A stretch of 64,000 nt of DNA from positions 744,001 through 808,000 of the forward strand of contig JANQAK010000003.1 of the NCBI GenBank assembly GCA_024707075.1, read 5' to 3'. Every line of letters starts with the position of its first letter. The stretch's first letter is position 1. This DNA is from Afipia sp. (GTDB lineage Bacteria; Pseudomonadota; Alphaproteobacteria; Rhizobiales; Xanthobacteraceae). Positions 1-64,000 of the stretch are shown piece after piece. The notes below the pieces were generated by a model. The model searched no databases and had not been told where the DNA came from. It saw nothing but the letters and a program-made list of their open reading frames with translations. The translations under genes were made by a program, and so were the position numbers.

Positions 1-287
1 GCGATCACGGCGACAGCGCGGCGAAACACGATGTTCGACGATGACGACGCGCCGGTCTCGGCATCCGAGGCCGCGAGCAGACGGCGGCTGATTTCGACGC
101 GCGCGGCTTCCGCCTCGTTCGCCCCAATCATCCCGGCCGCCACGTCCCGCTGCACTTCGGCGAGTTGATCCGTGTAGACAACCGTCTCGCTTCCCCCGGA
201 CGCGCGCCCCGCGCCACGCCCAAGCGGCCACAGCACGGCAAATACCGCTGCGGCCGTCATCAGCGCGAACACGAACCAGAGCGTCAT
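1..287 (-). CDS. ccmI: Cytochrome c-type biogenesis protein CcmI, N-terminal part (runs off window)
   Basis: The minus strand from the ATG at 287 reads into a protein starting MTLWFVFALMTAAAVFAVLW, a first membrane helix, followed by the conserved block VYTDQLAEVQRD and a stretch ending RRLLAASDAEAG. This is the usual N-terminus of CcmI/CycH, the membrane protein that presents apocytochrome c to the haem ligation complex. A second hydrophobic segment begins at the window edge. The rest of the gene lies outside, so the TPR part cannot be checked. No partner ccm genes are visible. Confidence 0.85.
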   Translation of the reverse strand, partial: MTLWFVFALMTAAAVFAVLWPLGRGAGRASGGSETVVYTDQLAEVQRDVAAGMIGANEAEAARVEISRRLLAASDAETGASSSSNIVFRRAVAVI

Positions 288-483
288 TCCACAGGGTTCC
301 CGGCAGGATTAGAACCACTCAAAGCGGCCATTCCGGGCCGGGTTACACCACGGCTGGCGGAAGCGTGCAATTGACATTTCCGGCACGAATTCAATGGGAT
401 TCCGGAACCACTTTGCGGCTTTTCGATATGAGCGACCGTGGGGTGGGAATAGTGCGCGAAGCCGCAGCGGACGTTGCGCTGGA

Positions 484-1899
484 TCAACCCGCGCGCGAAG
501 GCTTGCGCTCGGCGGACTTTGCGTCCTCGGCGGCCTTGCGCTCGACCGGCCGCGCCATTTCGGCGGCCTTGCTCATCAGCGAGGCATAATCCGGGCCGAA
601 CAGCACGTCGCAGAAGCGGATCGCGGCCTGCATCTGCATCAGGCGGTAAGCCCTCACCCGCTGATCGTGGGTGCGCAGCGATTCCACCAGCGTTTCAGTG
701 GCCTTCTCGACGTAGTGCTGCAATTCGGTATAGGCGCGGAGCGACACTTCGTTGATCGCCAGTTCGCTGGCATAGGTGCGGCACACCGCGACGAAATCGA
801 TCAGCGCGGCGGTCTCCTCGACATCCACCGGATCGATCCGGTTGGCCGAGGTCACGTCCTTGTCCGGCCCCTGCCGCAACAGCCGGCGCACGCGGCCGGG
901 CACGCTGTCGATTTCCGATTGCAGCGAATTGGAAATCTCGGAGCGGATCGAGGCCAATTGCTTGCCCCACGCGGATTCGGAGCGAATGTCGAGTTCGGTG
1001 CGCAGGCCGCGAACGCCGTCATGCAGCGTCTTGAGATTGTTGGAAGTGTCGTTGAAGTGGCCGCGCTTGATGTCGCTGCGCAGCTCGGAGGCCAGGCGCG
1101 ACAGATCGTGGATCGCCATGGTCACGGTGACACCGAACGGCGTGCCCGCAACGCGAATCTCGTCGTCGGACGCCGCCACCATGATGCCGAGGCGGACGAT
1201 CTGCCAGGGCGCGGCGAGCCGGTGCATCACCAGGGAAATCGCGAACGGCAGCACCTGCGGCGTTTGCAGCGAGGGCAGATTGAGCGCCGCCATCACCGAG
1301 CGGATCTGGGATTCGGCGAACGCCCGCATCTGGCCGGGCAGCTTATGATTGAGCTGTTCCAGCGCGTCGCAGGCGCTCAGCACGGCACCGATCGAGGCAA
1401 TGTCCTCCACCACGCTGGTGGCGCCGAGACGGCCAAGCGTGCGCTGGCGCTCGCCGCCTGTCAGGTTGCCGGTGACGCTGGCGATCGCTTCCGCGGCGGC
1501 AAGCTGGAAGGTGCGGACGGCGGCCTTGTCCGCCGCGCCGCCGGTCACCGCCGCCTCGAAGGCGCGGAAGGCTTCGGGACAGCCCTCGCGGCCGAGCCAG
1601 AGCCAGACCGGGCCGAGCGACGTGCGCCGGATCTGGCCGGGCCGGACGTGGGGCACGTTTTCAACGAGAAACGGCTCAAGCGGACGAAACGCCCGCCGCA
1701 TTGGATCTTCGGTGCGCGGCGTGATGTCCTCGCTCGAGGCGCGGACGATGCTGCGCAACTGTTCGAGCACGAAATTGGCGACGGCGACGTCCTCGCCGCG
1801 CTCGATCGCACGCTCGAACTCGCGCATCAGCAGGGCCTGCGCCTTCGGCGGCAACTGCCCGAGATAGTCCCTCAACCGCTCGATCGACGATTGGCTCAT
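484..1899 (-). CDS. Conserved protein of unknown function, about 471 aa
   Basis: A long soluble, mostly alpha-helical protein with normal high-GC codon use. It has no signal peptide, no obvious membrane segment and no motif I recognise. A GTG codon at 1911 would add four residues; I prefer the ATG at 1899 (MSQSSIERLRDYLGQLPPKA) because a GGGGTGAG stretch lies upstream. The C-terminus is charged, rich in Lys, Ala and Glu. It stands alone between ccmI and the HicAB-like pair. Plus-strand frames over it are shadows. Function unknown. Confidence 0.8.
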   Translation of the reverse strand: MSQSSIERLRDYLGQLPPKAQALLMREFERAIERGEDVAVANFVLEQLRSIVRASSEDITPRTEDPMRRAFRPLEPFLVENVPHVRPGQIRRTSLGPVWLWLGREGCPEAFRAFEAAVTGGAADKAAVRTFQLAAAEAIASVTGNLTGGERQRTLGRLGATSVVEDIASIGAVLSACDALEQLNHKLPGQMRAFAESQIRSVMAALNLPSLQTPQVLPFAISLVMHRLAAPWQIVRLGIMVAASDDEIRVAGTPFGVTVTMAIHDLSRLASELRSDIKRGHFNDTSNNLKTLHDGVRGLRTELDIRSESAWGKQLASIRSEISNSLQSEIDSVPGRVRRLLRQGPDKDVTSANRIDPVDVEETAALIDFVAVCRTYASELAINEVSLRAYTELQHYVEKATETLVESLRTHDQRVRAYRLMQMQAAIRFCDVLFGPDYASLMSKAAEMARPVERKAAEDAKSAERKPSRAG

Positions 1900-2053
1900 G
1901 CGCCCAAACACTCACCCCGGCCGCCGAAAGGCGTCCCACCGGGTTTGATAGCCGGAGCGTCGTTAATTTGAGGTTGAGGGTGGATTGGGATGGGAAGTTT
2001 ACGCCGTTTCACAGTCGGCAACCGCCGAAGGCAGATGCCCTGCAACACGGGCA

Positions 2054-2247
2054 TCAGAAGTGCTTGGGGAGGCCGGCCTGTTTCAGCACCGCGTTAGCGG
2101 TATGCCGTGATTTGATGCTGTTATCGACCGTGAAGCGGATGCCGGAAATCGGACTCTCCCAGATTTCATGATCGCCCCGCCCCTGACGGACAAAAAAGCA
2201 ATTCGCCTCGAGCAGCAGTTCTTCAGCTCGGGCGTGAAGCTGTTCAT
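2054..2247 (-). pseudogene. HicA/YcfA-like toxin gene, frameshifted
   Basis: Directly after the antitoxin, an ATG overlaps its TGA (ATGA) and starts MNSFTPELK. After about ten codons the HicA-like sequence continues in another frame, with GDHEIWESPISGIRFTVDN, then SRHTANAVLKQAGLPK and a TGA at 2054. Those are typical of small HicA-family mRNA interferases. The span is 194 nt, one short of a multiple of three, and the second frame has no ATG, GTG or TTG start of its own. The simplest reading is a one-base deletion near 2220, leaving an antitoxin with a dead toxin. A sequencing error would look the same. Confidence 0.7.
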
Positions 2248-2486
2248 GCAGCCTTGGCGCCGACCCTGACCCGCCTTGAGAAACTGGCGATCACTTCAAC
2301 CGGGACATCGAATCCATCATCGGCTTCATCCACATCCATAAGGTCACGAATGAGGCCGGGTAGTTTCGCATCCAGTTCATCGAGGCTGGAGGCTTCGGTC
2401 ACGAGGCCGGGCAGATCGGTGCTTTCTGCCGTCCACACATCGGCTTCGTTATCCCAGGTCGCCCGAACGACGATGAGATGTCCCAT
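2244..2486 (-). CDS. HicB-like antitoxin (DUF1902 family)
   Basis: From the ATG at 2486 the product is about 80 aa, starting MGHLIVVRATWDNEADVWTA and continuing into DLPGLVTEASSLDEL. This beta-strand-rich core with a D-L-P-G-L motif is characteristic of HicB/DUF1902 proteins, which neutralise HicA toxins. The frame is open upstream to 2546, but homologues normally start at this M. The stop overlaps the start of the HicA-like gene. It probably acts as antitoxin and autorepressor, although the partner appears frameshifted. Confidence 0.8.
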   Translation of the reverse strand: MGHLIVVRATWDNEADVWTAESTDLPGLVTEASSLDELDAKLPGLIRDLMDVDEADDGFDVPVEVIASFSRRVRVGAKAA

Positions 2487-2647
2487 TTTTGCTACGCCCC
2501 CGGAAGGAATGGCGGTCATCAAAGCAGTCCTGACGAGTCCAGACAAGTCCGCACGAGCATGCCGGACAACGCTTTAAGCCTTAGTTAGCCCCGCAGATGC
2601 GGAAAGGAAGATCATCCTCACTCTAACATCTTGATTTGAAGAGATTT

Positions 2648-4063
2648 TCACACCCCCGGCAGCACCAGTTCCGCCCTCAGCCCCCCGATCGGGGCCGCAC
2701 CCAGTTTGAGGCTGCCGCCGTAGAGGGCGGCGAGATCGGTCACGATGGACAGGCCGAGGCCGGAGCCGGGCTTGGTCTCGTCCAGCCGCTGGCCGCGTCC
2801 GGCGACCTGAACCCGCTCGGCCGGTGACAAGCCCGGCCCGTCGTCGTCGACGATGATCCGCAGCGTCGGGTCCAGTGGGCCGCCGGGCGTCAGTTCCAGC
2901 AAAACCTCGATGAACACCTTCTGCGCAGCCCACTTGCAGGCGTTGTCGACGAGGTTGCCGGTCATTTCCTCAAGGTCCTGCCGCTCGCCGCGGAATTTCG
3001 CGCCGGGCGCCGCCTCGACGTCGATCAGGATGTCGCGGTCGCGATGGATCTTCTCCATGGTCCGCCCCAGCGCCTCGATCACAGGCTTGACCTCGGTGAC
3101 GGTTCCGATGGTCTGCGCCCGCGCGGCGATGCGCGCCCGCTCCAGATGATGCGCGACCTGGTCGCGCATGATGTCGGCCTGTTCGAGGATCTTCATCGCG
3201 AACGGGTCGAGCCCGTGGGTGCCCGCCTCGTTGACGATCACCGACAGCGGCGTCTTGATGGCATGGGCGAGATTGCCGACATGGGTGCGCGAGCGCTCGA
3301 CGATGGCGCGGTTGGCATCGAGCAGCGCGTTGGTCTCGCGCGCCAGCGGCGCGATCTCCTCGGGAAACTCCCCTTCTAGCCGCTCGGCGTCGCCGGAGCG
3401 GATCGCGGCCAGCGAATTGGAAATGCGCTTGAGTGGCGCAAGGCCGAACCGGACCTGAAAGATCGTGGTGAGCAGGAGGCCGACGGTGAGCGCCGCGAAG
3501 GTGGCAGCAAGATAGGTGTTGAACGCCCAGGTCTCGTCGTCGATCTCGGTGGCGTCTCCCGCCACCGAGGCGAGATATTTCCCTTCGGTGCCGAGATCGA
3601 CCGGCCGTTCCACCATGCGCAAATGCTGGTCATCCGGCCCTGTGACATAGGCGAGGCGCACGCCGGACTGGTCCAGTTCGATGCCCATGTCCTCGAGCTT
3701 CGGCAGTGTGGCGTCCCACAGCGAGCGCGACGCCCGCACCTCGGGCTTGTCGCCATCGACCCGCGCCATCCGCCAGTACCAGCCCGACAGCGGCAGCTCG
3801 AACAGGGGCTCGCCGAGCGACTGCACCGACCGGTCCGCCGACTTGTCCTTGTCGTTCTTGTCGCCGGGATCTTCGGGCTGCGCGGCTTCGGCGATCAATG
3901 TGCGGAGATAGAAATTGAGCCGGCGGTCGAAGGCGCGCTCCACCGAGCGCTTGTACACCGACGACAGCACGATGCCGGTGATAAGCAGGATCAGCACCAC
4001 CCAGGCCGTCGCGGACAGAAACAGGCGTGTCGCGAGGGACGTCGTATGGCGGTTAGTGGGCAT
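2648..4063 (-). CDS. Sensor histidine kinase, PhoQ/EnvZ-like
   Basis: The 471-aa membrane kinase has a first transmembrane helix at about 14-34, a periplasmic region of some 145 residues, and a second helix at about 184-204. A HAMP-like linker, the dimerisation domain with H267 in NLAHAIKTPLS, an N box (NLVDNACKWA) and G boxes (DDDGPGLS, GSGLGLSI) follow. The order and H-box resemble PhoQ-type sensors. It overlaps the upstream response regulator by 11 nt, so the two are almost surely co-transcribed and form one signalling pair. The ligand cannot be told; PhoPQ-type systems sense divalent cations or acidity. Confidence 0.92.
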   Translation of the reverse strand: MPTNRHTTSLATRLFLSATAWVVLILLITGIVLSSVYKRSVERAFDRRLNFYLRTLIAEAAQPEDPGDKNDKDKSADRSVQSLGEPLFELPLSGWYWRMARVDGDKPEVRASRSLWDATLPKLEDMGIELDQSGVRLAYVTGPDDQHLRMVERPVDLGTEGKYLASVAGDATEIDDETWAFNTYLAATFAALTVGLLLTTIFQVRFGLAPLKRISNSLAAIRSGDAERLEGEFPEEIAPLARETNALLDANRAIVERSRTHVGNLAHAIKTPLSVIVNEAGTHGLDPFAMKILEQADIMRDQVAHHLERARIAARAQTIGTVTEVKPVIEALGRTMEKIHRDRDILIDVEAAPGAKFRGERQDLEEMTGNLVDNACKWAAQKVFIEVLLELTPGGPLDPTLRIIVDDDGPGLSPAERVQVAGRGQRLDETKPGSGLGLSIVTDLAALYGGSLKLGAAPIGGLRAELVLPGV

Positions 4064-4730
4064 TGGTCACGGGCGGCGGCGTCAGCAGATAGCCGAGGCC
4101 TCGCACGGTCTGGATGATGTCGACGTCGAGCTTCTTGCGGATGCGGCCGACAAACACCTCGATGGTGTTGGAGTCGCGGTCGAAGTCCTGGTCGTACAGA
4201 TGCTCGACCAGTTCGGTGCGCGACACCACGCGGCCGGAATGGTGCATCAGATAGGCCAGCAGGCGATATTCGTGCGACGTCATCTTGATCGGATTGCCGT
4301 TGACGCTGACGCGGTTGGTGCGGGTGTCGAGCATCACCGGCCCGCAGGTCAGTTCGCTTTGCGCATGGCCCGCGCTTCGCCGCAGCAGCGCGCGGATCCG
4401 CGCCAGCACTTCCTCGAGATGGAAAGGTTTCGCGACATAATCGTCGGCGCCGGCGTCGAAGCCCTGCACCTTGTCGCTCCAGCGATCGCGTGCGGTGAGA
4501 ATCAGCACCGGCATGGTGCGCTTGTTGCGCCGCCAGGCTTCCAGCACCGAGATGCCGTCCATCTTGGGCAGGCCGATATCGAGCACCACCGCGTCGTAAG
4601 GCTCCGAGTCGCCGAGGAAGTGCCCCTCCTCGCCATCGAACGCACGATCCACGACATAGCCCGCGTCCGACAAGGCTGTCGTGAGCTGACGATTGAGATC
4701 CGGGTCATCTTCAACAACAAGAAGGCGCAA
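4053..4730 (-). CDS. OmpR/PhoP-family response regulator
   Basis: This 225-aa regulator has a receiver domain with acidic pocket residues at 8-9, the phospho-acceptor D51 (VVLDIGLPKMDG) and K101 in DYVAKPF. A winged-helix DNA-binding domain follows, with EYRLLAYLMHHSGRVVSR and a C-terminal RKKLD...TVRGLGYLL. The start appears to be TTG at 4730; no ATG gives a full receiver domain. It precedes and overlaps its cognate kinase gene. It should be phosphorylated by that kinase and bind promoters of envelope or stress genes, but no target site was identified. Confidence 0.93.
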   Translation of the reverse strand: MRLLVVEDDPDLNRQLTTALSDAGYVVDRAFDGEEGHFLGDSEPYDAVVLDIGLPKMDGISVLEAWRRNKRTMPVLILTARDRWSDKVQGFDAGADDYVAKPFHLEEVLARIRALLRRSAGHAQSELTCGPVMLDTRTNRVSVNGNPIKMTSHEYRLLAYLMHHSGRVVSRTELVEHLYDQDFDRDSNTIEVFVGRIRKKLDVDIIQTVRGLGYLLTPPPVTNAH

Positions 4731-4828
4731 GACAGTCTCCGCACATTTGCCTTTGAACTGACGCTAACATGAACGGCGCGGCGCTGAATGCCTGATGAAC
4801 GGCGGTGCGCGCAAGAGAACTTCCAAGA

Positions 4829-5431
4829 TTACTTTTTCGTCACACTCGCTGTCTTGACGGCGGCCTTGCCGGTGACGGAGGCGACCAGTTTGCCGAGAAC
4901 GCCGGGGGCGTCCTGGCCGGTGGCGACGCAGACCTTTTCGCGGGTCCGGCCGCTGACGTAGACGCCTAACACGCCGAACCGGAAGCCCCAATAGCTGACC
5001 AGAAGGCCGGTCGCGCCGATCAGGGCGTTAATCGCGGTCATGTCGCCGGTCCAGAATTCGTGAACCAGAACAATCCAGAGCGCGGCACACTCAAAGGTTA
5101 ATTCGAACGCGTAGAGCGGACGCCACCAGCGCTGCAACGCATCCTCGCTGGCGAGTTCCGCGCGGATCGTGGCCTGCGTCTCGGCGATGGAGCCGCGCGC
5201 AGCGTCCGCCTCGGCGCGGATGGCCTCGGCCCAGGCATTCTCCGCCTGCGCGATCTGGTCCGCGCTGGAGGTTGTCAGCGCCTTGCCCACTGCCTCCGGA
5301 GACGCATCGGCCGCGCCGACGACCTCCGCGAGGATCTTGCCCGCCGCGCCGCCGAGCGGACCGCCGAGCGCGGTGCCGAGAATCGGCGCACCGAGGCCGA
5401 TGACCTGTCTGGCGATATCACCCCAGTCCAT
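4829..5431 (-). CDS. 3TM-type holin of GTA/prophage type
   Basis: The 200-aa protein begins MDWGDIARQVIGLGAPILGT, a glycine-rich segment, followed by a helical charged middle and two hydrophobic segments (about 108-130 and 137-158). This matches the GTA_holin_3TM family, which forms inner-membrane lesions that release an endolysin. It overlaps the endolysin gene by 14 nt and ends the minus-strand element. RcGTA uses a similar holin-endolysin pair, there encoded away from the structural cluster. The first segment is weakly hydrophobic, so the topology is uncertain. Confidence 0.8.
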   Translation of the reverse strand: MDWGDIARQVIGLGAPILGTALGGPLGGAAGKILAEVVGAADASPEAVGKALTTSSADQIAQAENAWAEAIRAEADAARGSIAETQATIRAELASEDALQRWWRPLYAFELTFECAALWIVLVHEFWTGDMTAINALIGATGLLVSYWGFRFGVLGVYVSGRTREKVCVATGQDAPGVLGKLVASVTGKAAVKTASVTKK

Positions 5432-6215
5432 TGGATGTCCTTTCCGCAGGCGGCATCACCGCCGCTTCCTGATGCGCGCGGCTCCGCCAGCGCCAGATGA
5501 GAAAGATCGCGAGCGCCGTCAGCGCAGCCGCCGCGACGACCATCGCCGCCACTTCAAGCCGCGACGTCGCGACAGCCGTGGCAGTGCCCGCCGCGACGAC
5601 AGCCCCTGCGGAAGCCGGCCCGGCCGGAATGCTCATAGGCACAACGGCCTTGCCGGATGCAGCGGACGGCGTACGCGCACCCGGCGCAGGCTGACGGTTC
5701 TGCGCCATTGCCGATGCGGCGACGCGCACGCCATCGACCCGCGCGGTCCAGCCGCGCCCGAACACCGGAAACGTCTTCAGCGATTGCAGGAATGCGAGAC
5801 GCTCGGCGCAAATGGCGATGACGAGATCGAGCGGCACGGCTTTCGTTGCCGCCGCGATCACATCGTCGCTCACCACGCTGCTGCGGTCGGACAGCTTGAG
5901 CACGCGGCGCAGCACCTTGCCGGCGCGGCCGATGCCCGAGTTCACGCCATAGTCGAACACCGCGTAATCGACACCGGCGGGAAGCTCGTCACACCGCAGC
6001 GCGTTCCAGTAACGCTCGCGGTAAATTGTCCGCGCAACGCTTTGCGGCATCGCGCGCACGTCGTCGGCGGTGGCGTTGCTCTTCCAGTAGCGCCGCGCGT
6101 CGGCCAGCGTGATGCCGAAATTGGTCGGCCCGCCGGGATCGGACGGATGGTCGGTGTAGCCGCCCTCGTCCTTCAACAGGCGCGTCAGCGCCAGATCGTA
6201 AGACGCCGCCGCCAT
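5418..6215 (-). CDS. GH108 endolysin (N-acetylmuramidase) with C-terminal membrane anchor
   Basis: From the ATG at 6215 (MAAASYDLALTRLLKDEGGY) the product is 265 aa. The EGGY motif carries the expected catalytic glutamate of glycoside hydrolase family 108, followed by DPGGPTNFGIT. A peptidoglycan-binding region follows (about residues 95-170), then an Ala/Pro-rich linker and one strong hydrophobic helix near the C-terminus (LEVAAMVVAAAALTALAIFL). The frame is open upstream to 6329, but the real start is just after the stop of the 43-aa gene. It should cleave peptidoglycan during lysis. The terminal anchor is not needed for a plain cytoplasmic endolysin and may control access to the wall. Confidence 0.88.
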   Translation of the reverse strand: MAAASYDLALTRLLKDEGGYTDHPSDPGGPTNFGITLADARRYWKSNATADDVRAMPQSVARTIYRERYWNALRCDELPAGVDYAVFDYGVNSGIGRAGKVLRRVLKLSDRSSVVSDDVIAAATKAVPLDLVIAICAERLAFLQSLKTFPVFGRGWTARVDGVRVAASAMAQNRQPAPGARTPSAASGKAVVPMSIPAGPASAGAVVAAGTATAVATSRLEVAAMVVAAAALTALAIFLIWRWRSRAHQEAAVMPPAERTSNGLG

Positions 6216-6216
6216 C

Positions 6217-6348
6217 TCAGACGGCCCACGCGACGATGACGAGCGACACGATCCAGACCACGAGCGCGCCTTTCGGCCGCGCCGCGACCTGCGCGGCGGT
6301 CCATTCCAGAGGCGCGGCGGCGCGATCACGCAACGATGCGAGCGTCAT
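6217..6348 (-). CDS. Small single-pass membrane protein of the lysis module, 43 aa
   Basis: This short gene begins MTLASLRDRAAAPLEWTAAQ and ends in a hydrophobic helix, GALVVWIVSLVIVAW. It has a GGAGAA ribosome-binding site before the ATG, and its TGA lies one base before the endolysin ATG, so the two are translationally linked. It is too short for a spanin and has no catalytic motif. Its place in front of an endolysin-holin pair suggests an accessory lysis or anti-holin-like role, but that is inference. Confidence 0.65.
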   Translation of the reverse strand: MTLASLRDRAAAPLEWTAAQVAARPKGALVVWIVSLVIVAWAV

Positions 6349-6361
6349 GTCGGTTCTCCAT

Positions 6362-6388
6362 ATGAAAATGGCCCGCGAGAGCGGGCCG
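6362..6388 (-). terminator. Hairpin resembling an intrinsic terminator ahead of the lysis genes
   Basis: On the minus strand GGCCCGC, a TCTC loop and GCGGGCC form a perfect 7-bp GC stem (6370-6387) followed by ATTTTCATA. It lies about 20 nt before the start of the 43-aa lysis-module gene, so it would stop or attenuate transcripts arriving from the right. The T-run is short, hence moderate confidence. Confidence 0.5.
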
Positions 6389-6490
6389 GGTTTGGTGATA
6401 TTTCAGAGGATCGCGCCGAGAGGCGCAGGATAACGGCTGCACACGCCCTGATTGCGTGGTAAGGAGTTACATTCTTCGTTGGGGGCGGCC

Positions 6491-7222
6491 GTGTTTAATA
6501 CAATTGCGCTAGGCGTCGTTTGCCCGATGGCGAATGAGCGGGAGACCGCTGTCCAATTCGCTTCGGAGGTGTTGACCGTTTGCTCGCGCTACGGATTCAA
6601 GTCCGTGCGATTTTTTGCGGTGCTCGATAACGTTTCAACTGACGGGACGCGCGATCTGCTGTCAGCATACGCGGCGCAAGATCCGAGGCTGGAAGTCCTC
6701 TGGGCTCCCGAGAACAGATGTATCGTGGATGCATATGTCAGCGGCTACAGAGCGGCCTTGGATGGCGGAAGCGACTGGATTTTGGAAATCGACGCCGGAT
6801 ACAGCCACCAGCCGTCCGAGATTCCCCGCCTTTTCGAGAAAATGACGGAAGGTTACGACTGCGTTTTCGGCAGCCGCTTCTGCGAAGGCGGCGATATGAG
6901 CCGGAATACCCTCAAGCGCAGGTTGCTCAGCAGAGGCGGAACGCTGCTGTCGAACCTGCTGCTCCACACAAAACTTCAGGACATGACCAGCGGATTTCAG
7001 CTTTTCTCCCGGGCCGCGATCCAGGGCATTCTGGATCGCGGCATCCGTTCGCGTGGACCTTTCTTCCAAACCGAGATGAAGGCTTATTGTCAGAAACTTC
7101 GAATTGCGGAAGTGCCGATAACCTACAGCGGCGCAAATCATTCCATCGGCCGTGCGGCGCTCAGCGATTCATTCAAGGGACTCTGGCGTCTGTTTCAGCT
7201 TCGATTGCAGAACCAGCTATAA
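6491..7222 (+). CDS. Family 2 glycosyltransferase, DPM1/DPG-synthase-like
   Basis: The product has the GT-A fold signature of polyprenyl-phosphate sugar transferases: a nucleotide-binding N-terminus (ALGVVCPMANE), a DNVSTDGT motif, a metal-binding ILEIDAGYSHQP at about 95-106 (a variant of the usual DAD), and FGSRF and DMTSGFQLFSR blocks typical of dolichol-phosphate mannosyltransferase relatives. There is no C-terminal membrane domain. In-frame TTG codons at 6452 and 6479 are alternative starts; an AAGGAG lies at 6461. It heads a plus-strand set with lower G+C than the flanking phage-like genes, consistent with acquired surface-glycan genes. Confidence 0.8.
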   Translation: MFNTIALGVVCPMANERETAVQFASEVLTVCSRYGFKSVRFFAVLDNVSTDGTRDLLSAYAAQDPRLEVLWAPENRCIVDAYVSGYRAALDGGSDWILEIDAGYSHQPSEIPRLFEKMTEGYDCVFGSRFCEGGDMSRNTLKRRLLSRGGTLLSNLLLHTKLQDMTSGFQLFSRAAIQGILDRGIRSRGPFFQTEMKAYCQKLRIAEVPITYSGANHSIGRAALSDSFKGLWRLFQLRLQNQL

Positions 7223-7223
7223 C

Positions 7224-8222
7224 ATGCGCGCTGGCACATTTCTGGTCGTCACGTCGATCAATTCTCCGAATGCGGTTCTGCATTCCTTGGCAAAAGGCGC
7301 GAAGGAATCAGGCGTTCAATTCATCGTCGTCGGCGACAGGAAAAGCCCGCCTGACTTTACGCTGGAGAACTGCGATTATTACAGCCTGACCGATCAGCAA
7401 TCTCTCGATTTCAGGTTCGCGGCCGAATGCCCTGCGGGCCACTATTCACGCAAGAACGTCGGCTATCTGATCGCCCTGAAGGCCGGGGCTGAAATCATCA
7501 TCGAGACCGACGATGACAACCATCCACGGCCGAATTTCTGGGCGCAGCGGGTTCGATCACACATCTCACGTATTGAAAGCAATCCGGGCTGGGTGAACGT
7601 CTACCGGCATTTTACCGATGCTCATATATGGCCGCGCGGCCTTCCCCTCGACGAGGTCACCAAAAGTCCCGCGCCGATTTCGAACAACGGACTGATCGAG
7701 TCTCCGATTCAACAGGCCCTCGCCGACGAAAATCCAGATGTCGACGCCATTTATCGCCTCACCCTGCCGCTGCCGCAATCCTTCCGCGAAGAACAGCCTG
7801 TTGCGCTAGGCAGGGATGTGTGGTGCCCCTTCAACAGCCAGAACACGACATGGTGGAAGGAAGCCGCGCCGCTGCTTTATCTGCCGAGCTTCTGTTCGTT
7901 CCGGATGACCGACATCTGGCGCAGCTTCGTCGCCCAGCGGATCGCATGGGGAAATGGCTGGCACATCACTTTCCATTCCGCTTCGGTTTGGCAGGAACGT
8001 AACGAGCATAATCTCCTGAAGGATTTCGAAGACGAGGTCCCCGGCTATCTCCACAACAGGAAGATATGCAAACGGCTCAGCGGGCTCGAACTCGCGTCCG
8101 GCCCCGCCAATCAAATCGAAAATCTGACCGCTTGCTATACCGCGCTGATCGATCTCGGTGTTATCGAACCGGAAGAACTCGGCCTGCTTGAAGCGTGGTC
8201 GTCCGACTTAGGCGGGATATGA
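7224..8222 (+). CDS. STELLO-like glycosyltransferase (DUF288 family)
   Basis: From the ATG at 7224, one base after the previous stop, the protein starts MRAGTFLVVTSINSPNAVLH and has about 332 residues. VVTSINSP, the FIVVGDRKSP segment, CPAGHYSRKNVGYLIAL and the ETDDDN motif at about 95-100 are hallmarks of STELLO/DUF288 proteins, which are predicted Golgi glycosyltransferases in plants and have poorly studied bacterial relatives. The DDD probably binds the metal-nucleotide sugar. There is no membrane segment. It overlaps the next gene by 4 nt, so the product probably works with the membrane glycosyltransferase-like protein downstream. Confidence 0.8.
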   Translation: MRAGTFLVVTSINSPNAVLHSLAKGAKESGVQFIVVGDRKSPPDFTLENCDYYSLTDQQSLDFRFAAECPAGHYSRKNVGYLIALKAGAEIIIETDDDNHPRPNFWAQRVRSHISRIESNPGWVNVYRHFTDAHIWPRGLPLDEVTKSPAPISNNGLIESPIQQALADENPDVDAIYRLTLPLPQSFREEQPVALGRDVWCPFNSQNTTWWKEAAPLLYLPSFCSFRMTDIWRSFVAQRIAWGNGWHITFHSASVWQERNEHNLLKDFEDEVPGYLHNRKICKRLSGLELASGPANQIENLTACYTALIDLGVIEPEELGLLEAWSSDLGGI

Positions 8223-9631
8223 GCATGAACATGAATTTCTCACGTATTGTCGTGGTCCTGTTGGTCACCATCACTTTCTGCCTTGCCGCGCGCCTGGTTC
8301 TGAAAGACTGGCGCACAGCCGGCATCTACGTGCCGACCGGCGACGAGCCGCGTAACCTGATCATCGCGCGATCCATCTTTGTTGACCACAGCGTCGAGGC
8401 GACGCGAGCCGTGCGACATGAGCTTCAGACCAAAGAGTTTCATCCTGGATATCCGGGCGAACGGACAGGAATTCGCCAGACAGCCAACGGGATGTTCACA
8501 CCCCACGGCTTGGCGCTGCCCGCCTATATCGCCCTGCCGTTAGGATATCTCGGCAGAGAAGGAGCGCGATACGCAATGGTGGCGATAGCGGCACTCGTTG
8601 CCGGCGCGGCAGCGTGGCTCGCGATGTTCTATGGCGCCTCCCCGCTCATCGCTTTCGCAGCATCGGCTGGCGCAACCATTGCCATGCCATTTCTACCGGC
8701 CGCCGGGCAGTTCTATCCCGACATACCGGGTGGCGCGATTTGCCTCCTCGCCATCGCCAGACTAACGATACAACGCGGCAAAGCGCTGACGATTGCCGAT
8801 GCTGCAATCCTTTTGCTCGTGGCCAGCCTGCCGTGGTGGCATTTACGCTTCGCGTTGCCCGCCATCATAATCATCGCAGGCTATCTGGTGCTGCGGCAGC
8901 GCACCCCGAGGCAGATCATCCTCGTGATTGCACCGCTAGCCATTTCAATCACCGCGCTCGCTCTCTACAATCTATATGCCTTTGGGCACGTCAGCGGATC
9001 CTATGCCAGTGAAAGAAGCGTGGAAGTCAGCCTCACATCTTTCATGGTGCTTGTCGGACTTCTTATCGATCAAAACCACGGAATGTTCGTTCAGAACCCG
9101 ATTTTCTTGGCTGGCCTGTTCTTCTTGCCGACGTTCTTCCGCAATAATTGGAAGCTCGCGACGTTGACCATGCTGGTATTTGCGGCCCTCATTATCCCGA
9201 CGTCATTGCACATCAATTGGTACGGCGGCTATTCATTCTCGGGACGATTCCAGTGGTCCGCCGCAACGGTGTTCGTGATTCCGACAATATTTGGAATGAT
9301 CCAGACTTACAGGCGATCAGAACTCGCATTCACATCGATAGTCGTCACCGGTCTCTGGTTTCAGTTTTTCCTCTATCTCACGTACCGGGGTATCGGGCAG
9401 TGGATTTACAACCGCTACGTTCCCGCATCCATCGAGCAGTACACAATCTTTTTCGGAAAGCTCGGCAAGTACATGCCAGCCATGTATAATCCGAAAATGG
9501 CCTACTCGTTCCCGCCCAACTACGTCTTCGCAATCGCGTTTATCCTGCTTCTTGGACTTGGTGTTCGTTACGCGCTCAGGCAAACGCCTCAGCAGACCAA
9601 GCTGCGGACTGACGTGCCGTTGACGTCCTGA
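8219..9631 (+). CDS. Polytopic membrane protein, probable GT-C type glycosyltransferase
   Basis: The ATG at 8219 overlaps the stop of the STELLO-like gene (ATGA). The 470-aa product has an N-terminal helix, an acidic GDEPRNLI motif in the first extracytoplasmic loop, and about ten more hydrophobic helices. A D/E pair in the first loop is typical of GT-C enzymes that use polyprenyl-phosphate sugars, and the DPM1-like enzyme two genes upstream could make such a donor. I do not recognise a named family, so the enzyme assignment is inference. Ribosome-site spacing suggests translational coupling to the preceding gene. Confidence 0.65.
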   Translation: MSMNMNFSRIVVVLLVTITFCLAARLVLKDWRTAGIYVPTGDEPRNLIIARSIFVDHSVEATRAVRHELQTKEFHPGYPGERTGIRQTANGMFTPHGLALPAYIALPLGYLGREGARYAMVAIAALVAGAAAWLAMFYGASPLIAFAASAGATIAMPFLPAAGQFYPDIPGGAICLLAIARLTIQRGKALTIADAAILLLVASLPWWHLRFALPAIIIIAGYLVLRQRTPRQIILVIAPLAISITALALYNLYAFGHVSGSYASERSVEVSLTSFMVLVGLLIDQNHGMFVQNPIFLAGLFFLPTFFRNNWKLATLTMLVFAALIIPTSLHINWYGGYSFSGRFQWSAATVFVIPTIFGMIQTYRRSELAFTSIVVTGLWFQFFLYLTYRGIGQWIYNRYVPASIEQYTIFFGKLGKYMPAMYNPKMAYSFPPNYVFAIAFILLLGLGVRYALRQTPQQTKLRTDVPLTS

Positions 9632-9721
9632 CTATTTTTCCGGGCGAACCCGGCAACCTCGGAAGGATTGCGTTTTGATCCATCCTGCAATCATTGCTAG
9701 GATTGAAGCTGCTAGTGGCCC

Positions 9722-10567
9722 ATGATGGAGCAAACGGAGACACGGGTGGCCAGCACGATCAAATTCGACGACGACGCTCTCGCGGCGAGTGCCGCGATTC
9801 TATGCCCGCCGAAAATTTCGTATTCGCAGAATCTGGAGGACGTGCTGCTGTTCCGGGCGCTTGGCTCCGTGGAAAACGGATTTTACATCGACCTCGGAGC
9901 AAATGATCCGCTCGCCGATAACGTAACCCGAATGTTCTACGATCTCGGCTGGCGCGGCATCAATGCAGAGCCGTCGCCATCATGGTTCGAGAAGATCAAG
10001 GCCCACCGGCCGCGCGACGTAAACCTGAACATCGCGGTTGCGGATAAGCACGGCGAGCGAACTTTCTTCGAGGTCGAAGGCACCGGCCTCTCCAGCATGA
10101 ACGAAGGCTTTGCCGATCGTGGAGCATCGTTCGGATTCGGCAAGACCTCGTATTCCGTTCAGACCGAGACACTCGCGGCGATATGTCAAATGCACGCGCC
10201 GAAAGATATCCACTTTCTCAAGATCGACGTTGAGGGCGCTGAGGAAGAGGTCTTGCGCGGCGCAGACTTCACCCGGTACCGGCCATGGATCGTTCTGGTC
10301 GAAGCCGTCGAGCCGCTGTCGACGGTTCAATCGCACGAGTCCTGGGATCCCATTCTGATCGGCGCCGGATATGAATTTGTGCTGTTTGACAAGGTCAATC
10401 GATTTTACGTCGCCCGCGAGCGTGCCGACCTGAAGAAATTCTTCGTCGCGCCGGCCGATTCCTACGTCAAACCGGAGAAACCCGTCGCTCCCGTGTTACC
10501 CGAAATGCTTGGATGGCGGCAAATAGCCTCATACATTGCGCGCCGCATGAAGGCCTATCTGCGCTAG
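9722..10567 (+). CDS. FkbM-family methyltransferase
   Basis: The 281-aa protein carries the S-adenosylmethionine-binding motif FYIDLGAND (about 58-66), an NAEPSP motif and a catalytic-region HFLKIDVEGAEEEVLRG, all characteristic of FkbM O-methyltransferases, which often cap or decorate polysaccharides. YSQNLEDVLLFRAL before motif I is also typical. The gene begins ATGATG; either ATG may be used. It follows the GT-C-like gene after a 90-nt gap that may hold a promoter. A second FkbM gene follows 50 nt downstream. Confidence 0.85.
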   Translation: MMEQTETRVASTIKFDDDALAASAAILCPPKISYSQNLEDVLLFRALGSVENGFYIDLGANDPLADNVTRMFYDLGWRGINAEPSPSWFEKIKAHRPRDVNLNIAVADKHGERTFFEVEGTGLSSMNEGFADRGASFGFGKTSYSVQTETLAAICQMHAPKDIHFLKIDVEGAEEEVLRGADFTRYRPWIVLVEAVEPLSTVQSHESWDPILIGAGYEFVLFDKVNRFYVARERADLKKFFVAPADSYVKPEKPVAPVLPEMLGWRQIASYIARRMKAYLR

Positions 10568-10617
10568 AAATCGCGCTCCGCAGATACCCATAGATCAATC
10601 CAAGGATTTTACTCACG

Positions 10618-11586
10618 ATGTGGGGCTTCAAGAGATCGCCGGACAATTCCAAATCGACCCAGATCGCATTCCTGTACGAGGCCTTGCTCGGAAGGAAAGT
10701 CGACGATCAGGGGATGGCCGATTGGCTGCGGCTCTGGGAAGGCCAACCGGATTGGCACGTCAGCCAGATCGCCAACCTCATCATGACGTCACCAGAATTC
10801 CGGAGATTTCACCCCGTGCGGCCGGATTCCGGACCCACCTATAAAGCCTACCCCTACTTCTCCAGTAAACTTGCGTTCCGGCCGGATGACTGGATGTTGC
10901 AGGAAATCGTTCAGGGCGGCCTTTACGAGCGCTATGTGCTCGAAGCCTTCCTCGAGACGATAACGCCCGCGTCGCGTGTTCTCGACCTTGGAGCGAATAT
11001 TGGCACGTTTACGATTGCGGCGGCAGAAAAGGCAAAGCACATCGTCGCCGTTGAGATGTCGCCGGAAAACGCCAAGATTCTCGCCATCAACGTCCACCTC
11101 AACAACCTGTCGAACGTCACTGTCCTGCCGTGCGGCGTCGCAGAGACGCTTCGGGCGATTACTTTTGAATCCGTGAAGTCATCAGCTTACATCGCCAACA
11201 ACACGATCACGCTTGATAATCACATCCTGATCGATCAGGCGCTCGGCGTTCCGCTCGACACCATTCTCGAACTGTCGACCCCGGACATAATCAAGATCGA
11301 CATCGAAGGCTATGAGTATAAAGCCATCGCCCCATCCAAGCTGATCTGGAAACAGAAGCCGATCGTATTCATCGAATTCTGCCCTGTTCTTCTGCAAAGG
11401 GTCTCCGGCGTGCAGCCCGAGAAGCTGGCCGAACTGTTTTTCAGTCACGGATATTCCGCCACGATTCTTCATCGCGACATGACCCGAGAAACCGTGGGCC
11501 GGAACCTGGAGCTGCTGATGACGCGCGCCCATGAATACGTATCTCGCGGCATCACCCATCTCGATATCATGATGACTCCAGACTAG
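10618..11586 (+). CDS. FkbM-family methyltransferase with DUF4214-like N-terminus
   Basis: Residues 15-65 (FLYEALLGRKVDDQGMADWL and later IMTSPEFRR) resemble DUF4214, a domain common in secreted or surface-glycan-associated proteins. A methyltransferase domain follows, with VLDLGANIGTFTIAA as motif I (about 120-134), VAVEMSPENA and IIKIDIEGYEYKAI. The fold is the same as that of the gene upstream but the two are only distantly related, so this is not a recent duplicate. It ends the plus-strand set and converges on the tail-fibre remnant. Confidence 0.85.
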   Translation: MWGFKRSPDNSKSTQIAFLYEALLGRKVDDQGMADWLRLWEGQPDWHVSQIANLIMTSPEFRRFHPVRPDSGPTYKAYPYFSSKLAFRPDDWMLQEIVQGGLYERYVLEAFLETITPASRVLDLGANIGTFTIAAAEKAKHIVAVEMSPENAKILAINVHLNNLSNVTVLPCGVAETLRAITFESVKSSAYIANNTITLDNHILIDQALGVPLDTILELSTPDIIKIDIEGYEYKAIAPSKLIWKQKPIVFIEFCPVLLQRVSGVQPEKLAELFFSHGYSATILHRDMTRETVGRNLELLMTRAHEYVSRGITHLDIMMTPD

Positions 11587-11650
11587 CCGGTCAGACGGGA
11601 TCATCGATATGTCATCCGTCCGGCATCAATCGATCCCACATAGAGCACGC

Positions 11651-12535
11651 TCAGACATACAGCCCGCCGTTGCTCGTTGAGCCTGCAACGCTTCCGGGCA
11701 GATACGACGCGCCGCCCGCGTTGGTGAAGATCAGCGAGTTCTCGCCGGAAATGTAGCGCGTGCCGGTCGCCGACCCAGAGAACGTCATACCGTAACATTC
11801 GATCAAACTCGCGCGCCCCGCGAAAGCGAAACCGGAACTGAATGCCGGCGCGCCGGACAGCGTGACCGTATTGCCTTGCGCCTGAATGATGCCGTTCGCC
11901 AGCGCGGTCCAATGAACGCCCGCGCTGCCGGAGATGGTGTAGCTTGCCGCGATCTTGATGGTGCCGTTGGCTTCAACGTACATATGGTAATTGGCGGCGA
12001 CGCCGAACCTGACGCTCGCGCCGACCGAGATGGTTCCGCCGGTCTGCGCATGCAGACATGAACCGGCCGTCGTCGTTCGCAATTCCATCCCGGAAACCGT
12101 GATGCGGCCGCCGTTGGTCACGGCGACGGCATCCGCAAACGTCGTGTTGAAAATCACGTTGGCCGGAGTGCTCGTATTGCCGAGGATGGTGACGGTGCCC
12201 GAGCCGAGCCACGCGCCATTGACGGTAATCGCGCCGGTATAGGTGCCGTCAGCGACCTGAATGGTGACGTTGCAAGTCGAGATGTCCAGCGCGGCGACGG
12301 TGTTGATCGCTTTTTGAACCGTCAGGAACGCACCGCCGGATGTATTGGACAATCCGTCGTTGCTGTCGCTGCCGTCGGTGCGGACATAATAGGTCCTGTT
12401 GGCGATGAGCGTCTCGCGGCCGCGGGGCCGCGCAAGCGCGCGCCAGCGCGATGCAGCGCCGTCGTAGCGCAGCAGCGCGGCCTGCTTGCCAATGATCGCG
12501 ACATCCGTGCCGAGCGCGAAGCGATTGGCCGCGGT
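11651..12535 (-). pseudogene. Right-handed beta-helix tail protein, 5'-truncated
   Basis: From about 12535 to a TGA at 11651 one frame reads FALGTDVAIIGKQAALLRYD, then TYYVRTDGSDSNDGLSNTSG and a Gly/Thr/Ser/Asn-rich repeat region typical of pectin-lyase-like tail-fibre or tailspike proteins. In this frame there is no start codon at the 5' end: upstream sequence belongs to the tape-measure gene in another frame. The only long ORF through it begins with out-of-frame tape-measure bases at 12646. It is therefore the 3' part of a tail gene joined to the tape measure by deletion, and probably not translated. Confidence 0.75.
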
Positions 12536-13097
12536 CGACGGCGCGCGCGATCTGGCCGGTGATGTAATTCTCCGAGCGGCGGAAACTGTCGAGGTCCGGC
12601 GTCGCGATCTGGATGGTGATGCTTGCGCCTCCGCCATGCCCGGCAATGCCGAGCCTGCCGTCCGGCCCGCGCGCCAGCGGCATGATCGCCTCCGGCCCCG
12701 CCTCGCCGGCCAGACCGACGCCGCCCTGCATCAGCGGGAAATAGGTCGGCGTGCTGATCACGCCGCCGCTGGCAAACGGCTTCACTGCGCCCGACGCCGC
12801 CGCGAGCGAAATCGTCGACGGCGTCTTCGCGCCCGTCAGTCCGGACAGCAGGCTGGTCAGGCCGCCGGCGATGCTGCTCTCCAGCGGCTTGAACGCGAGC
12901 CGCACCGCGAGATCCGACAGCCGCAGCGTCAACGACTTCAGCACGTCATCGAACTGCTTGCCGCCGACCACCGATGCCGAGAACGCGCCGGTCATGGCGC
13001 GCGAAAATGCCGTCGCGCCGACGGCAAGATCGCGGGTGCGCAGGCCGAGCGTGCCCAGCGTCAGCGAGACGTCCTCGCCGGATGAATCGAGTGCCAT
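12249..13097 (-). pseudogene. GTA-type tail tape-measure protein, 3' end replaced by deletion fusion
   Basis: The first 190 codons read like the short tape-measure protein of GTA-type clusters: MALDSSGEDVSLTLGTLGLR, then AFSRAMTGAFSASVVGGKQF, a glycine-rich FASGGVISTPTYFPLMQGG, GEAGPEAIMPLARG and SITIQIATPDLDSFRRSE. After ARAVDRGQ at about 12525 homology stops, and translation runs for 90 codons through the tail-fibre DNA in the wrong frame (Arg-rich, low complexity) to 12249. The normal C-terminus and the genes that usually follow it (gp12-gp15) are gone. A chimeric 282-aa product is possible but is unlikely to build a tail. Confidence 0.8.
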
Positions 13098-13100
13098 GAC

Positions 13101-13301
13101 TTATCCTCCGTGCCGCTTGTCGGGAAATTTCTGCATCAAGTCGTCAAAGGCGGCGCGGTCCATCGGCTCATGGCCAGGCCCGCCCACCGCCGCCACCGCA
13201 TAAGCGAGTTCGCGCGGCGTCATCCGCCAGAACTGCTCCGGCGGCAGCCGCAGCACGCCGAGTCCGAAGCCGATCGCCTCTTGCCAAGGGAAAGGTTTCA
13301 T
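13101..13301 (-). CDS. Phage tail assembly chaperone (GTA TAC type)
   Basis: The 66-aa product contains FPWQEAIGFGLGVLRLPPEQ followed by FWRMTPRELAYA, the hallmark of the short tail-assembly chaperone family found just before the tape measure in RcGTA-like clusters. Its start overlaps the preceding gene's stop by 4 nt, and its stop lies 3 nt before the tape-measure ATG, so the original tight operon order is kept here. It would bind the tape measure during tail assembly. Confidence 0.85.
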   Translation of the reverse strand: MKPFPWQEAIGFGLGVLRLPPEQFWRMTPRELAYAVAAVGGPGHEPMDRAAFDDLMQKFPDKRHGG

Positions 13302-13627
13302 CGCGCCTCGCCGACCGCCGCGCCATCGAATGTCGCCGCGATGAGATCGGCGGCGACGCGCACGTAACCCGCCGCGCCGCCATCGATGGTCAGCGTGGCA
13401 ACTTCATCGTCGGAGATCGCCTCGCCCGCGCCGCGCAATCCCGCCGCGATGATGCGCACAAGATCGCGCGCCGACAGCCGCCCGGTGCCGAAGCGTTCCG
13501 CCAGCGCCATCAGGTCGCTCGCGCCGAACGCGGATTCCAGTTCGGCCAATGCGCCGAGCGTCAGCACCAGCGTGCGCTGTTTGCCGCCGAGGTGGGCGGC
13601 GATCTCGCCGCGATAGGTGTTGGGCAT
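13298..13627 (-). CDS. GTA gp10-like tail tube/chaperone protein
   Basis: The 109-aa protein starts MPNTYRGEIAAHLGGKQRTL and includes LTLGALAELESAFG and LVRIIAAGLRGAGE. This is the pattern of the 'gene transfer agent family protein' (TAC_11-like) encoded between the major tail protein and the small tail chaperone. It overlaps the next gene by 4 nt (ATGA). The two probably act together in loading the tape measure. Confidence 0.85.
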   Translation of the reverse strand: MPNTYRGEIAAHLGGKQRTLVLTLGALAELESAFGASDLMALAERFGTGRLSARDLVRIIAAGLRGAGEAISDDEVATLTIDGGAAGYVRVAADLIAATFDGAAVGEAR

Positions 13628-13659
13628 GATGAATCACCGTGAGGCAAGAGGCTCCGTTC

Positions 13660-13740
13660 GTCCCTGCGAAAGCGGGGACCCAGAGCTTCACCGGAGGACT
13701 TATGCTTTGTTGCACTGGATCCCCGCTTTCGCGGGGATGA
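13660..13740. repeat. Intergenic inverted repeat (GCGAAAGCGGGG type)
   Basis: The arms TCCCTGCGAAAGCGGGGACC and, about 35 nt later, TCCCCGCTTTCGCGGGGATG are imperfect inverted copies that would fold into a large cruciform or RNA hairpin. It lies between the gp10-like gene and the major tail gene, where GTA operons normally have little spacing. It resembles REP-type elements common in this bacterial group. Confidence 0.7.
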
Positions 13741-13769
13741 CCGGGGATAGATCGAGCTAAAATTCAGGA

Positions 13770-14177
13770 TTACATCGCCGTGAACGTCAGCGCGCCCGCC
13801 GACTCCAGCGACAGATCGAACGTCACCTCGCCGTTGTGCTCGCCGGCAAATTCGAGACTTGAAATCTGGAACAGGCCTTCGATGGCGCCGAAATCCGGCA
13901 CCACCACCTGACAGGATGTCAGCGCGCCGTCGAAGAACGCCTGGCGCACCAGCGCGTCGGACGATGCGTCCTTGAACAGCCCCCGGCCCGACACCGATGC
14001 GCGCTTGACGCCCGCGCCCGCTAGCAGCTCGCGCCAGCGCTCGGTGGATTCCGCGTGGGTGACGTCGACGGTTTCGGCATTGAACGCGATCCTGCGGCTG
14101 CGCAATCCGGCAACGGTGACGAAGCTCTCGCCATCGTGCATCTTCAGCAACAGATCCTTGCCTTTCTGGGCGCCCAT
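13770..14177 (-). CDS. Major tail protein, TP901-1 family (GTA gp9-like)
   Basis: From the ATG at 14177, preceded by GAAGGAG, the 135-aa protein begins MGAQKGKDLLLKMHDGESFV and contains GLRSRRIAFNAETVDVTHAE and LEFAGEHNGEVTFDLSLESA, the typical tail-tube signature. It polymerises to form the tail tube. The frame is open upstream to 14300, but that part lies in repeat DNA. The gene looks intact. Confidence 0.9.
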   Translation of the reverse strand: MGAQKGKDLLLKMHDGESFVTVAGLRSRRIAFNAETVDVTHAESTERWRELLAGAGVKRASVSGRGLFKDASSDALVRQAFFDGALTSCQVVVPDFGAIEGLFQISSLEFAGEHNGEVTFDLSLESAGALTFTAM

Positions 14178-14218
14178 GATGATCTCCTTCAAACCGTTGT
14201 ATCTGAAATTCTCCGAAG

Positions 14219-14354
14219 CCTCATCCCGAGGAGCGATCCGCAGGATCGCGTCTCGAAGGACGACGTTTCGGCACGCCTCATGGTTCGGGACGCGCGCCAT
14301 GGCAGGCGCATCCTGCGCAAACTTGGCTACATGGCGCGCTCCTCACCATGAGGA
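14219..14354. repeat. Intergenic inverted repeat (CCTCATCC..GAGGAGC type)
   Basis: The segment opens CCTCATCCCGAGGAGCG and closes CTCCTCACCATGAGG, with a GATCCGCAGGATC palindrome and GTCTCGAAGGACGAC inside. This is the layout of a widespread Bradyrhizobium/Rhodopseudomonas intergenic palindromic element. It separates the major tail gene from the DUF3168 gene. Confidence 0.7.
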
Positions 14355-14362
14355 CTCCCGTA

Positions 14363-14770
14363 TCAAAGCGGCTCAGTGACCGCGCGGAACCGCACCAGCG
14401 CGTGATAGGTGCGCCCGTCGGATTCGCGGCGAATGTCGGCAATCGAGAAACGCAAATTCACCAGCCGGTGCGCGGATGGTGACAGCGGCGCGTCGTCGAG
14501 CGCCTGCAACAGCGCGCCGGCGATGACATGCGCCTCGCGGTGGCCGCCCTTGCGCGACCAGGCGTGCAGGGTCAGTTGATGTTCCTGGGTCTGGCCGCCG
14601 TCGGACGAGGCGTCGAGCAGCCGCACCTCGCCCAGCGTGACGTAGGGAAACTCCGCGTCGCGCGGCGGCTCGTCGTAGATTTTTCCACCGCCGAGCGCGG
14701 CGGTAAGCGCGCTGTCCGCGCGCAACGCGTCATGGATCGCGGCGCGCAGCGCGACGTTGGCTGTGGTCAT
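14363..14770 (-). CDS. DUF3168 tail-completion protein (GTA gp8-like)
   Basis: The 135-aa protein starts MTTANVALRAAIHDALRADS (ATG at 14770; an ATG at 14788 would add six residues) and carries KIYDEPPRDAEFPYVTLGEV and HQLTLHAWSRKGGHREAHVI, the DUF3168 pattern. In GTA and HK97-like phages this protein caps the tail tube at the head-tail interface. The gene is intact, and its order between adaptor and major tail is conserved. Confidence 0.9.
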   Translation of the reverse strand: MTTANVALRAAIHDALRADSALTAALGGGKIYDEPPRDAEFPYVTLGEVRLLDASSDGGQTQEHQLTLHAWSRKGGHREAHVIAGALLQALDDAPLSPSAHRLVNLRFSIADIRRESDGRTYHALVRFRAVTEPL

Positions 14771-14785
14771 GTCGGTTTCCTTCTT

Positions 14786-14943
14786 CACCCTCCCCTCGAG
14801 GGGGAGCTGAGCGCGTATGGCTCCCTCTCCCCGCCTGCGGGGAGAGGGTTGGGGTGAGGGGCAGCTTCGTTGAGAAGGCCCAATGCCGGCCCCTCACCCG
14901 GATTGCTTCGCAATCCGACCTCTCCCCGTGAACGGGGTGAGGT
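14786..14943. repeat. Intergenic inverted repeats (CCCTCTCCCCGC type)
   Basis: Two nested palindromes occur: CCCTCTCCCCGCCTGCGGGG with its complement AGAGGG then TTGGGGTGAGGGG, and further right GACCTCTCCCCGTGAACGG GGTGAGG. Both are of the kind found scattered through genomes of this group. A related half copy lies at 24389-24445. They separate the DUF3168 and adaptor genes. Confidence 0.65.
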
Positions 14944-14953
14944 GAAGAAAAAC

Positions 14954-15274
14954 TCACCCCGCCCGCACGTCCGCATCGATCTCGATGAAGCGGCGGTCAT
15001 CGCGGTCGCGGATGGCGACGATGCGGTAAATCCGCGCGCCGTCGCTAAACCTGTGTTGAAGCGTGAGCGAGAGATGGCTGCGCAACACGATGCGATAGTT
15101 CTGCGTCACGCCATCGCTGTCAGCCTGCACGTCGCGGCGCGGCGCGAGCGGCGTCACCTGCGCCCATACGGTCGCGAACGTCGTCCAGGTGCGCACCACG
15201 CCGCCCTGATCGTCCAGCGTCTCGACCGGCTGCTGGACCACCAGCCGCGTTTTGAGTTGTCCCGGATCGATCAT
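14954..15274 (-). CDS. Head-tail adaptor (GTA gp7-like)
   Basis: The 106-aa protein (MIDPGQLKTRLVVQQPVETL) with WTTFATVWAQVTPL and QNYRIVLRSH belongs to the phage head-tail joining family (HK97 gp10-like/FII). It forms a ring between connector and tail. It overlaps the connector gene by 4 nt (ATGA), which preserves the ancestral operon arrangement. Confidence 0.9.
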   Translation of the reverse strand: MIDPGQLKTRLVVQQPVETLDDQGGVVRTWTTFATVWAQVTPLAPRRDVQADSDGVTQNYRIVLRSHLSLTLQHRFSDGARIYRIVAIRDRDDRRFIEIDADVRAG

Positions 15275-15840
15275 AGCGACAGCACCCGATGCGACGAGAT
15301 CATGGCGTTAACGGAGGCCGGCATCATCGCAACAGTCTGGCCAATCGCAATCAGACCGCGATTTTCATACCAGTGCGCCACCAGAATCCGGATCGCCTGC
15401 AACAATATCGGCGGCACATCTGACGCGGCTTCGCCGAAGCCAACATCGATATCGATCTCGATTCCCGCGATGCTTCGCCCCGGCGGCGGCAACGACCAGC
15501 CCGGCGCGGCAATGACACCGGCCGCGCGGTGGATCACGAAGGTTTCGGGATCGATCGCGCTCGCCACACCCGCGGCATTGAACACGCGCACCGCCGCAAG
15601 CGCGCGCAACGGGCCGATGCGCGGCGCGATGCGGCCGCCATCCGGCCAACGGTCGAGCACCAGCCGCCAGGTCTGCGCAATCAGCGCGCAGCGCGTCAGT
15701 GCCTCGACATGGTTGCGCGCGGCGGACACCAGCGACGCGATGATCGCGTCGTCGGCGTCGTGTTCCACGCGCAGGAAGCTCTTCGCATCGGCAAGCGACA
15801 GCGGCTCGACAGGGGGCGCTGTGAGAAGAAATGCGGGCAT
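15271..15840 (-). CDS. Head-tail connector (GTA gp6 / phiE125 gp8-like)
   Basis: From the ATG at 15840 the 189-aa protein starts MPAFLLTAPPVEPLSLADAK and continues SFLRVEHDADDAIIASLVSA, ARNHVEALT and LDRWPDG, the typical signature of the gp6/gp8 connector. It docks under the portal ring. In RcGTA-like clusters its gene follows the capsid gene directly, but here about 8.6 kb of cargo lies between them. Confidence 0.9.
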   Translation of the reverse strand: MPAFLLTAPPVEPLSLADAKSFLRVEHDADDAIIASLVSAARNHVEALTRCALIAQTWRLVLDRWPDGGRIAPRIGPLRALAAVRVFNAAGVASAIDPETFVIHRAAGVIAAPGWSLPPPGRSIAGIEIDIDVGFGEAASDVPPILLQAIRILVAHWYENRGLIAIGQTVAMMPASVNAMISSHRVLSL

Positions 15841-15881
15841 CGGTTGAAACTTTCGTATCGGCTGGGAACACACTATTTGCG

Positions 15882-16000
15882 GTCGTCTCGGCGCAGGCCG
15901 GGACCCATCACCCTTGGACCCTAAGTGGAGGACGGGCTGTAGTTTTCGTTATCGATTGCGACGACAGGGAGTATGGGTCCCGGCCTGCGCCGGGACGACC
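15882..16000. repeat. Intergenic inverted repeat (GTCGTCCCGGCGCAGGCCGGG family), copy 1
   Basis: Inverted arms GTCGTCTCGGCGCAGGCCGG and CCGGCCTGCGCCGGGACGAC enclose about 75 nt and carry the same inner words GGGACCCAT and AGGGAGTATGGGTCCC seen in two further copies (27283-27404 and 29675-29798). It lies between the connector gene and the divergent serine-protease gene, at the edge of the inserted cargo. Confidence 0.8.
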
Positions 16001-16077
16001 GCTTATGAATTCGCGTGATCGTCGCATCATCAACTCGCCGGTTGACAAAGCACACGCATCAAGGCTCAACCTTGCGG

Positions 16078-16842
16078 ATGATCCCACTTCGCCGCCCCAT
16101 CATTCTCGCAGTCGCAACCCTTGCGCTCGCGCAGCCGTCGCACGCCATCGTCGGCAGCCGCTCCGCGCCGTCCGAAACGATTTCGCGCGCGGTGGTCACC
16201 GTGATCGGCTCGCGCGGCAACGTCTGCACCGGTTCGCTGATCGCGCCGACCATCGTGCTGACCGCGGGCCACTGCATCACGCCGAACACATCGTACCGCG
16301 TGATCGACTACACGACCCAGCCGCCGCGCCTCATCAGCGCGCAGAAGGCCGTCACCCATCCGCAGTTCAACATGCAGGCGATGAACGCGCATCGCGCCAC
16401 CGCCGATGTCGCGTTGCTGCAACTGCCCTCGCCCGTGCCGAACAAGGCACCCGGAATTCTCGGCACGCCGCGCATCCCGATCGCGACCGGCGCGCCGTTC
16501 ACGGTCGTCGGCATCGGCGCGACGGCCTCGAACAGCGATGCCGGGGTCGGCACCGTCCGCGCCGCGGGGCTGACCGTGACCGGCAGGCCCGGCACCTTGC
16601 AGATGCGGCTGGTCGATCCGCTGACGCAGAACACGCGCACCGGCATCGGCGCCTGCACCGGCGATTCCGGCGCGCCGGTGTTCGAGGACCAGAACGGATC
16701 GAGCGTCATCGTCGGCGTGGTGAGCTGGTCGACGGGCGCGAACAATTCCGACGGCTGCGGCGGCCTCACCGGCGTGACGCCGCTGACGCTGTATAAAGAC
16801 TGGATATTGAAGACCGCGCGAAGCTGGGGCGCGTCGCTCTAA
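16078..16842 (+). CDS. Secreted trypsin-like serine protease (S1 family)
   Basis: From the ATG at 16078 (MIPLRRPIILAVATLALAQP) there is a clear Sec signal peptide ending near SHA, then the S1 fold starting IVGSRSAP. The catalytic triad is visible: His in LTAGHCI, Asp in ATADVALLQL and Ser in TGDSGAPVF, with paired cysteines around them. The product, about 254 aa, should be an active extracytoplasmic protease. An ATG at 16015 is in frame but lies before the signal peptide. The gene is plus-strand, against the surrounding element, and is part of the cargo. Confidence 0.9.
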   Translation: MIPLRRPIILAVATLALAQPSHAIVGSRSAPSETISRAVVTVIGSRGNVCTGSLIAPTIVLTAGHCITPNTSYRVIDYTTQPPRLISAQKAVTHPQFNMQAMNAHRATADVALLQLPSPVPNKAPGILGTPRIPIATGAPFTVVGIGATASNSDAGVGTVRAAGLTVTGRPGTLQMRLVDPLTQNTRTGIGACTGDSGAPVFEDQNGSSVIVGVVSWSTGANNSDGCGGLTGVTPLTLYKDWILKTARSWGASL

Positions 16843-16873
16843 CAGAAGGGCCGCGCCGTCCTGACACGCACCA

Positions 16874-18385
16874 TCAATGAGGCTGCGTTTCAGTCCGGTG
16901 AATTCCGATGGAGAGCGCGCGGTAATCCAGATTGATGCCAAGCGACAACGGCGCGACAGCGTCCGGCAACCACAGCACCAGCAGTCCGTCACCGCCCAGT
17001 TGCTCAAGCGGCCGCATTCGCACCGACAGGGTCAGATCGAGTTGTCCCGGCGGCATCTCCACCGTTTCGGTCCCCAGCCCGCCCGCCCATCCGATGCGTG
17101 TGCGGTTGCCGGTGCCAAGGATGTGGCCGCGAACCTCGACCGGCGCGCCGTTTTTCTGCTCGCTGGTGAGCGGAACCACCAGGAAGGCAAAATGGCCATC
17201 CGTCCAGCGGCCCCACTTCTCGGGAAACGAGAATCCATGAAGAAACTTGAACCGGCCGTCGGACTTGCGCGAGGTCCGCCTGCTGGCTGATCGCCAGAGC
17301 GCCCCAAGATTCTGCTTGCCGCGGTTCCTGCTTGCAAGAAAGGTTTCGTAGAATGTCGGCGACCAGTCGCCCGGTTCACGCCGGCCGTGCGCCGTGTCGA
17401 TATGATTCAGAAACCACCATTGCCAGTTCGTGCGACCGGCGGGCGTGATGCCGCGGATGTCCCATTCCTTCCGCGACAGGAACGATCGGGGCGGCTTGCG
17501 GACCTGCGCGGGAACGGAAATGCCAAGCGCCGCGATCTCCTCAAAGAAGGCCGACGCCGTCGCCTCCAGCCGATAGCGGGCGATCAGGCGCTCGAGCTCG
17601 CGCCAGTCGACGGCGTCACCGAATTTCAGCAACAGGAAATAGGCTTCCAGCACCCGCGCCAGACATTCATCCTTGTCCCACGGTTCGCACCGCGCAAGAC
17701 AGGTGAAGAGATGATGCGCCAGCGTCGGTATCGGCACCGGCCGGCCGCTAAGCGTGTGCTCTTCCGCGGACTGAAGGATCAGCCGGGTGAAGCCGAGGTC
17801 GCGCAGGTTGGGCAGCGCACGCCAATGAATGTCGATTTCGCCCGCGGAGCCAGGCAGCGTCATCGCAGCGCCCGGCGTGGCGCTCCCCTGCAATTCACTT
17901 TCCAGATCGTCAAAGGAGAACGCGCTCATGGTGAAGCCCACGGCTTCCAGTTCACGCCTCGCAGCCCCGATATGCGACGGATCGACAAGAACATCGTAGT
18001 CGCCACTGGCGCGCAGGGCCGCGAACTCAGGCATCCGCGCAAAAAGAGCAGCCCCCTTCAGCACGACGAACGGCGCACCTGCGCGGCGAAGTGCATCCAT
18101 TGTCAAAAAAAGATGCTTCAGACGCATGGTGTTGGCCGCCCATGCCTGGCGCTCGATCCCCTTCATCCGCAGAATATCGGGATCGTCCAGTCCCTCGCGC
18201 TTCACCAGCGCGAGCAACAGCGGCATCACCCTGAAAGCGGCATATCCGATATCGTCGAGCGGCACGAGGGCACGCCAGCGCCGAAAGGCATCGACCGCCG
18301 GTTCCCCCGAGCCGGTCACGGCTTGCAATACAAGCCGCTCTTTTTCGCCGAGAAGCGCCGTCGACGCCGTCACACCGGTCATCAC
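16874..18385 (-). CDS. Nucleotidyltransferase-like protein (NTP_transf_5 family)
   Basis: The 503-aa protein has an N-terminal helical region, then APFVVLKGAALFARMPEF and RASGDYDVLVDPSHIGAARR (about 105-145). This is the pol-beta-type fold of the 'uncharacterised nucleotidyltransferase' family, with D-Y-D as the likely metal ligands. Residues from about 345 form a second, beta-rich domain I cannot name. Relatives occur beside PqqD-like proteins and HPr-kinase homologues in some lasso-peptide clusters and in 'HPr-rel-A' neighbourhoods, and the same partners lie divergently across a 212-bp gap here. The substrate is unknown. Confidence 0.75.
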   Translation of the reverse strand: MMTGVTASTALLGEKERLVLQAVTGSGEPAVDAFRRWRALVPLDDIGYAAFRVMPLLLALVKREGLDDPDILRMKGIERQAWAANTMRLKHLFLTMDALRRAGAPFVVLKGAALFARMPEFAALRASGDYDVLVDPSHIGAARRELEAVGFTMSAFSFDDLESELQGSATPGAAMTLPGSAGEIDIHWRALPNLRDLGFTRLILQSAEEHTLSGRPVPIPTLAHHLFTCLARCEPWDKDECLARVLEAYFLLLKFGDAVDWRELERLIARYRLEATASAFFEEIAALGISVPAQVRKPPRSFLSRKEWDIRGITPAGRTNWQWWFLNHIDTAHGRREPGDWSPTFYETFLASRNRGKQNLGALWRSASRRTSRKSDGRFKFLHGFSFPEKWGRWTDGHFAFLVVPLTSEQKNGAPVEVRGHILGTGNRTRIGWAGGLGTETVEMPPGQLDLTLSVRMRPLEQLGGDGLLVLWLPDAVAPLSLGINLDYRALSIGIHRTETQPH

Positions 18386-18412
18386 CGATGCGACCGCTTG
18401 ACTTCTGCGGGA

Positions 18413-18631
18413 CTACGCGCTCGAAAACGCATCGATTGCGTCATGACGCGCTGCAATCTCGCGCCAGAACGGGATTGTGAAGGGACAAGCAAATATTCTA
18501 TCATGGAATTCAGAAAACTCTTCAAGGTGCGACTGGCGCGGGAATGTCGGCAAATCGGCTTCCACAGTTTGCCTGATGTTGTCGTTGGGAAAGTTGCATG
18601 AATTCGTTGATCGGTACAGGTAGATATACAA
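18413..18631 (-). other. Ambiguous small ORFs on both strands between nucleotidyltransferase and PqqD genes
   Basis: On the minus strand a 72-codon ORF (MYIYLYRSTNSCNFPNDNIR at its start) ends 27 nt before the nucleotidyltransferase gene. On the plus strand a 52-codon ORF (18443-18601, containing MEFRKLFKVRLARECRQIGF) ends in an ATGA overlap with the PqqD gene. Neither has a convincing ribosome-binding site, and they overlap each other, so at most one is real. The region is lower in G+C than its flanks. Either could be a small peptide of the system, or the stretch may be only a divergent promoter region. Confidence 0.25.
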
Positions 18632-19035
18632 CCGTCATTCCAGAAGTCACCAGCGAGATTTTCGACGGAGAGCTTGTCGTCGCAAACTACCAATCGGGCG
18701 TATACTATTCAATTTCGGCTGATGGTTGCTGGGTATGGCAAGGTCTCGCACACGGCCTGACGGTTCCGGAAATCGTGAACTGGCTCTCGAATCACTTTCG
18801 CAACCAGACGGCCGAACTTCCGGCGCTGGTGCAGGATTTTGTCGGCAAGCTCGCGGCCGAAGGTGTCATTCTTGAAGCCCCGAAGGGTGACGCGCTCATA
18901 GCGACTCTCCCGGTTCTGACCGGCAGCGTTTTCACAGAACCCACCATCGACCGCTTCGACGACCTACAGGACCTTCTGATGCTCGATCCTGTTCACGACG
19001 TGGATCACACAGGCTGGCCGAGACGCCCGGACTGA
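18598..19035 (+). CDS. PqqD-like protein (RiPP recognition element fold)
   Basis: The 145-aa protein contains LVVANYQSGVYYSISADGCW followed by VWQGLAHGLTVPEIVNWL, the pattern of PqqD-type winged-helix domains (about 18-90) that bind leader peptides in RiPP pathways. PqqD itself is about 90 aa; the extra 55 residues at the C-terminus are unassigned. The stop overlaps the kinase start (one shared base), so the two are coupled. It lies in an HPr-kinase-like/nucleotidyltransferase/glycosyltransferase context, not next to pqq genes, so a role in PQQ synthesis is unlikely. Confidence 0.75.
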   Translation: MNSLIGTGRYTTVIPEVTSEIFDGELVVANYQSGVYYSISADGCWVWQGLAHGLTVPEIVNWLSNHFRNQTAELPALVQDFVGKLAAEGVILEAPKGDALIATLPVLTGSVFTEPTIDRFDDLQDLLMLDPVHDVDHTGWPRRPD

Positions 19036-20027
19036 TGTCGATTTTCCAGTCGGTCATCGCACTCGCCTTCGATTCCGCGCCCATCGGCATAGACGTCTCG
19101 TCCGGTCCGTTTTCGGTCCGCCTCTGTCTCGACGAATGGGCGCACGAACAGAAGGTGACAGCGTCGTTTCCCGAACCCAGACCGGACGCAAGCGCACGAC
19201 CCGATCTCACCCTGGCGCTGGTGGGCAGCACGCCGCTGCCGCAGCACTTCCTGCCATCCGACATTTCCCGGTGCACCGTCTACGAAGACGAACAGTATCT
19301 CACGATATGGATGCCGCTGCCCGAGGGCGTGCTTTATGTGTGGGATTTCGAAAACAACAAGGGCGTCATGTGGTGCACGACGCCCGTCATCGCGCCATGG
19401 CTGCTGGGCCGTCCGTTTCTTCCATTGGTGAACGCCTATGTGAATCGAACCGACTGGTGCCCGCTTCATGCCGCCGCCGTCGGCCGCGACGACCGGTTTC
19501 TGCTGATGATCGGCCCCGGCCGGGCGGGCAAAAGCACCGCCGCGCTGTCCTGCGCCGCCGCGGGCTGGCAATACGCCGGCGACGACTTCGTGCTGATCAA
19601 TCCGAAGCTGCGCCGGGTCGAGCCGCTCTACACCTCCGGCCGTTTAAGAAAATCCGCACCTGCGGAACTGGCAACCGGCCTCTCGCGGTTTGTCTTCACG
19701 GAGACCGACGAATTCAACGACCCGAAGTTCGAGCTTCGCTTTCTCGCCAGGAACAATGAGGCGCTCATTCAGGGCGGCGTCATCGAGCACATCCTGATCC
19801 CTCGCCGCATCGGCGGACACAACTTTGAAACCGAACGGGCAAAATCCGGAGAAACATTCTCGGCGATGATGACCCACACGCGGCTTTGCTCCCTGGGGCG
19901 CGCCGCGCAACTAACGAAGAAGCTGTTCGCCGCGACACGAATGCGTCCCGCCTTTTTCGTCGATACCGGAAACGACGTCGGCGCGATCCCGGCCGGACTT
20001 CAGCGGATCCTGGACGGCCGGTCATGA
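19035..20027 (+). CDS. HPr-kinase-related protein (HprK-rel-A-like)
   Basis: The 330-aa protein has an N-terminal beta-rich region and, from about residue 140, a kinase-like core: WCPLHAAAVGRDDRFLLMIG, a Walker A P-loop GPGRAGKST (about 159-167) and GWQYAGDDFVLI (acidic pair about 180), as in HPr kinase homologues. Such orphan HprK relatives phosphorylate peptides in some lasso-peptide clusters and occur with PqqD-like proteins elsewhere. Overlaps of 1 nt upstream and 4 nt downstream put it in one operon with the PqqD and glycosyltransferase genes. Confidence 0.8.
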   Translation: MSIFQSVIALAFDSAPIGIDVSSGPFSVRLCLDEWAHEQKVTASFPEPRPDASARPDLTLALVGSTPLPQHFLPSDISRCTVYEDEQYLTIWMPLPEGVLYVWDFENNKGVMWCTTPVIAPWLLGRPFLPLVNAYVNRTDWCPLHAAAVGRDDRFLLMIGPGRAGKSTAALSCAAAGWQYAGDDFVLINPKLRRVEPLYTSGRLRKSAPAELATGLSRFVFTETDEFNDPKFELRFLARNNEALIQGGVIEHILIPRRIGGHNFETERAKSGETFSAMMTHTRLCSLGRAAQLTKKLFAATRMRPAFFVDTGNDVGAIPAGLQRILDGRS

Positions 20028-20713
20028 CGACAGGCGAAACCCGCGTCAGCGTCGTGATGCCCGCCGTCAACAGCGAACAGCACATCGCATCCGCCATCGG
20101 ATCCTGCCTGCGGCAGTTGTCCGGCGATGACGAGTTGATCGTTGTCGACAACGCATCGACCGATGCCACCGCGCGCATCGTCACGTCCCTGCCCGATCCC
20201 CGGATCAAGTATCACCACGAATCCAGAAAAGGCGTGGCCGCGGCAAGAAACACGGGTCTCCGTCAGGTTCAGGGACAATACGTCGCCTTTCTCGACAGTG
20301 ACGATCTGTGGCCCGAGGGCCGGCAGCAGGGGCTGATGGCTTGCCTCGACGCCAATCCGGATGTCGATGCCGCCTACGGACGTCTCCGGGTCATGGACGA
20401 CGGCGGCATCGATCCGCGATCGGTGAAACTCGACGGCGCGCTCAGCCCGTCGATCAGCCTGTGTCCGTTCCTGTTCCGCCGCGCGATTATCGGCAAGGCC
20501 GGCGAGATGGACGAAGCGTTCTTCACCGGCGAAGATACCGACTACCTGATCCGGCTCACCGAGGCGGGCATGCGGACGATGCCGTGGGATGGCGACGCTC
20601 TGATCTACCGGCGGCATGCGGGGAGCATGATCCTCCAGCGCAAAATGAACAGCAAAGACATGCTCCAGGTGCTCACCGGGAAAATCCGCCGAAGCCGGAA
20701 CGAGGCGCCATGA
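20024..20713 (+). CDS. Family 2 glycosyltransferase, tandem copy A
   Basis: The 229-aa GT-A enzyme has VSVVMPAVNSEQHIASAI, DNASTDAT and AFLDSDDLWP (the DxD-like metal site at about 88-93), followed by FTGEDTDYLIRL with a conserved E-D, a candidate catalytic base region. Its ATG overlaps the kinase stop, and its stop overlaps the next gene. It and the following gene have the same length, and a block of about 94 nt (from about 20106) is nearly identical between them, so they arose by recent tandem duplication or gene conversion. Acceptor and sugar are unknown. Confidence 0.85.
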   Translation: MTTGETRVSVVMPAVNSEQHIASAIGSCLRQLSGDDELIVVDNASTDATARIVTSLPDPRIKYHHESRKGVAAARNTGLRQVQGQYVAFLDSDDLWPEGRQQGLMACLDANPDVDAAYGRLRVMDDGGIDPRSVKLDGALSPSISLCPFLFRRAIIGKAGEMDEAFFTGEDTDYLIRLTEAGMRTMPWDGDALIYRRHAGSMILQRKMNSKDMLQVLTGKIRRSRNEAP

Positions 20714-21399
20714 CGGGCGATCCGGTCTGCATCAGCGTGGTGATGCCCGTCTTCAACGGCGAAAAGTATATCGCCTCCGCCATCGAATCCTGCCTGCGGC
20801 AGTTGTCCGGCCATGACGAGCTGATCGTTGTCGACAACGCATCGACCGATGCCACCGCGCACATCGTCACGTCCCTGCCCGATCCGCGGATCAAATACCA
20901 TGTCGAACCGAAGCAAGGCGTGTCCGCGGCCCGCAACGCAGGCCTTCGCCACGTCCGGGGACGATACATCGCCTTTCTCGACAGCGATGATCTCTGGCCC
21001 GGGGGCCGGCATCAGGCCTTGACGCGCCTGCTCGACGATCATCCCGAGATCGATGCAGCCTATGGACGAATCCGCCTCCAGTTCGACCGTTCGGACACGC
21101 AGCGCCTCGCGCGCATGGATGGAGCCCTGACGCCGTCCATACTTCTGTCGCCGTTTCTGTTCCGGCGGACCATTCTCGACCGGATCGGCGACATGGACGA
21201 GACGCTTCACATCGGCGAAGACGCCGACTATCTTGCCCGGCTCCAGGAAGCCGGCATGCGCCTGCGGCCCTGGGACGGCGACGCCATCATCTACAGGCAG
21301 CACGACTCGAACATGACGCTGATGCACGAGCAGTTCAGAAGCGGTCAGTTCGGCGTGCTGGCCCGAAAAATCCGCCGCAATCGCATAGGGCCGACATGA
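20710..21399 (+). CDS. Family 2 glycosyltransferase, tandem copy B
   Basis: The 229-aa product parallels copy A: ISVVMPVFNGEKYIASAI, DNASTDAT, AFLDSDDLWPGG and HIGEDADYLARLQEAG. The C-terminal half differs more than the N-terminal half, suggesting different acceptors or sugars after duplication. The ATGA overlaps on both sides indicate a single polycistronic message with the kinase and PqqD-like genes. Confidence 0.85.
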   Translation: MTGDPVCISVVMPVFNGEKYIASAIESCLRQLSGHDELIVVDNASTDATAHIVTSLPDPRIKYHVEPKQGVSAARNAGLRHVRGRYIAFLDSDDLWPGGRHQALTRLLDDHPEIDAAYGRIRLQFDRSDTQRLARMDGALTPSILLSPFLFRRTILDRIGDMDETLHIGEDADYLARLQEAGMRLRPWDGDAIIYRQHDSNMTLMHEQFRSGQFGVLARKIRRNRIGPT

Positions 21400-22094
21400 C
21401 CGGCGAAACCATTTCCGTGGTGATGTCGGCCTGGAACGGCGCGGCATATATCAGGGAAGCCATCGACACCATCCTCGGCCAGACTTACGCGCCGATCGAA
21501 CTGATCGTGGTCGACGACGGCTCGACCGACCAGACCAACGCGATCCTCCGCGAATATGGCGACCGCCTCCGCCTGATTACTCAGGACAACAAGGGCCAGT
21601 CCGCCGGACTGGTGGCCGGAATCGCCGTCGCAACGGGTCAGTACCTCGCCTTCCAGGATGCCGACGACACCTGGACGCTCGACAAGCTGGCGCGGCAGTA
21701 CGCGGCCCTCGCCGATCCCGAACTCGACGCGGTGTTCTGCCTGTCGCAGCAGTTCGTCAGCCCCGAACTGCCGGACACCGACGCGTTTAAAGTGCGTCAG
21801 CCCATCATGGCTGGCGAGGTATGGACGTGCATGCTGATCCGGCGCACGGCCTTCGACCGCATCGGGAATTTCAACTCCGCCTCGAAAACGGCGTTCATCG
21901 AATGGCTGGGCCGCGCCAAGCAGATGGGCTTCAGATACAAGATGATCGACGAGGCTCTGCATCATCGCCGGCTGCACGCATCAAACTATGGCCGACTTTT
22001 TCCGAAGGAGCGCGACAAGAGTCTCCTCGCCGCGTTGCGGCTGCATGTTGTCCGCTCGAGAACCGGACGCGGCGGAGGCGATCCGTCGCCGTGA
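21396..22094 (+). CDS. Family 2 glycosyltransferase
   Basis: The 232-aa GT-A protein contains ISVVMSAWNGAAYIREAI, VVDDGSTDQTNAIL, AFQDADDTW (metal site) and a C-terminal HHRRLHASNYGR. It is clearly more divergent than the two genes before it. It ends the operon that starts with the PqqD-like gene and converges on a small secreted-protein gene. The function is presumably sugar transfer to the same product as its neighbours. Confidence 0.85.
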   Translation: MTGETISVVMSAWNGAAYIREAIDTILGQTYAPIELIVVDDGSTDQTNAILREYGDRLRLITQDNKGQSAGLVAGIAVATGQYLAFQDADDTWTLDKLARQYAALADPELDAVFCLSQQFVSPELPDTDAFKVRQPIMAGEVWTCMLIRRTAFDRIGNFNSASKTAFIEWLGRAKQMGFRYKMIDEALHHRRLHASNYGRLFPKERDKSLLAALRLHVVRSRTGRGGGDPSP

Positions 22095-22113
22095 CGCCGG
22101 ACCTTACACGCAA

Positions 22114-22347
22114 CTAGCGCCGCCCGCGATGCCGCCACTTCTTGCGCGGAGTGACCGCCGGCGGCTGCGTGTAAGGCCGCGAATACTGCTCCCTGTACCG
22201 CTTCCGGGATTCCTGAAGCGCCCGCTGATAGCCCGGCGAGTCCATGATCGATGGCGCCGCGCCGCGCGCGGAGGCCGGTGTGGCGGCAAACAGCTCCGCG
22301 ACAGCGAGAAGCAGCAGGGAGGCGATCGCAAGTGTGAGGTGTTTCAT
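22114..22347 (-). CDS. Small secreted basic protein, unknown function
   Basis: The 77-aa product has a clear signal peptide (MKHLTLAIASLLLLAVAELF, cleavage probably after ASA) and a short mature part ending in a cluster of Arg and Lys (RKKWRHRGRR). No family is recognised. It is convergent with the last glycosyltransferase, 20 nt away, and precedes (in transcription, follows) the DUF2019 genes. Whether it belongs to the toxin module is unknown. Confidence 0.6.
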   Translation of the reverse strand: MKHLTLAIASLLLLAVAELFAATPASARGAAPSIMDSPGYQRALQESRKRYREQYSRPYTQPPAVTPRKKWRHRGRR

Positions 22348-22461
22348 GGTGGATGTCTCTTGAGAGATGTCTTATCGCCGAGCAGCGAAACTCTTCAAGG
22401 ATAGAGAAGCGGGATAGAAACAACTTGTTCCGCACTATGCCGATGAAATCGATCGATCGCT

Positions 22462-22833
22462 TCAAGTCGGCTTGTAAAAGCCAGTATCGAGATTGTGAAG
22501 ACACATTCCAGCATCTCCAGCTTGCGGAAACCATTTCGAATCGACAATCGCCTGAAGCTGCGCGCGAGCCTCAAGAGGTGCAACGGCGAGAGTTAGCTTG
22601 GCAGCCTGCAATCGGACGTGCATGTTGGGAAATCCGAAAAGCTGAACAAGTATCCTGCGCTGATCACCTGGACGGCGTTTCAGTTCGTCATGAATGTCTT
22701 TCATGCGGTCAAAAAGCCGATTGTATTTTGCTATTTGACCAACAAGGAGCGCCCTGTCCTGCTCGCGTGTGTTCCCGGCAAATAGCTGGACTAGATCGCC
22801 GCCGCTCATTCTCGAAAGATCAACTTTCTTCAT
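22462..22833 (-). CDS. DUF2019 protein, candidate immunity protein
   Basis: The 123-aa helical protein (MKKVDLSRMSGGDLVQLFAG) with YNRLFDRMKDIHDELKRRPG, VRLQAAKLTLAVAP and AGDAGMCLHNLD belongs to the DUF2019 family. These HEAT-like small proteins often follow polymorphic toxins. It shares the MKKVDLS opening and overall pattern with the gene upstream, so the two are old tandem paralogues. Its G+C is well below the window's, like the toxin's 3' end, as expected for an exchangeable toxin-immunity cassette. The immunity role is inferred from position. Confidence 0.75.
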   Translation of the reverse strand: MKKVDLSRMSGGDLVQLFAGNTREQDRALLVGQIAKYNRLFDRMKDIHDELKRRPGDQRRILVQLFGFPNMHVRLQAAKLTLAVAPLEARAQLQAIVDSKWFPQAGDAGMCLHNLDTGFYKPT

Positions 22834-22892
22834 GGCTTCAGAACGTCCTGGAGCGATTTTTCGCGATTCATGACTTCAAAGACTTAATGCAA

Positions 22893-23273
22893 TCAAATCC
22901 GTGATTGCTCTTTCTTTCGTATCCATTCTTCAAGCGTATGCAAATACATCCTGGCGTCGAATGCCCGCACATCAGAAGATTCAGAAATTTGTTTCAGAAC
23001 GTCTCGCGCTTGACTGGTGAATGTACCGGAGACGGCAGTCGCCGCATTAAACCGAACCTGTGCGTTCTCATGCGTGAATAATTTCATTAAAGGCGCTCCA
23101 CCACCGTTAGACCTCCGTTTGATCTCGGCGATGATTTCATAAATAGAATCTCCAATCCGATTGGAACGCGCAACCGCAAACACATCGTTTGCTTTGCCCT
23201 GCTCAATGCTGAAATCAACAATGCGGTCAAGCAGTTCGTCGATAGATGCGACAGAGAGATCAACTTTCTTCAT
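22893..23273 (-). CDS. DUF2019 protein, candidate cognate immunity protein
   Basis: The 126-aa protein starts MKKVDLSVASIDELLDRIVD, continues with a YEIIAEIKRRSNGGGAPLMK block and VRFNAATAVSGTF, then MYLHTLEEWIRKKE. It is a DUF2019 relative of the gene that follows. Its start overlaps the toxin stop by 4 nt, so the two are co-translated, which is typical of toxin-immunity pairs. A+T-rich codon use contrasts with the phage structural genes. It probably binds and blocks the toxin's C-terminal domain. Confidence 0.8.
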   Translation of the reverse strand: MKKVDLSVASIDELLDRIVDFSIEQGKANDVFAVARSNRIGDSIYEIIAEIKRRSNGGGAPLMKLFTHENAQVRFNAATAVSGTFTSQARDVLKQISESSDVRAFDARMYLHTLEEWIRKKEQSRI

Positions 23274-24283
23274 TTCAAAACGCCTTTATCGCGGAGTACA
23301 CTCAGGCCGAACTGGCGCCTTTCTTCGAAAGTCATGTTATCGAACCTGTCGCGGGGCGAGAGGCGAATTCCGTCAGGCTGAATTGTCTTAGTACTGTAAT
23401 AGCTTGAAATTTCGATATGCCTCAAGATTGGCACTAACACGACATTGTCGCGACCTTGGATAAGATCCTCCGAGAATCCCGCCCTTCGAGCCGCGCGTTC
23501 TTCTGCAATGTAATGCCGATGGTATCCGCTCCTATCCTCCAGATTAACCCGATCTTGCAACTCCTCAAGAGATCTTGGCGGGTCGTTAGCGGACTTGATC
23601 GTATTTACGATCGCATTCGTTTCGTCAATTTTTGTCAGAGCTCCGAAATAGGCATCCACATACGGCGCAGATCGTCCGACGCTCCTCACCCAATCAGCAG
23701 CCTGACGGATGAACTTCATGTATTCTCCGCCGTACTCCGGTGCTTTCGGGGGAATCTCTGGAGGCTCATGCGATGGCCCCTCGTTCTGGCTGAGGCCGGG
23801 CCGTTCGCCATCGGGCACATCTCCAGCGAGTTGCGCAAAATCCGTGTTGTCGAATGTCGATGGCGTAATCTGAAATAGCGCGAACAGATCGCTGAAACTT
23901 GGCAGATCGCCGAAATCGATCCTGCCCATCGGCGATGCTGCGGCGCTCCCTCCACCACTGCTGCCGTCCGTCCACCGCCCGCTTTCGCGGCCGCGTCCGG
24001 CCGGCACGCGCGGCTGGCTGGGATTGTATTTGCCCTCCAGCGAAGGAAAGCCGCTCGCAACTTCGGTGTCTGGCTTAAGAAACCGCGCGGCGTCCTGCCT
24101 CATCCAGCGATGCGCATCCGACCGCATCCATCGCGTTTGCTGATGGCGCGCGTATACATCCTCGCGTGCGGACATGCGAAGGGCCCTCAACAACAAAAGC
24201 TGATCGAAAAAATCGGCGATGCCGGCGCACGCCCCGGTGAGGAGGGCTGTGGCATCCGTGCCCCGGACGCGGCGCGGCATCAA
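23270..24283 (-). CDS. Polymorphic-toxin-like protein with degenerate HNH-type C-terminus
   Basis: The N-terminal third holds a repeated R-W-M-R-x-D-A-H motif (TRWMRSDAHRWMRQDAARFL) and NPSQPRVPAGRGRESGRWTD, a motif seen in several alphaproteobacterial phage-linked toxins. A Gly/Ser linker and a variable middle follow. The last 80 residues have GYHRHYIAEERAA, RDNVVLVPILRHIEISSYY and a terminal LRDKGVLK; the H-x-H, N and H order suggests an HNH-like nuclease, though this is degenerate. The 5' half is GC-rich and the 3' third A+T-rich, as in toxins with swapped tips. ATG 24175 (MSAREDVYARH) is an alternative start. It lies 0.2 kb after the capsid gene. Confidence 0.7.
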   Translation of the reverse strand: MMPRRVRGTDATALLTGACAGIADFFDQLLLLRALRMSAREDVYARHQQTRWMRSDAHRWMRQDAARFLKPDTEVASGFPSLEGKYNPSQPRVPAGRGRESGRWTDGSSGGGSAAASPMGRIDFGDLPSFSDLFALFQITPSTFDNTDFAQLAGDVPDGERPGLSQNEGPSHEPPEIPPKAPEYGGEYMKFIRQAADWVRSVGRSAPYVDAYFGALTKIDETNAIVNTIKSANDPPRSLEELQDRVNLEDRSGYHRHYIAEERAARRAGFSEDLIQGRDNVVLVPILRHIEISSYYSTKTIQPDGIRLSPRDRFDNMTFEERRQFGLSVLRDKGVLK

Positions 24284-24452
24284 ATGCCGCTCCGCTGAGC
24301 CGGGGCCGTTCCATATTCAGCATTCGCGACGGTCCCGGTTCTGCGACGCAACGCTCACGCATTGCGTCGCGCCCGGGACACGTCTTAGGCAAACCCCTCA
24401 CCCCGCCCCTCTCCCCGCAAGAGCGGAGCGAGGGAGAAGTGATCGCACCTCC

Positions 24453-25739
24453 TCAACTCGCCGCGAACTTGACGAGCTTGATGGCGTCGAAGTCCTGGAC
24501 GCCGCCGCCGACGCGCTTGGTGGTGTAGAACAGCACGTAGGGTTTCGCGGAATACGGATCGCGCAGCACGCGCACGCCGAGCCGGTCCACGATCAGGTAG
24601 CCGCGGCGGAAATCGCCGAACGCGATCGACAGCGAATTCGCCGCGATGTCCGGCATGTCCTCGGCTTCCACCAGCGGAAACGTCATCAGCGAGGCGCGCC
24701 CGCCCGCCTGCGCCGGCGGCTGCCAGAGATAAGCGCCACCGGTGTCCTTGAACTTGCGGATCGCCGCCTGCGTCTTGCGGTTCATCACGAAGCTGGCGTT
24801 CTGCCGGTAGCCCGCCTTCAGCGCATAGATCAGATCGACCAGCAGGTCCGACGGATCGTCCTCCGGAAATGCGGCGGAGACGCCGGTGGCGACATGGCCG
24901 AGCTTGCCCCACTCCCACGACGCATTCGCGATGGTGGTGGTGTTGAGAAAGCCCTTCGGCTTGTTGCTGCCGTCGCCGGCGACGAAGGCCGCGCCCTCCT
25001 GCACCGCGAAAGTGAGTTCGACCTCGGAGGCGATCCACTCGTCGATGTTGACGGCAGAGTCGTCGAGCAGCGCCGCGGTCGCCGCCGGCATGGCGTAAAG
25101 CTCCATCGCCGGAAAGCTCAGCGCGTCGAGCGTCGGCGACGTGGTCTGCGTGCGCGCGTCGGTCTCGCCGACCCAGCCGGTGGCAGGCCCTGCGGTCATG
25201 AACGGCTTCTTGTAGACGCCGCCGGAAATCTCGCGCACCGAGGCGATGCTGCGGATCGGCGAGATCGCCTTCAGCCGCGCGCCGATCTCGTGTTCAAGTT
25301 CGGACGGCACCAGGTAGCCGCCGTCGGCGTTGGAGCCCACCGACATCGCCTTGGTTTCCATCGCGCGCAGGCCGCCGCTCTCGCCCTGGCGGACATAGGC
25401 GTCGAACGCGCTCTTGTGCTCGCGCGCCGAGGCGTCGCTGACGCGAGCGCGATGGCCGTCGCGCCGTCCGCCTTCGAGCCGATTCCCTTCCAGAAATGGC
25501 CGCGCGCTTTTCAGCGCGAGATCGTCGATCCGCTTCATCTGCGCGTCGAGCGCACCGTTGATGCGGTCGACCTTCTCGTCGAGCAGGACATCGGCGCGGC
25601 GACCGATGGATGCAAGCCGCTCGTCGTTGGCGGCCTTGAACTCCTCGAACATTTGCATGACCGCGTCGTGTTCGCCGCGCGCGGCGGAGGAAATGCCGGA
25701 CTTGTGCTCCGGCGCGGTGTCGGTGATGTCGAAATCCAT
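24453..25739 (-). CDS. HK97-family major capsid protein (GTA gp5-like)
   Basis: The 428-aa protein from the ATG at 25739 (MDFDITDTAPEHKSGISSAA) has an N-terminal coiled-coil scaffold (delta) region, then the mature capsid beginning near AMSVGSNADGGYLVPSELEH. ISPIRSIASV, VGETDARTQTTSPTLDAL and AFVAGDGSNKPKGFLNTTT are classic HK97 fold motifs. The upstream protease would remove the delta region. The gene appears intact. A strong hairpin lies about 50 nt before its start. In RcGTA clusters the connector gene follows at once; here it is displaced by cargo. Confidence 0.93.
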   Translation of the reverse strand: MDFDITDTAPEHKSGISSAARGEHDAVMQMFEEFKAANDERLASIGRRADVLLDEKVDRINGALDAQMKRIDDLALKSARPFLEGNRLEGGRRDGHRARVSDASAREHKSAFDAYVRQGESGGLRAMETKAMSVGSNADGGYLVPSELEHEIGARLKAISPIRSIASVREISGGVYKKPFMTAGPATGWVGETDARTQTTSPTLDALSFPAMELYAMPAATAALLDDSAVNIDEWIASEVELTFAVQEGAAFVAGDGSNKPKGFLNTTTIANASWEWGKLGHVATGVSAAFPEDDPSDLLVDLIYALKAGYRQNASFVMNRKTQAAIRKFKDTGGAYLWQPPAQAGGRASLMTFPLVEAEDMPDIAANSLSIAFGDFRRGYLIVDRLGVRVLRDPYSAKPYVLFYTTKRVGGGVQDFDAIKLVKFAAS

Positions 25740-25781
25740 TTGGGTTCTCCTGTGGGAAGGGTTGAAAGGGAAATGCGCAAA

Positions 25782-25807
25782 CAAAAACGCCGCCCGGAGG
25801 GGCGGCG
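25782..25807 (-). terminator. Intrinsic-terminator-like hairpin just upstream of the capsid gene
   Basis: On the minus strand CGCCGCCC, a CTCC loop and GGGCGGCG form an 8-bp all-GC stem followed by TTTTTGTTT. It lies some 45 nt before the capsid ATG and after the orphan toxin/immunity genes, so it would end transcripts coming from the terminase-protease genes. Confidence 0.7.
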
Positions 25808-25961
25808 CTGGCTGGCTTGGTCAACAGTGTCGTCGGGAGAAAGTTGCTAATCGAACAGCACGTCGATCTTGTCGGGCTATCGGATGATCGATCCAGGTGC
25901 GAATCCGCACCTTGCGAGGCAAAATCGCTTCAAGATACAAATGCGCAGCCTGAACCTGCGT

Positions 25962-26342
25962 CTATTCATCAAAGGTAATGGAACGAAACTCCGCCGGAAA
26001 ATACTCGCGTTTCAGGTCGTCAATAATCTTGTCCTGAGAAATGACGATGCCCATCCCGGGCCAGCCCTCAGGCCGGTCCGCCAACCGAATGGTGATCCGC
26101 CAATCGGGGTATCGGGCAAGGATGAGCTGCAATTTCTTCGCAATCGACGGCCAAGCCAAAGATAACGGCAATTCGATCTGGAGGACATCCCAGCCCCAGT
26201 CCTCATCGACCAGCCAGTAGTCATCTGAGCCTATCAAACCTTGATGTGCAAAGTCCTTGAGAAGCAATTCGGTCTCGTCAAACAAATTTCTCCAGATGAT
26301 TTCGTGCTGCCTATCCTCTTTCGAACTATCCTGATCCATCAA
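25962..26342 (-). CDS. Unknown acidic protein, candidate immunity protein
   Basis: The 126-aa protein has an acidic helical N-terminus (QHEIIWRNLFDETELLLKDF), a VDEDWGWDVLQIELPLSL segment and DWRITIRLADRPEGWPGMGI. No family is recognised. It lies 2 nt after the stop of the orphan toxin-tip ORF and shares its low G+C. The size, acidity and position fit an immunity protein for that toxin tip. This is inference from context. Confidence 0.65.
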   Translation of the reverse strand: MMDQDSSKEDRQHEIIWRNLFDETELLLKDFAHQGLIGSDDYWLVDEDWGWDVLQIELPLSLAWPSIAKKLQLILARYPDWRITIRLADRPEGWPGMGIVISQDKIIDDLKREYFPAEFRSITFDE

Positions 26343-26344
26343 CG

Positions 26345-26569
26345 CTACTCCCTGCCACCGCGAAATATTCTCCGCAACATCCTCATTGTACGATTGTAAT
26401 CTCGAATCCGACGGTCTTCACTCTCTCTGATTTCCTTTAGAAGATCGCTCGCTTGCTCAGGCGTCATACGACTCGGCTCAATTTCGCGCTCCTTCATAAA
26501 GCGGTCGCTCAATTCCCGAACTGCGCCATTATACGCTCGATGCGCTTCGTCCCAGCTGATACTCAGCAT
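26345..26569 (-). CDS. Orphan C-terminal toxin tip, 74 aa
   Basis: The reading frame MLSISWDEAHRAYNGAVREL ... RMTPEQASDLLKEIRESEDR ... MLRRIFRGGRE looks like the C-terminal part of a polymorphic toxin cut off from its delivery domain. An in-frame TAG lies four codons before the ATG, so it is not fused to the protease gene that ends 22 nt upstream. It is lower in G+C than its neighbours. With the following gene it resembles a displaced toxin-tip/immunity cassette of the sort that recombines onto full-length toxins. Activity unknown. Confidence 0.55.
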   Translation of the reverse strand: MLSISWDEAHRAYNGAVRELSDRFMKEREIEPSRMTPEQASDLLKEIRESEDRRIRDYNRTMRMLRRIFRGGRE

Positions 26570-26590
26570 AAACGTCAGCTACAGACCTCA

Positions 26591-27202
26591 TCAGCGCGCC
26601 TCCGACCTGGAAAGCGCGCCACCGCTCAAACCCCGCCACGCCCTTTCCGCTCGCGTCCGCTGCGGCGACAGCTTTGGCGTTGGGAGTGATTCAAAGCTAC
26701 GCGTACTCTGATCGCAAAACCGGTGCCCACTTTTGCTGAGTACGCGCTCCTTCACCGCCCGCACCCTTGCGCCCGCCAGCAGCGGGAAGGTGACGATGGA
26801 AATTTCCCACAGGTCCACCTGATACAATTTGCGGATGCGCGTCTTCGGATCGATCTGGCCGCGCACGGTGCGATAACCGATAGAGAGGCCGTCGATCGCG
26901 CCCTGCTGCACCAGCGCCAGCAGCTCTCGACCGCGCGCGACGTCAGGGATCAGCCGCCCCCTCGCCCATAACCCGCGAAAGTCCTCGTGCAGATCGAGCC
27001 AGATGCCGACCGGCTCGGCGGGATCGTGCTGGAAAAGCATCGGGATCTTGCGCAGGCCGCGCTGCGCAAGCGTGCGCGTGAATGCGCCGGGCATCACCAT
27101 GTCGCGCGCCTGGTCCACCTCGCCGAACAGGCTGGCGTAACCTTCCACCGTGCCGTCGCTGGCGAGCGACACGCGGGAGGTTGATGACATCGGCGCGTGC
27201 AT
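26591..27202 (-). CDS. HK97-family prohead protease (GTA gp4-like)
   Basis: The 203-aa protein contains GTVEGYASLFGEVDQARDMV, MPGAFTRTLAQRG, the catalytic-region MLFQHDPAEPVGIW (His) and GAIDGLSIGYRT (Ser), with DLWEISIVTFPLLAGARV after it: the S78 prohead protease fold. An ATG at 27190 (MSSTSRVSLA) is an alternative start. The last 45 residues (after KERVLSKSG) are basic and not conserved, and may be altered by the insertion of the neighbouring toxin cassette. It would process the capsid delta domain. Confidence 0.88.
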   Translation of the reverse strand: MHAPMSSTSRVSLASDGTVEGYASLFGEVDQARDMVMPGAFTRTLAQRGLRKIPMLFQHDPAEPVGIWLDLHEDFRGLWARGRLIPDVARGRELLALVQQGAIDGLSIGYRTVRGQIDPKTRIRKLYQVDLWEISIVTFPLLAGARVRAVKERVLSKSGHRFCDQSTRSFESLPTPKLSPQRTRAERAWRGLSGGALSRSEAR

Positions 27203-27282
27203 GGGCGTCCTCGCGAAGGATGCGTGGTTGGGTGGGCGTGAATTTTTGGTGGCTGCTCTGACGAGCGATATTAAAGTTCAGC

Positions 27283-27404
27283 GTCGTCCCGGCGCAGGCC
27301 GGGACCCATAACCACCGAAGGCCGTGATTATGGAACGCGAGCCGCAGGCAGCACGCAACAACCGATAACTCAGGGAGTATGGGTCCCGGCCTGCGCCGGG
27401 ACGA
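27283..27404. repeat. Intergenic inverted repeat (GTCGTCCCGGCGCAGGCCGGG family), copy 2
   Basis: The arms GTCGTCCCGGCGCAGGCCGG and CCGGCCTGCGCCGGGACGAC form a near-perfect 20-bp inverted repeat around about 80 nt, with GGGACCCATAACCACCGAAG and AGGGAGTATGGGTCCC at the inner ends. It matches the copies at 15882 and 29675 and lies between the protease gene and the 65-aa gene. Confidence 0.85.
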
Positions 27405-27415
27405 CGCGAAGAGAG

Positions 27416-27613
27416 CTACGTCCCCTTCCCACGCTTCGGACTCTTCCGCCGCGCCGGCCTTGCACGCGGGAGCTTCGATGACGCGGGCCGCGCCGGCGCC
27501 TTGTGCTGGATCTTGTCGAGGTGCGCGAGAAATTCGCGGAACACCGTCAGATGATCCGGCGCGGATTTCCGCTCCGGTCGTATCGCGCGCAGCACCGTAT
27601 GCAACGTATCCAT
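27416..27613 (-). CDS. Small basic protein of the GTA-like cluster, unknown function
   Basis: The 65-aa product (MDTLHTVLRAIRPERKSAPD) has an amphipathic N-terminal half and a C-terminal tail of Lys, Arg and Pro. A TTG codon just before the ATG could also start. It begins directly after the stop of the 66-aa membrane protein gene. Small genes at this place, between portal and protease, are common in GTA-like clusters, but this one has no recognised family. Confidence 0.55.
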   Translation of the reverse strand: MDTLHTVLRAIRPERKSAPDHLTVFREFLAHLDKIQHKAPARPASSKLPRARPARRKSPKRGKGT

Positions 27614-27616
27614 CAA

Positions 27617-27817
27617 TCAATCCTCTGCGTTGAAATGAGTCTTTGTCCTGCGATTGAACCGCGACAGCTGGCGGACGAATTCATCGAAGCGCCGCGACGC
27701 CGCTGCCAGTTCGCGCAGCGTGACCAGGAACGCGCCGCTCGCCGCCAGCGCCCACAACAGCAGCGCCAGATGCGCAAGGTCGCCGCGCTCGGTGAAGACT
27801 TGAATCAGATCGTTCAT
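27617..27817 (-). CDS. Small membrane protein of the GTA-like cluster
   Basis: From the ATG at 27817 the 66-aa protein begins MNDLIQVFTERGDLAHLALL and has one hydrophobic helix (LALLLWALAASGAFLVTL) followed by a charged tail with LAAASRRFDEFVRQLSRFN. Placement between portal and protease resembles the gp3.5-type small protein of GTA clusters. Function unknown. Confidence 0.6.
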   Translation of the reverse strand: MNDLIQVFTERGDLAHLALLLWALAASGAFLVTLRELAAASRRFDEFVRQLSRFNRRTKTHFNAED

Positions 27818-27935
27818 GTTGCGGTCCCTGTCCGAAAACGGCGCGGCGCGAATAAACACCGCGGCGCTTGATCTGCCTCAAGCGCCCGCCGGAGCATCGG
27901 CAGAGACTCCGAATAATCCACACAGGAGGCTGCTC

Positions 27936-28412
27936 ATGACCAGGCATCGCCGTATCGCTCTGATGATTCCCGCCGTGTTCGCACTCGCAATGGCGTCTTC
28001 GGCGGCAAGCGCCCAGCCATTCGGCTCCGGGCCAGGCATGATGGGACCGGGCATGATGCGGGGCGGAGGCCCCGGATGCGGTGGCTCCGGCCGCTACATG
28101 CAATGGCGAACCGAGCGGCTGGCGGACAGGCTGAAACTCACCGACGATCAGCGCACCAAGTTTGAGGACTTCAAGACTGCGTCCAGCAAGGCTGCCGACG
28201 CCATGCGAACTGCCTGTGCCGCCGATGTGGGCACAACCATGCCGGGCCGAATGGACGCCATGGAGAAACGCATGGAAGCAATGCTGGCCGGCATGAAAGC
28301 GGTGCGTCCCGCTTTCGATGCATTCTATGCGTCGCTCACCGAGCAGCAGAAGGCGGATTTCAACTCCCGCTCCGGCCGGCACAGGTTCTGGGGCATGCGC
28401 GACGCGTGGTGA
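27936..28412 (+). CDS. Periplasmic Spy/CpxP-like (LTxxQ) protein
   Basis: From the ATG at 27936, with AGGAGG 10 nt upstream, the 158-aa protein has a signal peptide (MTRHRRIALMIPAVFALAMA, cleaved near ASA), a Gly/Met-rich segment (GPGMMGPGMMRGGG) and two LTxxQ-type motifs, KLTDDQRTKFEDFK and SLTEQQKADF. Family members are periplasmic chaperones induced by envelope or metal stress; the Met-rich stretch could bind copper. It is plus-strand and sits between the portal and protease genes, so it is an insertion relative to the ancestral GTA operon. Confidence 0.8.
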   Translation: MTRHRRIALMIPAVFALAMASSAASAQPFGSGPGMMGPGMMRGGGPGCGGSGRYMQWRTERLADRLKLTDDQRTKFEDFKTASSKAADAMRTACAADVGTTMPGRMDAMEKRMEAMLAGMKAVRPAFDAFYASLTEQQKADFNSRSGRHRFWGMRDAW

Positions 28413-28447
28413 TCGCTTCGTGAAGCCGGATGCGGCGTGAGTGATCG

Positions 28448-29617
28448 TTACAGCCGGTCGCCGTCCGCCACCGGCGCGTAGCCCGTCGCCTCGCGCTTTT
28501 CGTTCAGCGTCAGAAACGGCGCGCTCGCGACACGGTCCCACAGCGCGGCTCGATCCGCTGCCAGCGCATCGATGCGATCAGTGTCGATCACCACGCGAAG
28601 CCCGTCGCCGAATTGCGGGCCAAGCCACTGCGCCAGTGAAGCCCCCACGCGCGAGGCCAACGGCAGGATCGTCTGCCGCCACAGCGCACGATTGGCTTCC
28701 TGGAAGTTCGCGTAAGTATTGTCGCCGGGAATGCCGAGCAGCATCGGCGGCACGCCGAACGCCAGCGCGATCTCCCGCGCGGCGGAATTCTTCGCGTCGA
28801 GAAAATCCATGTCCTTCGGCGTCAGCGACATCGCCTTCCAGTCGAGGCCACCTTCCAGCAACAGCGGACGCCCCGCGTTCACCGCGCCCTGATAGGTGTC
28901 GGTCAGTTCGCGCTTGAGCCGATCGAACTGCTGGTCCGAAAGCACCGCGCCTTCCGGGCCGGAATAGACCAGCGCGCCGGAGGGCCGCGCCGCGTTGTCG
29001 AGCAGCGCCTTGTTCCATTTCGCCGCAGCATTGTGCGTGTCCACCGCGACGGCCGCAGCTTCGACCGGCGCAAGCCCATAATGATCGTCGAGCGGATGAA
29101 AGAATGTCAGATGCAAAATCGGCGGCACGCTGGAGGCAAGCTGATCGAACCGCACGCTGCGTCCCGCCACGCTGTAGTCATATGCCTCCGGCCAGCCATC
29201 GTGCCCCGGCACCACCTTCATGCGGTCGGGCCGCAATGCGTGCAGCTCGCGCACGTCATTGCCGAGCGCGACGGCCTCGACATAAGCGTTGCCGGCCAGC
29301 AGCATGTGCGCGTAGAGCGCCTCGAAAAACGTCGCGCCGTCCTGCCGCGCGTTGGGCTTCATCAAAAGCTGCGCCAGCGGATGCGCCTCGCGCTCCTGCG
29401 CGCCCTCATAGATCAGGAAGCTGCACGACGCCGCATTCTCCGCGATCAGCCGCACCGCGCGATGCACGATGGCATTGCTGAGATAGCCCTCGCGCGCCAG
29501 CGCCGCATAGTCGCGCGGCGTCCACCGCGCCCGCCCGCCGGACTCGAAGGCGAGCACCTGCGCGGTGCGCGAGGCCTTGGCTTCGGGGGCGCGGAAGATA
29601 TTTTTGAAATTGAGCAT
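28448..29617 (-). CDS. Phage/GTA portal protein (gp3-like)
   Basis: The 389-aa protein from the ATG at 29617 (MLNFKNIFRAPEAKASRTAQ) contains NAIVHRAVRLIAENAASCSF, LLAGNAYVEAV, HLTFFHPLDDHYGLAPVEAA, PPMLLGIPGDNTYANFQEAN and ALWRQTILPL, the HK97 portal signature. It forms the dodecameric portal through which DNA enters the head. The frame is open to 29803 through repeat DNA, which is not coding. The gene seems intact, although it is separated from the terminase by a cupin gene. Confidence 0.93.
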   Translation of the reverse strand: MLNFKNIFRAPEAKASRTAQVLAFESGGRARWTPRDYAALAREGYLSNAIVHRAVRLIAENAASCSFLIYEGAQEREAHPLAQLLMKPNARQDGATFFEALYAHMLLAGNAYVEAVALGNDVRELHALRPDRMKVVPGHDGWPEAYDYSVAGRSVRFDQLASSVPPILHLTFFHPLDDHYGLAPVEAAAVAVDTHNAAAKWNKALLDNAARPSGALVYSGPEGAVLSDQQFDRLKRELTDTYQGAVNAGRPLLLEGGLDWKAMSLTPKDMDFLDAKNSAAREIALAFGVPPMLLGIPGDNTYANFQEANRALWRQTILPLASRVGASLAQWLGPQFGDGLRVVIDTDRIDALAADRAALWDRVASAPFLTLNEKREATGYAPVADGDRL

Positions 29618-29674
29618 GGCTGTCGCTTCTCCGGAGGAGAAAGAAAAAATGCGGGCGCGCGCATCACCCTCGGA

Positions 29675-29798
29675 GTCGTCCCCGCGCAGGCGGGGACCCA
29701 TAACCACCGAACGGTGTGGTGATGACGGGGCGTGTTGAAACGACCAGGTCAACAACGGCGGTTCAGGGAGTATGGGTCCCCGCCTGCGCGGGGACGAC
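29675..29798. repeat. Intergenic inverted repeat (GTCGTCCCCGCGCAGGCGGGG family), copy 3
   Basis: Arms GTCGTCCCCGCGCAGGCGGG and CCCGCCTGCGCGGGGACGAC with inner GGGACCCATAACCACCGAAC and AGGGAGTATGGGTCCC. It differs from copies 1 and 2 by compensated changes in both arms (CCGG to CCCC on one side, matched on the other), so the pairing is kept. That points to selection for structure. It lies between the portal and cupin genes. Confidence 0.85.
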
Positions 29799-29845
29799 AT
29801 CATGAAAAATTGTCAAGCCCGCGCATGACACGTTGAGGATTTCGT

Positions 29846-30484
29846 CTACTTCACCGGCTCCGGAAAGCTGCGGACATCGCCGGCGACTTTCGGAAATTCC
29901 ACGGTCAGTTCATCGGGCTTGCCGAGTTCGACGTCAGCCGGAATGACGCCGGGCCATTCGGTGCTGGCGCCGAGAAACCAGCGCCGGGTGCCGATCACGC
30001 GCGCGGTATGAAACGTATTGCCGGGAATCAGCAGTTGCACACGATGGCCGGCTTTCAGATCCGGGCCGACGATGACGTGTTCGCCGCCGTTGCGCAGCAG
30101 CAGCACCTCGAGCGGATCACCGAGATAATAATGATAGAGCTGGTCGTTGCGGATGCGGTGCAGCTTCACCGGCGCCGACGGCGTCACCATGAAATACAGC
30201 GCCGAGCCGATCGGCCGCTCCGCCTCGAACGGCGGCGGCAGCGCGCCCGCCGCCAGCTTCTGCTTGGCGACATAGGTCTCGCGGACGAAGCCGCAGGTGG
30301 CGTTCGGTTCGAGGTTGAGATGCGCGCGCACCTCCTCGGCGGTCATGTCGGTCGCAGTCGTCACAGAAGTCACCGGATGTTCTGGCGTGGCCGCAGCCGT
30401 CACCTGCGCCTCCGCCGCGTGGGAGGTTTGGAGCGCCGCGACGCCAGCCAGCGCAGCAGCCTGAACGAATGTCCGTCTGTCCAT
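29846..30484 (-). CDS. Exported cupin protein (DUF985-like)
   Basis: The 212-aa protein has a MDRRTFVQAAALAGVAALQT leader, a Tat-like or Sec signal, then a DUF985 cupin core: IGSALYFMVTPSAPVKLHRI, DQLYHYYLGDPLEVLLL, HVIVGPDLKAGHRVQLLIPG and TEWPGVIPADVELG. Such proteins are usually cytoplasmic, so the leader is notable. The gene is inserted between terminase and portal, in the same direction, and is not part of any GTA cluster I know. Substrate unknown. Confidence 0.8.
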   Translation of the reverse strand: MDRRTFVQAAALAGVAALQTSHAAEAQVTAAATPEHPVTSVTTATDMTAEEVRAHLNLEPNATCGFVRETYVAKQKLAAGALPPPFEAERPIGSALYFMVTPSAPVKLHRIRNDQLYHYYLGDPLEVLLLRNGGEHVIVGPDLKAGHRVQLLIPGNTFHTARVIGTRRWFLGASTEWPGVIPADVELGKPDELTVEFPKVAGDVRSFPEPVK

Positions 30485-30541
30485 GGCGTCAGATTATCAC
30501 ACGCCGCGCCGGGTTAAAGCCAACGCCGGGTTAAAATAATC

Positions 30542-31908
30542 TCATAATCCCCTGACCCGCGGCGCGGCGCGCGACGTGAACGTCAGCGACGCGATCGCCC
30601 AGACCAGCGCATCGAGCCGGTCCGGCGAGCGGCCCGACGTGAGGCCCGAAGGCCCGAAGTCGCACATCTCGTCTTCCAGCGCGGGGAAATTCCCGGCATG
30701 CTTCACGCGGCCCTGTTCATAAAGAGTGGCGACCGGCTCGGCGCGCAGCCATTTGCCGCGCGAGGCGCGCACCGCCACCACCGGCACCCCGGCGTCCACT
30801 TCGTTGATGACCGAGCGCACCATCTCACCGCCCTGGTTGACCTCGGCGACAAGGGATCGGCCTCCAGCCGCCGCCACAGCGCAATCGCCTTCGCCGCCCA
30901 GACGGCCGGCGTGGCATTCGACACCGTGTCGTCGGCGATCACGTAAATCCCGCCCTCGCCCGTGATGCCCGCCGCGACGATGCCGCAGGCGTCGGCGCGC
31001 TTGCCGCTCGATGCGGGCGGATCGACCGCGACCACGATGCGCGCCAAGGACGGCGCTTCGCTGACACGACATGACTCGATCAGCGCCCGCGACCACAGCG
31101 CGTCGGGCCGGTCCTCGATGATCTCGCCGTCCAGTTCCTGCCGCCCGAGCCGGGTGTCCTGATAACGCGCCAGCACGCCTTTCAGAAACGTCGGCGCGAG
31201 ATGATAGGCGTTCGCCTCCGTCGCCGCGCGGGTCACGACGCTGGTCGGCTCCAGCATCAGCCGTTTGATCAGCGTGGTCGGCCGCGGCGTGGTGGTGATG
31301 ACCTGACGCGGCTGCGCGCCGAGGCGCAGGCCGAATTGCAGCATGTCGAAGGTCGCCTCGGCATAGCGCCACTTCGCCATCTCGTCGGACCACGCGCAGC
31401 CGAACTGCGGCCCGCGCAGGCTCTCCGGATCTTCCGCCGAGAACGCATAGGCCACCGCGCCGTTGCTCCATTCCAGCCGCTTGCGCGACGGAAGCCACGT
31501 GGGCCGCTCGTCGCGGCGATGCACCGCCAGCAGACCCGACACGCCCTCGATCATCACTTCGCGCACGTCGTGTTCGGTTTCGCCCACCAGCGCGATATTC
31601 GTCACCGGCCCATCCGCGAGCGGCGCAAGTCCCAGCGCCTGCGCCCTCACCCATTCCGCGCCGGCGCGCGTCTTGCCCGCGCCGCGCCCGCCGATCAGAA
31701 GCCACGCCAGCCACGGCTGGCCGTTCGGCGCGAGACGCGGCGGCACCTGATGATCATGCGCGAACACATCCCAGCGCGAGAACAGCAGCGCCATCTCAGC
31801 CCGGCTCATGCCCTCCAGCAGGAAGCGGCGCTCGGACTGCGACCATGCCTTCCAGGCGTCGCGAAAGCTCGCGGCGGAATTCATCGAGGTCTCGGGGAAC
31901 GTCGTCAT
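30542..31908 (-). pseudogene. GTA-type terminase large subunit, frameshifted near the 3' end
   Basis: From MTTFPETSMNSAASFRDAWK the frame has WLLIGGRGAGKTRAGAEWVR (Walker A), VGETEHDVREVMIEG, FGCAWSDEMAKWRYAEATFD (Walker B), ITTTPRPT and the nuclease motif VVAVDPPASSG. At about 30860 the sense moves to another frame: the first runs out as an Arg-rich stretch ending at 30703, while the second reads SLVAEVNQGGEMVRSVINEV through SPDRLDALVWAIASL to 30542. One base is missing in GCCGATCCCTTGTCG. The main frame loses the last acidic nuclease residue (DRLDAL), so packaging should fail. Confidence 0.85.
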
Positions 31909-32494
31909 CGGCGGCCTTCGCTGTCTCGTCCCCGCTCGCCTCGCTGCGCAGCCGCATCACTTCCTTCAGCGTGCGCGCCAGCGACGCGAGCACGCGGGCG
32001 CGACTTTCGGTCTCGATCCGCTGCGCGGGCTGCATCCGCGTCGGGTTGCCGACGATGCGCTCGATCTTCGATAGCTCGCGCTCGATGGCGTCCGACACGC
32101 GCGCGACCATCGATCCCGCTCCGGTCTCGCCCGGCGGCGGATTGGTGGCCTCGTCCACGGCACTGTACCGGCGCACACGCGGCTTGCGCGTCAGCTTCTC
32201 GGATTCTTTCTGGATGGCTTCGACCGCCACATGATCGTGCGGATCGACAACGAGATTGCCGGGATGGTCCTTGATGACTTTTGCGCGCGGGCGCTTCGCC
32301 TTGTCGGGCTTCGCGACAGACGGCTTCTTCGCCGCGGTCTTTTTGACCGGGACTTTCTTGACGGACGTCTTGACCGTTTTCTTCGCTGTCTTCCTGGCAA
32401 CCGTCTTGCGCGTTGTCTTCTTGACAACTTTCTTCTTCACAGCCTTCTTTGCCGCCCGTTTTTTCACCGGCCCGGACGAAGGCTTCTTCGGCAT
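31796..32494 (-). CDS. GTA gp1-like small terminase with lysine-rich histone-like N-terminus
   Basis: The 232-aa protein has two parts. Residues 1-75 are built of Lys/Ala/Val/Thr/Pro repeats (KKxVKK, KKTxxKxxxKK) like histone H1 or HU-type tails. Residues 85-225 carry VAVEAIQKESEKLTRK, ERELSKIERIVGNPTRMQPA, SRARVLASLARTLKEVMRLR and DLDEFRRELSRRLEGM, as in the small-terminase proteins at the head of RcGTA-like clusters. Its 3' end overlaps the large terminase start by 113 nt. The basic tail suggests non-specific DNA binding, in line with random packaging by GTAs; that role is inference. Confidence 0.75.
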   Translation of the reverse strand: MPKKPSSGPVKKRAAKKAVKKKVVKKTTRKTVARKTAKKTVKTSVKKVPVKKTAAKKPSVAKPDKAKRPRAKVIKDHPGNLVVDPHDHVAVEAIQKESEKLTRKPRVRRYSAVDEATNPPPGETGAGSMVARVSDAIERELSKIERIVGNPTRMQPAQRIETESRARVLASLARTLKEVMRLRSEASGDETAKAADDDVPRDLDEFRRELSRRLEGMVAVRAPLPAGGHEPG

Positions 32495-32581
32495 GGTGGC
32501 AGACTCTCATGCTGATACGGCAACGCCGCGCGGAAGGCGCGGCGCATATTCCAGATTTACAGCGGCGTTGTTTTGCGGTGT

Positions 32582-32664
32582 CGTCATTGCCGGGCTTGAC
32601 CCGGCAATCCATCTTCCTGAACGAATTTCTCCAGATGGATGCGCGGGTCAAGCCGCGCATGACA
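32582..32664. repeat. Intergenic inverted repeat (CGTCATTGCCGGGCTTGACCC type)
   Basis: CGTCATTGCCGGGCTTGACC at the left and GCGCGGGTCAAGCCGCGCAT GAC at the right form an imperfect inverted repeat around TCCATCTTCCTGAACGAATT. The element type is common between genes of this group. It lies upstream of the small terminase gene. Confidence 0.65.
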
Positions 32665-32672
32665 ATCAAGAT

Positions 32673-32754
32673 CGTCATTGCGAGCGAAGCGAAGTAATCC
32701 AGAGCTATGGAAAAGGACTGGATTGCTTCGTCTCAAGTGCTCCTCGCAATGACG
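32673..32754. repeat. Intergenic inverted repeat (CGTCATTGCGAGCGAAGCGAAG type)
   Basis: CGTCATTGCGAGCGAAGCGA pairs imperfectly with a right arm around CTTCGTCTCAAGTGCTCCTC and GCAATGACG, and AGTAATCCAGAG with a CTGGATTGC on the other side. It follows the previous repeat within 10 nt, so two element types are stacked here. Confidence 0.65.
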
Positions 32755-32778
32755 AAGACGCGCTACTCACCATGAGGC

Positions 32779-32943
32779 TCACGTCCTGAAAAACATGAAC
32801 CAGATAATCGCCAGCACGAAGCCGGCGGCTATGGTGCTGATGCTCAGCAGCGCCAGCACCGACGGCCCCGGCTCCGCCTGCCGCGCTTCGGTGGGTGTTT
32901 CGACAATCCGGCGACCGCCGTCCGCGTGTTCGACTTTTGCCAT
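32779..32943 (-). CDS. Small single-pass membrane protein, 54 aa
   Basis: The ORF starts MAKVEHADGGRRIVETPTEA and ends in one hydrophobic helix, SISTIAAGFVLAIIWFMFF, before a final RT. It has normal codon use. It lies upstream of the GTA-like cluster and probably is not part of it. No family is recognised. Confidence 0.6.
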   Translation of the reverse strand: MAKVEHADGGRRIVETPTEARQAEPGPSVLALLSISTIAAGFVLAIIWFMFFRT

Positions 32944-33167
32944 GGCGCCCTCATTCGCTCAAAATGCGCGAAACGTCCGCACACATCATCGTGAGAAAAC
33001 GCATGATGAACGATGTGGTTCCGGAACGGGTCGCCCCTCTCCGGCAGCGCGTTCCAGTGTCCCGTGCCGGTCGCGGCGGGATACCGCTCCGGTTGCGGGA
33101 ATGATATCCTGTCATATTGCAGGTAGCGGCCCGCCGCACCGGAGCGGACGCATGAAGGTGACAAACG

Positions 33168-33359
33168 ATGTCGGACGCCGCCGATCCTCCCATCACACAT
33201 CCGGAAGAAATGCGCGCCGGGTTCGATCTTGCGATCGGAAAAAACATCAACATCAAGGGAACGGCGCGCGTGACGCCCGCCGGATTGATCTGCGCCGGCA
33301 TTGCCGGGGTCGCAGTGCTGCTGGCCGCCGCCGCGCTGGTGCGCGCCGCCCGGCGCTAG
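33168..33359 (+). CDS. Small single-pass membrane protein, 63 aa
   Basis: The product (MSDAADPPITHPEEMRAGFD) has a polar N-terminal half and a hydrophobic C-terminal helix (GLICAGIAGVAVLLAAAALV) ending in Arg residues. GAAGGTGA precedes the ATG. A promoter-like repeat on the other strand lies 60 nt after its stop and points back at it. Function unknown. Confidence 0.55.
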   Translation: MSDAADPPITHPEEMRAGFDLAIGKNINIKGTARVTPAGLICAGIAGVAVLLAAAALVRAARR

Positions 33360-33418
33360 ACAAACGGCTGCCGGGGACCGTCGCCGCGCCGTTTCAGCGA
33401 GGCGTCTTCAAGCACAAC

Positions 33419-33477
33419 TCCGGAGCATGGCGTAACCCTACTGCGGCAGCGTTACGCTGTCAAGGATTATTTTCCTA
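33419..33477 (-). repeat. 59-bp promoter-bearing repeat, copy 1
   Basis: This 59-bp stretch matches 35427-35485 at about 51 of 59 positions in the same orientation. Read on the minus strand it contains TTGACA (33458-33463), a 17-bp spacer and TAGGGT (33435-33440), then CGCCATGCTCCGGA. The two copies bracket the HigBA module and the small genes next to it. The word order suggests a mobile or duplicated promoter element. Confidence 0.75.
33435..33463 (-). promoter_or_regulatory. Sigma-70-like promoter inside repeat copy 1
   Basis: A perfect -35 TTGACA and a -10-like TAGGGT with 17-bp spacing point leftward, so a transcript would run antisense into the 63-aa gene ending at 33359. An ATG four bases after the -10 opens only a five-codon frame. 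The -10 is weaker than in copy 2. Confidence 0.5.
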
Positions 33478-33560
33478 GCGTCCGGATTCGACAATCCAGC
33501 CGCGACAGTGCACCCCTGATCGCCACTCCAGCCAGAAGGGCTGAGCCGACAGGAGCCGTC

Positions 33561-33860
33561 ATGACCGAAAAGCCCGAACCGCCAGCCGATCACGGCTACC
33601 TGCCCGTCGATGGCATCTTGGAAGCACCGATTATTTTCTTTGAAATCTGCCCGACGCTCGGAAACAACGGCGGCCTCATCAACGTCCTGCTGGCGACGAG
33701 CCTGATCGCACCCAGCCCCAACGGACAGATTTCCACGCGCATCAAAGCGGTCGCCCATCTGCGGATGACGGCGGGAAGCGCGAAGAACCTGCGCGACACC
33801 CTCGACAAGGCCCTGCTGATCGGCGCGCCGGTCGAGAACCCGCAAGGCAAGGCGAATTAG
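33561..33860 (+). CDS. Conserved small protein of unknown function, 99 aa
   Basis: The protein (MTEKPEPPADHGYLPVDGIL) contains PIIFFEICPTLGNNGGLINV, LLATSLIAPSPNG and VAHLRMTAGSAKNLRDTLDK. The alternation of beta-strands and a terminal helix recalls DUF3467-type proteins, but I cannot confirm it. AGGAG lies 10 nt before the ATG. It is convergent with higA. Confidence 0.65.
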   Translation: MTEKPEPPADHGYLPVDGILEAPIIFFEICPTLGNNGGLINVLLATSLIAPSPNGQISTRIKAVAHLRMTAGSAKNLRDTLDKALLIGAPVENPQGKAN

Positions 33861-33875
33861 CGGATCATCGTAACG

Positions 33876-34262
33876 CTAGGCGCTTTCGCGCGCGAGTTCG
33901 TAGGGCGCAGCCAGGCTTTCAATGGGGATATTCCATTCCTTGCTGATGGTGCGGATCATGTCGAGCGTAAGGGGACGAATGCGGTTCAGGATTTCAGAAG
34001 CGCGATTGCGGCCAATCAGGCTTGCCAGCTCGGTCTGGCTCTTGCCCATCGACTCGATAGCGAAATGAAGAACATCGACCGGATCGACGCGAGGCATCGG
34101 GAAGTTCGTGTCCTCGTACGCCTTGATGAGCGTTGACAAAACTTCAAAGCGATCGCCGGCTTCACTTCCCGGAGCGGGCTGTGTTTCAAAATAGCGGGCA
34201 ACCTCATGGAGCGCCCACTCGTAATCCTGCTCAGTGTGGAGCGGCCTGACATCCATCATCAC
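33876..34262 (-). CDS. higA: HigA-family antitoxin
   Basis: The 128-aa protein has an N-terminal toxin-binding region (TEQDYEWALHEVARYFETQP) and a C-terminal helix-turn-helix, MGKSQTELASLIGRNRASEI followed by LNRIRPLTLDMIRTISKEW, as in HigA/XRE antitoxins of the longer type. Its start overlaps the toxin stop by 4 nt, so the order is toxin first, as in higBA operons. It should neutralise HigB and repress the operon. Confidence 0.85.
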   Translation of the reverse strand: MMMDVRPLHTEQDYEWALHEVARYFETQPAPGSEAGDRFEVLSTLIKAYEDTNFPMPRVDPVDVLHFAIESMGKSQTELASLIGRNRASEILNRIRPLTLDMIRTISKEWNIPIESLAAPYELARESA

Positions 34263-34561
34263 ACTGTCTCCGGGTTGATCCTGTTGTACGCGTCGTGAGT
34301 GCCGACAAACTTGATTAGGCCCGTTTTGAACGGGTAGGCGAAGTGGACAATGAGACGATACTTGTTTCCATCGATATCGAAGATGGCCCTGTTATCGCCG
34401 ACGAAGTCTACGTTTGCTCCAAACGCCGCCTTGATGTCCGAGGGCCCGCTCCATGTGCCCTTTGAGACGATTTGATACCATGTGCCGAGGGGGACCTCGG
34501 CGTGCGGATGTCGGATCCAAAAGGCCTGAAGCGTTTTCCTAGCTATTACGTTCGCAGCCAT
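34259..34561 (-). CDS. higB: HigB-family toxin (ribosome-dependent mRNA interferase)
   Basis: From the ATG at 34561 the 100-aa protein (MAANVIARKTLQAFWIRHPH) contains TWYQIVSKGTWSGPSDIKAA, FVGDNRAIFDIDGNKYRLIV and IKFVGTHDAYNRIN, the HigB fold of the RelE superfamily. The frame is open upstream to 34720, but the family begins here. It precedes and overlaps higA. Unlike the HicA gene at 2.1 kb it appears intact. Confidence 0.88.
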   Translation of the reverse strand: MAANVIARKTLQAFWIRHPHAEVPLGTWYQIVSKGTWSGPSDIKAAFGANVDFVGDNRAIFDIDGNKYRLIVHFAYPFKTGLIKFVGTHDAYNRINPETV

Positions 34562-34866
34562 AGCATGTTCCCGGTACGGGATCAATTGAAATTCCCGGTG
34601 TGGGAACAAAACAAAGGCGGACAAAACGACAGCCGCACTTGTCATCTTGGGCCAGTATTCGACGAATTTAGACCTTGGCAACTTCAAGCCGCCGCCATGG
34701 ACTCTGCATGAACAGCACATGGTCCGGCATATCCCCGACGCCCTGCCCCGACCTCACGATCACATCGACATAAGAAAAGCGATGCGCCGATCGCGCCGCG
34801 GTTCGGCGGACCAGCCTGCCGGAACGAAACCGCCGGCGGCACGTTTGCCCGCCAGTGAGGTGCGTC
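34562..34866. other. Intergenic region between higB and the 56-aa gene
   Basis: The 305 bp upstream of higB is lower in G+C near the gene and should hold the higBA promoter and HigA operator. CCGGTACGGGATCAATTGAA and TTCCCGGTGTGGGAACAAAA include short inverted words (GTTCCCGG / CCGGTGTGGGAAC, about 34567-34610) that may be the operator. No gene recognised. Confidence 0.4.
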
Positions 34867-35037
34867 ATGAAACAAGTCGTGGACCGGGTAATGAAGGCGT
34901 TTGCGCAAAAGCACAAGGCGATGACGCCGGAACAGGAGCGCAAGGTGCGCGACGAAGTCTCTGATTTCGTGGCCGAACTTCTGGCCAGGCGCGCGGCGCA
35001 ACTGACCAGGTTCAGCGGCGTCGAACGGCAGGGCTGA
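34867..35037 (+). CDS. Small helical protein, 56 aa
   Basis: The product (MKQVVDRVMKAFAQKHKAMT) is a charged amphipathic helix with PEQERKVRDEVSDFVAELLA, no signal peptide and no known family. A GTGAGG stretch lies upstream of the ATG. An ATG at 34855 is an alternative. Probably a real short gene of unknown function. Confidence 0.5.
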   Translation: MKQVVDRVMKAFAQKHKAMTPEQERKVRDEVSDFVAELLARRAAQLTRFSGVERQG

Positions 35038-35165
35038 TCGGCGTTCCAGCGTCCGGATTTGCCGGACCCCCGCCTCCTGATGTGAGGCGAATTTGAATCG
35101 ATCCCGATGCAGGCGGAACAGACTCCGCCAGCGGTCGTTCCCGCCGCACACTGTGGAGTGCCGTC

Positions 35166-35399
35166 ATGAAATCTCTCCTGTCTCCCCGGGACTATGTTCT
35201 CGATGCGGTGCTGCGCGCGCAGGGCATTCTCGCCGATTACATCGAGCCCGGCCCGCATGACTGCGAGCAGACGCTGGCCCGGCTGTTCGGCATCCTCAAC
35301 GAGGACAAGCTGATGATCGCGGTCAACACGCTAAATCTGGAAGCGGCGGACCATCTGCAAGCGCCGGATGACCTGGCGGCGCACATCTCCGGTGCATGA
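35166..35399 (+). CDS. Small conserved-looking protein, 77 aa
   Basis: The protein (MKSLLSPRDYVLDAVLRAQG) includes ILADYIEPGPHDCEQTLARL and FGILNEDKLMIAVNTLNLEA. It has good codon use and no signal or membrane segment. The second copy of the 59-bp repeat begins 28 nt after its stop, with its promoter pointing back into the gene. Unknown function. Confidence 0.55.
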   Translation: MKSLLSPRDYVLDAVLRAQGILADYIEPGPHDCEQTLARLFGILNEDKLMIAVNTLNLEAADHLQAPDDLAAHISGA

Positions 35400-35426
35400 A
35401 CCACACCGCTGCGTCCCGAACGCAAT

Positions 35427-35485
35427 TCCGGAGCATGGCGCAAAGCTACTTCGGAAGCGTCACGCTGTCAAGGATTAATTTCCTA
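35427..35485 (-). repeat. 59-bp promoter-bearing repeat, copy 2
   Basis: It matches copy 1 at 33419-33477 in direct orientation. On the minus strand it carries TTGACA (35466-35471), 17 bp, and TAGCTT (35443-35448). It overlaps the last codons of the Cys-rich protein gene on the same strand. Confidence 0.75.
35443..35471 (-). promoter_or_regulatory. Sigma-70-like promoter inside repeat copy 2
   Basis: TTGACA and TAGCTT with ideal 17-bp spacing point leftward into the 3' end of the 77-aa gene, so an antisense RNA is the expected product. The -10 fits the consensus better than that of copy 1. Confidence 0.55.
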
Positions 35486-35741
35486 ATATGAATTCCCCTA
35501 CGCCTGCAGCGTGTTGGTCAGTTTTTTGGTCGATTTCCTGCGATGTGCAGACGCCGCCGGCGATGCGCTGCGCAATTCTCGTTTCGCAATAGCTGTGGCA
35601 GATCGGGCGGTTCAGCCCGCCGCACTTCGCCATGCAGGCCTGATACGTGCAACTGACGCCGCGTGGCGGCCCGGCAGACGCCGAACCGGAGGCCATCGCG
35701 CCCGCGATCAGATGAACGATCAGCCAACCCGACTGTAGCAT
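35475..35741 (-). CDS. Small secreted cysteine-rich protein
   Basis: The 88-aa protein has a signal peptide (MLQSGWLIVHLIAGAMASGS, cleaved near SASA) and six cysteines in a short mature part (SCTYQACMAKCGGLNRPICH, then SYCET and GGVC), pointing to three disulphides. No family is recognised. Its 3' end overlaps the 59-bp repeat, so the last residues may have been changed by the repeat's arrival. Confidence 0.55.
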   Translation of the reverse strand: MLQSGWLIVHLIAGAMASGSASAGPPRGVSCTYQACMAKCGGLNRPICHSYCETRIAQRIAGGVCTSQEIDQKTDQHAAGVGEFILGN

Positions 35742-35831
35742 GACGCCCGCTCCGCTGGTCCTCTCCGCCCGAGGAGTCCAGCACCGCGCGGCCCCGCGCG
35801 CAAGCCGCGGGCGCGGATTGCCGGTTCGTCG

Positions 35832-35877
35832 CCATTTTGCCTTATGGACCGGAGTCCGTCACCATTTTGCCTTATGG
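35832..35877. repeat. Short direct repeat, 16 bp twice
   Basis: CCATTTTGCCTTATGG occurs at 35832-35847 and again at 35862-35877, exactly 30 bp apart, just past the stop of the exporter gene. The spacing of about three helical turns could suit a dimeric regulator, or it may be simple duplication. Confidence 0.7.
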
Positions 35878-35887
35878 CGCGAACGGG

Positions 35888-37471
35888 CTATTCCGCCATC
35901 TCGGCGGCAGGCTGCGGCGGCCCGGCCAGCGGGCGCTCTTCCATCAGCATCACCAGCGTCGCAGCAGTTGCCAATAGTGCGGCGGCGGCGGCGAACACGT
36001 AGCGGAAAGCCGCGATCATGTCGCTTGCCGCGATGGCGTGCTTGCCGCCGATCTGATGTTCGGCGCCGATCGAGAGATTGCCGCCGAGCACCATCAGCAG
36101 GATCGCGGCAAACACCGCAACCGTGAACGACGCCATCAGCGAGCGGAAGAAATTCATCGCGCCGGTCGCGGTGCCGACCTGCGCGCGCGGCACCGCGTTC
36201 TGGATCGACACCACGCTCACCGGAAAGACGGTGCCGAGGCCCACCGCCATCAGCGACAGCGATGCGAGCAGTTGCCACAGCGGCAACGGCGTCGCCAGCG
36301 CGAGCGTCAATGCCGCGCATGTCGCAAGCGACACGCCGCCGATCGCCGCGCGCTTGTAGTGTTTGGTGTACATCATCGCGCGGCCCGCGGCCCATGCGCC
36401 GAGCACCGACACCGCGACCAGCGGGATCAACGCGATCCCCGCTTCGCTCGCGGAGAGGCCGTAGACCACTTCGTAGTACAGCGGCATGTGCACCGTGAGC
36501 CCGATCATGGTGCCGATGGCGCAAGCGCCCGCCGCCATCGCGAACGGCACCACCGACCCCGACAGCAGCGGAATCGGCAGGAACGGTTCGCTGGCGCGGC
36601 GCGCGTGCCAGACGAAGGCCGCGCCGAGAAAGAATGCGGAGCCGATCATCGCGAGGATCGCGGTCGATGCCCATGCGAAGCGGTTGCCGCCCCATGTCAG
36701 CACCAGCATCACAATCACGGCGGACGCCATCAGCAGCACGCCGCCGAGCCAGTCGACCTTGCGCCTGCGATGGAAGACCGGAATCTTTCCCATCTTCGGC
36801 AGCAGCAATACGAGCGACAGTGCGCCCAGCGGAAGATTGATCCAGAAGATCACCGACCAGTGCAGGTGTTCGGCGAACAGTCCGCCAAGAACGGGACCGC
36901 CAATTCCGGCCGCGACCCACACCGATGAAAAATAGGCCTGGTACTGGCCGCGTTCGCGCGGCGTCACCACGTCGGAGATCACGATCTGCACCAGCGGCAG
37001 GATGCCGCCGCCGCCGATGCCCTGAAGCGCGCGCGCAAGGATCAGCGTCAGGATGTTCGGCGCAACCGCGCACAGCACCGAGCCGATCAGGAACAGCGAC
37101 AGCGACGTGATGATCATCGCGCGGCGGCCGTAGATGTCGCTCAGCGTGCCGTACACCGGCGCGACCGCGGTCGACGCGAGAAGATACGCGGTGATGACCC
37201 ACGACAGGTTGGTGACGTCGTTGAATTGCCGCCCGATGGTCGGCAGCGCGGTGGCCACGATGGTCTGGTCGAGCGCGGTGAGGAACATCGTGAGCATCAG
37301 GCTCAGCAGGATGGTCCGCACTTCGCTCTTCGACAGCGGCGGCGCCGGCACGATCGGCGGCGCTTCGGGAAGATCGATCACCTCGGTGGCGATATTCGAA
37401 ACGCCGTCCGATTCATCCAGCGCCTGCATTTCGTCCGCCGCGTCGCCGCGCTGTCGATGTGTCTCTGTCAT
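35888..37471 (-). CDS. MFS drug exporter, DHA2/EmrB-QacA type, 14 TM
   Basis: The 527-aa protein has a 45-residue acidic N-terminus and then about 14 membrane helices. TALDQTIVATALPTIGRQF (motif D1) and GTLSDIYGRRAMI (motif A) are visible, with RALQGIGGGGILPLVQIV (motif B) and GIGGPVLGGL (motif C) after them. This is a proton-driven multidrug efflux family. There is no adjacent membrane-fusion (EmrA) or TetR gene, so the substrate and regulator are unknown. The 254-bp region upstream holds no recognised gene. Confidence 0.92.
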   Translation of the reverse strand: MTETHRQRGDAADEMQALDESDGVSNIATEVIDLPEAPPIVPAPPLSKSEVRTILLSLMLTMFLTALDQTIVATALPTIGRQFNDVTNLSWVITAYLLASTAVAPVYGTLSDIYGRRAMIITSLSLFLIGSVLCAVAPNILTLILARALQGIGGGGILPLVQIVISDVVTPRERGQYQAYFSSVWVAAGIGGPVLGGLFAEHLHWSVIFWINLPLGALSLVLLLPKMGKIPVFHRRRKVDWLGGVLLMASAVIVMLVLTWGGNRFAWASTAILAMIGSAFFLGAAFVWHARRASEPFLPIPLLSGSVVPFAMAAGACAIGTMIGLTVHMPLYYEVVYGLSASEAGIALIPLVAVSVLGAWAAGRAMMYTKHYKRAAIGGVSLATCAALTLALATPLPLWQLLASLSLMAVGLGTVFPVSVVSIQNAVPRAQVGTATGAMNFFRSLMASFTVAVFAAILLMVLGGNLSIGAEHQIGGKHAIAASDMIAAFRYVFAAAAALLATAATLVMLMEERPLAGPPQPAAEMAE

Positions 37472-37725
37472 GAATAGCTGGGCGTTTTCTGGAATGGTTT
37501 CTTGATTATTGCTTGATTGGTTTTTGGGACGGCACGCCGGAAAGAATGTCCTGAAGAATGATCCGGCGGCAAACGGCTTGCACTCGAAATGTCGCGGACG
37601 GCGATAAAATTATCCCGTTTCACCGGGCTTCATAAGAAGCGCAGGCGCATGGGTGCACCGCGTGTGAGTGGCATCACGTGGGCGTTATCGCCGCAAATCT
37701 CGATCGCCAGGCCTGTCGAGAAGTC

Positions 37726-38241
37726 TTATCGGGACGGCCGCTTTTTCAACCGTGCACGCTTCGGCAGAACGCCGGGCCACTGCACGATATGGTCCTCGAG
37801 ATCGGCCGCATCGACCTCGTCCTCGCTGCCCCACACCCTGCCCCGCACCGATACGCCGGCCTCGTGAACCGTGTTCGGATCGCCGGAAATCAGCGGATGC
37901 CACCAGTACAGGTCGCGGCCCTCGGCCGCGAGCCTGTAGCCGCAACTCGACGGCAGCCAGTTCAAGGTCCGGACATTCTCAGGCGTCAGGCGCACGCAGT
38001 CAGGCACTTTGGCCGAGCGATTCGGATAGTCCTTGCAGGCGCACAGGTCGGCATCGAGCAGCGCGCAGGCGATATGGGTGAAGTAGATCTTGCCCGTGTC
38101 TTCGTCTTCCAGCTTTTCCAGGCAGCAGCGGGCGCAGCCATCGCACAGGCTTTCCCATTCGCTGTCGGACATCTCCTCCAACGTCTTGGTTTTCCAGAAA
38201 AATTCGCTCTGGGTCGAAGGCGGCCGAGGCCGGGCTGTCAT
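37726..38241 (-). CDS. YcgN/YkgJ-type cysteine-cluster protein
   Basis: From the ATG at 38241 the 171-aa protein ([20 protein letters not shown]) contains [36 protein letters not shown] and [12 protein letters not shown]. The C-x2-C-x3-CC arrangement with further cysteines is that of the UPF0260/YcgN family of probable metal- or Fe-S-binding proteins. [20 protein letters not shown] is also typical. The frame is open upstream to 38496, but homologues start here. Function is unknown in general. Confidence 0.88.
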
Positions 38242-38558
38242 GGCGTTGAACCTGTCGGGGTCGCGAAACGAATGTGTGCCTTGAGGATGCTTTACGGGCC
38301 TTGGCGACAACGGCGCAAGCGGCAAGACAGCAAGCGGTGTTCCAAAAGCGAAAAAGCGTGGGAAGTATTCACCCTCGCCATCAAAAAGCCAACGCGGCCA
38401 TTGGTTTATGGCCTGCGGTCGGCTAGAAGGTTGCGGATTCCCGACGGCGAAACCGCCTGCCTGACCGCCTTGGGGATGCCGCAAATTGTCGAGCATCGTC
38501 TAACCAGCGCTTTTCATTCGGCGACTCGGTCGTCACGTTATTTAGATCAAGGGTTCCG
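38242..38558. other. Intergenic region before the PBP1A gene
   Basis: The 317 bp between divergent genes contains no ORF I trust. CGTCACGTTATTTAGATCAA close to the PBP start is A+T-rich and may include the promoter. No operator or RNA motif is recognised. Confidence 0.4.
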
Positions 38559-40832
38559 GTGCGCCAAATCGTACCCAGCGAGTGGAAAAAGCGGTTCCGG
38601 CATTTCCTGCTGGACCTCGATGCGCGTATCGATTCGACGCTGTTCTCGTCGGCCGTTGGCCTGCGCGAACTCTATGAGCGCTATTCGACGTTCATGGACC
38701 GCTTCTATGTCGGTCGCTGGAAGCGCTGGGTCTTCATCGAGCCGGTCTCCGAAGCCGCCACCATCGGGCTTGCTGGCATGGTGCTGATGCTTGCGCTGGC
38801 GATTCCCGCCTTCCGCGAAACCGCCGACGACGACTGGCTGAAGAAGTCCGATCTCGCGGTGTCGTTTCTCGACCGCTACGGCAATCCGATCGGCAACCGC
38901 GGCATCAAGCACAACGACTCGATTCCACTCGAGGAATTTCCCGATAACCTGATCAAGGCGACGCTGGCGACCGAAGATCGCCGCTTCTACGATCACTTCG
39001 GCATCGACGTCGCGGGCACCGCGCGCGCGCTGATGACCAACGCGCAGGCGGGCGGCGTACGGCAAGGCGGCTCATCGATTACCCAGCAGCTCGCCAAGAA
39101 CCTGTTCCTCAACAACGAGCGCACCATCGAGCGCAAGGTGAAGGAAGCGTTCCTTGCCATCTGGCTGGAAACGCGCCTGACCAAGAACGAAATCCTGAAG
39201 CTCTATCTCGACCGCGCCTACATGGGCGGCGGCACCTTCGGCGTCGACGGCGCGGCGCATTTCTACTTCAACAAGTCCGCGCGTGACGTGAATCTTGCGG
39301 AAGCCGCGATGCTCGCCGGCCTGTTCAAGGCGCCAACCAAGTACGCGCCGCACATCAACCTGCCCGCCGCGCGTGCGCGCGCCAACGTGGTGCTGGATAA
39401 TCTCGTGGACGCCGGGTTCATGACCGAGGGCCAGGTGTTCGGCGCCCGCCGCAACCCGGCCAACGCGGTCGACCGCCGCGACGAGAATTCGCCGAACTAC
39501 TATCTCGACTATGCCTTCGACGAGATGCGCAAGCTCGTCCTGACGCTGCCGAAGTCCTACACCGAACGCGTGTTCGTCGTCCGCACCGCGATCGATATGA
39601 ACGTGCAGCGCGCCGCGGAAGCCACCGTCGAAAACCAGTTGCGCCAGTTTGGCCGCGACTATCACGCGACGCAGGCCGCGGTGGTTCTCGCCGATCTCGA
39701 CGGCGGCGTGCGCGCGATGGTCGGCGGCCGCGACTACGGCGCCAGCCAGTTCAACCGCGCGGTCGATGCCATGCGCCAGCCCGGCTCTTCATTCAAACCC
39801 TACGTCTACGCCACCGCGCTGATGAATGGCTTCACGCCGAAGTCCATCGTCGTCGACGGCCCGGTCTGCATTGGCAACTGGTGCCCGCAGAACTATGGAC
39901 GCTCCTACTCCGGCTCGGTGACGCTGACGCAGGCGATCACGCGCTCGATCAACGTCGTGCCGGTCAAGCTGTCGATCGCGATGGGCGGCAAGGGCGGCCC
40001 CAGAGCCGGCCGCGCCAAGATCGTGGAGACCGCGCGCAAGATGGGTATCACGGCTCCGCTGGTCGACACGCCGTCGCTGCCGATCGGCTCGACGGAAGTC
40101 AGCGTCGTTGAACACGCGGTGGCCTATGCCACCTTCCCCAACAAGGGCCGCGCGGTGAAGCCGCATGCGGTGCTCGAGGTGCGCAGCGGTGCCGGCGATC
40201 TGGTCTGGCGCTGGGATCGCGACGGCAAGAAACCCACGCAGGCCATTCCTCCCTCGGTCGCATCCGACATGGCGGAAATGATGAGCCACGTGGTCGACGA
40301 AGGCACGGCGCGGCGCGCGCGGCTCGACGGCATTCCGGCCGCGGGCAAGACCGGCACGACCAACGCATTCAGGGACGCATGGTTTGTCGGCTACACCGGC
40401 AACTTCACTATGGCGGTCTGGTACGGCAACGACGACTACTCGTCGACCAACCGCATGACAGGCGGCTCGCTTCCCGCGCAGACATGGCACGACATCATGG
40501 TCGTCGCGCATCAGGGCGTGGAGATCAAGGACATCCCCGGCATCGGTCCCGGCAAGAAGCTGCCTGATTCCGTCGCGGCCGCGAATGCCAACGCAAAAGC
40601 CGCCGAGATCAATCCGGGACCTCCGCCGATCCTGACCCGGCGCGGTGCGAATATCCTGGTGCGCGTCGAAAAACTGTTCGACGACGCTGCAAAGACGGCC
40701 AGCGTTCCGGGCAAGACGTCATCCAACGACACTGGCAAACCGGCGTCGCCTTCCACCGTGGCGTTCCCGGACAGTTTCGCATCGGCAACTCCGGACCGGC
40801 CGGCGGCGTCCGTGCCACCGCGCAAGAACTGA
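38559..40832 (+). CDS. Class A penicillin-binding protein (PBP1A-type)
   Basis: The 757-aa bifunctional enzyme polymerises and cross-links peptidoglycan. A cytoplasmic N-terminus is followed by one helix (about 66-84). The GT51 domain has the catalytic E139 in ATEDRRFYDHFGID and QGGSSITQQLAKNLFL and KVKEAFLAIWLE motifs. The transpeptidase domain has the active serine in PGSSFKP (about 410), SIN, and KTGT (about 596). The C-terminus is a Pro/Ser/Thr-rich tail. The start is GTG at 38559, with no ATG near. The gene stands alone, before the DUF1214 pair. Confidence 0.93.
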   Translation: MRQIVPSEWKKRFRHFLLDLDARIDSTLFSSAVGLRELYERYSTFMDRFYVGRWKRWVFIEPVSEAATIGLAGMVLMLALAIPAFRETADDDWLKKSDLAVSFLDRYGNPIGNRGIKHNDSIPLEEFPDNLIKATLATEDRRFYDHFGIDVAGTARALMTNAQAGGVRQGGSSITQQLAKNLFLNNERTIERKVKEAFLAIWLETRLTKNEILKLYLDRAYMGGGTFGVDGAAHFYFNKSARDVNLAEAAMLAGLFKAPTKYAPHINLPAARARANVVLDNLVDAGFMTEGQVFGARRNPANAVDRRDENSPNYYLDYAFDEMRKLVLTLPKSYTERVFVVRTAIDMNVQRAAEATVENQLRQFGRDYHATQAAVVLADLDGGVRAMVGGRDYGASQFNRAVDAMRQPGSSFKPYVYATALMNGFTPKSIVVDGPVCIGNWCPQNYGRSYSGSVTLTQAITRSINVVPVKLSIAMGGKGGPRAGRAKIVETARKMGITAPLVDTPSLPIGSTEVSVVEHAVAYATFPNKGRAVKPHAVLEVRSGAGDLVWRWDRDGKKPTQAIPPSVASDMAEMMSHVVDEGTARRARLDGIPAAGKTGTTNAFRDAWFVGYTGNFTMAVWYGNDDYSSTNRMTGGSLPAQTWHDIMVVAHQGVEIKDIPGIGPGKKLPDSVAAANANAKAAEINPGPPPILTRRGANILVRVEKLFDDAAKTASVPGKTSSNDTGKPASPSTVAFPDSFASATPDRPAASVPPRKN

Positions 40833-40856
40833 CCGCGTCATGATAGCGCTTTAACC

Positions 40857-41435
40857 GTGCGGCTGATCCTTATCACTCTCGTCACATTGATGATCGCAAC
40901 CATCGTCGGCCTCGGCGCCACATGGATGACGGCGACGCGCGGCGTCAATGTCGGCACCATCACGATCGGCGCATGGACGGCGCGGCCGAAAACCGGAACC
41001 AGCGATATCGACCCCTACTCGCGCGCAACGGTTGCGCGCAGCGGCGAACTGCCGGTGGGGACCGGCGACGGCGTCATGTTCACCGCGACGAAGGATGATT
41101 CTGGCCGGCTGCTCAACGGGCAATGCGACGTGGTCGTGAAGGGCGTCACCCCCGCCGCACGGTTCTGGACCATGACGATCTACGACACCAAGGGGCAGCT
41201 GGTCGCCAATTCGCTGCAACGTTATGGTTTCACCAGCCAGGAAATTGTGCGCGGATCGGACGGCAGCTTCGAGCTTCGCGTCACCTCGCGTTCGCGCGCC
41301 GGAAACTGGCTTCCGACCGGCGGTCTCGACCGCTACATGCTGGCGCTACGACTATACGATACCCCGGTCGGCGTCGGCACCCGCACGCAAAAAGATGCGC
41401 CGATGCCCGCGATCACGACGGTGGGTTGCCCATGA
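40857..41435 (+). CDS. DUF1214 membrane-anchored protein
   Basis: The 192-aa protein starts with GTG (MRLILITLVTLMIATIVGLG, a membrane anchor). GVNVGTITIGAWTARPKTGT, DPYSRATVARSGELPVGTGD and FWTMTIYDTKGQLVANSLQRY are the usual DUF1214 blocks, found fused to or paired with DUF1254. Its stop overlaps the next start (ATGA), so the two halves are made together. Function unknown; possibly envelope-associated. Confidence 0.85.
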   Translation: MRLILITLVTLMIATIVGLGATWMTATRGVNVGTITIGAWTARPKTGTSDIDPYSRATVARSGELPVGTGDGVMFTATKDDSGRLLNGQCDVVVKGVTPAARFWTMTIYDTKGQLVANSLQRYGFTSQEIVRGSDGSFELRVTSRSRAGNWLPTGGLDRYMLALRLYDTPVGVGTRTQKDAPMPAITTVGCP

Positions 41436-41995
41436 TCCGCTGGCTGTTTGCGATCCTCGGCGGTGCCCTGCTCGGCGGAGTGGTCCACCTCGTCAGCGTG
41501 CTGGTGCTTCCGCGCGTCGCGACGCTCGATGCCTATTCGCGTCTCGCGCCGATCACAAAACTGAATGCCGTGACCGCGCTGCCGGCGGCAGTACCGGGCA
41601 ATTCGCCGATGCCCTTCATGGACCCGGCGTTCGCAAACGCCGCCTGCCGCTACGATCTCTCCACCGGGCCGCTCAAGCTCATCGTACCGGTGAGCCAGTC
41701 CTACACCTCGGTGTCATTCTACACGCGCAACGACGTCGCCTACTACGCGATCAACGATCGCTCTGCCGGACGGCGCGTCATCGAACTCGACCTGATGACC
41801 GAGGCGCAGCACGCCGAACTGCCGGAGGAAGAGGACGTCACCGCCGCCGACCGGCTGATTATCGATTCACCGACGACCACAGGTCTCATCGTCCTCAAGG
41901 CACTCGCCGCGGAGCCCGGCCTGATGCCGCAGGCGCAGGCTTCGCTCGCAGCCGCGAGCTGCGGGATACAGGCGGCGCCGGTCGCCGCCCGCTAG
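41432..41995 (+). CDS. DUF1254 membrane-anchored protein
   Basis: The 187-aa protein (MIRWLFAILGGALLGGVVHL) has an N-terminal membrane helix, RVATLDAYSRLAPITKLNAV, MDPAFANAACRYDLSTGPLK and VSQSYTSVSFYTRNDVAYYA, as in the short DUF1254 partner of DUF1214 proteins. Overlap of the two genes indicates one complex. It converges on the TerC gene. Confidence 0.85.
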   Translation: MIRWLFAILGGALLGGVVHLVSVLVLPRVATLDAYSRLAPITKLNAVTALPAAVPGNSPMPFMDPAFANAACRYDLSTGPLKLIVPVSQSYTSVSFYTRNDVAYYAINDRSAGRRVIELDLMTEAQHAELPEEEDVTAADRLIIDSPTTTGLIVLKALAAEPGLMPQAQASLAAASCGIQAAPVAAR

Positions 41996-42004
41996 GGCCG
42001 GACG

Positions 42005-42625
42005 TCATTTCAGGTGCGGCCAGATCTCCAAAGCGCCGCGATAGATCATTTCGCCCGCGATATAGAGAATGACCACGAGGCCGACATAGGCGATCCAGCG
42101 ATGCTTCTGGAGCAGCCGCGCGATGAACGAGGCCGCGATGCCCATCATCGCAATCGACAGCGCGAGACCGAAGATCAGCACGACGGGATGCTCGCGCGCG
42201 GCACCCGCCACGGCGAGCACATTATCCAGCGACATCGAGACGTCCGCCACAACGATCTGCCAGGTCGCCTGGGCCAGCGTCTTGGTCGGGGGAGCCTCCG
42301 GGACGCCTTCGATCGTCGCGTCGTCTGAATGGTGCGTGGCCGAGCGCAGTTCGCGCCACATCTTCCAGCAGACCCATAACAGCAGGATGCCGCCCGCCAG
42401 CAGCAGGCCGACGATGGCCAGCAGTTGCGTGGTCAATCCGGCGAAGACAATTCGCAGCACGGTTGCCGCAATGACGCCGATGAGAATGGCCCTGGTACGC
42501 TGCTCGCGCGCCAGACCTGCGGCCGCGAGGCCGATGACGATGGCGTTGTCGCCTGCAAGAACAAGATCGATCAGGATGACTTGAAGAAGTGCGGTCAGAG
42601 CTTCTGGGGTGAATAATTCAAACAT
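42005..42625 (-). CDS. TerC-family integral membrane protein (YjbE-like)
   Basis: The 206-aa protein has about six to seven helices and two related metal-site segments, LVLAGDNAIVIGLAAAGL and VVADVSMSLDNVLAVAGAAR, each with conserved Asp and Asn. TerC/YjbE-type proteins export manganese or help load exported metalloproteins. I looked for a yybP-ykoY manganese riboswitch in the 216-bp upstream region and found no convincing one. The gene ends 9 nt from the convergent DUF1254 gene. Confidence 0.9.
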   Translation of the reverse strand: MFELFTPEALTALLQVILIDLVLAGDNAIVIGLAAAGLAREQRTRAILIGVIAATVLRIVFAGLTTQLLAIVGLLLAGGILLLWVCWKMWRELRSATHHSDDATIEGVPEAPPTKTLAQATWQIVVADVSMSLDNVLAVAGAAREHPVVLIFGLALSIAMMGIAASFIARLLQKHRWIAYVGLVVILYIAGEMIYRGALEIWPHLK

Positions 42626-42841
42626 GTGCCGGGCTTCCCTTTGTTGTGGAAGAGCGGCCTCCTGTCACAGGCGGATACGGACGCGGTGCGATACGCGCCA
42701 CTTCATCGACTTGCTGAAAGCCGATGAATCACACGCGCCACACGGTTGTGCCGGAAATCTAAGGGGCCACTCCAATGGAAATTCCAGTCCGACATCACAG
42801 CCTCGCGGCTGCCAGAGGGGCCCGGCCTGGTAGTTCTGGTC

Positions 42842-43183
42842 TCAGTCTCTCCTGGTGCGTGTTTCGAATAGAAGTTCAAACAGTTGCGCGACCTGCTCCG
42901 GTTCGCCCATCACCGACGCGGCACAGCCGGTAATGACAAGGCCGCCGGCGACGTCCCAGAGATTCAAATTCTCCGTGTTCTTCCGGCTCCTGGTCGAGAA
43001 AGCCATCATGGCTGCCAATGCCGCTGCCGAAAAAAACAGCACGCTCAGCGCGGGCAGCACGAGGTGTGGCTCAAGCCTGTACACAACAAAAACCGCTGGC
43101 ACCGCGAGCACCATGCTCAGCACCACCAGAGTTCCAGAAGAACTTCCGAAAAAATCCTTTTGCGCGGCTGGGGAACCCGCCAT
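42842..43183 (-). CDS. Small two-helix membrane protein
   Basis: The 113-aa protein (MAGSPAAQKDFFGSSSGTLV) has two hydrophobic helices (about 17-36 and 41-63), a polar loop and a third weak one (DVAGGLVITGCAASVMG). No family is recognised. An ATG at 43204 could add seven residues. It follows the gene ending at 43307 by 124 nt. Confidence 0.65.
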   Translation of the reverse strand: MAGSPAAQKDFFGSSSGTLVVLSMVLAVPAVFVVYRLEPHLVLPALSVLFFSAAALAAMMAFSTRSRKNTENLNLWDVAGGLVITGCAASVMGEPEQVAQLFELLFETRTRRD

Positions 43184-43306
43184 CTCAATCCCCCATTGTC
43201 TCATGGCAAAGCAATTGTTCCAGCTTCAACAGAAACAACCGATCGCGCGTGCAGACAACGTGACCTTCAGCCGCGTGTCGGAACGTCGCATGAAAAGGAA
43301 ACGGGT

Positions 43307-44032
43307 TTAACCGCCGACGCGAAGCGCACGGCCCACAACGGGCGTCGCCTTGATCCAGACGTCCGACGCCCGCTGCGACAATTGTGCGATCAGGCGATCG
43401 GCGTCCGCCGCCATCAGGTCCGGCGCGTGGATCACCAGCCGCTCCAGCGCCCATCGATAGGACGCGACGCGCTGTTGCAGGCACTGCTGCACCCACTGCA
43501 CGACCAGAACGTTCTCGCGCATGCGCGCCTGCGCGTCGTCGTATTCACGCCGCGATGTTTCGATGATGCCGAGCGCCTTGTTGCGCTTGATGTCGAGATC
43601 GTTGACGCGCATCGCGACCGGAATGAACTGGTCCAGCATCACGCCATCGTTGCGGACGTCCTCGATCAGGCCGGTGTAAGCCGAGGTCTGTGAGCGGTGC
43701 GGCTCGTCGATCATCTGGCGTCCGTAGGCGGTGCGATCGAAAACCACCTTCTGCCGCCACGGCGCAGGTATTGTCAGATAATCGCCGAACACCGCCTTCC
43801 ACGCCGGATGAGAGTGCGGCGGCTCGATAAAGTAATAGGCCAGATCGCGCAGGTTTCGTTCTTCGTCGGTGAGCTGGAATTGCGAAGGACGGCCGCCGAG
43901 AGCGGTGGTCGCCTCGACGCCGACCCAACTGTGCATGTCCTCGTGATAAAAGGTCGAGCGCGTGCGGCCGAAGTCGTCGCTCGGGCAAGCGAGCGTTGCG
44001 ACGAATGGCAGGAGGTAAAGCGGATTACACAT
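43307..44032 (-). CDS. Conserved protein of unknown function, 241 aa
   Basis: A soluble protein, MCNPLYLLPFVATLACPSDD at the start, with many aromatic residues in the first half and a long helical second half (RREYDDAQARMRENVLVVQW). No signature is recognised, and there is no membrane segment beyond a weak N-terminal one. Codon use is normal for the window. Confidence 0.7.
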   Translation of the reverse strand: MCNPLYLLPFVATLACPSDDFGRTRSTFYHEDMHSWVGVEATTALGGRPSQFQLTDEERNLRDLAYYFIEPPHSHPAWKAVFGDYLTIPAPWRQKVVFDRTAYGRQMIDEPHRSQTSAYTGLIEDVRNDGVMLDQFIPVAMRVNDLDIKRNKALGIIETSRREYDDAQARMRENVLVVQWVQQCLQQRVASYRWALERLVIHAPDLMAADADRLIAQLSQRASDVWIKATPVVGRALRVGG

Positions 44033-44110
44033 CGCGGCCCGGTGTAGGAGTGTTGCGTCGCGAACTTGCGGCTGGGCGGGGCGTGAATGTCAAATCCACT
44101 CCACCGGTTC

Positions 44111-44317
44111 TCAGGAGCGCGCCCGGCGCCTGCGGCGACGGCCCGGAGCGGTCCCTTCCTCCGGTCCGATTCCACCGCTAGTCTCGTCAGCGTAGCGCTC
44201 GATTCGGATGGCGGGGAGAATCAGGATTGTCGCCGATCCCGCGCGCGGGGCCATGTTCACGTCCGGTCCGGCACGACGCGCCGCTGGATTCGCCGGAAAT
44301 TCAACAACGATGCCCAT
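44111..44317 (-). CDS. Small basic conserved-looking protein, 68 aa
   Basis: The product MGIVVEFPANPAARRAGPDV continues through ATILILPAIRIERYADETSG and ends in a block of arginines (GRRRRRRARS). The VEFP and ILPxIRIER words look conserved in type, although I cannot check. It lies divergent from the DUF2336 gene and would share the region with the CtrA box. A spurious ORF remains possible. Confidence 0.5.
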   Translation of the reverse strand: MGIVVEFPANPAARRAGPDVNMAPRAGSATILILPAIRIERYADETSGGIGPEEGTAPGRRRRRRARS

Positions 44318-44399
44318 TTCGATCTCTCCTGGCCGCGGTCATTCGCAATTCGCCGGCGACCTAGCGTCCTTGTGTGATGGTGATTAAGGACAATCATGG

Positions 44400-44414
44400 T
44401 TAACGGCTTATTAA
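44400..44414. promoter_or_regulatory. Full CtrA-type box TTAA-N7-TTAA
   Basis: TTAACGGCTTATTAA fits exactly the palindromic CtrA consensus TTAA-N7-TTAA, 46 bp before the ATG of the DUF2336 gene. A further TTAA lies at 44385. CtrA is the cell-cycle master regulator of these bacteria. In a high-GC genome a chance match inside a promoter is unlikely but possible. Confidence 0.6.
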
Positions 44415-44460
44415 AGAGGCCGCGATAACGTCGGTTCGAGACTCAAACTGCGTACCCGGC

Positions 44461-45459
44461 ATGACGACATCCCCGATGTTTCACGGCTTCGACGGCCTGA
44501 TGACACTGTCCCGGCGCGAAGGCGTAGACATACGCCCGACGCTGTTGCGCGTGCTGACCGATCTTTATGTCCAGACCAGCAATCATAGCCGCGACGAGGA
44601 GCGGCAGTTCGTCGAGCTGGTCTCACGCCTGATCGATGGGGTGGACGACGCCACCCGCGCCGCTGTGCGGGCCCGGCTTGCGGTCTACCCGGGCACGCCG
44701 CGCGAAATCGCCTGGAAGCTGCAACTCCGGCATAGATCCGACGAGCAGCCGCCCGCACGACACCTCCACCGGCCGCAGATCGAAGACAGATTCGGTCTCG
44801 ATCCGGCATCGGATCTGGAGATCGTATCGGAGCCCGAGGCGCCGGCCGCTCCCGCCACGCCCGCACCGATCATGTCGATGCAGCCCGACGATGCGGCGAA
44901 GCTGATCGAGATGTTTCTGGCTGCGGACAGCAGCTACCGCGCCCAGATCCTGCATGGCCTGACGGACACGCCGCTCAAGCCATCCACACCGGTCGATCCG
45001 CGCCGCGCCGCGCGGGCGCTCGCAACCCTGGAGCAAGCGGCAATGGCGGGCGACTCTGCCCGCTTCACGGCGGAGCTGGCCGACGCACTGATCCTGACGT
45101 CACGCGTCGCAAATCAGATCACCAGCGAGCCGGGCGGAGAACCGCTGGCCTGTGCGCTCAAGGCGCTCGGCATGCCGGCTGAATCGTACCAGCGCGTCTT
45201 GTTGTTTCTGAATCCGTCGCTCGGCGCGTCGGTGATGGACGTTTACCGGCTGGCTCGTCTTTACGACATCATCGAACCGCGCACCGCGCTGATCATGCTG
45301 GCTGCCTGGCGCGGCGCGGCGATAGCGGCCACACGTGCGAAATATCGCCCCACTCTCTACGACGACGAGCGCCAGCGCGCCCGCATGACCCCGGCGCAAT
45401 CGCGATCCACCGTTCAAACGGGAATGCCCATCATCACGCGCAACACCTCGCGCGGATAG
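44461..45459 (+). CDS. DUF2336-family protein
   Basis: The 332-aa helical protein (MTTSPMFHGFDGLMTLSRRE) has repeat-like helices typical of DUF2336: TDLYVQTSNHSRDEERQFVE, ELVSRLIDGVDDATRAAVRA, and later LACALKALGMPAESYQRVLL and SLGASVMDVYRLARLYDI. Such proteins are widespread in alphaproteobacteria and have no clear function. The start has a CtrA box 46 bp upstream, so expression is probably tied to the cell cycle. Confidence 0.8.
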   Translation: MTTSPMFHGFDGLMTLSRREGVDIRPTLLRVLTDLYVQTSNHSRDEERQFVELVSRLIDGVDDATRAAVRARLAVYPGTPREIAWKLQLRHRSDEQPPARHLHRPQIEDRFGLDPASDLEIVSEPEAPAAPATPAPIMSMQPDDAAKLIEMFLAADSSYRAQILHGLTDTPLKPSTPVDPRRAARALATLEQAAMAGDSARFTAELADALILTSRVANQITSEPGGEPLACALKALGMPAESYQRVLLFLNPSLGASVMDVYRLARLYDIIEPRTALIMLAAWRGAAIAATRAKYRPTLYDDERQRARMTPAQSRSTVQTGMPIITRNTSRG

Positions 45460-45473
45460 GCGCAGGTCTTAGC

Positions 45474-45821
45474 TTAGGTCTTGGCCAGGTCGAGAAAGTG
45501 CCGCCCCGCCCTGTCCTCGATCTCGACGATCCAGACATCCGGGTCGAAACTGATTTCCTTCGCCAGACGCGCCTCGATGGCCTGCTCGTCCACCGCCTGC
45601 GGCGGCGACATCGTGAATATGCGCTCGATCGGGCGGCTGTCGTCATAGGCGGTTTGCGGCGCGGGCACGAACAGCATCGCTGCGCCATCCATCAGGGCGA
45701 CCTTCACGAACACAGCGCCCGCCTCTTCCGCGCCGCGCCGCCGGACCGCGCCGAACACGCCGGCACTTTGGCAGCGCCGCAGGTAACCGGCGACCCATAT
45801 GGATGACTTCAGGCGAGACAT
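45474..45821 (-). CDS. DUF1491-family protein
   Basis: The 115-aa protein (MSRLKSSIWVAGYLRRCQSA) contains RRRGAEEAGAVFVKVALMDG, LFVPAPQT and EISFDPDVWIVEIEDRAGRH, the DUF1491 hallmark. It is a common single-copy gene next to a peptidoglycan-binding protein gene in this order of bacteria, and the two are close here as well. Function unknown. Confidence 0.85.
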   Translation of the reverse strand: MSRLKSSIWVAGYLRRCQSAGVFGAVRRRGAEEAGAVFVKVALMDGAAMLFVPAPQTAYDDSRPIERIFTMSPPQAVDEQAIEARLAKEISFDPDVWIVEIEDRAGRHFLDLAKT

Positions 45822-45881
45822 GAGGCTGAACCGATCGCATGCATGAGGAGACCAAGAGGTGCTACCATATTCGGGTCCCCA

Positions 45882-46040
45882 ATGTTCGCAGCCTTTCTTG
45901 AAACCCTGCCCTATGTGCTCGGCGCAGCGCTTTGTCTCTTCATGCTGAGAGGATTCTGGCGCGGATTAACGCTGCCCCCGCACAAGGAGGTACACGGTCC
46001 AGGCCGGAGCATTCACTGGTGGTATGGGCCGCGCGATTAG
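45882..46040 (+). CDS. Small membrane protein, 52 aa
   Basis: The frame from the ATG at 45882 (MFAAFLETLPYVLGAALCLF) has one hydrophobic helix, then RGFWRGLTLPPHKEVHGPGR and SIHWWYGPRD. The polar C-terminal half with W and H residues is more gene-like than random. It lies between the DUF1491 and peptidoglycan-binding genes on the other strand. No strong ribosome site is seen. Confidence 0.45.
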   Translation: MFAAFLETLPYVLGAALCLFMLRGFWRGLTLPPHKEVHGPGRSIHWWYGPRD

Positions 46041-46134
46041 CTTTTTATCTTGACGCGTTTTCTTCACGCGAACCGGTATCCATCCACGGGTCTCGCCCGA
46101 AGACATGCTTCGCACAAAAACGCTATACGCCCGA

Positions 46135-46749
46135 CTACTCGATCGGACGGCCGGTCAGAACGGTCAGATCGCGGATCAGCCGGTCGGACAATTGGCCGGT
46201 GACCGGCATCTTGCGATCCCGCTCGAATTTCTGGATCGCAGCCTGGGTATCGGTGCCAACGACGCCAGTCGTCTTGAGCTGGCCGTAGCCATACTCGGTC
46301 AGCGCGCGCTGGACGGCCGCAATACGGCGCGTCGAGACGATCAGATCGCCAACCGGATCATTCTTTGCAGGCACCGCCGCAGGCGGACGCTGCGCGGCAG
46401 GCGATGCGGCCGGCTTCACCGGCGCGGCTTCCACGGGCTTGTCAGCCACGCGTGCTTCGGCTTCCGCCGGGCGAACCCGTGGCAATGGCGCAGACACCGG
46501 CACGGCTGCCGGCATCTGCGAGACCGCTGCGGTGCTGAACATCGGCGACGGATGACGGCCGGCTTGCAAGAACATCGCATTGGTCACGATGGCGATGACG
46601 GCCGCCAGCGCCGCTGTGGCGGCCAGCGTATCCTTCGGGCTGTGCAGCAGAACGCGCATGATCAACCCGCGTTCCGGTTCAGCCGCGACCGTGGCAGCGC
46701 GCTTGCGGCGGCGGGGCTTCTCGTCATCCATGGCAGTCTGTCTAGGCAC
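46135..46749 (-). CDS. Membrane-anchored peptidoglycan-binding protein
   Basis: The 204-aa protein has a basic cytoplasmic start (KPRRRKRAATVAAEPERG), a membrane helix (about 43-60), a Pro/Ala-rich periplasmic linker and a C-terminal peptidoglycan-binding domain with VQRALTEYGYGQLKTTGVVG and DTQAAIQKFERDRKMPVTGQ. The ATG at 46731 (MDDEKPRRRKR) may be the true start. It overlaps or abuts the stop of the histidine kinase gene, so the two share a message. Confidence 0.85.
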   Translation of the reverse strand: MPRQTAMDDEKPRRRKRAATVAAEPERGLIMRVLLHSPKDTLAATAALAAVIAIVTNAMFLQAGRHPSPMFSTAAVSQMPAAVPVSAPLPRVRPAEAEARVADKPVEAAPVKPAASPAAQRPPAAVPAKNDPVGDLIVSTRRIAAVQRALTEYGYGQLKTTGVVGTDTQAAIQKFERDRKMPVTGQLSDRLIRDLTVLTGRPIE

Positions 46750-48573
46750 GTTTCTTCACCTGATAGTCTTGAGGTTCGGCGCGCGGCGGCGCGAGGGTCG
46801 CGATGTTGCTGGAAGTATCCTTCAATGGAGGCGTAAAGACCATCGGCAGCGCGACGGTCACCGTCGTGCCTTCGCCGATCTGGCTTTGAACAGTCATCTC
46901 GCCGCCGTGCATGGCCACAAGGCTCTTGACGATGGAGAGGCCCAGTCCGGTGCCTTCATGACGGCGCTGATAGGTCTTGCCCGCCTGAAAGAACGGATCT
47001 CCGATCCGCTTCAGATCCTCGGCGCCGATACCGACGCCGCTATCGATCACGCGAACCAGCAGCCGCGATCCTTCCACGTTGGCGCTGACGGTCACCGTGC
47101 CGCCGCGCTCTGAGAACTTGATCGCATTGGACAGCAAATTCAGGATCATCTGCTTGAAGGCACGCGGATCGCCGGTGATCTGCGGCAAGTCCGCCGGCGC
47201 GCGGGTGACGATATCGATGCCGTTTTCGCGCGCCTTCAGAACCATCAGGTTGCAGCAACTGATCAGGGAGTCGCGCGGGGTGAACAGTTCCGGAAGAATC
47301 TCGAAGTTGCCGCTTTCCATCTTCGACATATCGAGAATGCCGTTCACCACCGACAGCAAATGCAGCCCGGATTCATTGATCAACTGCGCATATTCCTGCC
47401 TGCGCGCCGCGTCGATCATCATTTCGTTCTCGCGCACGATCATTTCCGAGAAGCCGATAATGGCGTTCAGCGGGGTGCGCAGCTCATGACTCATGGTGGC
47501 GAGGAATCGCGACTTCGACGCGCCCGCGCGTTCGGCTTCCGTCCGCGCCATCTCGAGCGCCTGTTCCTGGGTCTTGCGCTCGGTCACGTCGCGCATCACC
47601 GCGACCACCTCAACGCCTGGATTTGTCAGCGGCCGCGACGCCGCATCGATCGGACGGCAGCGCATTTCAATCCAGATGAACTCGCCAGACGACGTTCGTT
47701 CCTGATCGTGAGCCTGCCCGGTATGGCGCCTCACGCGGAATTCGACGCTGCGTTCGGCGCCGCTGCGGGCGGCTTCCGACAAAGCGGTGAGATAGGCCGG
47801 CCGGTCGGCTACATGGACACGATCGAACAGGCCATGCTCCAGCAGCAGCGCCGCCGGTGTCCCGAGCAACGCCTCCGCCGCAGGGGAGATGAACTGAATG
47901 GCGCCATTGCGGCTATGCCTGGAGATGACGTCGCTGATATTATGCGCAAGAAGACGATAACGCTCTTCCTCGACCAACAGCAATTTTCTGCTGGTCTGCG
48001 CCAGCGCCTCGGCGCTGAACGCCAGAGCGGATGCGTACATCGTCGCGGTCGCGATGCCGAGCGCCGCGAACAGCGAACCGTACTGGGCGGGCACCCTCGA
48101 GACCGGCAAGGCTCCGAAGGCCTCTATCACGACAAGGCCGAGCGCGCAGCCAAGCGCCAGAACAACGGCGATCGCGACAGCGCGCCGCGACGTCGAGAGC
48201 GCCGCGTCGAGCGGAACAGCCACGAGCCAGATCGCCGCGAATGATGAAATCCCCCGGTGGCGATGCAGACCGCCGTCACCACAGCCGCAAGCGCGATCGA
48301 GGAAAGAATGTGCGCGCGTACATAGTGGCCCGTGCGCGACAGATAATATGAAACAAGAATGGGAGCGATCAGCCACGCAAACACCATGACTTCGATTTCT
48401 TGCGGCGCTCCGCGCAGCGCAAGATAGACCGGGAGCATGGCAAGCGCGGCAAGCCCGCCCAGCAGCCTCGGCCCGATAAAGGCACGGTGGCGGGCAGCCG
48501 TCATCAGATCCCGCCGCGCGGATGGATGCAGCAGCGAGTCGAGATGATCGCGTATGATGCCAGACAGTCTCAC
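46742..48573 (-). pseudogene. DivJ-like PAS sensor histidine kinase, frameshifted after the third helix
   Basis: One frame opens at 48573 (MRLSGIIRDHLDSLLHPSAR) and covers three membrane helices up to AAVVTAVCIATGG. The sense then moves to another frame with ISSFAAIWLVAVPLDAALST, further helices, a PAS domain (LLAHNISDVISRHSRNGAIQ, HGLFDRVHVADRPAYL), the H box SHELRTPLNAIIGFSEMIV, NLLSNAIKFSERGG and GTGLGLSIVKSLVAMHGGE. The joint is a GGGGG run at about 48250, and one G too few explains it. The PAS/kinase pattern resembles rhizobial DivJ, the kinase for DivK. Without a correction the kinase would lack its membrane start. Confidence 0.8.
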
Positions 48574-49028
48574 GTTGTTCTCACCGTTCGGCCGGTCGTC
48601 GTATCGACAGCCGGAACGCCCCCGTTTTTCGTTTGCGGGATCGTGTCAGAGCGAACTTAAGCGAACACTAAGGTGCGCACGCTGATCGCGAGTTGCATCG
48701 GCGGATACGCGGTTTTCGCGCACAATGAGGGATTTCATTCAACCGGAATGGTGAACGTAACGTTTCCATGCCGGATCGTTATGGTTTCGAAATCGTGCAC
48801 GCCCGGCGATGGACCCAGAGCGACATCGGCACGGTTCGAAACAAAACATCCGCTCATCAATTGAAAATTTACGCCAAATCAAACCATTCAAATTTTAAAC
48901 ATTGCTCGAACCGGAGATTTATCCGCACCTGATAAGATAGGCGACGATTGCGAAACTCAATCGCGACGGGGCGGAGCGCTTCAAGACGGATGAAGCAGCT
49001 CCGGTGAATGAGACGGACGGGGTGTGAG
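48574..49028. other. Intergenic region between DivJ-like kinase and DUF5330 genes
   Basis: The 455 bp between divergent genes includes an A+T-rich block (about 48855-48905, with AAAATTTACGCC and CAAATTTTAAACATTG). It should hold both promoters. Minus-strand frames across it look non-coding, with Pro/Arg-rich shadows of the opposite strand. No RNA gene or known operator is seen. Confidence 0.4.
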
Positions 49029-49493
49029 ATGTTTTTCCTGCTTCGCATGGCGTTCTGGCTGGGGCTGGTGCTCGTGCTGCTGCCGACAGACAAGACGCCT
49101 GATTCGGACAAGGGTCCGCAGATCGGCGCATCGGATGCCATTTCGGCCGCCACCGCCGCCGTGTCGGACATGAGCCAGTTCTGCAATCGTCAGCCGGCGG
49201 CGTGCACCGTGGGCGGACAGGCAGCGACAGTGATCGGCGCGCGCGCGCAATCGGGCGCCAAGAAAGTCTATCAGTTCATCACCGACAAGACCGAGAAGAA
49301 CGAAACCAGGACGCCTGACGCCGTGGAGAAATCCAGCAAGAAGGCACCGGATCACACCGGCTCGATCGGAACGTCATATGACACTTATCCGGCGGACTCG
49401 CAGAGCATGGCGATCACGCAGCAGACACTGACGCAGGACGATCTTGCGATCGACTGGCAGCCGGCGACACCGGAAACAATTCCGGCTCAATAA
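49029..49493 (+). CDS. DUF5330-family small exported or membrane protein
   Basis: The 154-aa protein (MFFLLRMAFWLGLVLVLLPT) has an N-terminal hydrophobic segment, then ISAATAAVSDMSQFCNRQPA and TVGGQAATVIGARAQSGAKK, the DUF5330 core with two cysteines around FC and AC. The remainder is polar and variable. It is a common gene in this bacterial order. GAG precedes the ATG. It lies upstream of sufE without overlap. Confidence 0.8.
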   Translation: MFFLLRMAFWLGLVLVLLPTDKTPDSDKGPQIGASDAISAATAAVSDMSQFCNRQPAACTVGGQAATVIGARAQSGAKKVYQFITDKTEKNETRTPDAVEKSSKKAPDHTGSIGTSYDTYPADSQSMAITQQTLTQDDLAIDWQPATPETIPAQ

Positions 49494-49608
49494 AAGTCGT
49501 TGGACGGGTGGTTTTCGGGCCGGAAAGGCCCGGAACTTATGGCTATCGACGCCCCGCGATCTCATATAAGGCTCGTGCCGAAAGCCGGACACGAATTTGC
49601 GGGCCGCC

Positions 49609-50034
49609 ATGACCATCGACGACATCAGGGACAATTTCGAGCTGCTGGAAGAGTGGGATGACCGCTATCGGTATGTCATCGAGCTTGGCCGCACGCTGAC
49701 CCCGATGTCCGATGCCGAGCATTCCGCCGAGAATAAGGTCCAAGGCTGTGCCAGTCAGGTCTGGCTGTCGCGCGAAATCGACCGCTCCGGCAGTGAGCCC
49801 GTGCTGAATTTCAAGGGCGACAGCGACGCCCACATCGTGCGCGGGCTGATCGCGATCCTGCTGTCGATCCAGTCCGGCCGCACGGCGCGCGAGATTCTGG
49901 ATGCCGATCCCATCGCGACCTTCGACCAACTCGGATTTCGCGAGCACCTGACGCCGCAACGCTCCAACGGTTTGCGGGCGATGGTGGAGCGGATCAAGAA
50001 GGACGCCAGCGAAGCGCTGGCGTCCGCCTCATAA
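49609..50034 (+). CDS. sufE: SufE-type cysteine-desulfurase activator
   Basis: The 141-aa protein from the ATG at 49609 (MTIDDIRDNFELLEEWDDRY) contains the sulfur-accepting cysteine in NKVQGCASQVWLS, and GLIAILLSIQSGRTAREILD after it, the classical SufE signature. It takes persulfide sulfur from SufS and passes it to the Fe-S scaffold. It is not with suf genes here, which is usual in this group. Confidence 0.9.
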   Translation: MTIDDIRDNFELLEEWDDRYRYVIELGRTLTPMSDAEHSAENKVQGCASQVWLSREIDRSGSEPVLNFKGDSDAHIVRGLIAILLSIQSGRTAREILDADPIATFDQLGFREHLTPQRSNGLRAMVERIKKDASEALASAS

Positions 50035-50038
50035 GTAA

Positions 50039-50680
50039 TTACGGCGTAAAGGCCGCATCGTCGGCGAGCCAGGTCCGGATCGCCGCGCTGCCGCCGCGCG
50101 TCTCCGCCCGCAATCCGTAGTGCCGCGCCAGCCGGTCGAGCGCCAATTGCAGCACCACTTTCGCCGACCGTGACGGCCAGCCGCGCTCGCGCTCAACATC
50201 CTCAAGACCGCGCAGGAAGCAGCACACGTCGAGCAGAAGCCCGGAAAATTCCGGGCCGCAGGCTTCCAGCGCGAGACGCACGCGCTGGCGCGACGCGACG
50301 ATCAGGTCCGTCATCTCGCCACCACCGCCCGAGCCCTTGGTGCGACCGATGCCCGACCAGCTCGACGTAACCCGCGGCGTGAGATGCCCGCGCGTGAAAT
50401 CGGCGCGCAGACGTTCGCCCGCGATGAACTGATCCGGCCCAATCATGGCGCGGCCGTCGCGGCCCTTGCGCCGCGCCAACCATGCCAGCGGGCTTTCGCT
50501 GTCGTTGACGATGACCTGCGTTACGCCGGTTTCCGTCATGAGGTCGCGCATGGAGAGATCGAGATGCTGCGCGCGGAATGTGCCGACGCCGTCGTCGGAC
50601 ACCGGAACGGCCTGTGGCCGGACCTTGTTGCTCCCGGACGAGCCGGGTGATCTGGAAGAGCGGGCTCGCTGTCGCTTCAT
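50039..50680 (-). CDS. DUF6456-domain protein
   Basis: The 213-aa protein (MKRQRARSSRSPGSSGSNKV) has a basic flexible start, then SESPLAWLARRKGRDGRAMI, GPDQFIAGERLRADFTRGHL and RVRLALEACGPEFSGLLLDV, features of the DUF6456 family, helical proteins of unknown role beside DNA-binding genes. Its start overlaps the stop of the DnaA-C-like gene by 4 nt. The pair probably forms one regulatory unit. Confidence 0.75.
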   Translation of the reverse strand: MKRQRARSSRSPGSSGSNKVRPQAVPVSDDGVGTFRAQHLDLSMRDLMTETGVTQVIVNDSESPLAWLARRKGRDGRAMIGPDQFIAGERLRADFTRGHLTPRVTSSWSGIGRTKGSGGGGEMTDLIVASRQRVRLALEACGPEFSGLLLDVCCFLRGLEDVERERGWPSRSAKVVLQLALDRLARHYGLRAETRGGSAAIRTWLADDAAFTP

Positions 50681-51051
50681 CGGGCGTCTCCACCGATGGC
50701 TGCACGGCAGATCAACTCCAGCGTCGCAACCCGGCAATCGAACCAGATGTCGTCGCGGCCATCCTCCACAACACGGCAGGCATGGGCGACCGTGGTGCGG
50801 TCGCGCCCGAAGGCCCACCCGACGGCCTCGAAGCTCAGCCCGAAACCGACATGGGACAGATACATCGCGATCTGGCGCGCGAAGGCGACCCGCTGTGAGC
50901 CGCGCAAACCGGCTTCGAGCGCCGCGGCGTCGAGACCAAAATCGAACGCGACGCAGGCCGCGACCAGACGGCAGGTGTCGTTCGGACTGGCGGCAGCGGT
51001 TTCGGATTGCGGGGGCGGAACGGGAGCAACGGACAATCTGGTTTCAAGCAT
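50677..51051 (-). CDS. DnaA C-terminal-domain-like DNA-binding protein
   Basis: The 124-aa protein has an extended N-terminus and then QRVAFARQIAMYLSHVGFGL, SFEAVGWAFGRDRTTVAHAC and RVVEDGRDDI, the helix-turn-helix of the DnaA C-terminal domain that reads DnaA boxes. It lacks the AAA+ part, so it cannot initiate replication itself. It may compete at DnaA boxes or act as a transcription factor. It overlaps the DUF6456 gene. Confidence 0.85.
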   Translation of the reverse strand: MLETRLSVAPVPPPQSETAAASPNDTCRLVAACVAFDFGLDAAALEAGLRGSQRVAFARQIAMYLSHVGFGLSFEAVGWAFGRDRTTVAHACRVVEDGRDDIWFDCRVATLELICRAAIGGDAR

Positions 51052-51225
51052 GGCAACCTCACTAGGAATTTATACCTACATCCTAGGGGCGATGCAAATC
51101 GCGGGGACAGCGATCCCCGCAAATAATCCGGGCTTGAGCCGCTTGACTCCGGAAGCTGCTGAAATGTGGAATTATTCCTAGACAAAGGCAAGTCCAGGGC
51201 AAGTCCAAGCCAAAGCCGGCGTCCG

Positions 51226-51639
51226 TTATTTCCTGCGGCGGCGCTGCTGGCCGAGGCCCATCTTCTTGGCAAGCTGCGAGCGGGCAACGGCGTAGTTCGG
51301 GGCCACCATCGGATAGTCCGCGGGCAAGCCCCATTTCTCCCGGTATTGCTCCGGGCTCATATTGTATTGCGCGCGCAGATGCCGCTTCAGCGACTTGAAT
51401 CGCTTTCCATCCTCCAGACACACGAGATATTCCGACGTCATCGATTTCTTGATGGAAACCGCGGGCTTGGACGGCTCGGCCACAACCTCTGTGCCACCGC
51501 TCGAAACCCGCACCAGAGCCGCATGAATCTGGCTGATCAGGGCCGGGATTTCAGCCGCGGTGGTCGCGTTGTTGCTGACATAGGCGGACACGATCGATGC
51601 GGTCAGATCGACGAATCCCTTGGGAGTGGTCTCGCTCAT
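51226..51639 (-). CDS. Ros/MucR-family zinc-finger transcription regulator
   Basis: The 137-aa protein from the ATG at 51639 (MSETTPKGFVDLTASIVSAY) contains EYLVCLEDGKRFKSLKRHLR and AQYNMSPEQYREKWGLPADY, the MucR fold. The expected zinc-ligand pair is partly changed (VCLEDGK instead of C-x2-C), as often seen in rhizobial members. A basic QQRRRRK tail ends the protein. MucR-type proteins control surface polysaccharide, motility and cell-cycle genes. An ATG at 51654 would add five residues. Confidence 0.88.
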   Translation of the reverse strand: MSETTPKGFVDLTASIVSAYVSNNATTAAEIPALISQIHAALVRVSSGGTEVVAEPSKPAVSIKKSMTSEYLVCLEDGKRFKSLKRHLRAQYNMSPEQYREKWGLPADYPMVAPNYAVARSQLAKKMGLGQQRRRRK

Positions 51640-51812
51640 CATGATATCTTTCAAGGCGGGCAGATTTACAGTCGAAAACCGGACAGCCCAAGAAAACGTC
51701 CGTCAAATGACAGTTTCGGCATCATCTATACTTGCCGAGTATGGGAGAAGCCCCAGTGGCCTGACAAGGACGACGGGGACAGCGGCGTACGTTATTTACA
51801 GGCTGGCGATTG

Positions 51813-52734
51813 CTAGTTGCGCTCGTCGAGATGGGCACGCAATTCGTCGATGGAAGCAAACCGCACCATGCCTTCGGGCATCTGCGCCTCGATCGAGCCG
51901 TCGGAATACAGCGAATACGCCATCGAATCGACCACGCCGGATTTCACGATGGTCACCGACGACGCATCGGCCCGCCGTGGCGGCTGGAATCGCTCGCGGG
52001 CAGGCTCCGGTGCGTCCTGATCGGCAGGTGGCGGTGCCGCCCGGCCATTTCGCGGCGCAGATGATTCTGGGGCGCGGCCTGCTGGACTGAGGCCAAGCGT
52101 GATCGAACGGATCAGCGGCCTCGGTCTCGCGAGGCTGGAAATCCTCAGTGGAAGACCGATAGGCGCTGTCATCTGGCGGCGTCTGCGATGGCTCGCGCGA
52201 CGGCAAATCCCGGTTCGCATCGCGCCGATGCGACGAGAACATGATATTGCGCCGCGGACGCTCCGCAGGTTCTGCCGGGGCGTCGAACGATTCCGCTGGC
52301 GGCGCAGGAGGACGGGCACGGGTGACCGGATGATCCTGCCAGGCGGCCGGAGGCGCGCTTGGCTCCAGTGGCGACGACGAACGTAAGTGGTCGTCATGCA
52401 GATAGTCGTCTGCGACGTCATCGCGGTCCCGTGGCTGATCGCGGGTAAAAAGCCTGTCGTCGCGGGCGGTCTGCGGCCTCGGTGGAGCAGTATCCGCTGC
52501 CTCGCGGGCCGACACCACCGGCGCCGGGACGCCCGCTTCAAGCCTGCGCGCCAGATTACGGAATTCGCGGCCGATGAAATACAGCCCGATCAGGATGAGG
52601 CCGGTACAGGACACCACGGCGCCCGCCAGAATCATCGTGTTTCCGAAACTGAATTCCTTGATGGGGATGCCAAAAACGACCGTCAGAAGGCCGATACACA
52701 GAACGACCGTTCCACCGATCAACAGCGCAATCAT
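51813..52734 (-). pseudogene. Two-helix membrane protein with disordered middle, frameshifted
   Basis: From the ATG at 52734 (MIALLIGGTVVLCIGLLTVV), with GGAG 6 nt upstream, the product has two membrane helices and a long Pro/Arg/Asp-rich linker. Near 52085 the sense changes frame: the first ends as an Arg-rich tail at 51796, while the second continues with ADASSVTIVKSGVVDSMAYS, LYSDGSIEAQMPEGMVRFAS and IDELRAHLDERN to 51813, a folded-looking, conserved-type end. An extra base (or two missing) fits the lengths. Function unknown; possibly sequence error. Confidence 0.65.
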
Positions 52735-53071
52735 TGCAAGCTCCAAACCCGCGCCGGCAGACTCACGCGTTATGCTCCATAATACTTTCATCGCAGACAT
52801 TACCAATCGGTAATTCTGCGCCCTAGCTACCGGAACAGTTCCACCGGTGACGTGCAGCGCTATGAAATGATCGCCCCCACGTCGTCAAGTTGCCAGCAAA
52901 AACCGCCTCTCCTGACGATGCCGCTTACCCTATCCTCAATGTTGCATTGCAATTAGGGAAATTGCGCCACAATTGACAATTACTTGAATACCAAAGTGGG
53001 GTACAAAGTTCCCGAGGAAAAAGCCTGCTCAATAACTGCAGGCCCCGGGACCGCGGGATTAACCGACCGAG
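52735..53071. other. Intergenic region before the glycosyltransferase-like membrane gene
   Basis: The 337 bp contains A+T-rich stretches (TTGCATTGCAATTAGGGAAA, ACAATTGACAATTACTTGAA) that are probable promoter sequence for one or both divergent genes, plus a GGGATTAACCG half CtrA-like word at about 53056. No gene is convincing. Confidence 0.4.
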
Positions 53072-54721
53072 ATGTCATCCATTACAACATCGGCCCTCGA
53101 TACGCCGGCCGGGCGTTCGATCGAGCAGACATGCGACGATCTTGCGCTCGCGGTGCTTGCCGTCGTGACTGTCGTCGCGGGGCTGACGTTCCGCGACTAT
53201 GGTCTCGGCTGGGACGATTATACCCACGCGGAATATGCCGATCTGCTGCTCAAGATGTTCCGCAGCGGATTCACCGACACCAGCGCGTTGTCTTTTGCGA
53301 ATCTCTACATGTACGGCGGCGGCTTCGACATGGCGGCCGCGCTGCTGCACAAGATCGTTCCGCTCGAACTGTTTGAAACGCGGCGGCTGCTCGGCGCCAT
53401 CGTCGGCGTGATCGGCCTCGGCGTGACGTGGCGGCTGGCGCGACGCGTCGGCGGGCCCGTCGCCGGTCTTGCCGCCATCGTCCTGCTCGCGCTGTGCCCG
53501 ACGTTCTACGGTCACATGTTCATGAATCCAAAGGATGCGCCCTTTGCCGTGGCGATGGTGATCCTGATGCTTGGACTGGTGCGGTTGGCGCAGGAATATC
53601 CATCACCCACTCCCCACACAGTCCTGATTATCGGGCTTGGTGCGGGCCTGTCGGTCGGCTCCCGCATTCTGGGCGGACTCGCGCTGATCTACGCCGTGAT
53701 CGGATTCCTGCCGATCTGGATTGCCGACATCCGCACATATGGCCTGCGCGAAGCCGCACACCGGCTCAGCCATGTCGTCTACGTCCTGCTGCCCGGCGTG
53801 CTGCTCGGCTATCTGGTGATGGGCCTGATCTGGCCGTGGTCGATCATCGATGTGGCCAATCCGTTTCGCGCCCTGACCTATTTCTCCCACTTCTTCGAGA
53901 AGCCCTGGAAGGAACTGTTCGACGGCGCAATCGTCTCGGTGCCGGACATGCCGTGGTCCTATCTGCCCACGCTGTTCGCATTGCAGCTTCCGGAAGTGAT
54001 GCTTGCACTGCTCGGCGCGGGCATCGTGGGCACATTCGTGGCTCTGCTGCGGTCGAACGTCGACACCCGGCGCAAGAGCATTCTGCTGATGCTGACGCTC
54101 GCCGCGACGCTTCCGCTCGTGATCGCGATGGTGAAACGCCCCGCGCTCTATAACGGCATTCGCCATTTCATCTTCGTCGTGCCGCCGATGGCCATTCTCG
54201 CGGGGGTCGCCTTCGCCGCGATCGCCGGCTGGCTGAAACAGCGCAGCCGTGCCGCGCAGGTGGTGTTCGCAGCACTGTTCCTGTTGGGTCTGATGCTGCC
54301 GCTCAATGAAATGATCCGGCTGCATCCGTATCAATATACGCACTTCAACCATATCGCCGGAACGGTGCGCGGCGCCGACGACCGCTACATGCTCGACTAC
54401 TGGGGATTGGCGCTCAAGCAGGCCTCCGAAGGATTGCGGCAGGAACTGGAAGAACGGCAGGAGCCCGCGCCGAGAAACCGGAAGTGGCGCGTTGCCGTCT
54501 GCGGGCCACAGCGGCCGGCGCAAGTGGCTTTAGGCCCCGATTTCACCATCGGATGGGACAGCCATGCTGCCGATTTCGCCATGACGCTGGGTGAATTCTA
54601 CTGCAAGGGCCTGAACGCGCCGGTGGTTGTCGAAATCAAGCGCGATGACGTGGTGTTCGCGCGGGTCTACGACATCCGCGGCAAGAGCATCGCGAGCCTG
54701 CTTGCCATTCCGGCGCCTTGA
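53072..54721 (+). CDS. Polytopic membrane protein, GT39-like glycosyltransferase
   Basis: The 549-aa protein has about 11-12 helices. Its first loop contains TFRDYGLGWDDYTHAEYADL, with the W-D-D acidic pair expected of GT-C sugar transferases, and CPTFYGHMFMNPKDAPFAVA, typical of PMT/ArnT-like proteins. The C-terminal 110 residues form a soluble domain (RKWRVAVCGPQRPAQVALGP). It probably moves a sugar from a lipid carrier to a protein or lipid in the periplasm. Acceptor unknown. No close partner genes. Confidence 0.75.
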   Translation: MSSITTSALDTPAGRSIEQTCDDLALAVLAVVTVVAGLTFRDYGLGWDDYTHAEYADLLLKMFRSGFTDTSALSFANLYMYGGGFDMAAALLHKIVPLELFETRRLLGAIVGVIGLGVTWRLARRVGGPVAGLAAIVLLALCPTFYGHMFMNPKDAPFAVAMVILMLGLVRLAQEYPSPTPHTVLIIGLGAGLSVGSRILGGLALIYAVIGFLPIWIADIRTYGLREAAHRLSHVVYVLLPGVLLGYLVMGLIWPWSIIDVANPFRALTYFSHFFEKPWKELFDGAIVSVPDMPWSYLPTLFALQLPEVMLALLGAGIVGTFVALLRSNVDTRRKSILLMLTLAATLPLVIAMVKRPALYNGIRHFIFVVPPMAILAGVAFAAIAGWLKQRSRAAQVVFAALFLLGLMLPLNEMIRLHPYQYTHFNHIAGTVRGADDRYMLDYWGLALKQASEGLRQELEERQEPAPRNRKWRVAVCGPQRPAQVALGPDFTIGWDSHAADFAMTLGEFYCKGLNAPVVVEIKRDDVVFARVYDIRGKSIASLLAIPAP

Positions 54722-54825
54722 TATTGCGTGGCATGGCGCCTCTGCGAACGCCGCATGTTGCGATGGCCATACCGCAAGGCTAGGCTTCCTGCGCGCAAGA
54801 TCAATAAATCGCGGGAGCAATCGCC

Positions 54826-55605
54826 ATGTCGCCAGCCGAAGCACGCCTCAAGGAAGTTCAAGCCACGATGGTCCCCGGAGAGTGGGAGCAGCGCGTCAAT
54901 CTCGCGGCCTGCTACCGTCTCGTGGCACTCTATGGCTGGGACGATCTCGTTGACACACACATCTCCGCGCGCGTGCCGGGTGGCGAGCATCACTTCCTGA
55001 TCAATCCCTACGGCCTGATGTTCGATGAAATCACCGCATCGAGCCTGGTGAAGGTCGACCTTCAGGGCAACCAGCTCACCGAGAGCGAATACAGCATCAA
55101 CCCGGCGGGCTTCACCATTCACTCTGCCATCCATGAGGTTCGCGAGGACGCCGGTTGCGTGCTGCATCTTCACACGCCAGACGGCACGGCGGTCGCAAGC
55201 TGCATGGAAGGCCTGCTGCCGCTGAACCAGACCGCGCAGCTCGTCACCGGCGACCTCGCCTATCACGACTATGAAGGCATCGCGCTGGACCACGACGAAC
55301 GCCCGCGCATCCAGAAGGATCTCGGCACCAAGAACCATCTGCTGCTGCGCAATCACGGCACGCTGACCGTGGGCCGCTCCGTCGCCTCCGCCTTCGAGCG
55401 CATGTTCCACCTCGAACGTGCCTGCACCATGCAGGTCCGCACCCGCATGCTGGGACCGACCGCCTATCCGGTCGACAAGCTCGTGATCGAGAAAAACGAA
55501 AAGCTGGTGAGCGATTCGGAGCGTGCGAACCTGCGCTCCACAAAACTTGTCTGGCCGCCGCTGCTGCGCAAACTTGACAGGATCGATCCCAGCTATAGAA
55601 ATTGA
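54826..55605 (+). CDS. Class II aldolase/adducin-family protein
   Basis: The 259-aa protein has zinc ligands in CVLHLHTPDG (two His), LLLRNHGTLTVG (His) and the N-terminal DDLVDTHISARVPGG, the class II aldolase/adducin pattern. Many members of this subgroup are of unknown substrate and do not split sugars. ATCGCGGGAGCAATCGCC before the ATG holds a GGGAG site. It ends in a strong terminator. Confidence 0.9.
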   Translation: MSPAEARLKEVQATMVPGEWEQRVNLAACYRLVALYGWDDLVDTHISARVPGGEHHFLINPYGLMFDEITASSLVKVDLQGNQLTESEYSINPAGFTIHSAIHEVREDAGCVLHLHTPDGTAVASCMEGLLPLNQTAQLVTGDLAYHDYEGIALDHDERPRIQKDLGTKNHLLLRNHGTLTVGRSVASAFERMFHLERACTMQVRTRMLGPTAYPVDKLVIEKNEKLVSDSERANLRSTKLVWPPLLRKLDRIDPSYRN

Positions 55606-55631
55606 TCCGTCAGCCTCTACACTGACCTGGA

Positions 55632-55668
55632 ATAAAAAACGCCGCCCAATTCCGGGCGGCGTTTTTGC
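55632..55668 (+). terminator. Bidirectional intrinsic terminator between aldolase and M20 peptidase genes
   Basis: AAAAACGCCGCCC, an AATTCC loop and GGGCGGCGTTTTT form a 13-bp perfect stem with flanking A- and T-runs. It lies 30 nt after the aldolase stop and 33 nt before the end of the convergent peptidase gene, and should work in both directions. Confidence 0.92.
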
Positions 55669-55700
55669 GTTCTGACCCCGCCGGCTTGATGGCCGTATCG

Positions 55701-57110
55701 TCAGCGCGGCGTATCGGCGAACGCCGCGAGAATGCGCGCCCACGAGCGGATGCCCTTGTGGAAGCTCTTGAGGTCGTACTTCTCGTTCGGCGAGTGGATG
55801 TTGTCGTCTTCCAGACCGAAGCCGATCAGCACCGTGTCCAGCCCCAGCGTCTTCTTGAAATTCGCGACGATCGGAATCGACGCGCCCGACCCGATCAGCA
55901 GCGCGTCCTTGCCCCATTCGTCTGTCAGCGCACGCTTCGCCGCCGCCAGCGGCTTCATGCCCCAGTCGAGCGCAATCGCCGGCGCGCCGGCATGATCGGT
56001 GAACTCCGCCGTGCAATCCGCAGGCAGCCGCGACGTGACGAAGTCGCGGAAGGCCTTGCGGATTTTTTCCGGGTCTTGTCCCTCGACGAGGCGGAACGAC
56101 ACCTTCGCCGATGCGTGCGCGGGAATGACGGTCTTGGAGCCCTCGCCCGTATAGCCGCCGAAGATGCCGTTGATATCGCAGGTCGGGCGCGACGAGACTT
56201 GCTCAATCAGCAGCCTGTCCGTCTCGCCCGCGGGAACCGACAGCCCGATCGGCTTGAGGAACGTCTCTGGAGAGAGATTGAGGTTCTTCCATTGCGCGAG
56301 AATATCCGGCGGCAGATCCTTCACCCCGTCGTAGAACCCCGGAATCGTGATGTGGCCGTTGTCATCGAAGATGCTGCCGAGAATGCGCGTCAGCACGCGG
56401 ATCGGATTCTGCGCGCCGCCGCCGAAGATGCCTGAATGCAGGTCGCGGTTGGCCGCCTTGATCTTGACTTCGTCATAGACAAGGCCGCGCAGCGATGTGG
56501 TGATCGCGGGGGTGTTCTGGTCCCACATGCCGGTGTCGCAGACCAGCACGAAGTCGGCGGCGAGGTCCTTCTTGTGCTTGTCGAGGAAGGGCCCGAAATT
56601 CTTCGAGCCGATTTCTTCCTCGCCCTCGATCAGGATCGTCACGTCGAGCGGTATTGAGCCGGTGACATTTTTCCACGCCCGGCAGGCCTCGACGAAGGTC
56701 ATCAACTGGCCCTTGTCGTCCTCCGCACCGCGAGCGACGATGATCTTGCGGCCATCTGCATGATCGGTAACGACCGGTTCGAACGGCGGACGATGCCACA
56801 AATCGAGCGGATCGACCGGCTGCACATCGTAGTGGCCATAGAACAGCACATGCGGGCCGTTGCCGGGGCCGGTCCCGTTGCTCTTCCCGACAATCGCTGG
56901 ATGCCCCGCTGTCGGGCGCACGTCGGTCGCAAAGCCGATGGACGCAATATCGGCGGCGAGATGATCCGCAGCCTTCCTGCAATCATCGTTGAAGGCCGGA
57001 TCGGCCGAAATCGACTTGATCCGGAGCAGCGTGAACAGCCGCTCCAGACTATTGTCGAAGTCCTTGTCGATATGATCGAGAACGCTGTGAAGCTGCTGCG
57101 TGGCGGACAT
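55701..57110 (-). CDS. M20-family dipeptidase/metallopeptidase
   Basis: The 469-aa enzyme has the metal-binding HVLFYGHYDVQPVDPLDL (H-x-D), RGAEDDKGQ, ILIEGEEEIGSKNF (E-E catalytic and ligand), VCDTGMWD and a late SPNEKYDL His region. Order and length are those of the M20 dipeptidases of the ArgE/DapE/carnosinase type, with a dimerisation domain (about 210-320). It should cleave dipeptides or N-acyl amino acids in the cytoplasm. It precedes a GT87-like gene by 11 nt in the same direction. Confidence 0.92.
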   Translation of the reverse strand: MSATQQLHSVLDHIDKDFDNSLERLFTLLRIKSISADPAFNDDCRKAADHLAADIASIGFATDVRPTAGHPAIVGKSNGTGPGNGPHVLFYGHYDVQPVDPLDLWHRPPFEPVVTDHADGRKIIVARGAEDDKGQLMTFVEACRAWKNVTGSIPLDVTILIEGEEEIGSKNFGPFLDKHKKDLAADFVLVCDTGMWDQNTPAITTSLRGLVYDEVKIKAANRDLHSGIFGGGAQNPIRVLTRILGSIFDDNGHITIPGFYDGVKDLPPDILAQWKNLNLSPETFLKPIGLSVPAGETDRLLIEQVSSRPTCDINGIFGGYTGEGSKTVIPAHASAKVSFRLVEGQDPEKIRKAFRDFVTSRLPADCTAEFTDHAGAPAIALDWGMKPLAAAKRALTDEWGKDALLIGSGASIPIVANFKKTLGLDTVLIGFGLEDDNIHSPNEKYDLKSFHKGIRSWARILAAFADTPR

Positions 57111-57121
57111 TCAATGTTCCT

Positions 57122-58450
57122 TCATTGGACGGATTGGATCAGTGCTTGCTGTGCCGTCGGCTCGGCTGCATGTGAATTGGGTCCGGCAAGACTGTCGATC
57201 CCTGGAGGGTGACGCATATGCCACGCAAGCGCGGCAACAATAACGGCGGTCGCGGCGAGATCATTGCCGAGAGCCTGAAAGAGAAGCGGAAAGCCTGGAA
57301 GAGATAACACCATCAATCCACACGCCCCCGCAATGGCAGCCCACGTCCCACGCCGGACACCGGCACGGGGATCGAACGCAGCGCGATGAAACAGCACCGT
57401 GAGCGGAAAATACAGCCAGACAAAATAATACTGGCGTGCCAAAGGCGAAGCGATTGTCATCAGACAAAATAGAATGCCCAGTTCTTCTGCCGTGGAGCGT
57501 GGCGTCATGGCCAATCTTGCCGGCAAGCTCGCCATGAAACCGAACCCAATCAGGGCCGCGCCCCCCAGCAGAATCCAATTCGCGGTTTTGAAATCAACAT
57601 TGATGACGTTCACATAACCGGCGGGACCGGCCGGCTCGATCTGATTGTAATCGATGTGGCGAGTGAAACGGTGAACCTGTGCAATCAAAGATTGGTTGAT
57701 CCAAGACCAGTTCTGCTCATTGCGTTGACCGAAACCCTTTTCCGATGCGGAGGCGGCCATGCTGGTAAACCAGGTTGTCAGTTCGGACACATTGCGTTGA
57801 TAGCCGCGGATGGGCGCTGGAATCGCGACAAGGAACACCGCGAGGAAAATCATCATGCTCGCAGCTGCGCGCCAATGGCCGCGAAACAGCAGGTACGGAA
57901 ACACGGCAACCGGAAAGACCTTGATTGCTGTTGCCAGCGCAAACAAAGCCCCCGCTGACCAGGATCGGCCGCGCAGCAGCCACCAAAATCCCATGAGCAT
58001 CATCGCCAACAGAACAAGATTGGGTTGCCCGAGAGCATATGTCTCGAAAACGAAAGCGAACGTCGCAAAGCCAGGCAAGGCCGCGAGCCAGGGACCTGGA
58101 ATGTCTTTAGATCCTGTCATCGCATTGGAAAGGAGAAACGTTAGCCACCAGGCGGCCGCGTTCAGAATCGTCAGCACGAGGTAAAGAGTGACCTTGCCGA
58201 AGTAACTCGGCAACGCGAGCAAAATAGCCGAGGTCGGAGGGTAGATGAAATCGAGAATCCCGTCGGCGGGCTCATACAGGGTGCCCCCGTGGAGCACCTG
58301 TTGCCCGGCCCAATACCACAGCCCGTAATCCTTGCCCTTGCCGTTGCCCCAAATCTCGGGAACGACCACATACGCCGTGAGAACAACACAGGACAGCAAA
58401 AACAGGACATCAAGCGGACGTCGCCAAGATGGCCACCTGAATACAGACAT
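57122..58450 (-). CDS. GT87-family (DUF2029) membrane mannosyltransferase-like protein
   Basis: The 442-aa protein has about 10-11 helices. GKDYGLWYWAGQQVLHGGTL and ILDFIYPPTSAILLALPSYF carry the D and the Y-P-P motif of the GT87/DUF2029 family, which uses polyprenyl-phosphate mannose in actinobacteria. GQPNLVLLAMMLMGFWWLLR and ATAIKVFPVAVFPYLLFRGH are also typical. It lies between the peptidase and HerA-like genes, all minus-strand. Substrate in this species unknown. Confidence 0.85.
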   Translation of the reverse strand: MSVFRWPSWRRPLDVLFLLSCVVLTAYVVVPEIWGNGKGKDYGLWYWAGQQVLHGGTLYEPADGILDFIYPPTSAILLALPSYFGKVTLYLVLTILNAAAWWLTFLLSNAMTGSKDIPGPWLAALPGFATFAFVFETYALGQPNLVLLAMMLMGFWWLLRGRSWSAGALFALATAIKVFPVAVFPYLLFRGHWRAAASMMIFLAVFLVAIPAPIRGYQRNVSELTTWFTSMAASASEKGFGQRNEQNWSWINQSLIAQVHRFTRHIDYNQIEPAGPAGYVNVINVDFKTANWILLGGAALIGFGFMASLPARLAMTPRSTAEELGILFCLMTIASPLARQYYFVWLYFPLTVLFHRAAFDPRAGVRRGTWAAIAGACGLMVLSLPGFPLLFQALGNDLAATAVIVAALAWHMRHPPGIDSLAGPNSHAAEPTAQQALIQSVQ

Positions 58451-58467
58451 GTTGTCTCGCTTGCGAG

Positions 58468-60099
58468 CTAGCGCCGCAACAAACTGCCAAGCGTCCCGCG
58501 CACGATCGAACGGCCGATCGAACTGCCAAGCGATCCGCCGAGCGATTTGCCGATGCCGGCGACGACATCGCCGGCGACCTTGTTGGTCACCGAGCGCGTG
58601 ACGTTGCGTGCAATCACCTGGCCGGTGGTGAGCTTTCCGCGCGGCGTGTTGGTGCCGAAAATGGTTCCGACGATCGAGCCGATCTGGCCGAGAACGCCGC
58701 CACCGGAGTCGCCCTCCGCCGGCGCGGCGGTGCTGGCCACGCGCTTCTGCAAAACCTCATAGGCGGATTCGGAATCGATGGTGGTGTCGTATTTCCCCTT
58801 CACAGGGCTTGCGGCCATGATCGTCTTGCGCTCCTCCGGCGTGATCGGCCCGATCCGCGCGGTGGGCGGACGGATCATCACGCGCTCGACCATGGCTGGG
58901 GTGCCGTTGCCTTCGAGGAACGACACCAGCGCCTCGCCCTTGCCCAGTTCGGTGATGACCTGCGCGGTATCGAGCTTGGGGTTCGGACGGAAGGTCTGCG
59001 CCGCCGCCTGCACAGCCTTCTGGTCGCGCGGCGTGAAGGCGCGCAAGGCGTGCTGAACGCGATTGCCAAGCTGCGCAAGAATCCTGTCAGGCACGTCGAT
59101 CGGATTTTGCGTGACGAAATAGACGCCGACTCCCTTGGAGCGGATCAGCCGGACCACCTGTTCGATCTTGTCCATCAGCGGTTTCGGCGCGTCGTTGAAC
59201 AACAGATGCGCCTCGTCGAAGAAGAACACCAGTTTCGGCTGCGGCGGATCGCCGACCTCGGGCAGTTCCTCGAACAGTTCGGACAGCATCCACAGCAGGA
59301 AGGTCGCGTAGAGCTTCGGACTCTGCATCAGCTTGTCGGCGACAAGAATGTTGACCATGCCCCGGCCATTGGCGTCGGTGCGCATGAAATCCTTCAGTTG
59401 CAGCGCCGGCTCGCCGAAGAACTTGCTCGCACCCTGATTTTCCAGCACCAGAAGCTGGCGCTGGATGGTGCCGACCGTCTGCTTGGAGACATTTCCGAAC
59501 TGCGTCGTCAGTTCGTCAGCATGTTCGGCGATAAAGGTCAGGATCGCGCGCAGATCCTTCATGTCGAGCAGCAGCAATCCCTGCTCGTCCGCCACGCGAA
59601 AGGCGATATTAAGGACGCCCTCCTGCACATCGTTGAGGTCCATCATCCGTGACAGCAGCAGCGGCCCCATTTCGGAGACGGTTGCGCGCACCGGATGGCC
59701 CTGCTCGCCGAACACGTCCCAGAACACCGTCGAGAACTGGTCGGGCTTGAAGTCCAATCCCATTTCCTTGGCGCGGCTGAGGATGAAATCCTTGGGCTCG
59801 CCGATCTCGGAGATGCCCGACAGGTCGCCCTTGATGTCCGCGGCGAACACCGAGACCCCCGCGCGCGCAAAACCCTCGGCCATGACCTGAAGCGAAACCG
59901 TCTTGCCAGTGCCGGTTGCACCGGTGACTAGGCCATGGCGGTTCGCGAGTCCCAGCGTCAGGAATGCCGGCTGATCGCCCTTTCCGATGAAGATGGTCTT
60001 GTCGGTATCGGCGGATGCGGCGCTTCCGCCGGCCGGCACTGCCGCTTTCGGACTGGATACGGCCTTGTCGGCAACGGTTTTGGTCGTCTTCTTTGCCAT
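58468..60099 (-). CDS. HerA/VirB4-like P-loop ATPase (DUF853 family)
   Basis: The 543-aa protein has a Lys/Ala-rich lead, then the Walker A motif [20 protein letters not shown] (about 57-76), Walker [17 protein letters not shown] (about 285-300), and [20 protein letters not shown] and [11 protein letters not shown], the DUF853 layout. The Gly/Ser-rich C-terminal 90 residues with repeated G-x-x-x-G may form a membrane-binding or oligomerising tail. The function of this widespread bacterial NTPase is unclear; DNA translocation is possible. Confidence 0.9.
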
Positions 60100-60568
60100 C
60101 TCTTGCCTCTCGCGGACTGAACACGGCGCATCTCATGATCTTGCAGGCTGAACCCGGCTGGTCAACCCGCCGGAAGACCCCGATAAGACAAGCCGATGCC
60201 GCGCAGCATTGTATGAAGCTATATATATTGTGTTCGAGAGCAGCGGATGAGTGAATTCTTGCCGCAGGTTGTCGATTTTTATCTTGCACACGCTGTCGGC
60301 TCGATGATGGGATCCGATATCAAGCGGAACGATCACGCAAAACGAAATCAAACTCGCCGTGCAGTGTGCGATCGCGAACCCGGTTCCGCCTTCGACGCTG
60401 CAAATAATTGTAAAATCGTCCGCTGCTCTTGCATCCCGGCAACACTCGACGATTGATCGCACGCGAATCCCGGATTCGAAAGCCGCCTTCGCTTGTAATT
60501 CGCATCACACGCGCTCAAGATAAAATTCATAACAACGATCCGGCACAACCGGAAGCACGGGGCATTTT
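60100..60568. other. Intergenic region, no convincing gene
   Basis: The 469 bp is A+T-richer than the flanks, with TATATATATTGTG at about 60220. Short frames exist on both strands, but their products look random (for example the plus 69-codon frame at 60247). The region should hold the promoters of the HerA-like gene and of the divergent 121-aa gene. Confidence 0.4.
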
Positions 60569-60934
60569 ATGGACGAGCTGATTGACCGGCTGGCTGCAAA
60601 AGCCGGCTTCGATAGAGCCGTGGCGGAAAAAACTGTCGGTGCCATCCTTGGTTTCCTTCGCAAGGAGGGTCCGGCTGACCATGTGCAGGCCTTGATCGAC
60701 AAGATTCCGGGCGCTGAAACCGCAATCAAAACGGCCGGTTCTGGCGGCGGGCTTGCGAGCATGTTCGGCGGCGGTGTGATGGCCCTTGGAGCCAAGCTGA
60801 TGGGTTTCGGCCTCGGCATGGGCGACATCAAGACTGTCAGCCGTGAACTATTTCGTTTCGGCCGCGACCAAATCGGTGCGGACGGCATGAACGCGATCAT
60901 TGCCGAAACGCCGGGCCTTTCTCAATTCGCCTAA
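60569..60934 (+). CDS. DUF2267-like small protein
   Basis: The 121-aa protein (MDELIDRLAAKAGFDRAVAE) reads through KTVGAILGFLRKEGPADHVQ and ALIDKIPGAETAIKTAGSGG, then a Gly-rich stretch and a helical end. The N-terminal pattern is that of DUF2267-type proteins. The C-terminal part includes LMGFGLGMGDIKTVSRELFR. Function unknown. It precedes the DUF4332 gene by 25 nt and is likely co-transcribed. Confidence 0.75.
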   Translation: MDELIDRLAAKAGFDRAVAEKTVGAILGFLRKEGPADHVQALIDKIPGAETAIKTAGSGGGLASMFGGGVMALGAKLMGFGLGMGDIKTVSRELFRFGRDQIGADGMNAIIAETPGLSQFA

Positions 60935-60959
60935 AATTTCATTTTCCAACTTGAGTCTC

Positions 60960-61382
60960 ATGTCCAGTTCCGTTTCATCGTATCCGATCTCGCACATTGA
61001 CGGTCTTGGTCCGCATGCCCAGACCAAGCTCAAGGCGCAGGGCATCCGCACCACCGCCGGCCTGCTGGAGAGCGCCAATACGGTCAAGGCGCGGAAGGCG
61101 CTCGCCGCGAAAACCGGCCTCAGCGAGCAGGATCTGCTGGCATGGGCGAACATCGCGGACTGCATGCGCATCAAGGGCATGGGGAAGGCCAAAGCCGAAT
61201 TGCTGCGGGCAGCAGGCGTCGTGACCGTGCGCGAATTCGCGTTGCGCAATCCCGAGCGGCTGGCGCAAGCCATGCGAGAAGCCAACGGCAAGCGCAGGCT
61301 GGTTCGGGTTCTGCCGTCGGACAAATCCGTGGCCGAGCTGATCCAGCGTGCCCGTAAGCTGCCGCTGAAGATTTCCTACTGA
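60960..61382 (+). CDS. DUF4332 helix-hairpin-helix protein
   Basis: The 140-aa protein from the ATG at 60960 (MSSSVSSYPISHIDGLGPHA) contains two helix-hairpin-helix units, IDGLGPHAQTKLKAQGIRTT and CMRIKGMGKAKAELLRAAGV, which in DUF4332 and related proteins contact DNA or act as a hinge. There is no catalytic domain. Function unknown; a nucleic-acid-binding role is inferred. Confidence 0.85.
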   Translation: MSSSVSSYPISHIDGLGPHAQTKLKAQGIRTTAGLLESANTVKARKALAAKTGLSEQDLLAWANIADCMRIKGMGKAKAELLRAAGVVTVREFALRNPERLAQAMREANGKRRLVRVLPSDKSVAELIQRARKLPLKISY

Positions 61383-61485
61383 AACGGCCCACAGTCCCGG
61401 TTGCACGGGCCGCCCAAGGCACCTTGGGCCACATCCCGTCCCGCATTTGCTTGACAGGCCAGCGGGGACCGCGCAAAGCCACGCC

Positions 61486-62343
61486 ATGATGGCCGCCCCG
61501 TCCATATCTCCGAATACGGCTGCCGCGCAGCGTCATCCGGCGCTAAGGGCACTGCTCGCCCGCCCCTTTCCGGCAGTCATGGGCGTGCTCAACATTACGC
61601 CGGATTCGTTCTCCGATGGCGGGAAATTCATTGCTCCGGACAACGCGCTCGCGCAGGCGCGGCGCATGATCGCCGACGGCGCGGACATTCTCGACATCGG
61701 CGCGGAATCCACCCGCCCCTACGGCTCGCAGCCGGTCTCAGCCGAACAGGAATTGCAACGGCTCGCAACCATCCTGCCGGACGTCGTCGCGCTGGGCACG
61801 CCGGTCTCCATTGACACCATGAAGGCATCGGTGGCGGCATGGGCGCTCAGCAAGGGAGCCGCCATCGCCAACGACGTGTGGGGATTGCAGCGCGATCCCG
61901 ACATGGCGCGCGTGATCGCGGAGCACGGCGCACCCGTTGTCGTGATGCACAACCGCGACAACGCCGATCCGGCTATCGACATCATAGAAGACATCATCGC
62001 ATTCTTCGCGCGCTCGCTCGACATCGCGGCCAAGGCGAATATCCCGCCCGCGCATATTGTGCTCGATCCGGGCATCGGCTTCGGCAAGACGCCCGAGCAA
62101 AGCATGACCACGCTGGCGCGGCTCGGCGAACTCGGCCGGTTCGGCCTGCCGCTGCTGGTCGGCGCCTCCCGCAAGCGCTTTATCGCGGCGGTGACGCCCT
62201 CCGAACCCCATCAGCGGCTCGGCGGCTCCATCGCGGCACATCTGCTGGCGGCGCAGCGCGGCGCAAAGATCATTCGCGCGCACGACGTGGCGGAAACGGT
62301 GCAGGCCCTGCGTGTGGCAGCGGCAATCGAGGACAAGCGATGA
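61486..62343 (+). CDS. folP: Dihydropteroate synthase FolP
   Basis: From MMAAPSISPNTAAAQRHPAL the 285-aa enzyme has the two DHPS signatures, MGVLNITPDSFSDGGKFI and GADILDIGAESTRPYGSQPV, then VVMHNRDN, LDPGIGFGKTPEQ and LVGASRKRF. It condenses p-aminobenzoate with dihydropterin pyrophosphate and is the sulfonamide target. The ATG at 61489 is equally good; the frame is open to 61447. It is the first gene of folP-folB-folK, with a 4-nt overlap to folB. Confidence 0.95.
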   Translation: MMAAPSISPNTAAAQRHPALRALLARPFPAVMGVLNITPDSFSDGGKFIAPDNALAQARRMIADGADILDIGAESTRPYGSQPVSAEQELQRLATILPDVVALGTPVSIDTMKASVAAWALSKGAAIANDVWGLQRDPDMARVIAEHGAPVVVMHNRDNADPAIDIIEDIIAFFARSLDIAAKANIPPAHIVLDPGIGFGKTPEQSMTTLARLGELGRFGLPLLVGASRKRFIAAVTPSEPHQRLGGSIAAHLLAAQRGAKIIRAHDVAETVQALRVAAAIEDKR

Positions 62344-62705
62344 GCGACACCATCTTCATCAAGGGACTTCTGATCCACGCCCGCCACGGCGTAATGGACC
62401 ACGAGGCCGAGGTCGGCCAGCGGTTCGTGATCGACCTTGAACTGTCCATCGACCTCGCGGACTCCTCCCGCACAGACAAGCTCGCCGACACCGTGTCCTA
62501 TTCCGACGTGGTCGCGACCGCGAGCGCGGCTTTCAAGGGACACAACTACTATCTGCTGGAGCGCGCGGCGGGCGCGGTCGCGGAGGCCGTGCTGGCGGCC
62601 TTTGTCCGCGTCAGGGCCGTCAAGGTCACGGTGCACAAGCCGCACGCGCCGATCGCCGCGATATTCGACGATGTCGGCGTCATCATCACCCGCATGCGGT
62701 CGTGA
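62340..62705 (+). CDS. folB: Dihydroneopterin aldolase FolB
   Basis: The 121-aa protein (MSDTIFIKGLLIHARHGVMD) with ARHGVMDHEAEVGQRFVIDL, DTVSYSDVVATASAAF and YLLERAAGAVAEAVL has the FolB fold and the catalytic Glu/Lys region VKVTVHKPHAPI. It splits dihydroneopterin to hydroxymethyldihydropterin. Overlap ATGA with folP and 4-nt spacing to folK show a tight folate operon. Confidence 0.93.
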   Translation: MSDTIFIKGLLIHARHGVMDHEAEVGQRFVIDLELSIDLADSSRTDKLADTVSYSDVVATASAAFKGHNYYLLERAAGAVAEAVLAAFVRVRAVKVTVHKPHAPIAAIFDDVGVIITRMRS

Positions 62706-62709
62706 ATTT

Positions 62710-63201
62710 ATGGCAAGCGTTCTGATCGCGCTTGGCGGCAATATCGGCGATGTCCGGGCCACCTTCGTCAAGGCAATCGCCAACATCTGCGGCATGACGC
62801 AGGCGGCACTGGTGGCACGCTCATCCGACTACATGACGCCGCCCTGGGGCGACGAACAGCAGGAGCCGTTCGTCAACGCCTGCATCGAGATCGAGACCAG
62901 CCTCGATCCGCATGCGCTGCTGTTCACGCTGCACAAGATCGAGAAGAAATTCGGCCGCGACCGCGATCATGAACGGCGCTGGGGACCGCGCACGCTGGAT
63001 CTCGACATCATCGCCTATGATGACGTCCGCCTCGACAAGCCGGAACTGACGCTGCCGCACCCTCGCCTGTTCGAACGGGCCTTCGTGCTGGTGCCGCTGG
63101 CCGAGATCGCGCCTGACCGCCCCATTGCGGGACAGACCCCCCGTCAGGCTCTGGCAAAACTCCCGGCTGATGGCATCGAGCGCCTGCCCGATTTGCAATA
63201 A
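62710..63201 (+). CDS. folK: HPPK, 2-amino-4-hydroxy-6-hydroxymethyldihydropteridine pyrophosphokinase FolK
   Basis: The 163-aa protein (MASVLIALGGNIGDVRATFV) has SSDYMTPPWGDEQQEPFVNA, KIEKKFGRDRDHERRWGPRT and LDLDIIAYDDVRLDKPELTL, PHPRLFERAFVLVPLAEIAP: the HPPK signature with metal-binding D-x-D. It makes the pyrophosphate substrate used by FolP. It ends the folate operon. Confidence 0.95.
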   Translation: MASVLIALGGNIGDVRATFVKAIANICGMTQAALVARSSDYMTPPWGDEQQEPFVNACIEIETSLDPHALLFTLHKIEKKFGRDRDHERRWGPRTLDLDIIAYDDVRLDKPELTLPHPRLFERAFVLVPLAEIAPDRPIAGQTPRQALAKLPADGIERLPDLQ

Positions 63202-63312
63202 ACGCCCCAAACAACCATTTGGCTTGTCCGCCGCCGCGTGGCATTTTCCGGCCGGTTCGCGTGAACAAACGCGCTTCACATAAAGATTTGGTTCCGGGAG
63301 CTAACTGTCTGA

Positions 63313-64000
63313 ATGTCCAGTGAAACCGACGACCTGCCGCTCGCGGCCGACTTTCCGCCCGCCACCCGTGACGACTGGCGGAAGCTGGCCGATGCCGTCC
63401 TGAAAGGCGCGCCGTTCGAGAAACTGGTCGGCAAGACCTATGACGGGCTGCGGATCGAGCCGATCTACGAGCGCGCCCGCAACGCCACGGCCATTCCCGC
63501 GCGCACGGCTGGCAGCCCATGGCAGATCATGCAGCGGGTCGATCATCCTGACGCGGCCACCGCCAACGCGCAGGCGCTGCACGATCTTGAGAACGGTGCG
63601 ACCGGCCTGACGCTGGTTTTCGCCGGCGCCAATGGCGCGCGCGGTTACGGCCTGCCTCCCACGAAGGAGGCGCTGGCCCGCGCGCTCGACGGCATCTATC
63701 TCGACGCCGGCATCGCAATCGAACTGGAGATCGGACTGCAATCCCGCGACATGGGACAGCACGTCGCCGAACTGCTCGCCGCACGCAAGATTTCACCGGC
63801 TGCGGTGAATATCCGCTTCGGCCTCGACCCGATCGGCGGCAACGCCGTCCGTGGCGGAAGCCCCGGCAGTTGGGAATCCACCGCGAAGGTATTCGGCGAC
63901 AAGATCGCCCGGCTCTCGAAGCTCGGATTTAAAGGTCCGTTCGCGGCAGCCGATGGCCGCGTGATCCACGACGCCGGCGGCTCGGAAGCGCAGGAACTTG
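63313..64000 (+). CDS. mutA: Methylmalonyl-CoA mutase small (beta) subunit, N-terminal part (runs off window)
   Basis: From MSSETDDLPLAADFPPATRD the 229 visible residues include WRKLADAVLKGAPFEKLVGK, TYDGLRIEPIYERA, GSPWQIMQRVDHPDAATANA and GATGLTLVFAGANGARGYGL, as in MutA, the non-catalytic partner of the B12-dependent MutB. The mutase turns methylmalonyl-CoA to succinyl-CoA in propionate use. The C-terminus and any mutB lie outside. The ATG at 63313 gives the full family start. Confidence 0.88.
   Translation, partial: MSSETDDLPLAADFPPATRDDWRKLADAVLKGAPFEKLVGKTYDGLRIEPIYERARNATAIPARTAGSPWQIMQRVDHPDAATANAQALHDLENGATGLTLVFAGANGARGYGLPPTKEALARALDGIYLDAGIAIELEIGLQSRDMGQHVAELLAARKISPAAVNIRFGLDPIGGNAVRGGSPGSWESTAKVFGDKIARLSKLGFKGPFAAADGRVIHDAGGSEAQEL

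What the first reader, a model, noticed from the sequence alone, without database searches (positions are those of the whole stretch)
22462..24283. Polymorphic toxin with two DUF2019 candidate immunity genes lodged next to a GTA-like capsid gene
The 337-aa gene right after the capsid carries an N-terminal block R-W-M-R-x-D-A-H and NPSQPRVPAG...GRW, then a low-GC C-terminal tip with an H-x-H...N...H order, and overlaps by 4 nt a DUF2019 gene, with a second DUF2019 paralogue after it. A toxin module embedded in a head-gene operon suggests it could be carried or released with particles, or act as an addiction system stabilising the element. The family of the tip and the link of DUF2019 proteins to immunity are from general knowledge; the delivery idea is inference.
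Basis: partly seen in the sequence, partly recalled or inferred. Interest (0 to 1): 0.75.

Follow-up and report, generated by a model that had tools for sequence, protein, structure and literature searches.

The report
Toxin cassettes inside gene-transfer-agent head operon
In many relatives of this bacterium, the genes that build a domesticated virus particle for sharing DNA also carry swappable toxin-like genes with matching antidote-like genes, which could restrict DNA sharing to kin, although the copy in this genome looks disarmed.

Summary
The capsid-proximal gene (likely start ATG 24175, 301 aa) overlaps a DUF2019 gene by 4 nt; a second DUF2019 gene follows. It belongs to a polymorphic toxin/immunity-like system in the head genes of RcGTA-like gene transfer agents (GTAs) of the Afipia/Rhodopseudomonas/Nitrobacter family. 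All 30 near-full-length N-terminal blocks found in 151 genomes lie within 5 kb of a GTA-type capsid gene, same strand. The block, or its RVPAG half, precedes 13 recurring BLAST-distinct tip types (three tips reach Pfam cut-offs: RNase A-like, colicin E5, CDI EC869-like), usually with recurring neighbours of their own. DUF2019 is this tip's partner: 41 of 42 tip matches have one within 200 nt, and tip and adjacent DUF2019 diverge together (Mantel r 0.61). A tip is also fused to portal, the block to protease, and repeated 3' fragments of head genes mark recombination. The window holds a second, truncated module. This genome's GTA looks disarmed: frameshifted terL, no gp15, one tip truncated, the other lacking a nearly invariant histidine; the immunity-like genes stay open. 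Toxicity, head loading and delivery are inferred. The open-access searches listed no such report.

The parts
23270..24175 (-). Capsid-proximal polymorphic toxin-like gene, 301 aa from the conserved ATG (337 aa from an upstream TTG)
   Evidence: 51-66% identical over most of its length to proteins behind the capsid in G006, G015, G022 and G024
23921..24175 (-). Conserved N-terminal block (RPDA repeat plus KYxPxQPRVPAG...GxWT motif), proposed head-targeting part
   Evidence: Alignment A1, 16 invariant columns over 19 sequences; 30 of 30 near-full-length blocks within 5 kb of a GTA-type capsid
23273..23632 (-). C-terminal tip; predicted strand-strand-helix element with the H(H/Y)...N...H motif; one of two motif histidines absent in this copy
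22893..23273 (-). DUF2019 gene adjacent to the toxin-like gene (4-nt overlap); candidate cognate immunity
   Evidence: PF09450 E 2e-13; nearest adjacent-DUF2019 relatives are L040 and L035 (0.43, 0.39), whose tips are 0.61 and 0.57 identical to the window tip; but L031, with the nearest tip (0.72), has 0.34
22462..22833 (-). Second DUF2019 gene; candidate immunity against a different tip subtype carried by relatives
   Evidence: PF09450 E 3e-45; 0.75 identical to DUF2019 of L038 and L132, whose tips are 0.36-0.38 identical to the window tip
26345..26569 (-). Second cargo slot: 74-aa remnant of another tip, without N-block and without the HH half
   Evidence: Same tip follows the N-block in one frame in L031 and L044; alignment
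25962..26342 (-). Partner of the second tip, candidate immunity (126 aa), reading frame open
   Evidence: Next to 20 of 21 distinct tips of that type; 98% identical in L034; dN/dS 0.10-0.12
24453..25784 (-). GTA-type major capsid (HK97 family)
   Evidence: PF05065 E 2e-89, TIGR01554 E 9e-122
26591..27202 (-). Prohead protease
   Evidence: PF04586 E 1e-39
28448..29803 (-). Portal
   Evidence: PF04860 E 1e-90
30545..31956 (-). Large terminase gene (named by its match to the G024 gene and its place), reading frame shifted in its 3' part relative to G024
   Evidence: Two tblastn segments in different frames against the 472-aa G024 frame
12249..15873 (-). GTA connector and tail genes gp6 to tape measure; G024's next genes through gp15 have no match in the window
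   Evidence: PF05135, PF06199, PF11836; tape measure by position; comparison with G024; no GTA_TIM match in the genome
4829..6329 (-). GTA lysis genes: GTA holin and GH108 endolysin
   Evidence: PF11351 E 7e-7, PF05838 E 2e-28
24255..24385 (+). Dispersed REP-like hairpin repeat at the capsid/toxin junction
   Evidence: 7 matches in the genome including itself; copies in relatives

Best explanation
GTAs of this bacterial family carry exchangeable toxin/immunity cassettes in the seams of their head genes. A shared N-terminal block (or direct fusion to portal or protease) most likely places the toxin in or on the GTA head. When a producing cell lyses, particles would bring DNA together with a toxic C-terminal tip into a recipient; recipients holding the matching immunity gene survive and can keep the DNA, others are inhibited. 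DUF2019 proteins are the immunity family for the HH...N...H tip described here. Cassettes swap by homologous recombination at the 3' ends of head genes. Shown by sequence: the modular architecture, the pairing, the head-gene location, the fusions and the repeated fragments. Inferred: toxicity, neutralisation, head loading, delivery, and recombination as the cause of the fragments. In this genome the toxins and the GTA itself look inactivated while the immunity-like genes remain, as expected of a cell that still meets relatives' toxins.
For: N-block: 30 of 30 near-full-length copies in 19 genomes lie within 5 kb and on the strand of a GTA-type capsid, 15 on each side. At least one of N-block, tip or DUF2019 within 10 kb of the capsid in 17 of 21 capsid-bearing genomes of the genus and 21 of 40 in the rest of the family. 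Seven genomes (G006, G010, G013, G015, G022, G024, G033) have block and tip in one frame and gp15. One block, many tips: 118 tips in 43 clusters, 13 recurring, 10 of these with a member among two or more head gene families; Pfam RNAse_A_bac 8e-15, Colicin_E5 7e-10, CDI_toxin_EC869_like 9e-17. Partners: DUF2019 for 41 of 42, cargoB for 20 of 21, recurring downstream families for ten further tip clusters. Co-divergence of tip and adjacent DUF2019: r 0.61, n 35, 0 of 2000 permutations; 0.60 given capsid identity, n 29. Fusions: portal+Colicin_E5, protease+N-block. Repeats: 17 fragments in 13 loci, 85-98% nt identity to the full gene. Tip change between nearest relatives: capsid 0.96, tip 0.37. 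Against L031, cargo dS 1.1-2.0, capsid 0.51, cargo dN/dS 0.10-0.16.
Against: No toxicity, binding or particle data. In the window genome gp15 is missing, terL is frameshifted, one tip is truncated and the other lacks a motif histidine. Cargo is dispensable or undetected: 4 of 21 genus and 19 of 40 family genomes with the capsid lack all three probes within 10 kb, as do 43 of 44 elsewhere in the order (some capsids lie near contig ends). Of 42 tip matches 13 are not within 10 kb of the listed capsid, nor are 52 of 92 partial N-block matches; 25 of 61 named loci show none of the four head families by my profiles. Outside the family, 6 of 16 DUF2019 matches had no tip in the fetched stretch. The pairing is not clean everywhere: L031 has the tip nearest to the window's (0.72) but a DUF2019 only 0.34 identical to the adjacent one; one downstream family of RNase A-type tips also occurs behind a cluster-7 tip. 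Against G024 the second module has lower dS (0.02-0.08) than capsid (0.20). The fold search did not establish the nuclease fold.
Confidence: 0.62

Rival explanations
1. The toxins are bacteriocin-like: made in the GTA operon and set free when the producer lyses, but not carried in particles; the N-block is a folding or storage domain.
For: The cluster carries its own holin and endolysin; colicin- and CDI-type tips occur in other release- or contact-based systems (families).
Against: The window toxin matches no Pfam or NCBIfam family, so no known secretion or receptor-binding domain was seen; a tip is fused to portal and the N-block to protease, both head proteins; 30 of 30 near-full-length blocks lie within 5 kb of the capsid gene.
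Confidence: 0.18
2. Addiction module: toxin and DUF2019 act inside the same cell so that loss of the GTA cluster is punished.
For: Overlapping two-gene layout; the pair occupies this spot across several genera.
Against: Immunity-like genes outlast toxins: the window's second slot, and lone DUF2019 after the capsid in G020 and G055; stacks of several DUF2019 genes; some tips match intercellular toxin families; some relatives have the capsid but no cargo found.
Confidence: 0.1
3. Remnant of decaying prophage material without present function.
For: Window terL frameshift, missing gp15, truncated second tip, altered motif.
Against: Seven relatives have block and tip in one frame and gp15; dN/dS 0.10-0.16 for tip, N-block, second partner and distal DUF2019 in the pairs tested; tip and immunity diverge together.
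Confidence: 0.08
4. Anti-phage device: the N-block mimics a head component and poisons heads of invading phages or triggers suicide.
For: Location in head genes; [quoted passage not shown]
Against: The five window proteins scanned gave one PADLOC row only, E 0.0095; paired immunity-like families and interbacterial-type tips fit competition better.
Confidence: 0.02

Closest known systems
MuF polymorphic toxins of temperate phages (Jamet et al. 2017, PMC5576092; passages seen)
   Same: Phage head/packaging location, conserved N-terminal part, variable C-terminal toxin, small downstream ORF
   Different: No MuF domain in the window toxin but an RPDA/RVPAG block; in a domesticated GTA; mostly on either side of the capsid; fusions to portal and protease; the terms 'gene transfer agent' and 'alphaproteobacteria' do not occur in that text
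Polymorphic toxin systems in general and the proposed MuF secretion system (Zhang et al. 2012, PMC3482391; passages seen)
   Same: Shared leader plus exchangeable tips, paired immunity, HNH/EndoVII tips, HEAT-type immunity listed
   Different: Carrier is a GTA head; duplicated 3' ends of head genes; the library search for DUF2019 lists one other paper only
RcGTA-like gene transfer agents (Rhodobacter capsulatus, Caulobacter; recalled, plus passages of PMC13236601)
   Same: terL-portal-protease-capsid-gp6 order, GTA holin, GTA_TIM
   Different: Toxin/immunity cassettes in the head-gene seams are not mentioned in the passages seen
DUF2019 protein RPA1889, PDB 2I9C (Rhodopseudomonas palustris)
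   Same: Same family, profile E 6e-53
   Different: Deposited as hypothetical; here given a role as immunity protein

Membership tests
Polymorphic toxin systems | Conserved N-terminal part joined to unrelated C-terminal tips | tested here: met
   118 tips in 43 BLAST clusters, 13 recurring; the two tip types of the window show no profile similarity
Polymorphic toxin systems | Tip-specific small gene directly downstream | tested here: met
   41 of 42 and 20 of 21; co-divergence r 0.61
Polymorphic toxin systems | Tip exchange and lone tips or immunity genes | tested here: met
Polymorphic toxin systems | Toxicity and neutralisation | not testable with these tools
   Needs expression assays
MuF polymorphic toxins | MuF domain | tested here: not met
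   No Pfam family at E <= 1 in the window toxin
RcGTA-like GTA | Head and tail gene order with GTA-specific genes | tested here: met
   Window gp6, gp9, gp10, holin; gp15 in 66 of 101 genomes searched, own included
RcGTA-like GTA | Complete cluster through gp15 in the window genome | tested here: not met
   GTA_TIM absent from the genome; G024 genes from behind the tape measure through gp15 not matched in the window (gp12-gp14 were not searched in the rest of the genome)
DUF2019 (PF09450) | Profile match above the curated cut-off | tested here: met
   152.9 and 50.7 bits against 23.3
HNH/EndoVII (beta-beta-alpha metal) nuclease | HH...N...H motif on a beta-beta-alpha element | tested here: inconclusive
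Type II toxin-antitoxin (addiction) | Small stand-alone toxin with antitoxin acting in the same cell | tested here: inconclusive
   Predicted 301-aa protein with a head-linked leader; in-cell action not testable here

The most novel reading that the evidence does not exclude
GTA particles of this family are armed: each head carries toxins with the DNA, so gene transfer succeeds only into cells holding the matching immunity gene. This would turn GTA transfer into a greenbeard-like, kin-restricted exchange that punishes cells without the cluster, and would give a selective reason for the maintenance of GTAs.
Probability: 0.45. Interest if true: 0.93.

Novelty: new variant of a known kind. Interest (0 to 1): 0.85.

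Why it matters
Why bacteria keep GTAs, whose producers die and which cannot spread themselves, is a long-standing puzzle (recalled; the abstract of PMC9632790, seen in the listing, says no clear physiological role had been elucidated before that work). Exchangeable toxins in the head genes give a testable answer: transfer that rewards immune kin and harms others. The work also suggests a role for DUF2019, a family with a solved structure (2I9C) but no assigned function, and describes a head-linked N-terminal block and head-gene fusions that others can use to find such systems.

Tried and rejected

Dropped before counts: the capsid list held one row per genome and left out G120 by oversight (105 of 106 genomes) and second, more distant capsid paralogues; 'near full length' means model positions from 19 or lower to 65 or higher, which 30 of 122 N-block rows meet; tip rows are the 42 that reach residue 290, so one shorter row (G141:C39) was not counted. 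In one search one portal row was a split match inside the same ORF and is not counted, and loci without a full-length gene (such as L038) were not scored. In one search downstream families shared by several tip clusters are mostly out-of-frame translations of capsid and other genes and are not counted; L099 and L101 look like the same sequence, as do L129 and L130. Tip clusters 14 and 23 look like wrong-frame translations; cluster 2 holds some members of another kind. In one search, 40 of 53 tip entries were scored (duplicates and unmatched ones fell out).

Full report
WHAT IS THERE. The window gene at 23270-24283 (-) is real, but its likely start is ATG 24175, where the conserved block begins; the product is then 301 aa. 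It overlaps a DUF2019 gene (22893-23273) by 4 nt and a second DUF2019 gene (22462-22833) follows. Upstream lie a capsid (24453-25784), prohead protease and portal and a terminase gene; further on come gp6, gp9, gp10, a GH108 endolysin and a GTA holin.

A SECOND MODULE. Between protease and capsid the window has a 74-aa ORF (26345-26569) and a 126-aa ORF (25962-26342), without Pfam match. In L031 and L044 the 74-aa sequence is the end of an N-block protein, and the 126-aa protein follows it. Over the fetched loci, 20 of 21 distinct tips of this kind have the 126-aa family next to them. The window copy lacks the N-block and the HH half of the tip.

THE N-BLOCK BELONGS TO GTA HEAD GENES. A profile of the block (A1, 19 sequences) was searched in 151 genomes. 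Of 122 rows, 30 are near full length, in 19 genomes; all 30 lie within 5 kb of and on the same strand as the capsid, 15 upstream and 15 downstream. Of 92 partial rows 40 lie within 10 kb of it. At least one of N-block, this tip or DUF2019 lies within 10 kb of the capsid in 17 of 21 capsid-bearing genomes of the genus, 21 of 40 of other genera of the family and 1 of 44 elsewhere in the order (G120 left out; draft contigs can hide neighbours). Of 61 named loci, 35 hold two or more of terL, portal, protease and capsid by my profiles, 1 holds one, 25 none; the 25 match mostly the RVPAG half only. In the 35, 71 N-block ORFs lie as follows: protease/capsid 25, capsid/gp6 24, portal/protease 8, terL/portal 4, behind a capsid at the end of the seen sequence 7, and one each between gp6 and gp7 (L108), before terL (L109) and within a portal frame (L129). 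GTA_TIM (gp15) is present in 66 of 101 genomes, own included, and in 19 of 28 others of the genus; seven genomes have block and tip in one frame and gp15. The toxin, one DUF2019 and one N-block have no match in 50,697 named phage records. IMG/VR gave 67 loci, 34 of which hold at least one of terL, portal, protease, capsid or gp6 by my profiles.

MANY TIPS, RECURRING PARTNERS. 118 tips of 60 aa or more behind the block or its RVPAG half fall into 43 clusters, 13 with two or more members; 10 of the 13 have a member in a locus with two or more head families. Of 20 representatives scanned, three reach a Pfam cut-off: RNAse_A_bac (L068, GTA locus), Colicin_E5 (L129, fused to portal) and CDI_toxin_EC869_like (L128, no head gene seen on its 6.6-kb contig); a MafB19-like deaminase match falls just short, 26.3 against 27 bits. 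The window's two tip types show no profile similarity to each other. Ten further recurring clusters have a recurring downstream ORF family, for example 5 of 5 deaminase-type tips, 6 of 8 in the HNH-type cluster and 3 of 3 in clusters 6, 7 and 8; one family behind RNase A-type tips also follows a cluster-7 tip.

DUF2019 IS THE PARTNER OF THIS TIP. In 151 genomes, 41 of 42 tip matches have a DUF2019 within 200 nt, 40 of them downstream; the exception is on a 3.5-kb contig. Of 70 DUF2019 matches in 37 genomes, 66 lie within 3 kb of a tip on the same strand; of the other four, those of G020 and G055 lie 0.1 and 0.4 kb behind a GTA capsid, that of G054 2.1 kb behind one, and one in G084 stands apart. 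Outside the family, 7 of 384 class genomes hold DUF2019; 10 of 16 matches have a tip in the fetched stretch, as does a betaproteobacterial plasmid with two DUF2019-like ORFs behind the tip. Pairwise identities of tip and adjacent DUF2019 correlate, r 0.61, n 35, 0 of 2000 permutations as high (largest 0.23); given capsid identity 0.60, n 29. The window's adjacent DUF2019 is nearest to those of L040 and L035 (0.43, 0.39), whose tips are of the window's kind (0.61, 0.57), but L031, with the nearest tip (0.72), has only 0.34. The distal one is 0.75 identical to DUF2019 of L038 and L132, whose tips differ (0.36-0.38). DUF2019 has a solved structure, 2I9C.

PHYSICAL LINK TO THE HEAD. Portal and Colicin_E5 are one 611-aa frame in L129 and L130, which gave identical scores and may be one sequence; a portal piece continues into RVPAG half and second tip in L105 (same contig as L067; the portal there is split over two frames), and protease frames continue into the N-block in L106 and L118. 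In IMG/VR, L171 and L197 hold portal and the second tip in one frame. This is the best sequence evidence that cargo sits in heads; loading itself is inferred.

EXCHANGE. Seventeen 3' fragments of capsid (11), protease (4) or portal (2) lie downstream of the full gene in 13 loci, mostly behind cargo, 85-98% identical at nucleotide level to the full gene of that locus. Between the window and its nearest relative G024 the capsid is 0.96, portal 0.95, N-block 0.83, tip 0.37, second partner 0.98 identical. Against L031, dS is 0.51 for the capsid but 1.1-2.0 for N-block, tip and second partner, with dN/dS 0.10-0.16 (high dS values are near saturation); against G024 the second module has lower dS (0.02-0.08) than the capsid (0.20). 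The modules therefore have histories of their own and are under constraint.

STATE OF THIS COPY. gp15 is absent from the genome; against G024, the genes from behind the tape measure through gp15 have no match in the window while both flanks are shared, and terL matches in two frames. The tip has H-Y where 38 of 40 scored tips have HH (L035 has H-N); in HH nucleases such as colicin E7/E9 the second histidine is the general base (recalled). AF2 gives the tip pLDDT of 76-95 by blocks from residue 141, with a strand-strand-helix element over the motif, while residues 53-134 are below 50; the structure search was inconclusive. The immunity-like genes have open frames. Most likely this genome no longer makes armed, infectious particles but keeps immunity; that these genes are kept by selection is inference.

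HOW IT MOST LIKELY WORKS. Cargo is made with the head genes, held in or at the head by the N-block, released on lysis, and delivered with DNA; the matching immunity protein protects kin (confidence 0.62). That it is a polymorphic toxin/immunity system in GTA head genes I hold at about 0.9. Rivals: free bacteriocin-like release, addiction, relic, anti-phage device.

LITERATURE. Ten full-text searches of an open-access library listed no title or abstract start on toxin cassettes in GTA head genes; four listings were cut. Passages were seen in PMC5576092, PMC3482391, PMC12844201, PMC13236601, PMC4786786 and PMC5080386; of the other papers only search listings were seen.

Noticed in passing
window 16874-22094: Block of NTP_transf_5, PqqD, an HprK-like protein (by eye) and glycosyltransferase-like genes (one tested, PF00535) inserted in the GTA cluster behind the DUF2019 genes; G024 has only about 0.7 kb between its DUF2019 gene and the next shared gene.
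   Followed up: partly
window 24255-24385: About 130-bp hairpin-rich dispersed repeat at the capsid/toxin junction; 7 matches in the genome and 29 match rows in 10 of 40 relatives' loci.
   Followed up: partly
window 16015-16842 (+): Trypsin-like gene (by eye) on the strand opposite to the GTA genes, conserved near gp6 in several relatives.
   Followed up: no
window 22114-22347 (-): Small secreted-looking protein (ARGAAPSIMDSPGYQRALQES...); similar ORFs between capsid and gp6 in cargo-free relatives L204 and L205 (by eye).
   Followed up: no
window 30545-31956 (-): Large terminase matches the one-frame G024 gene in two reading frames.
   Followed up: partly
L045 (G048:C346): Array of several N-block ORFs with capsid 3' fragments between them in 13 kb.
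   Followed up: partly
L129 2020-3852, L130 2747-4579: Portal protein fused to a colicin E5-type RNase domain in Holosporaceae/Alphaproteobacteria MAGs.
   Followed up: partly
L089 7848-8794: In Nitrobacter winogradskyi NBRC 14297 the N-block and the DUF2019-type tip lie in different frames.
   Followed up: no
G000:C6:364797-365981 (L200): A second, distant portal-protease-capsid-gp6 cluster in the same genome, without cargo found by these probes.
   Followed up: no
L188 1-3948 (IMG/VR): Frame of 1316 aa with zeta-toxin and MuF domains and an RVPAG-type match.
   Followed up: no
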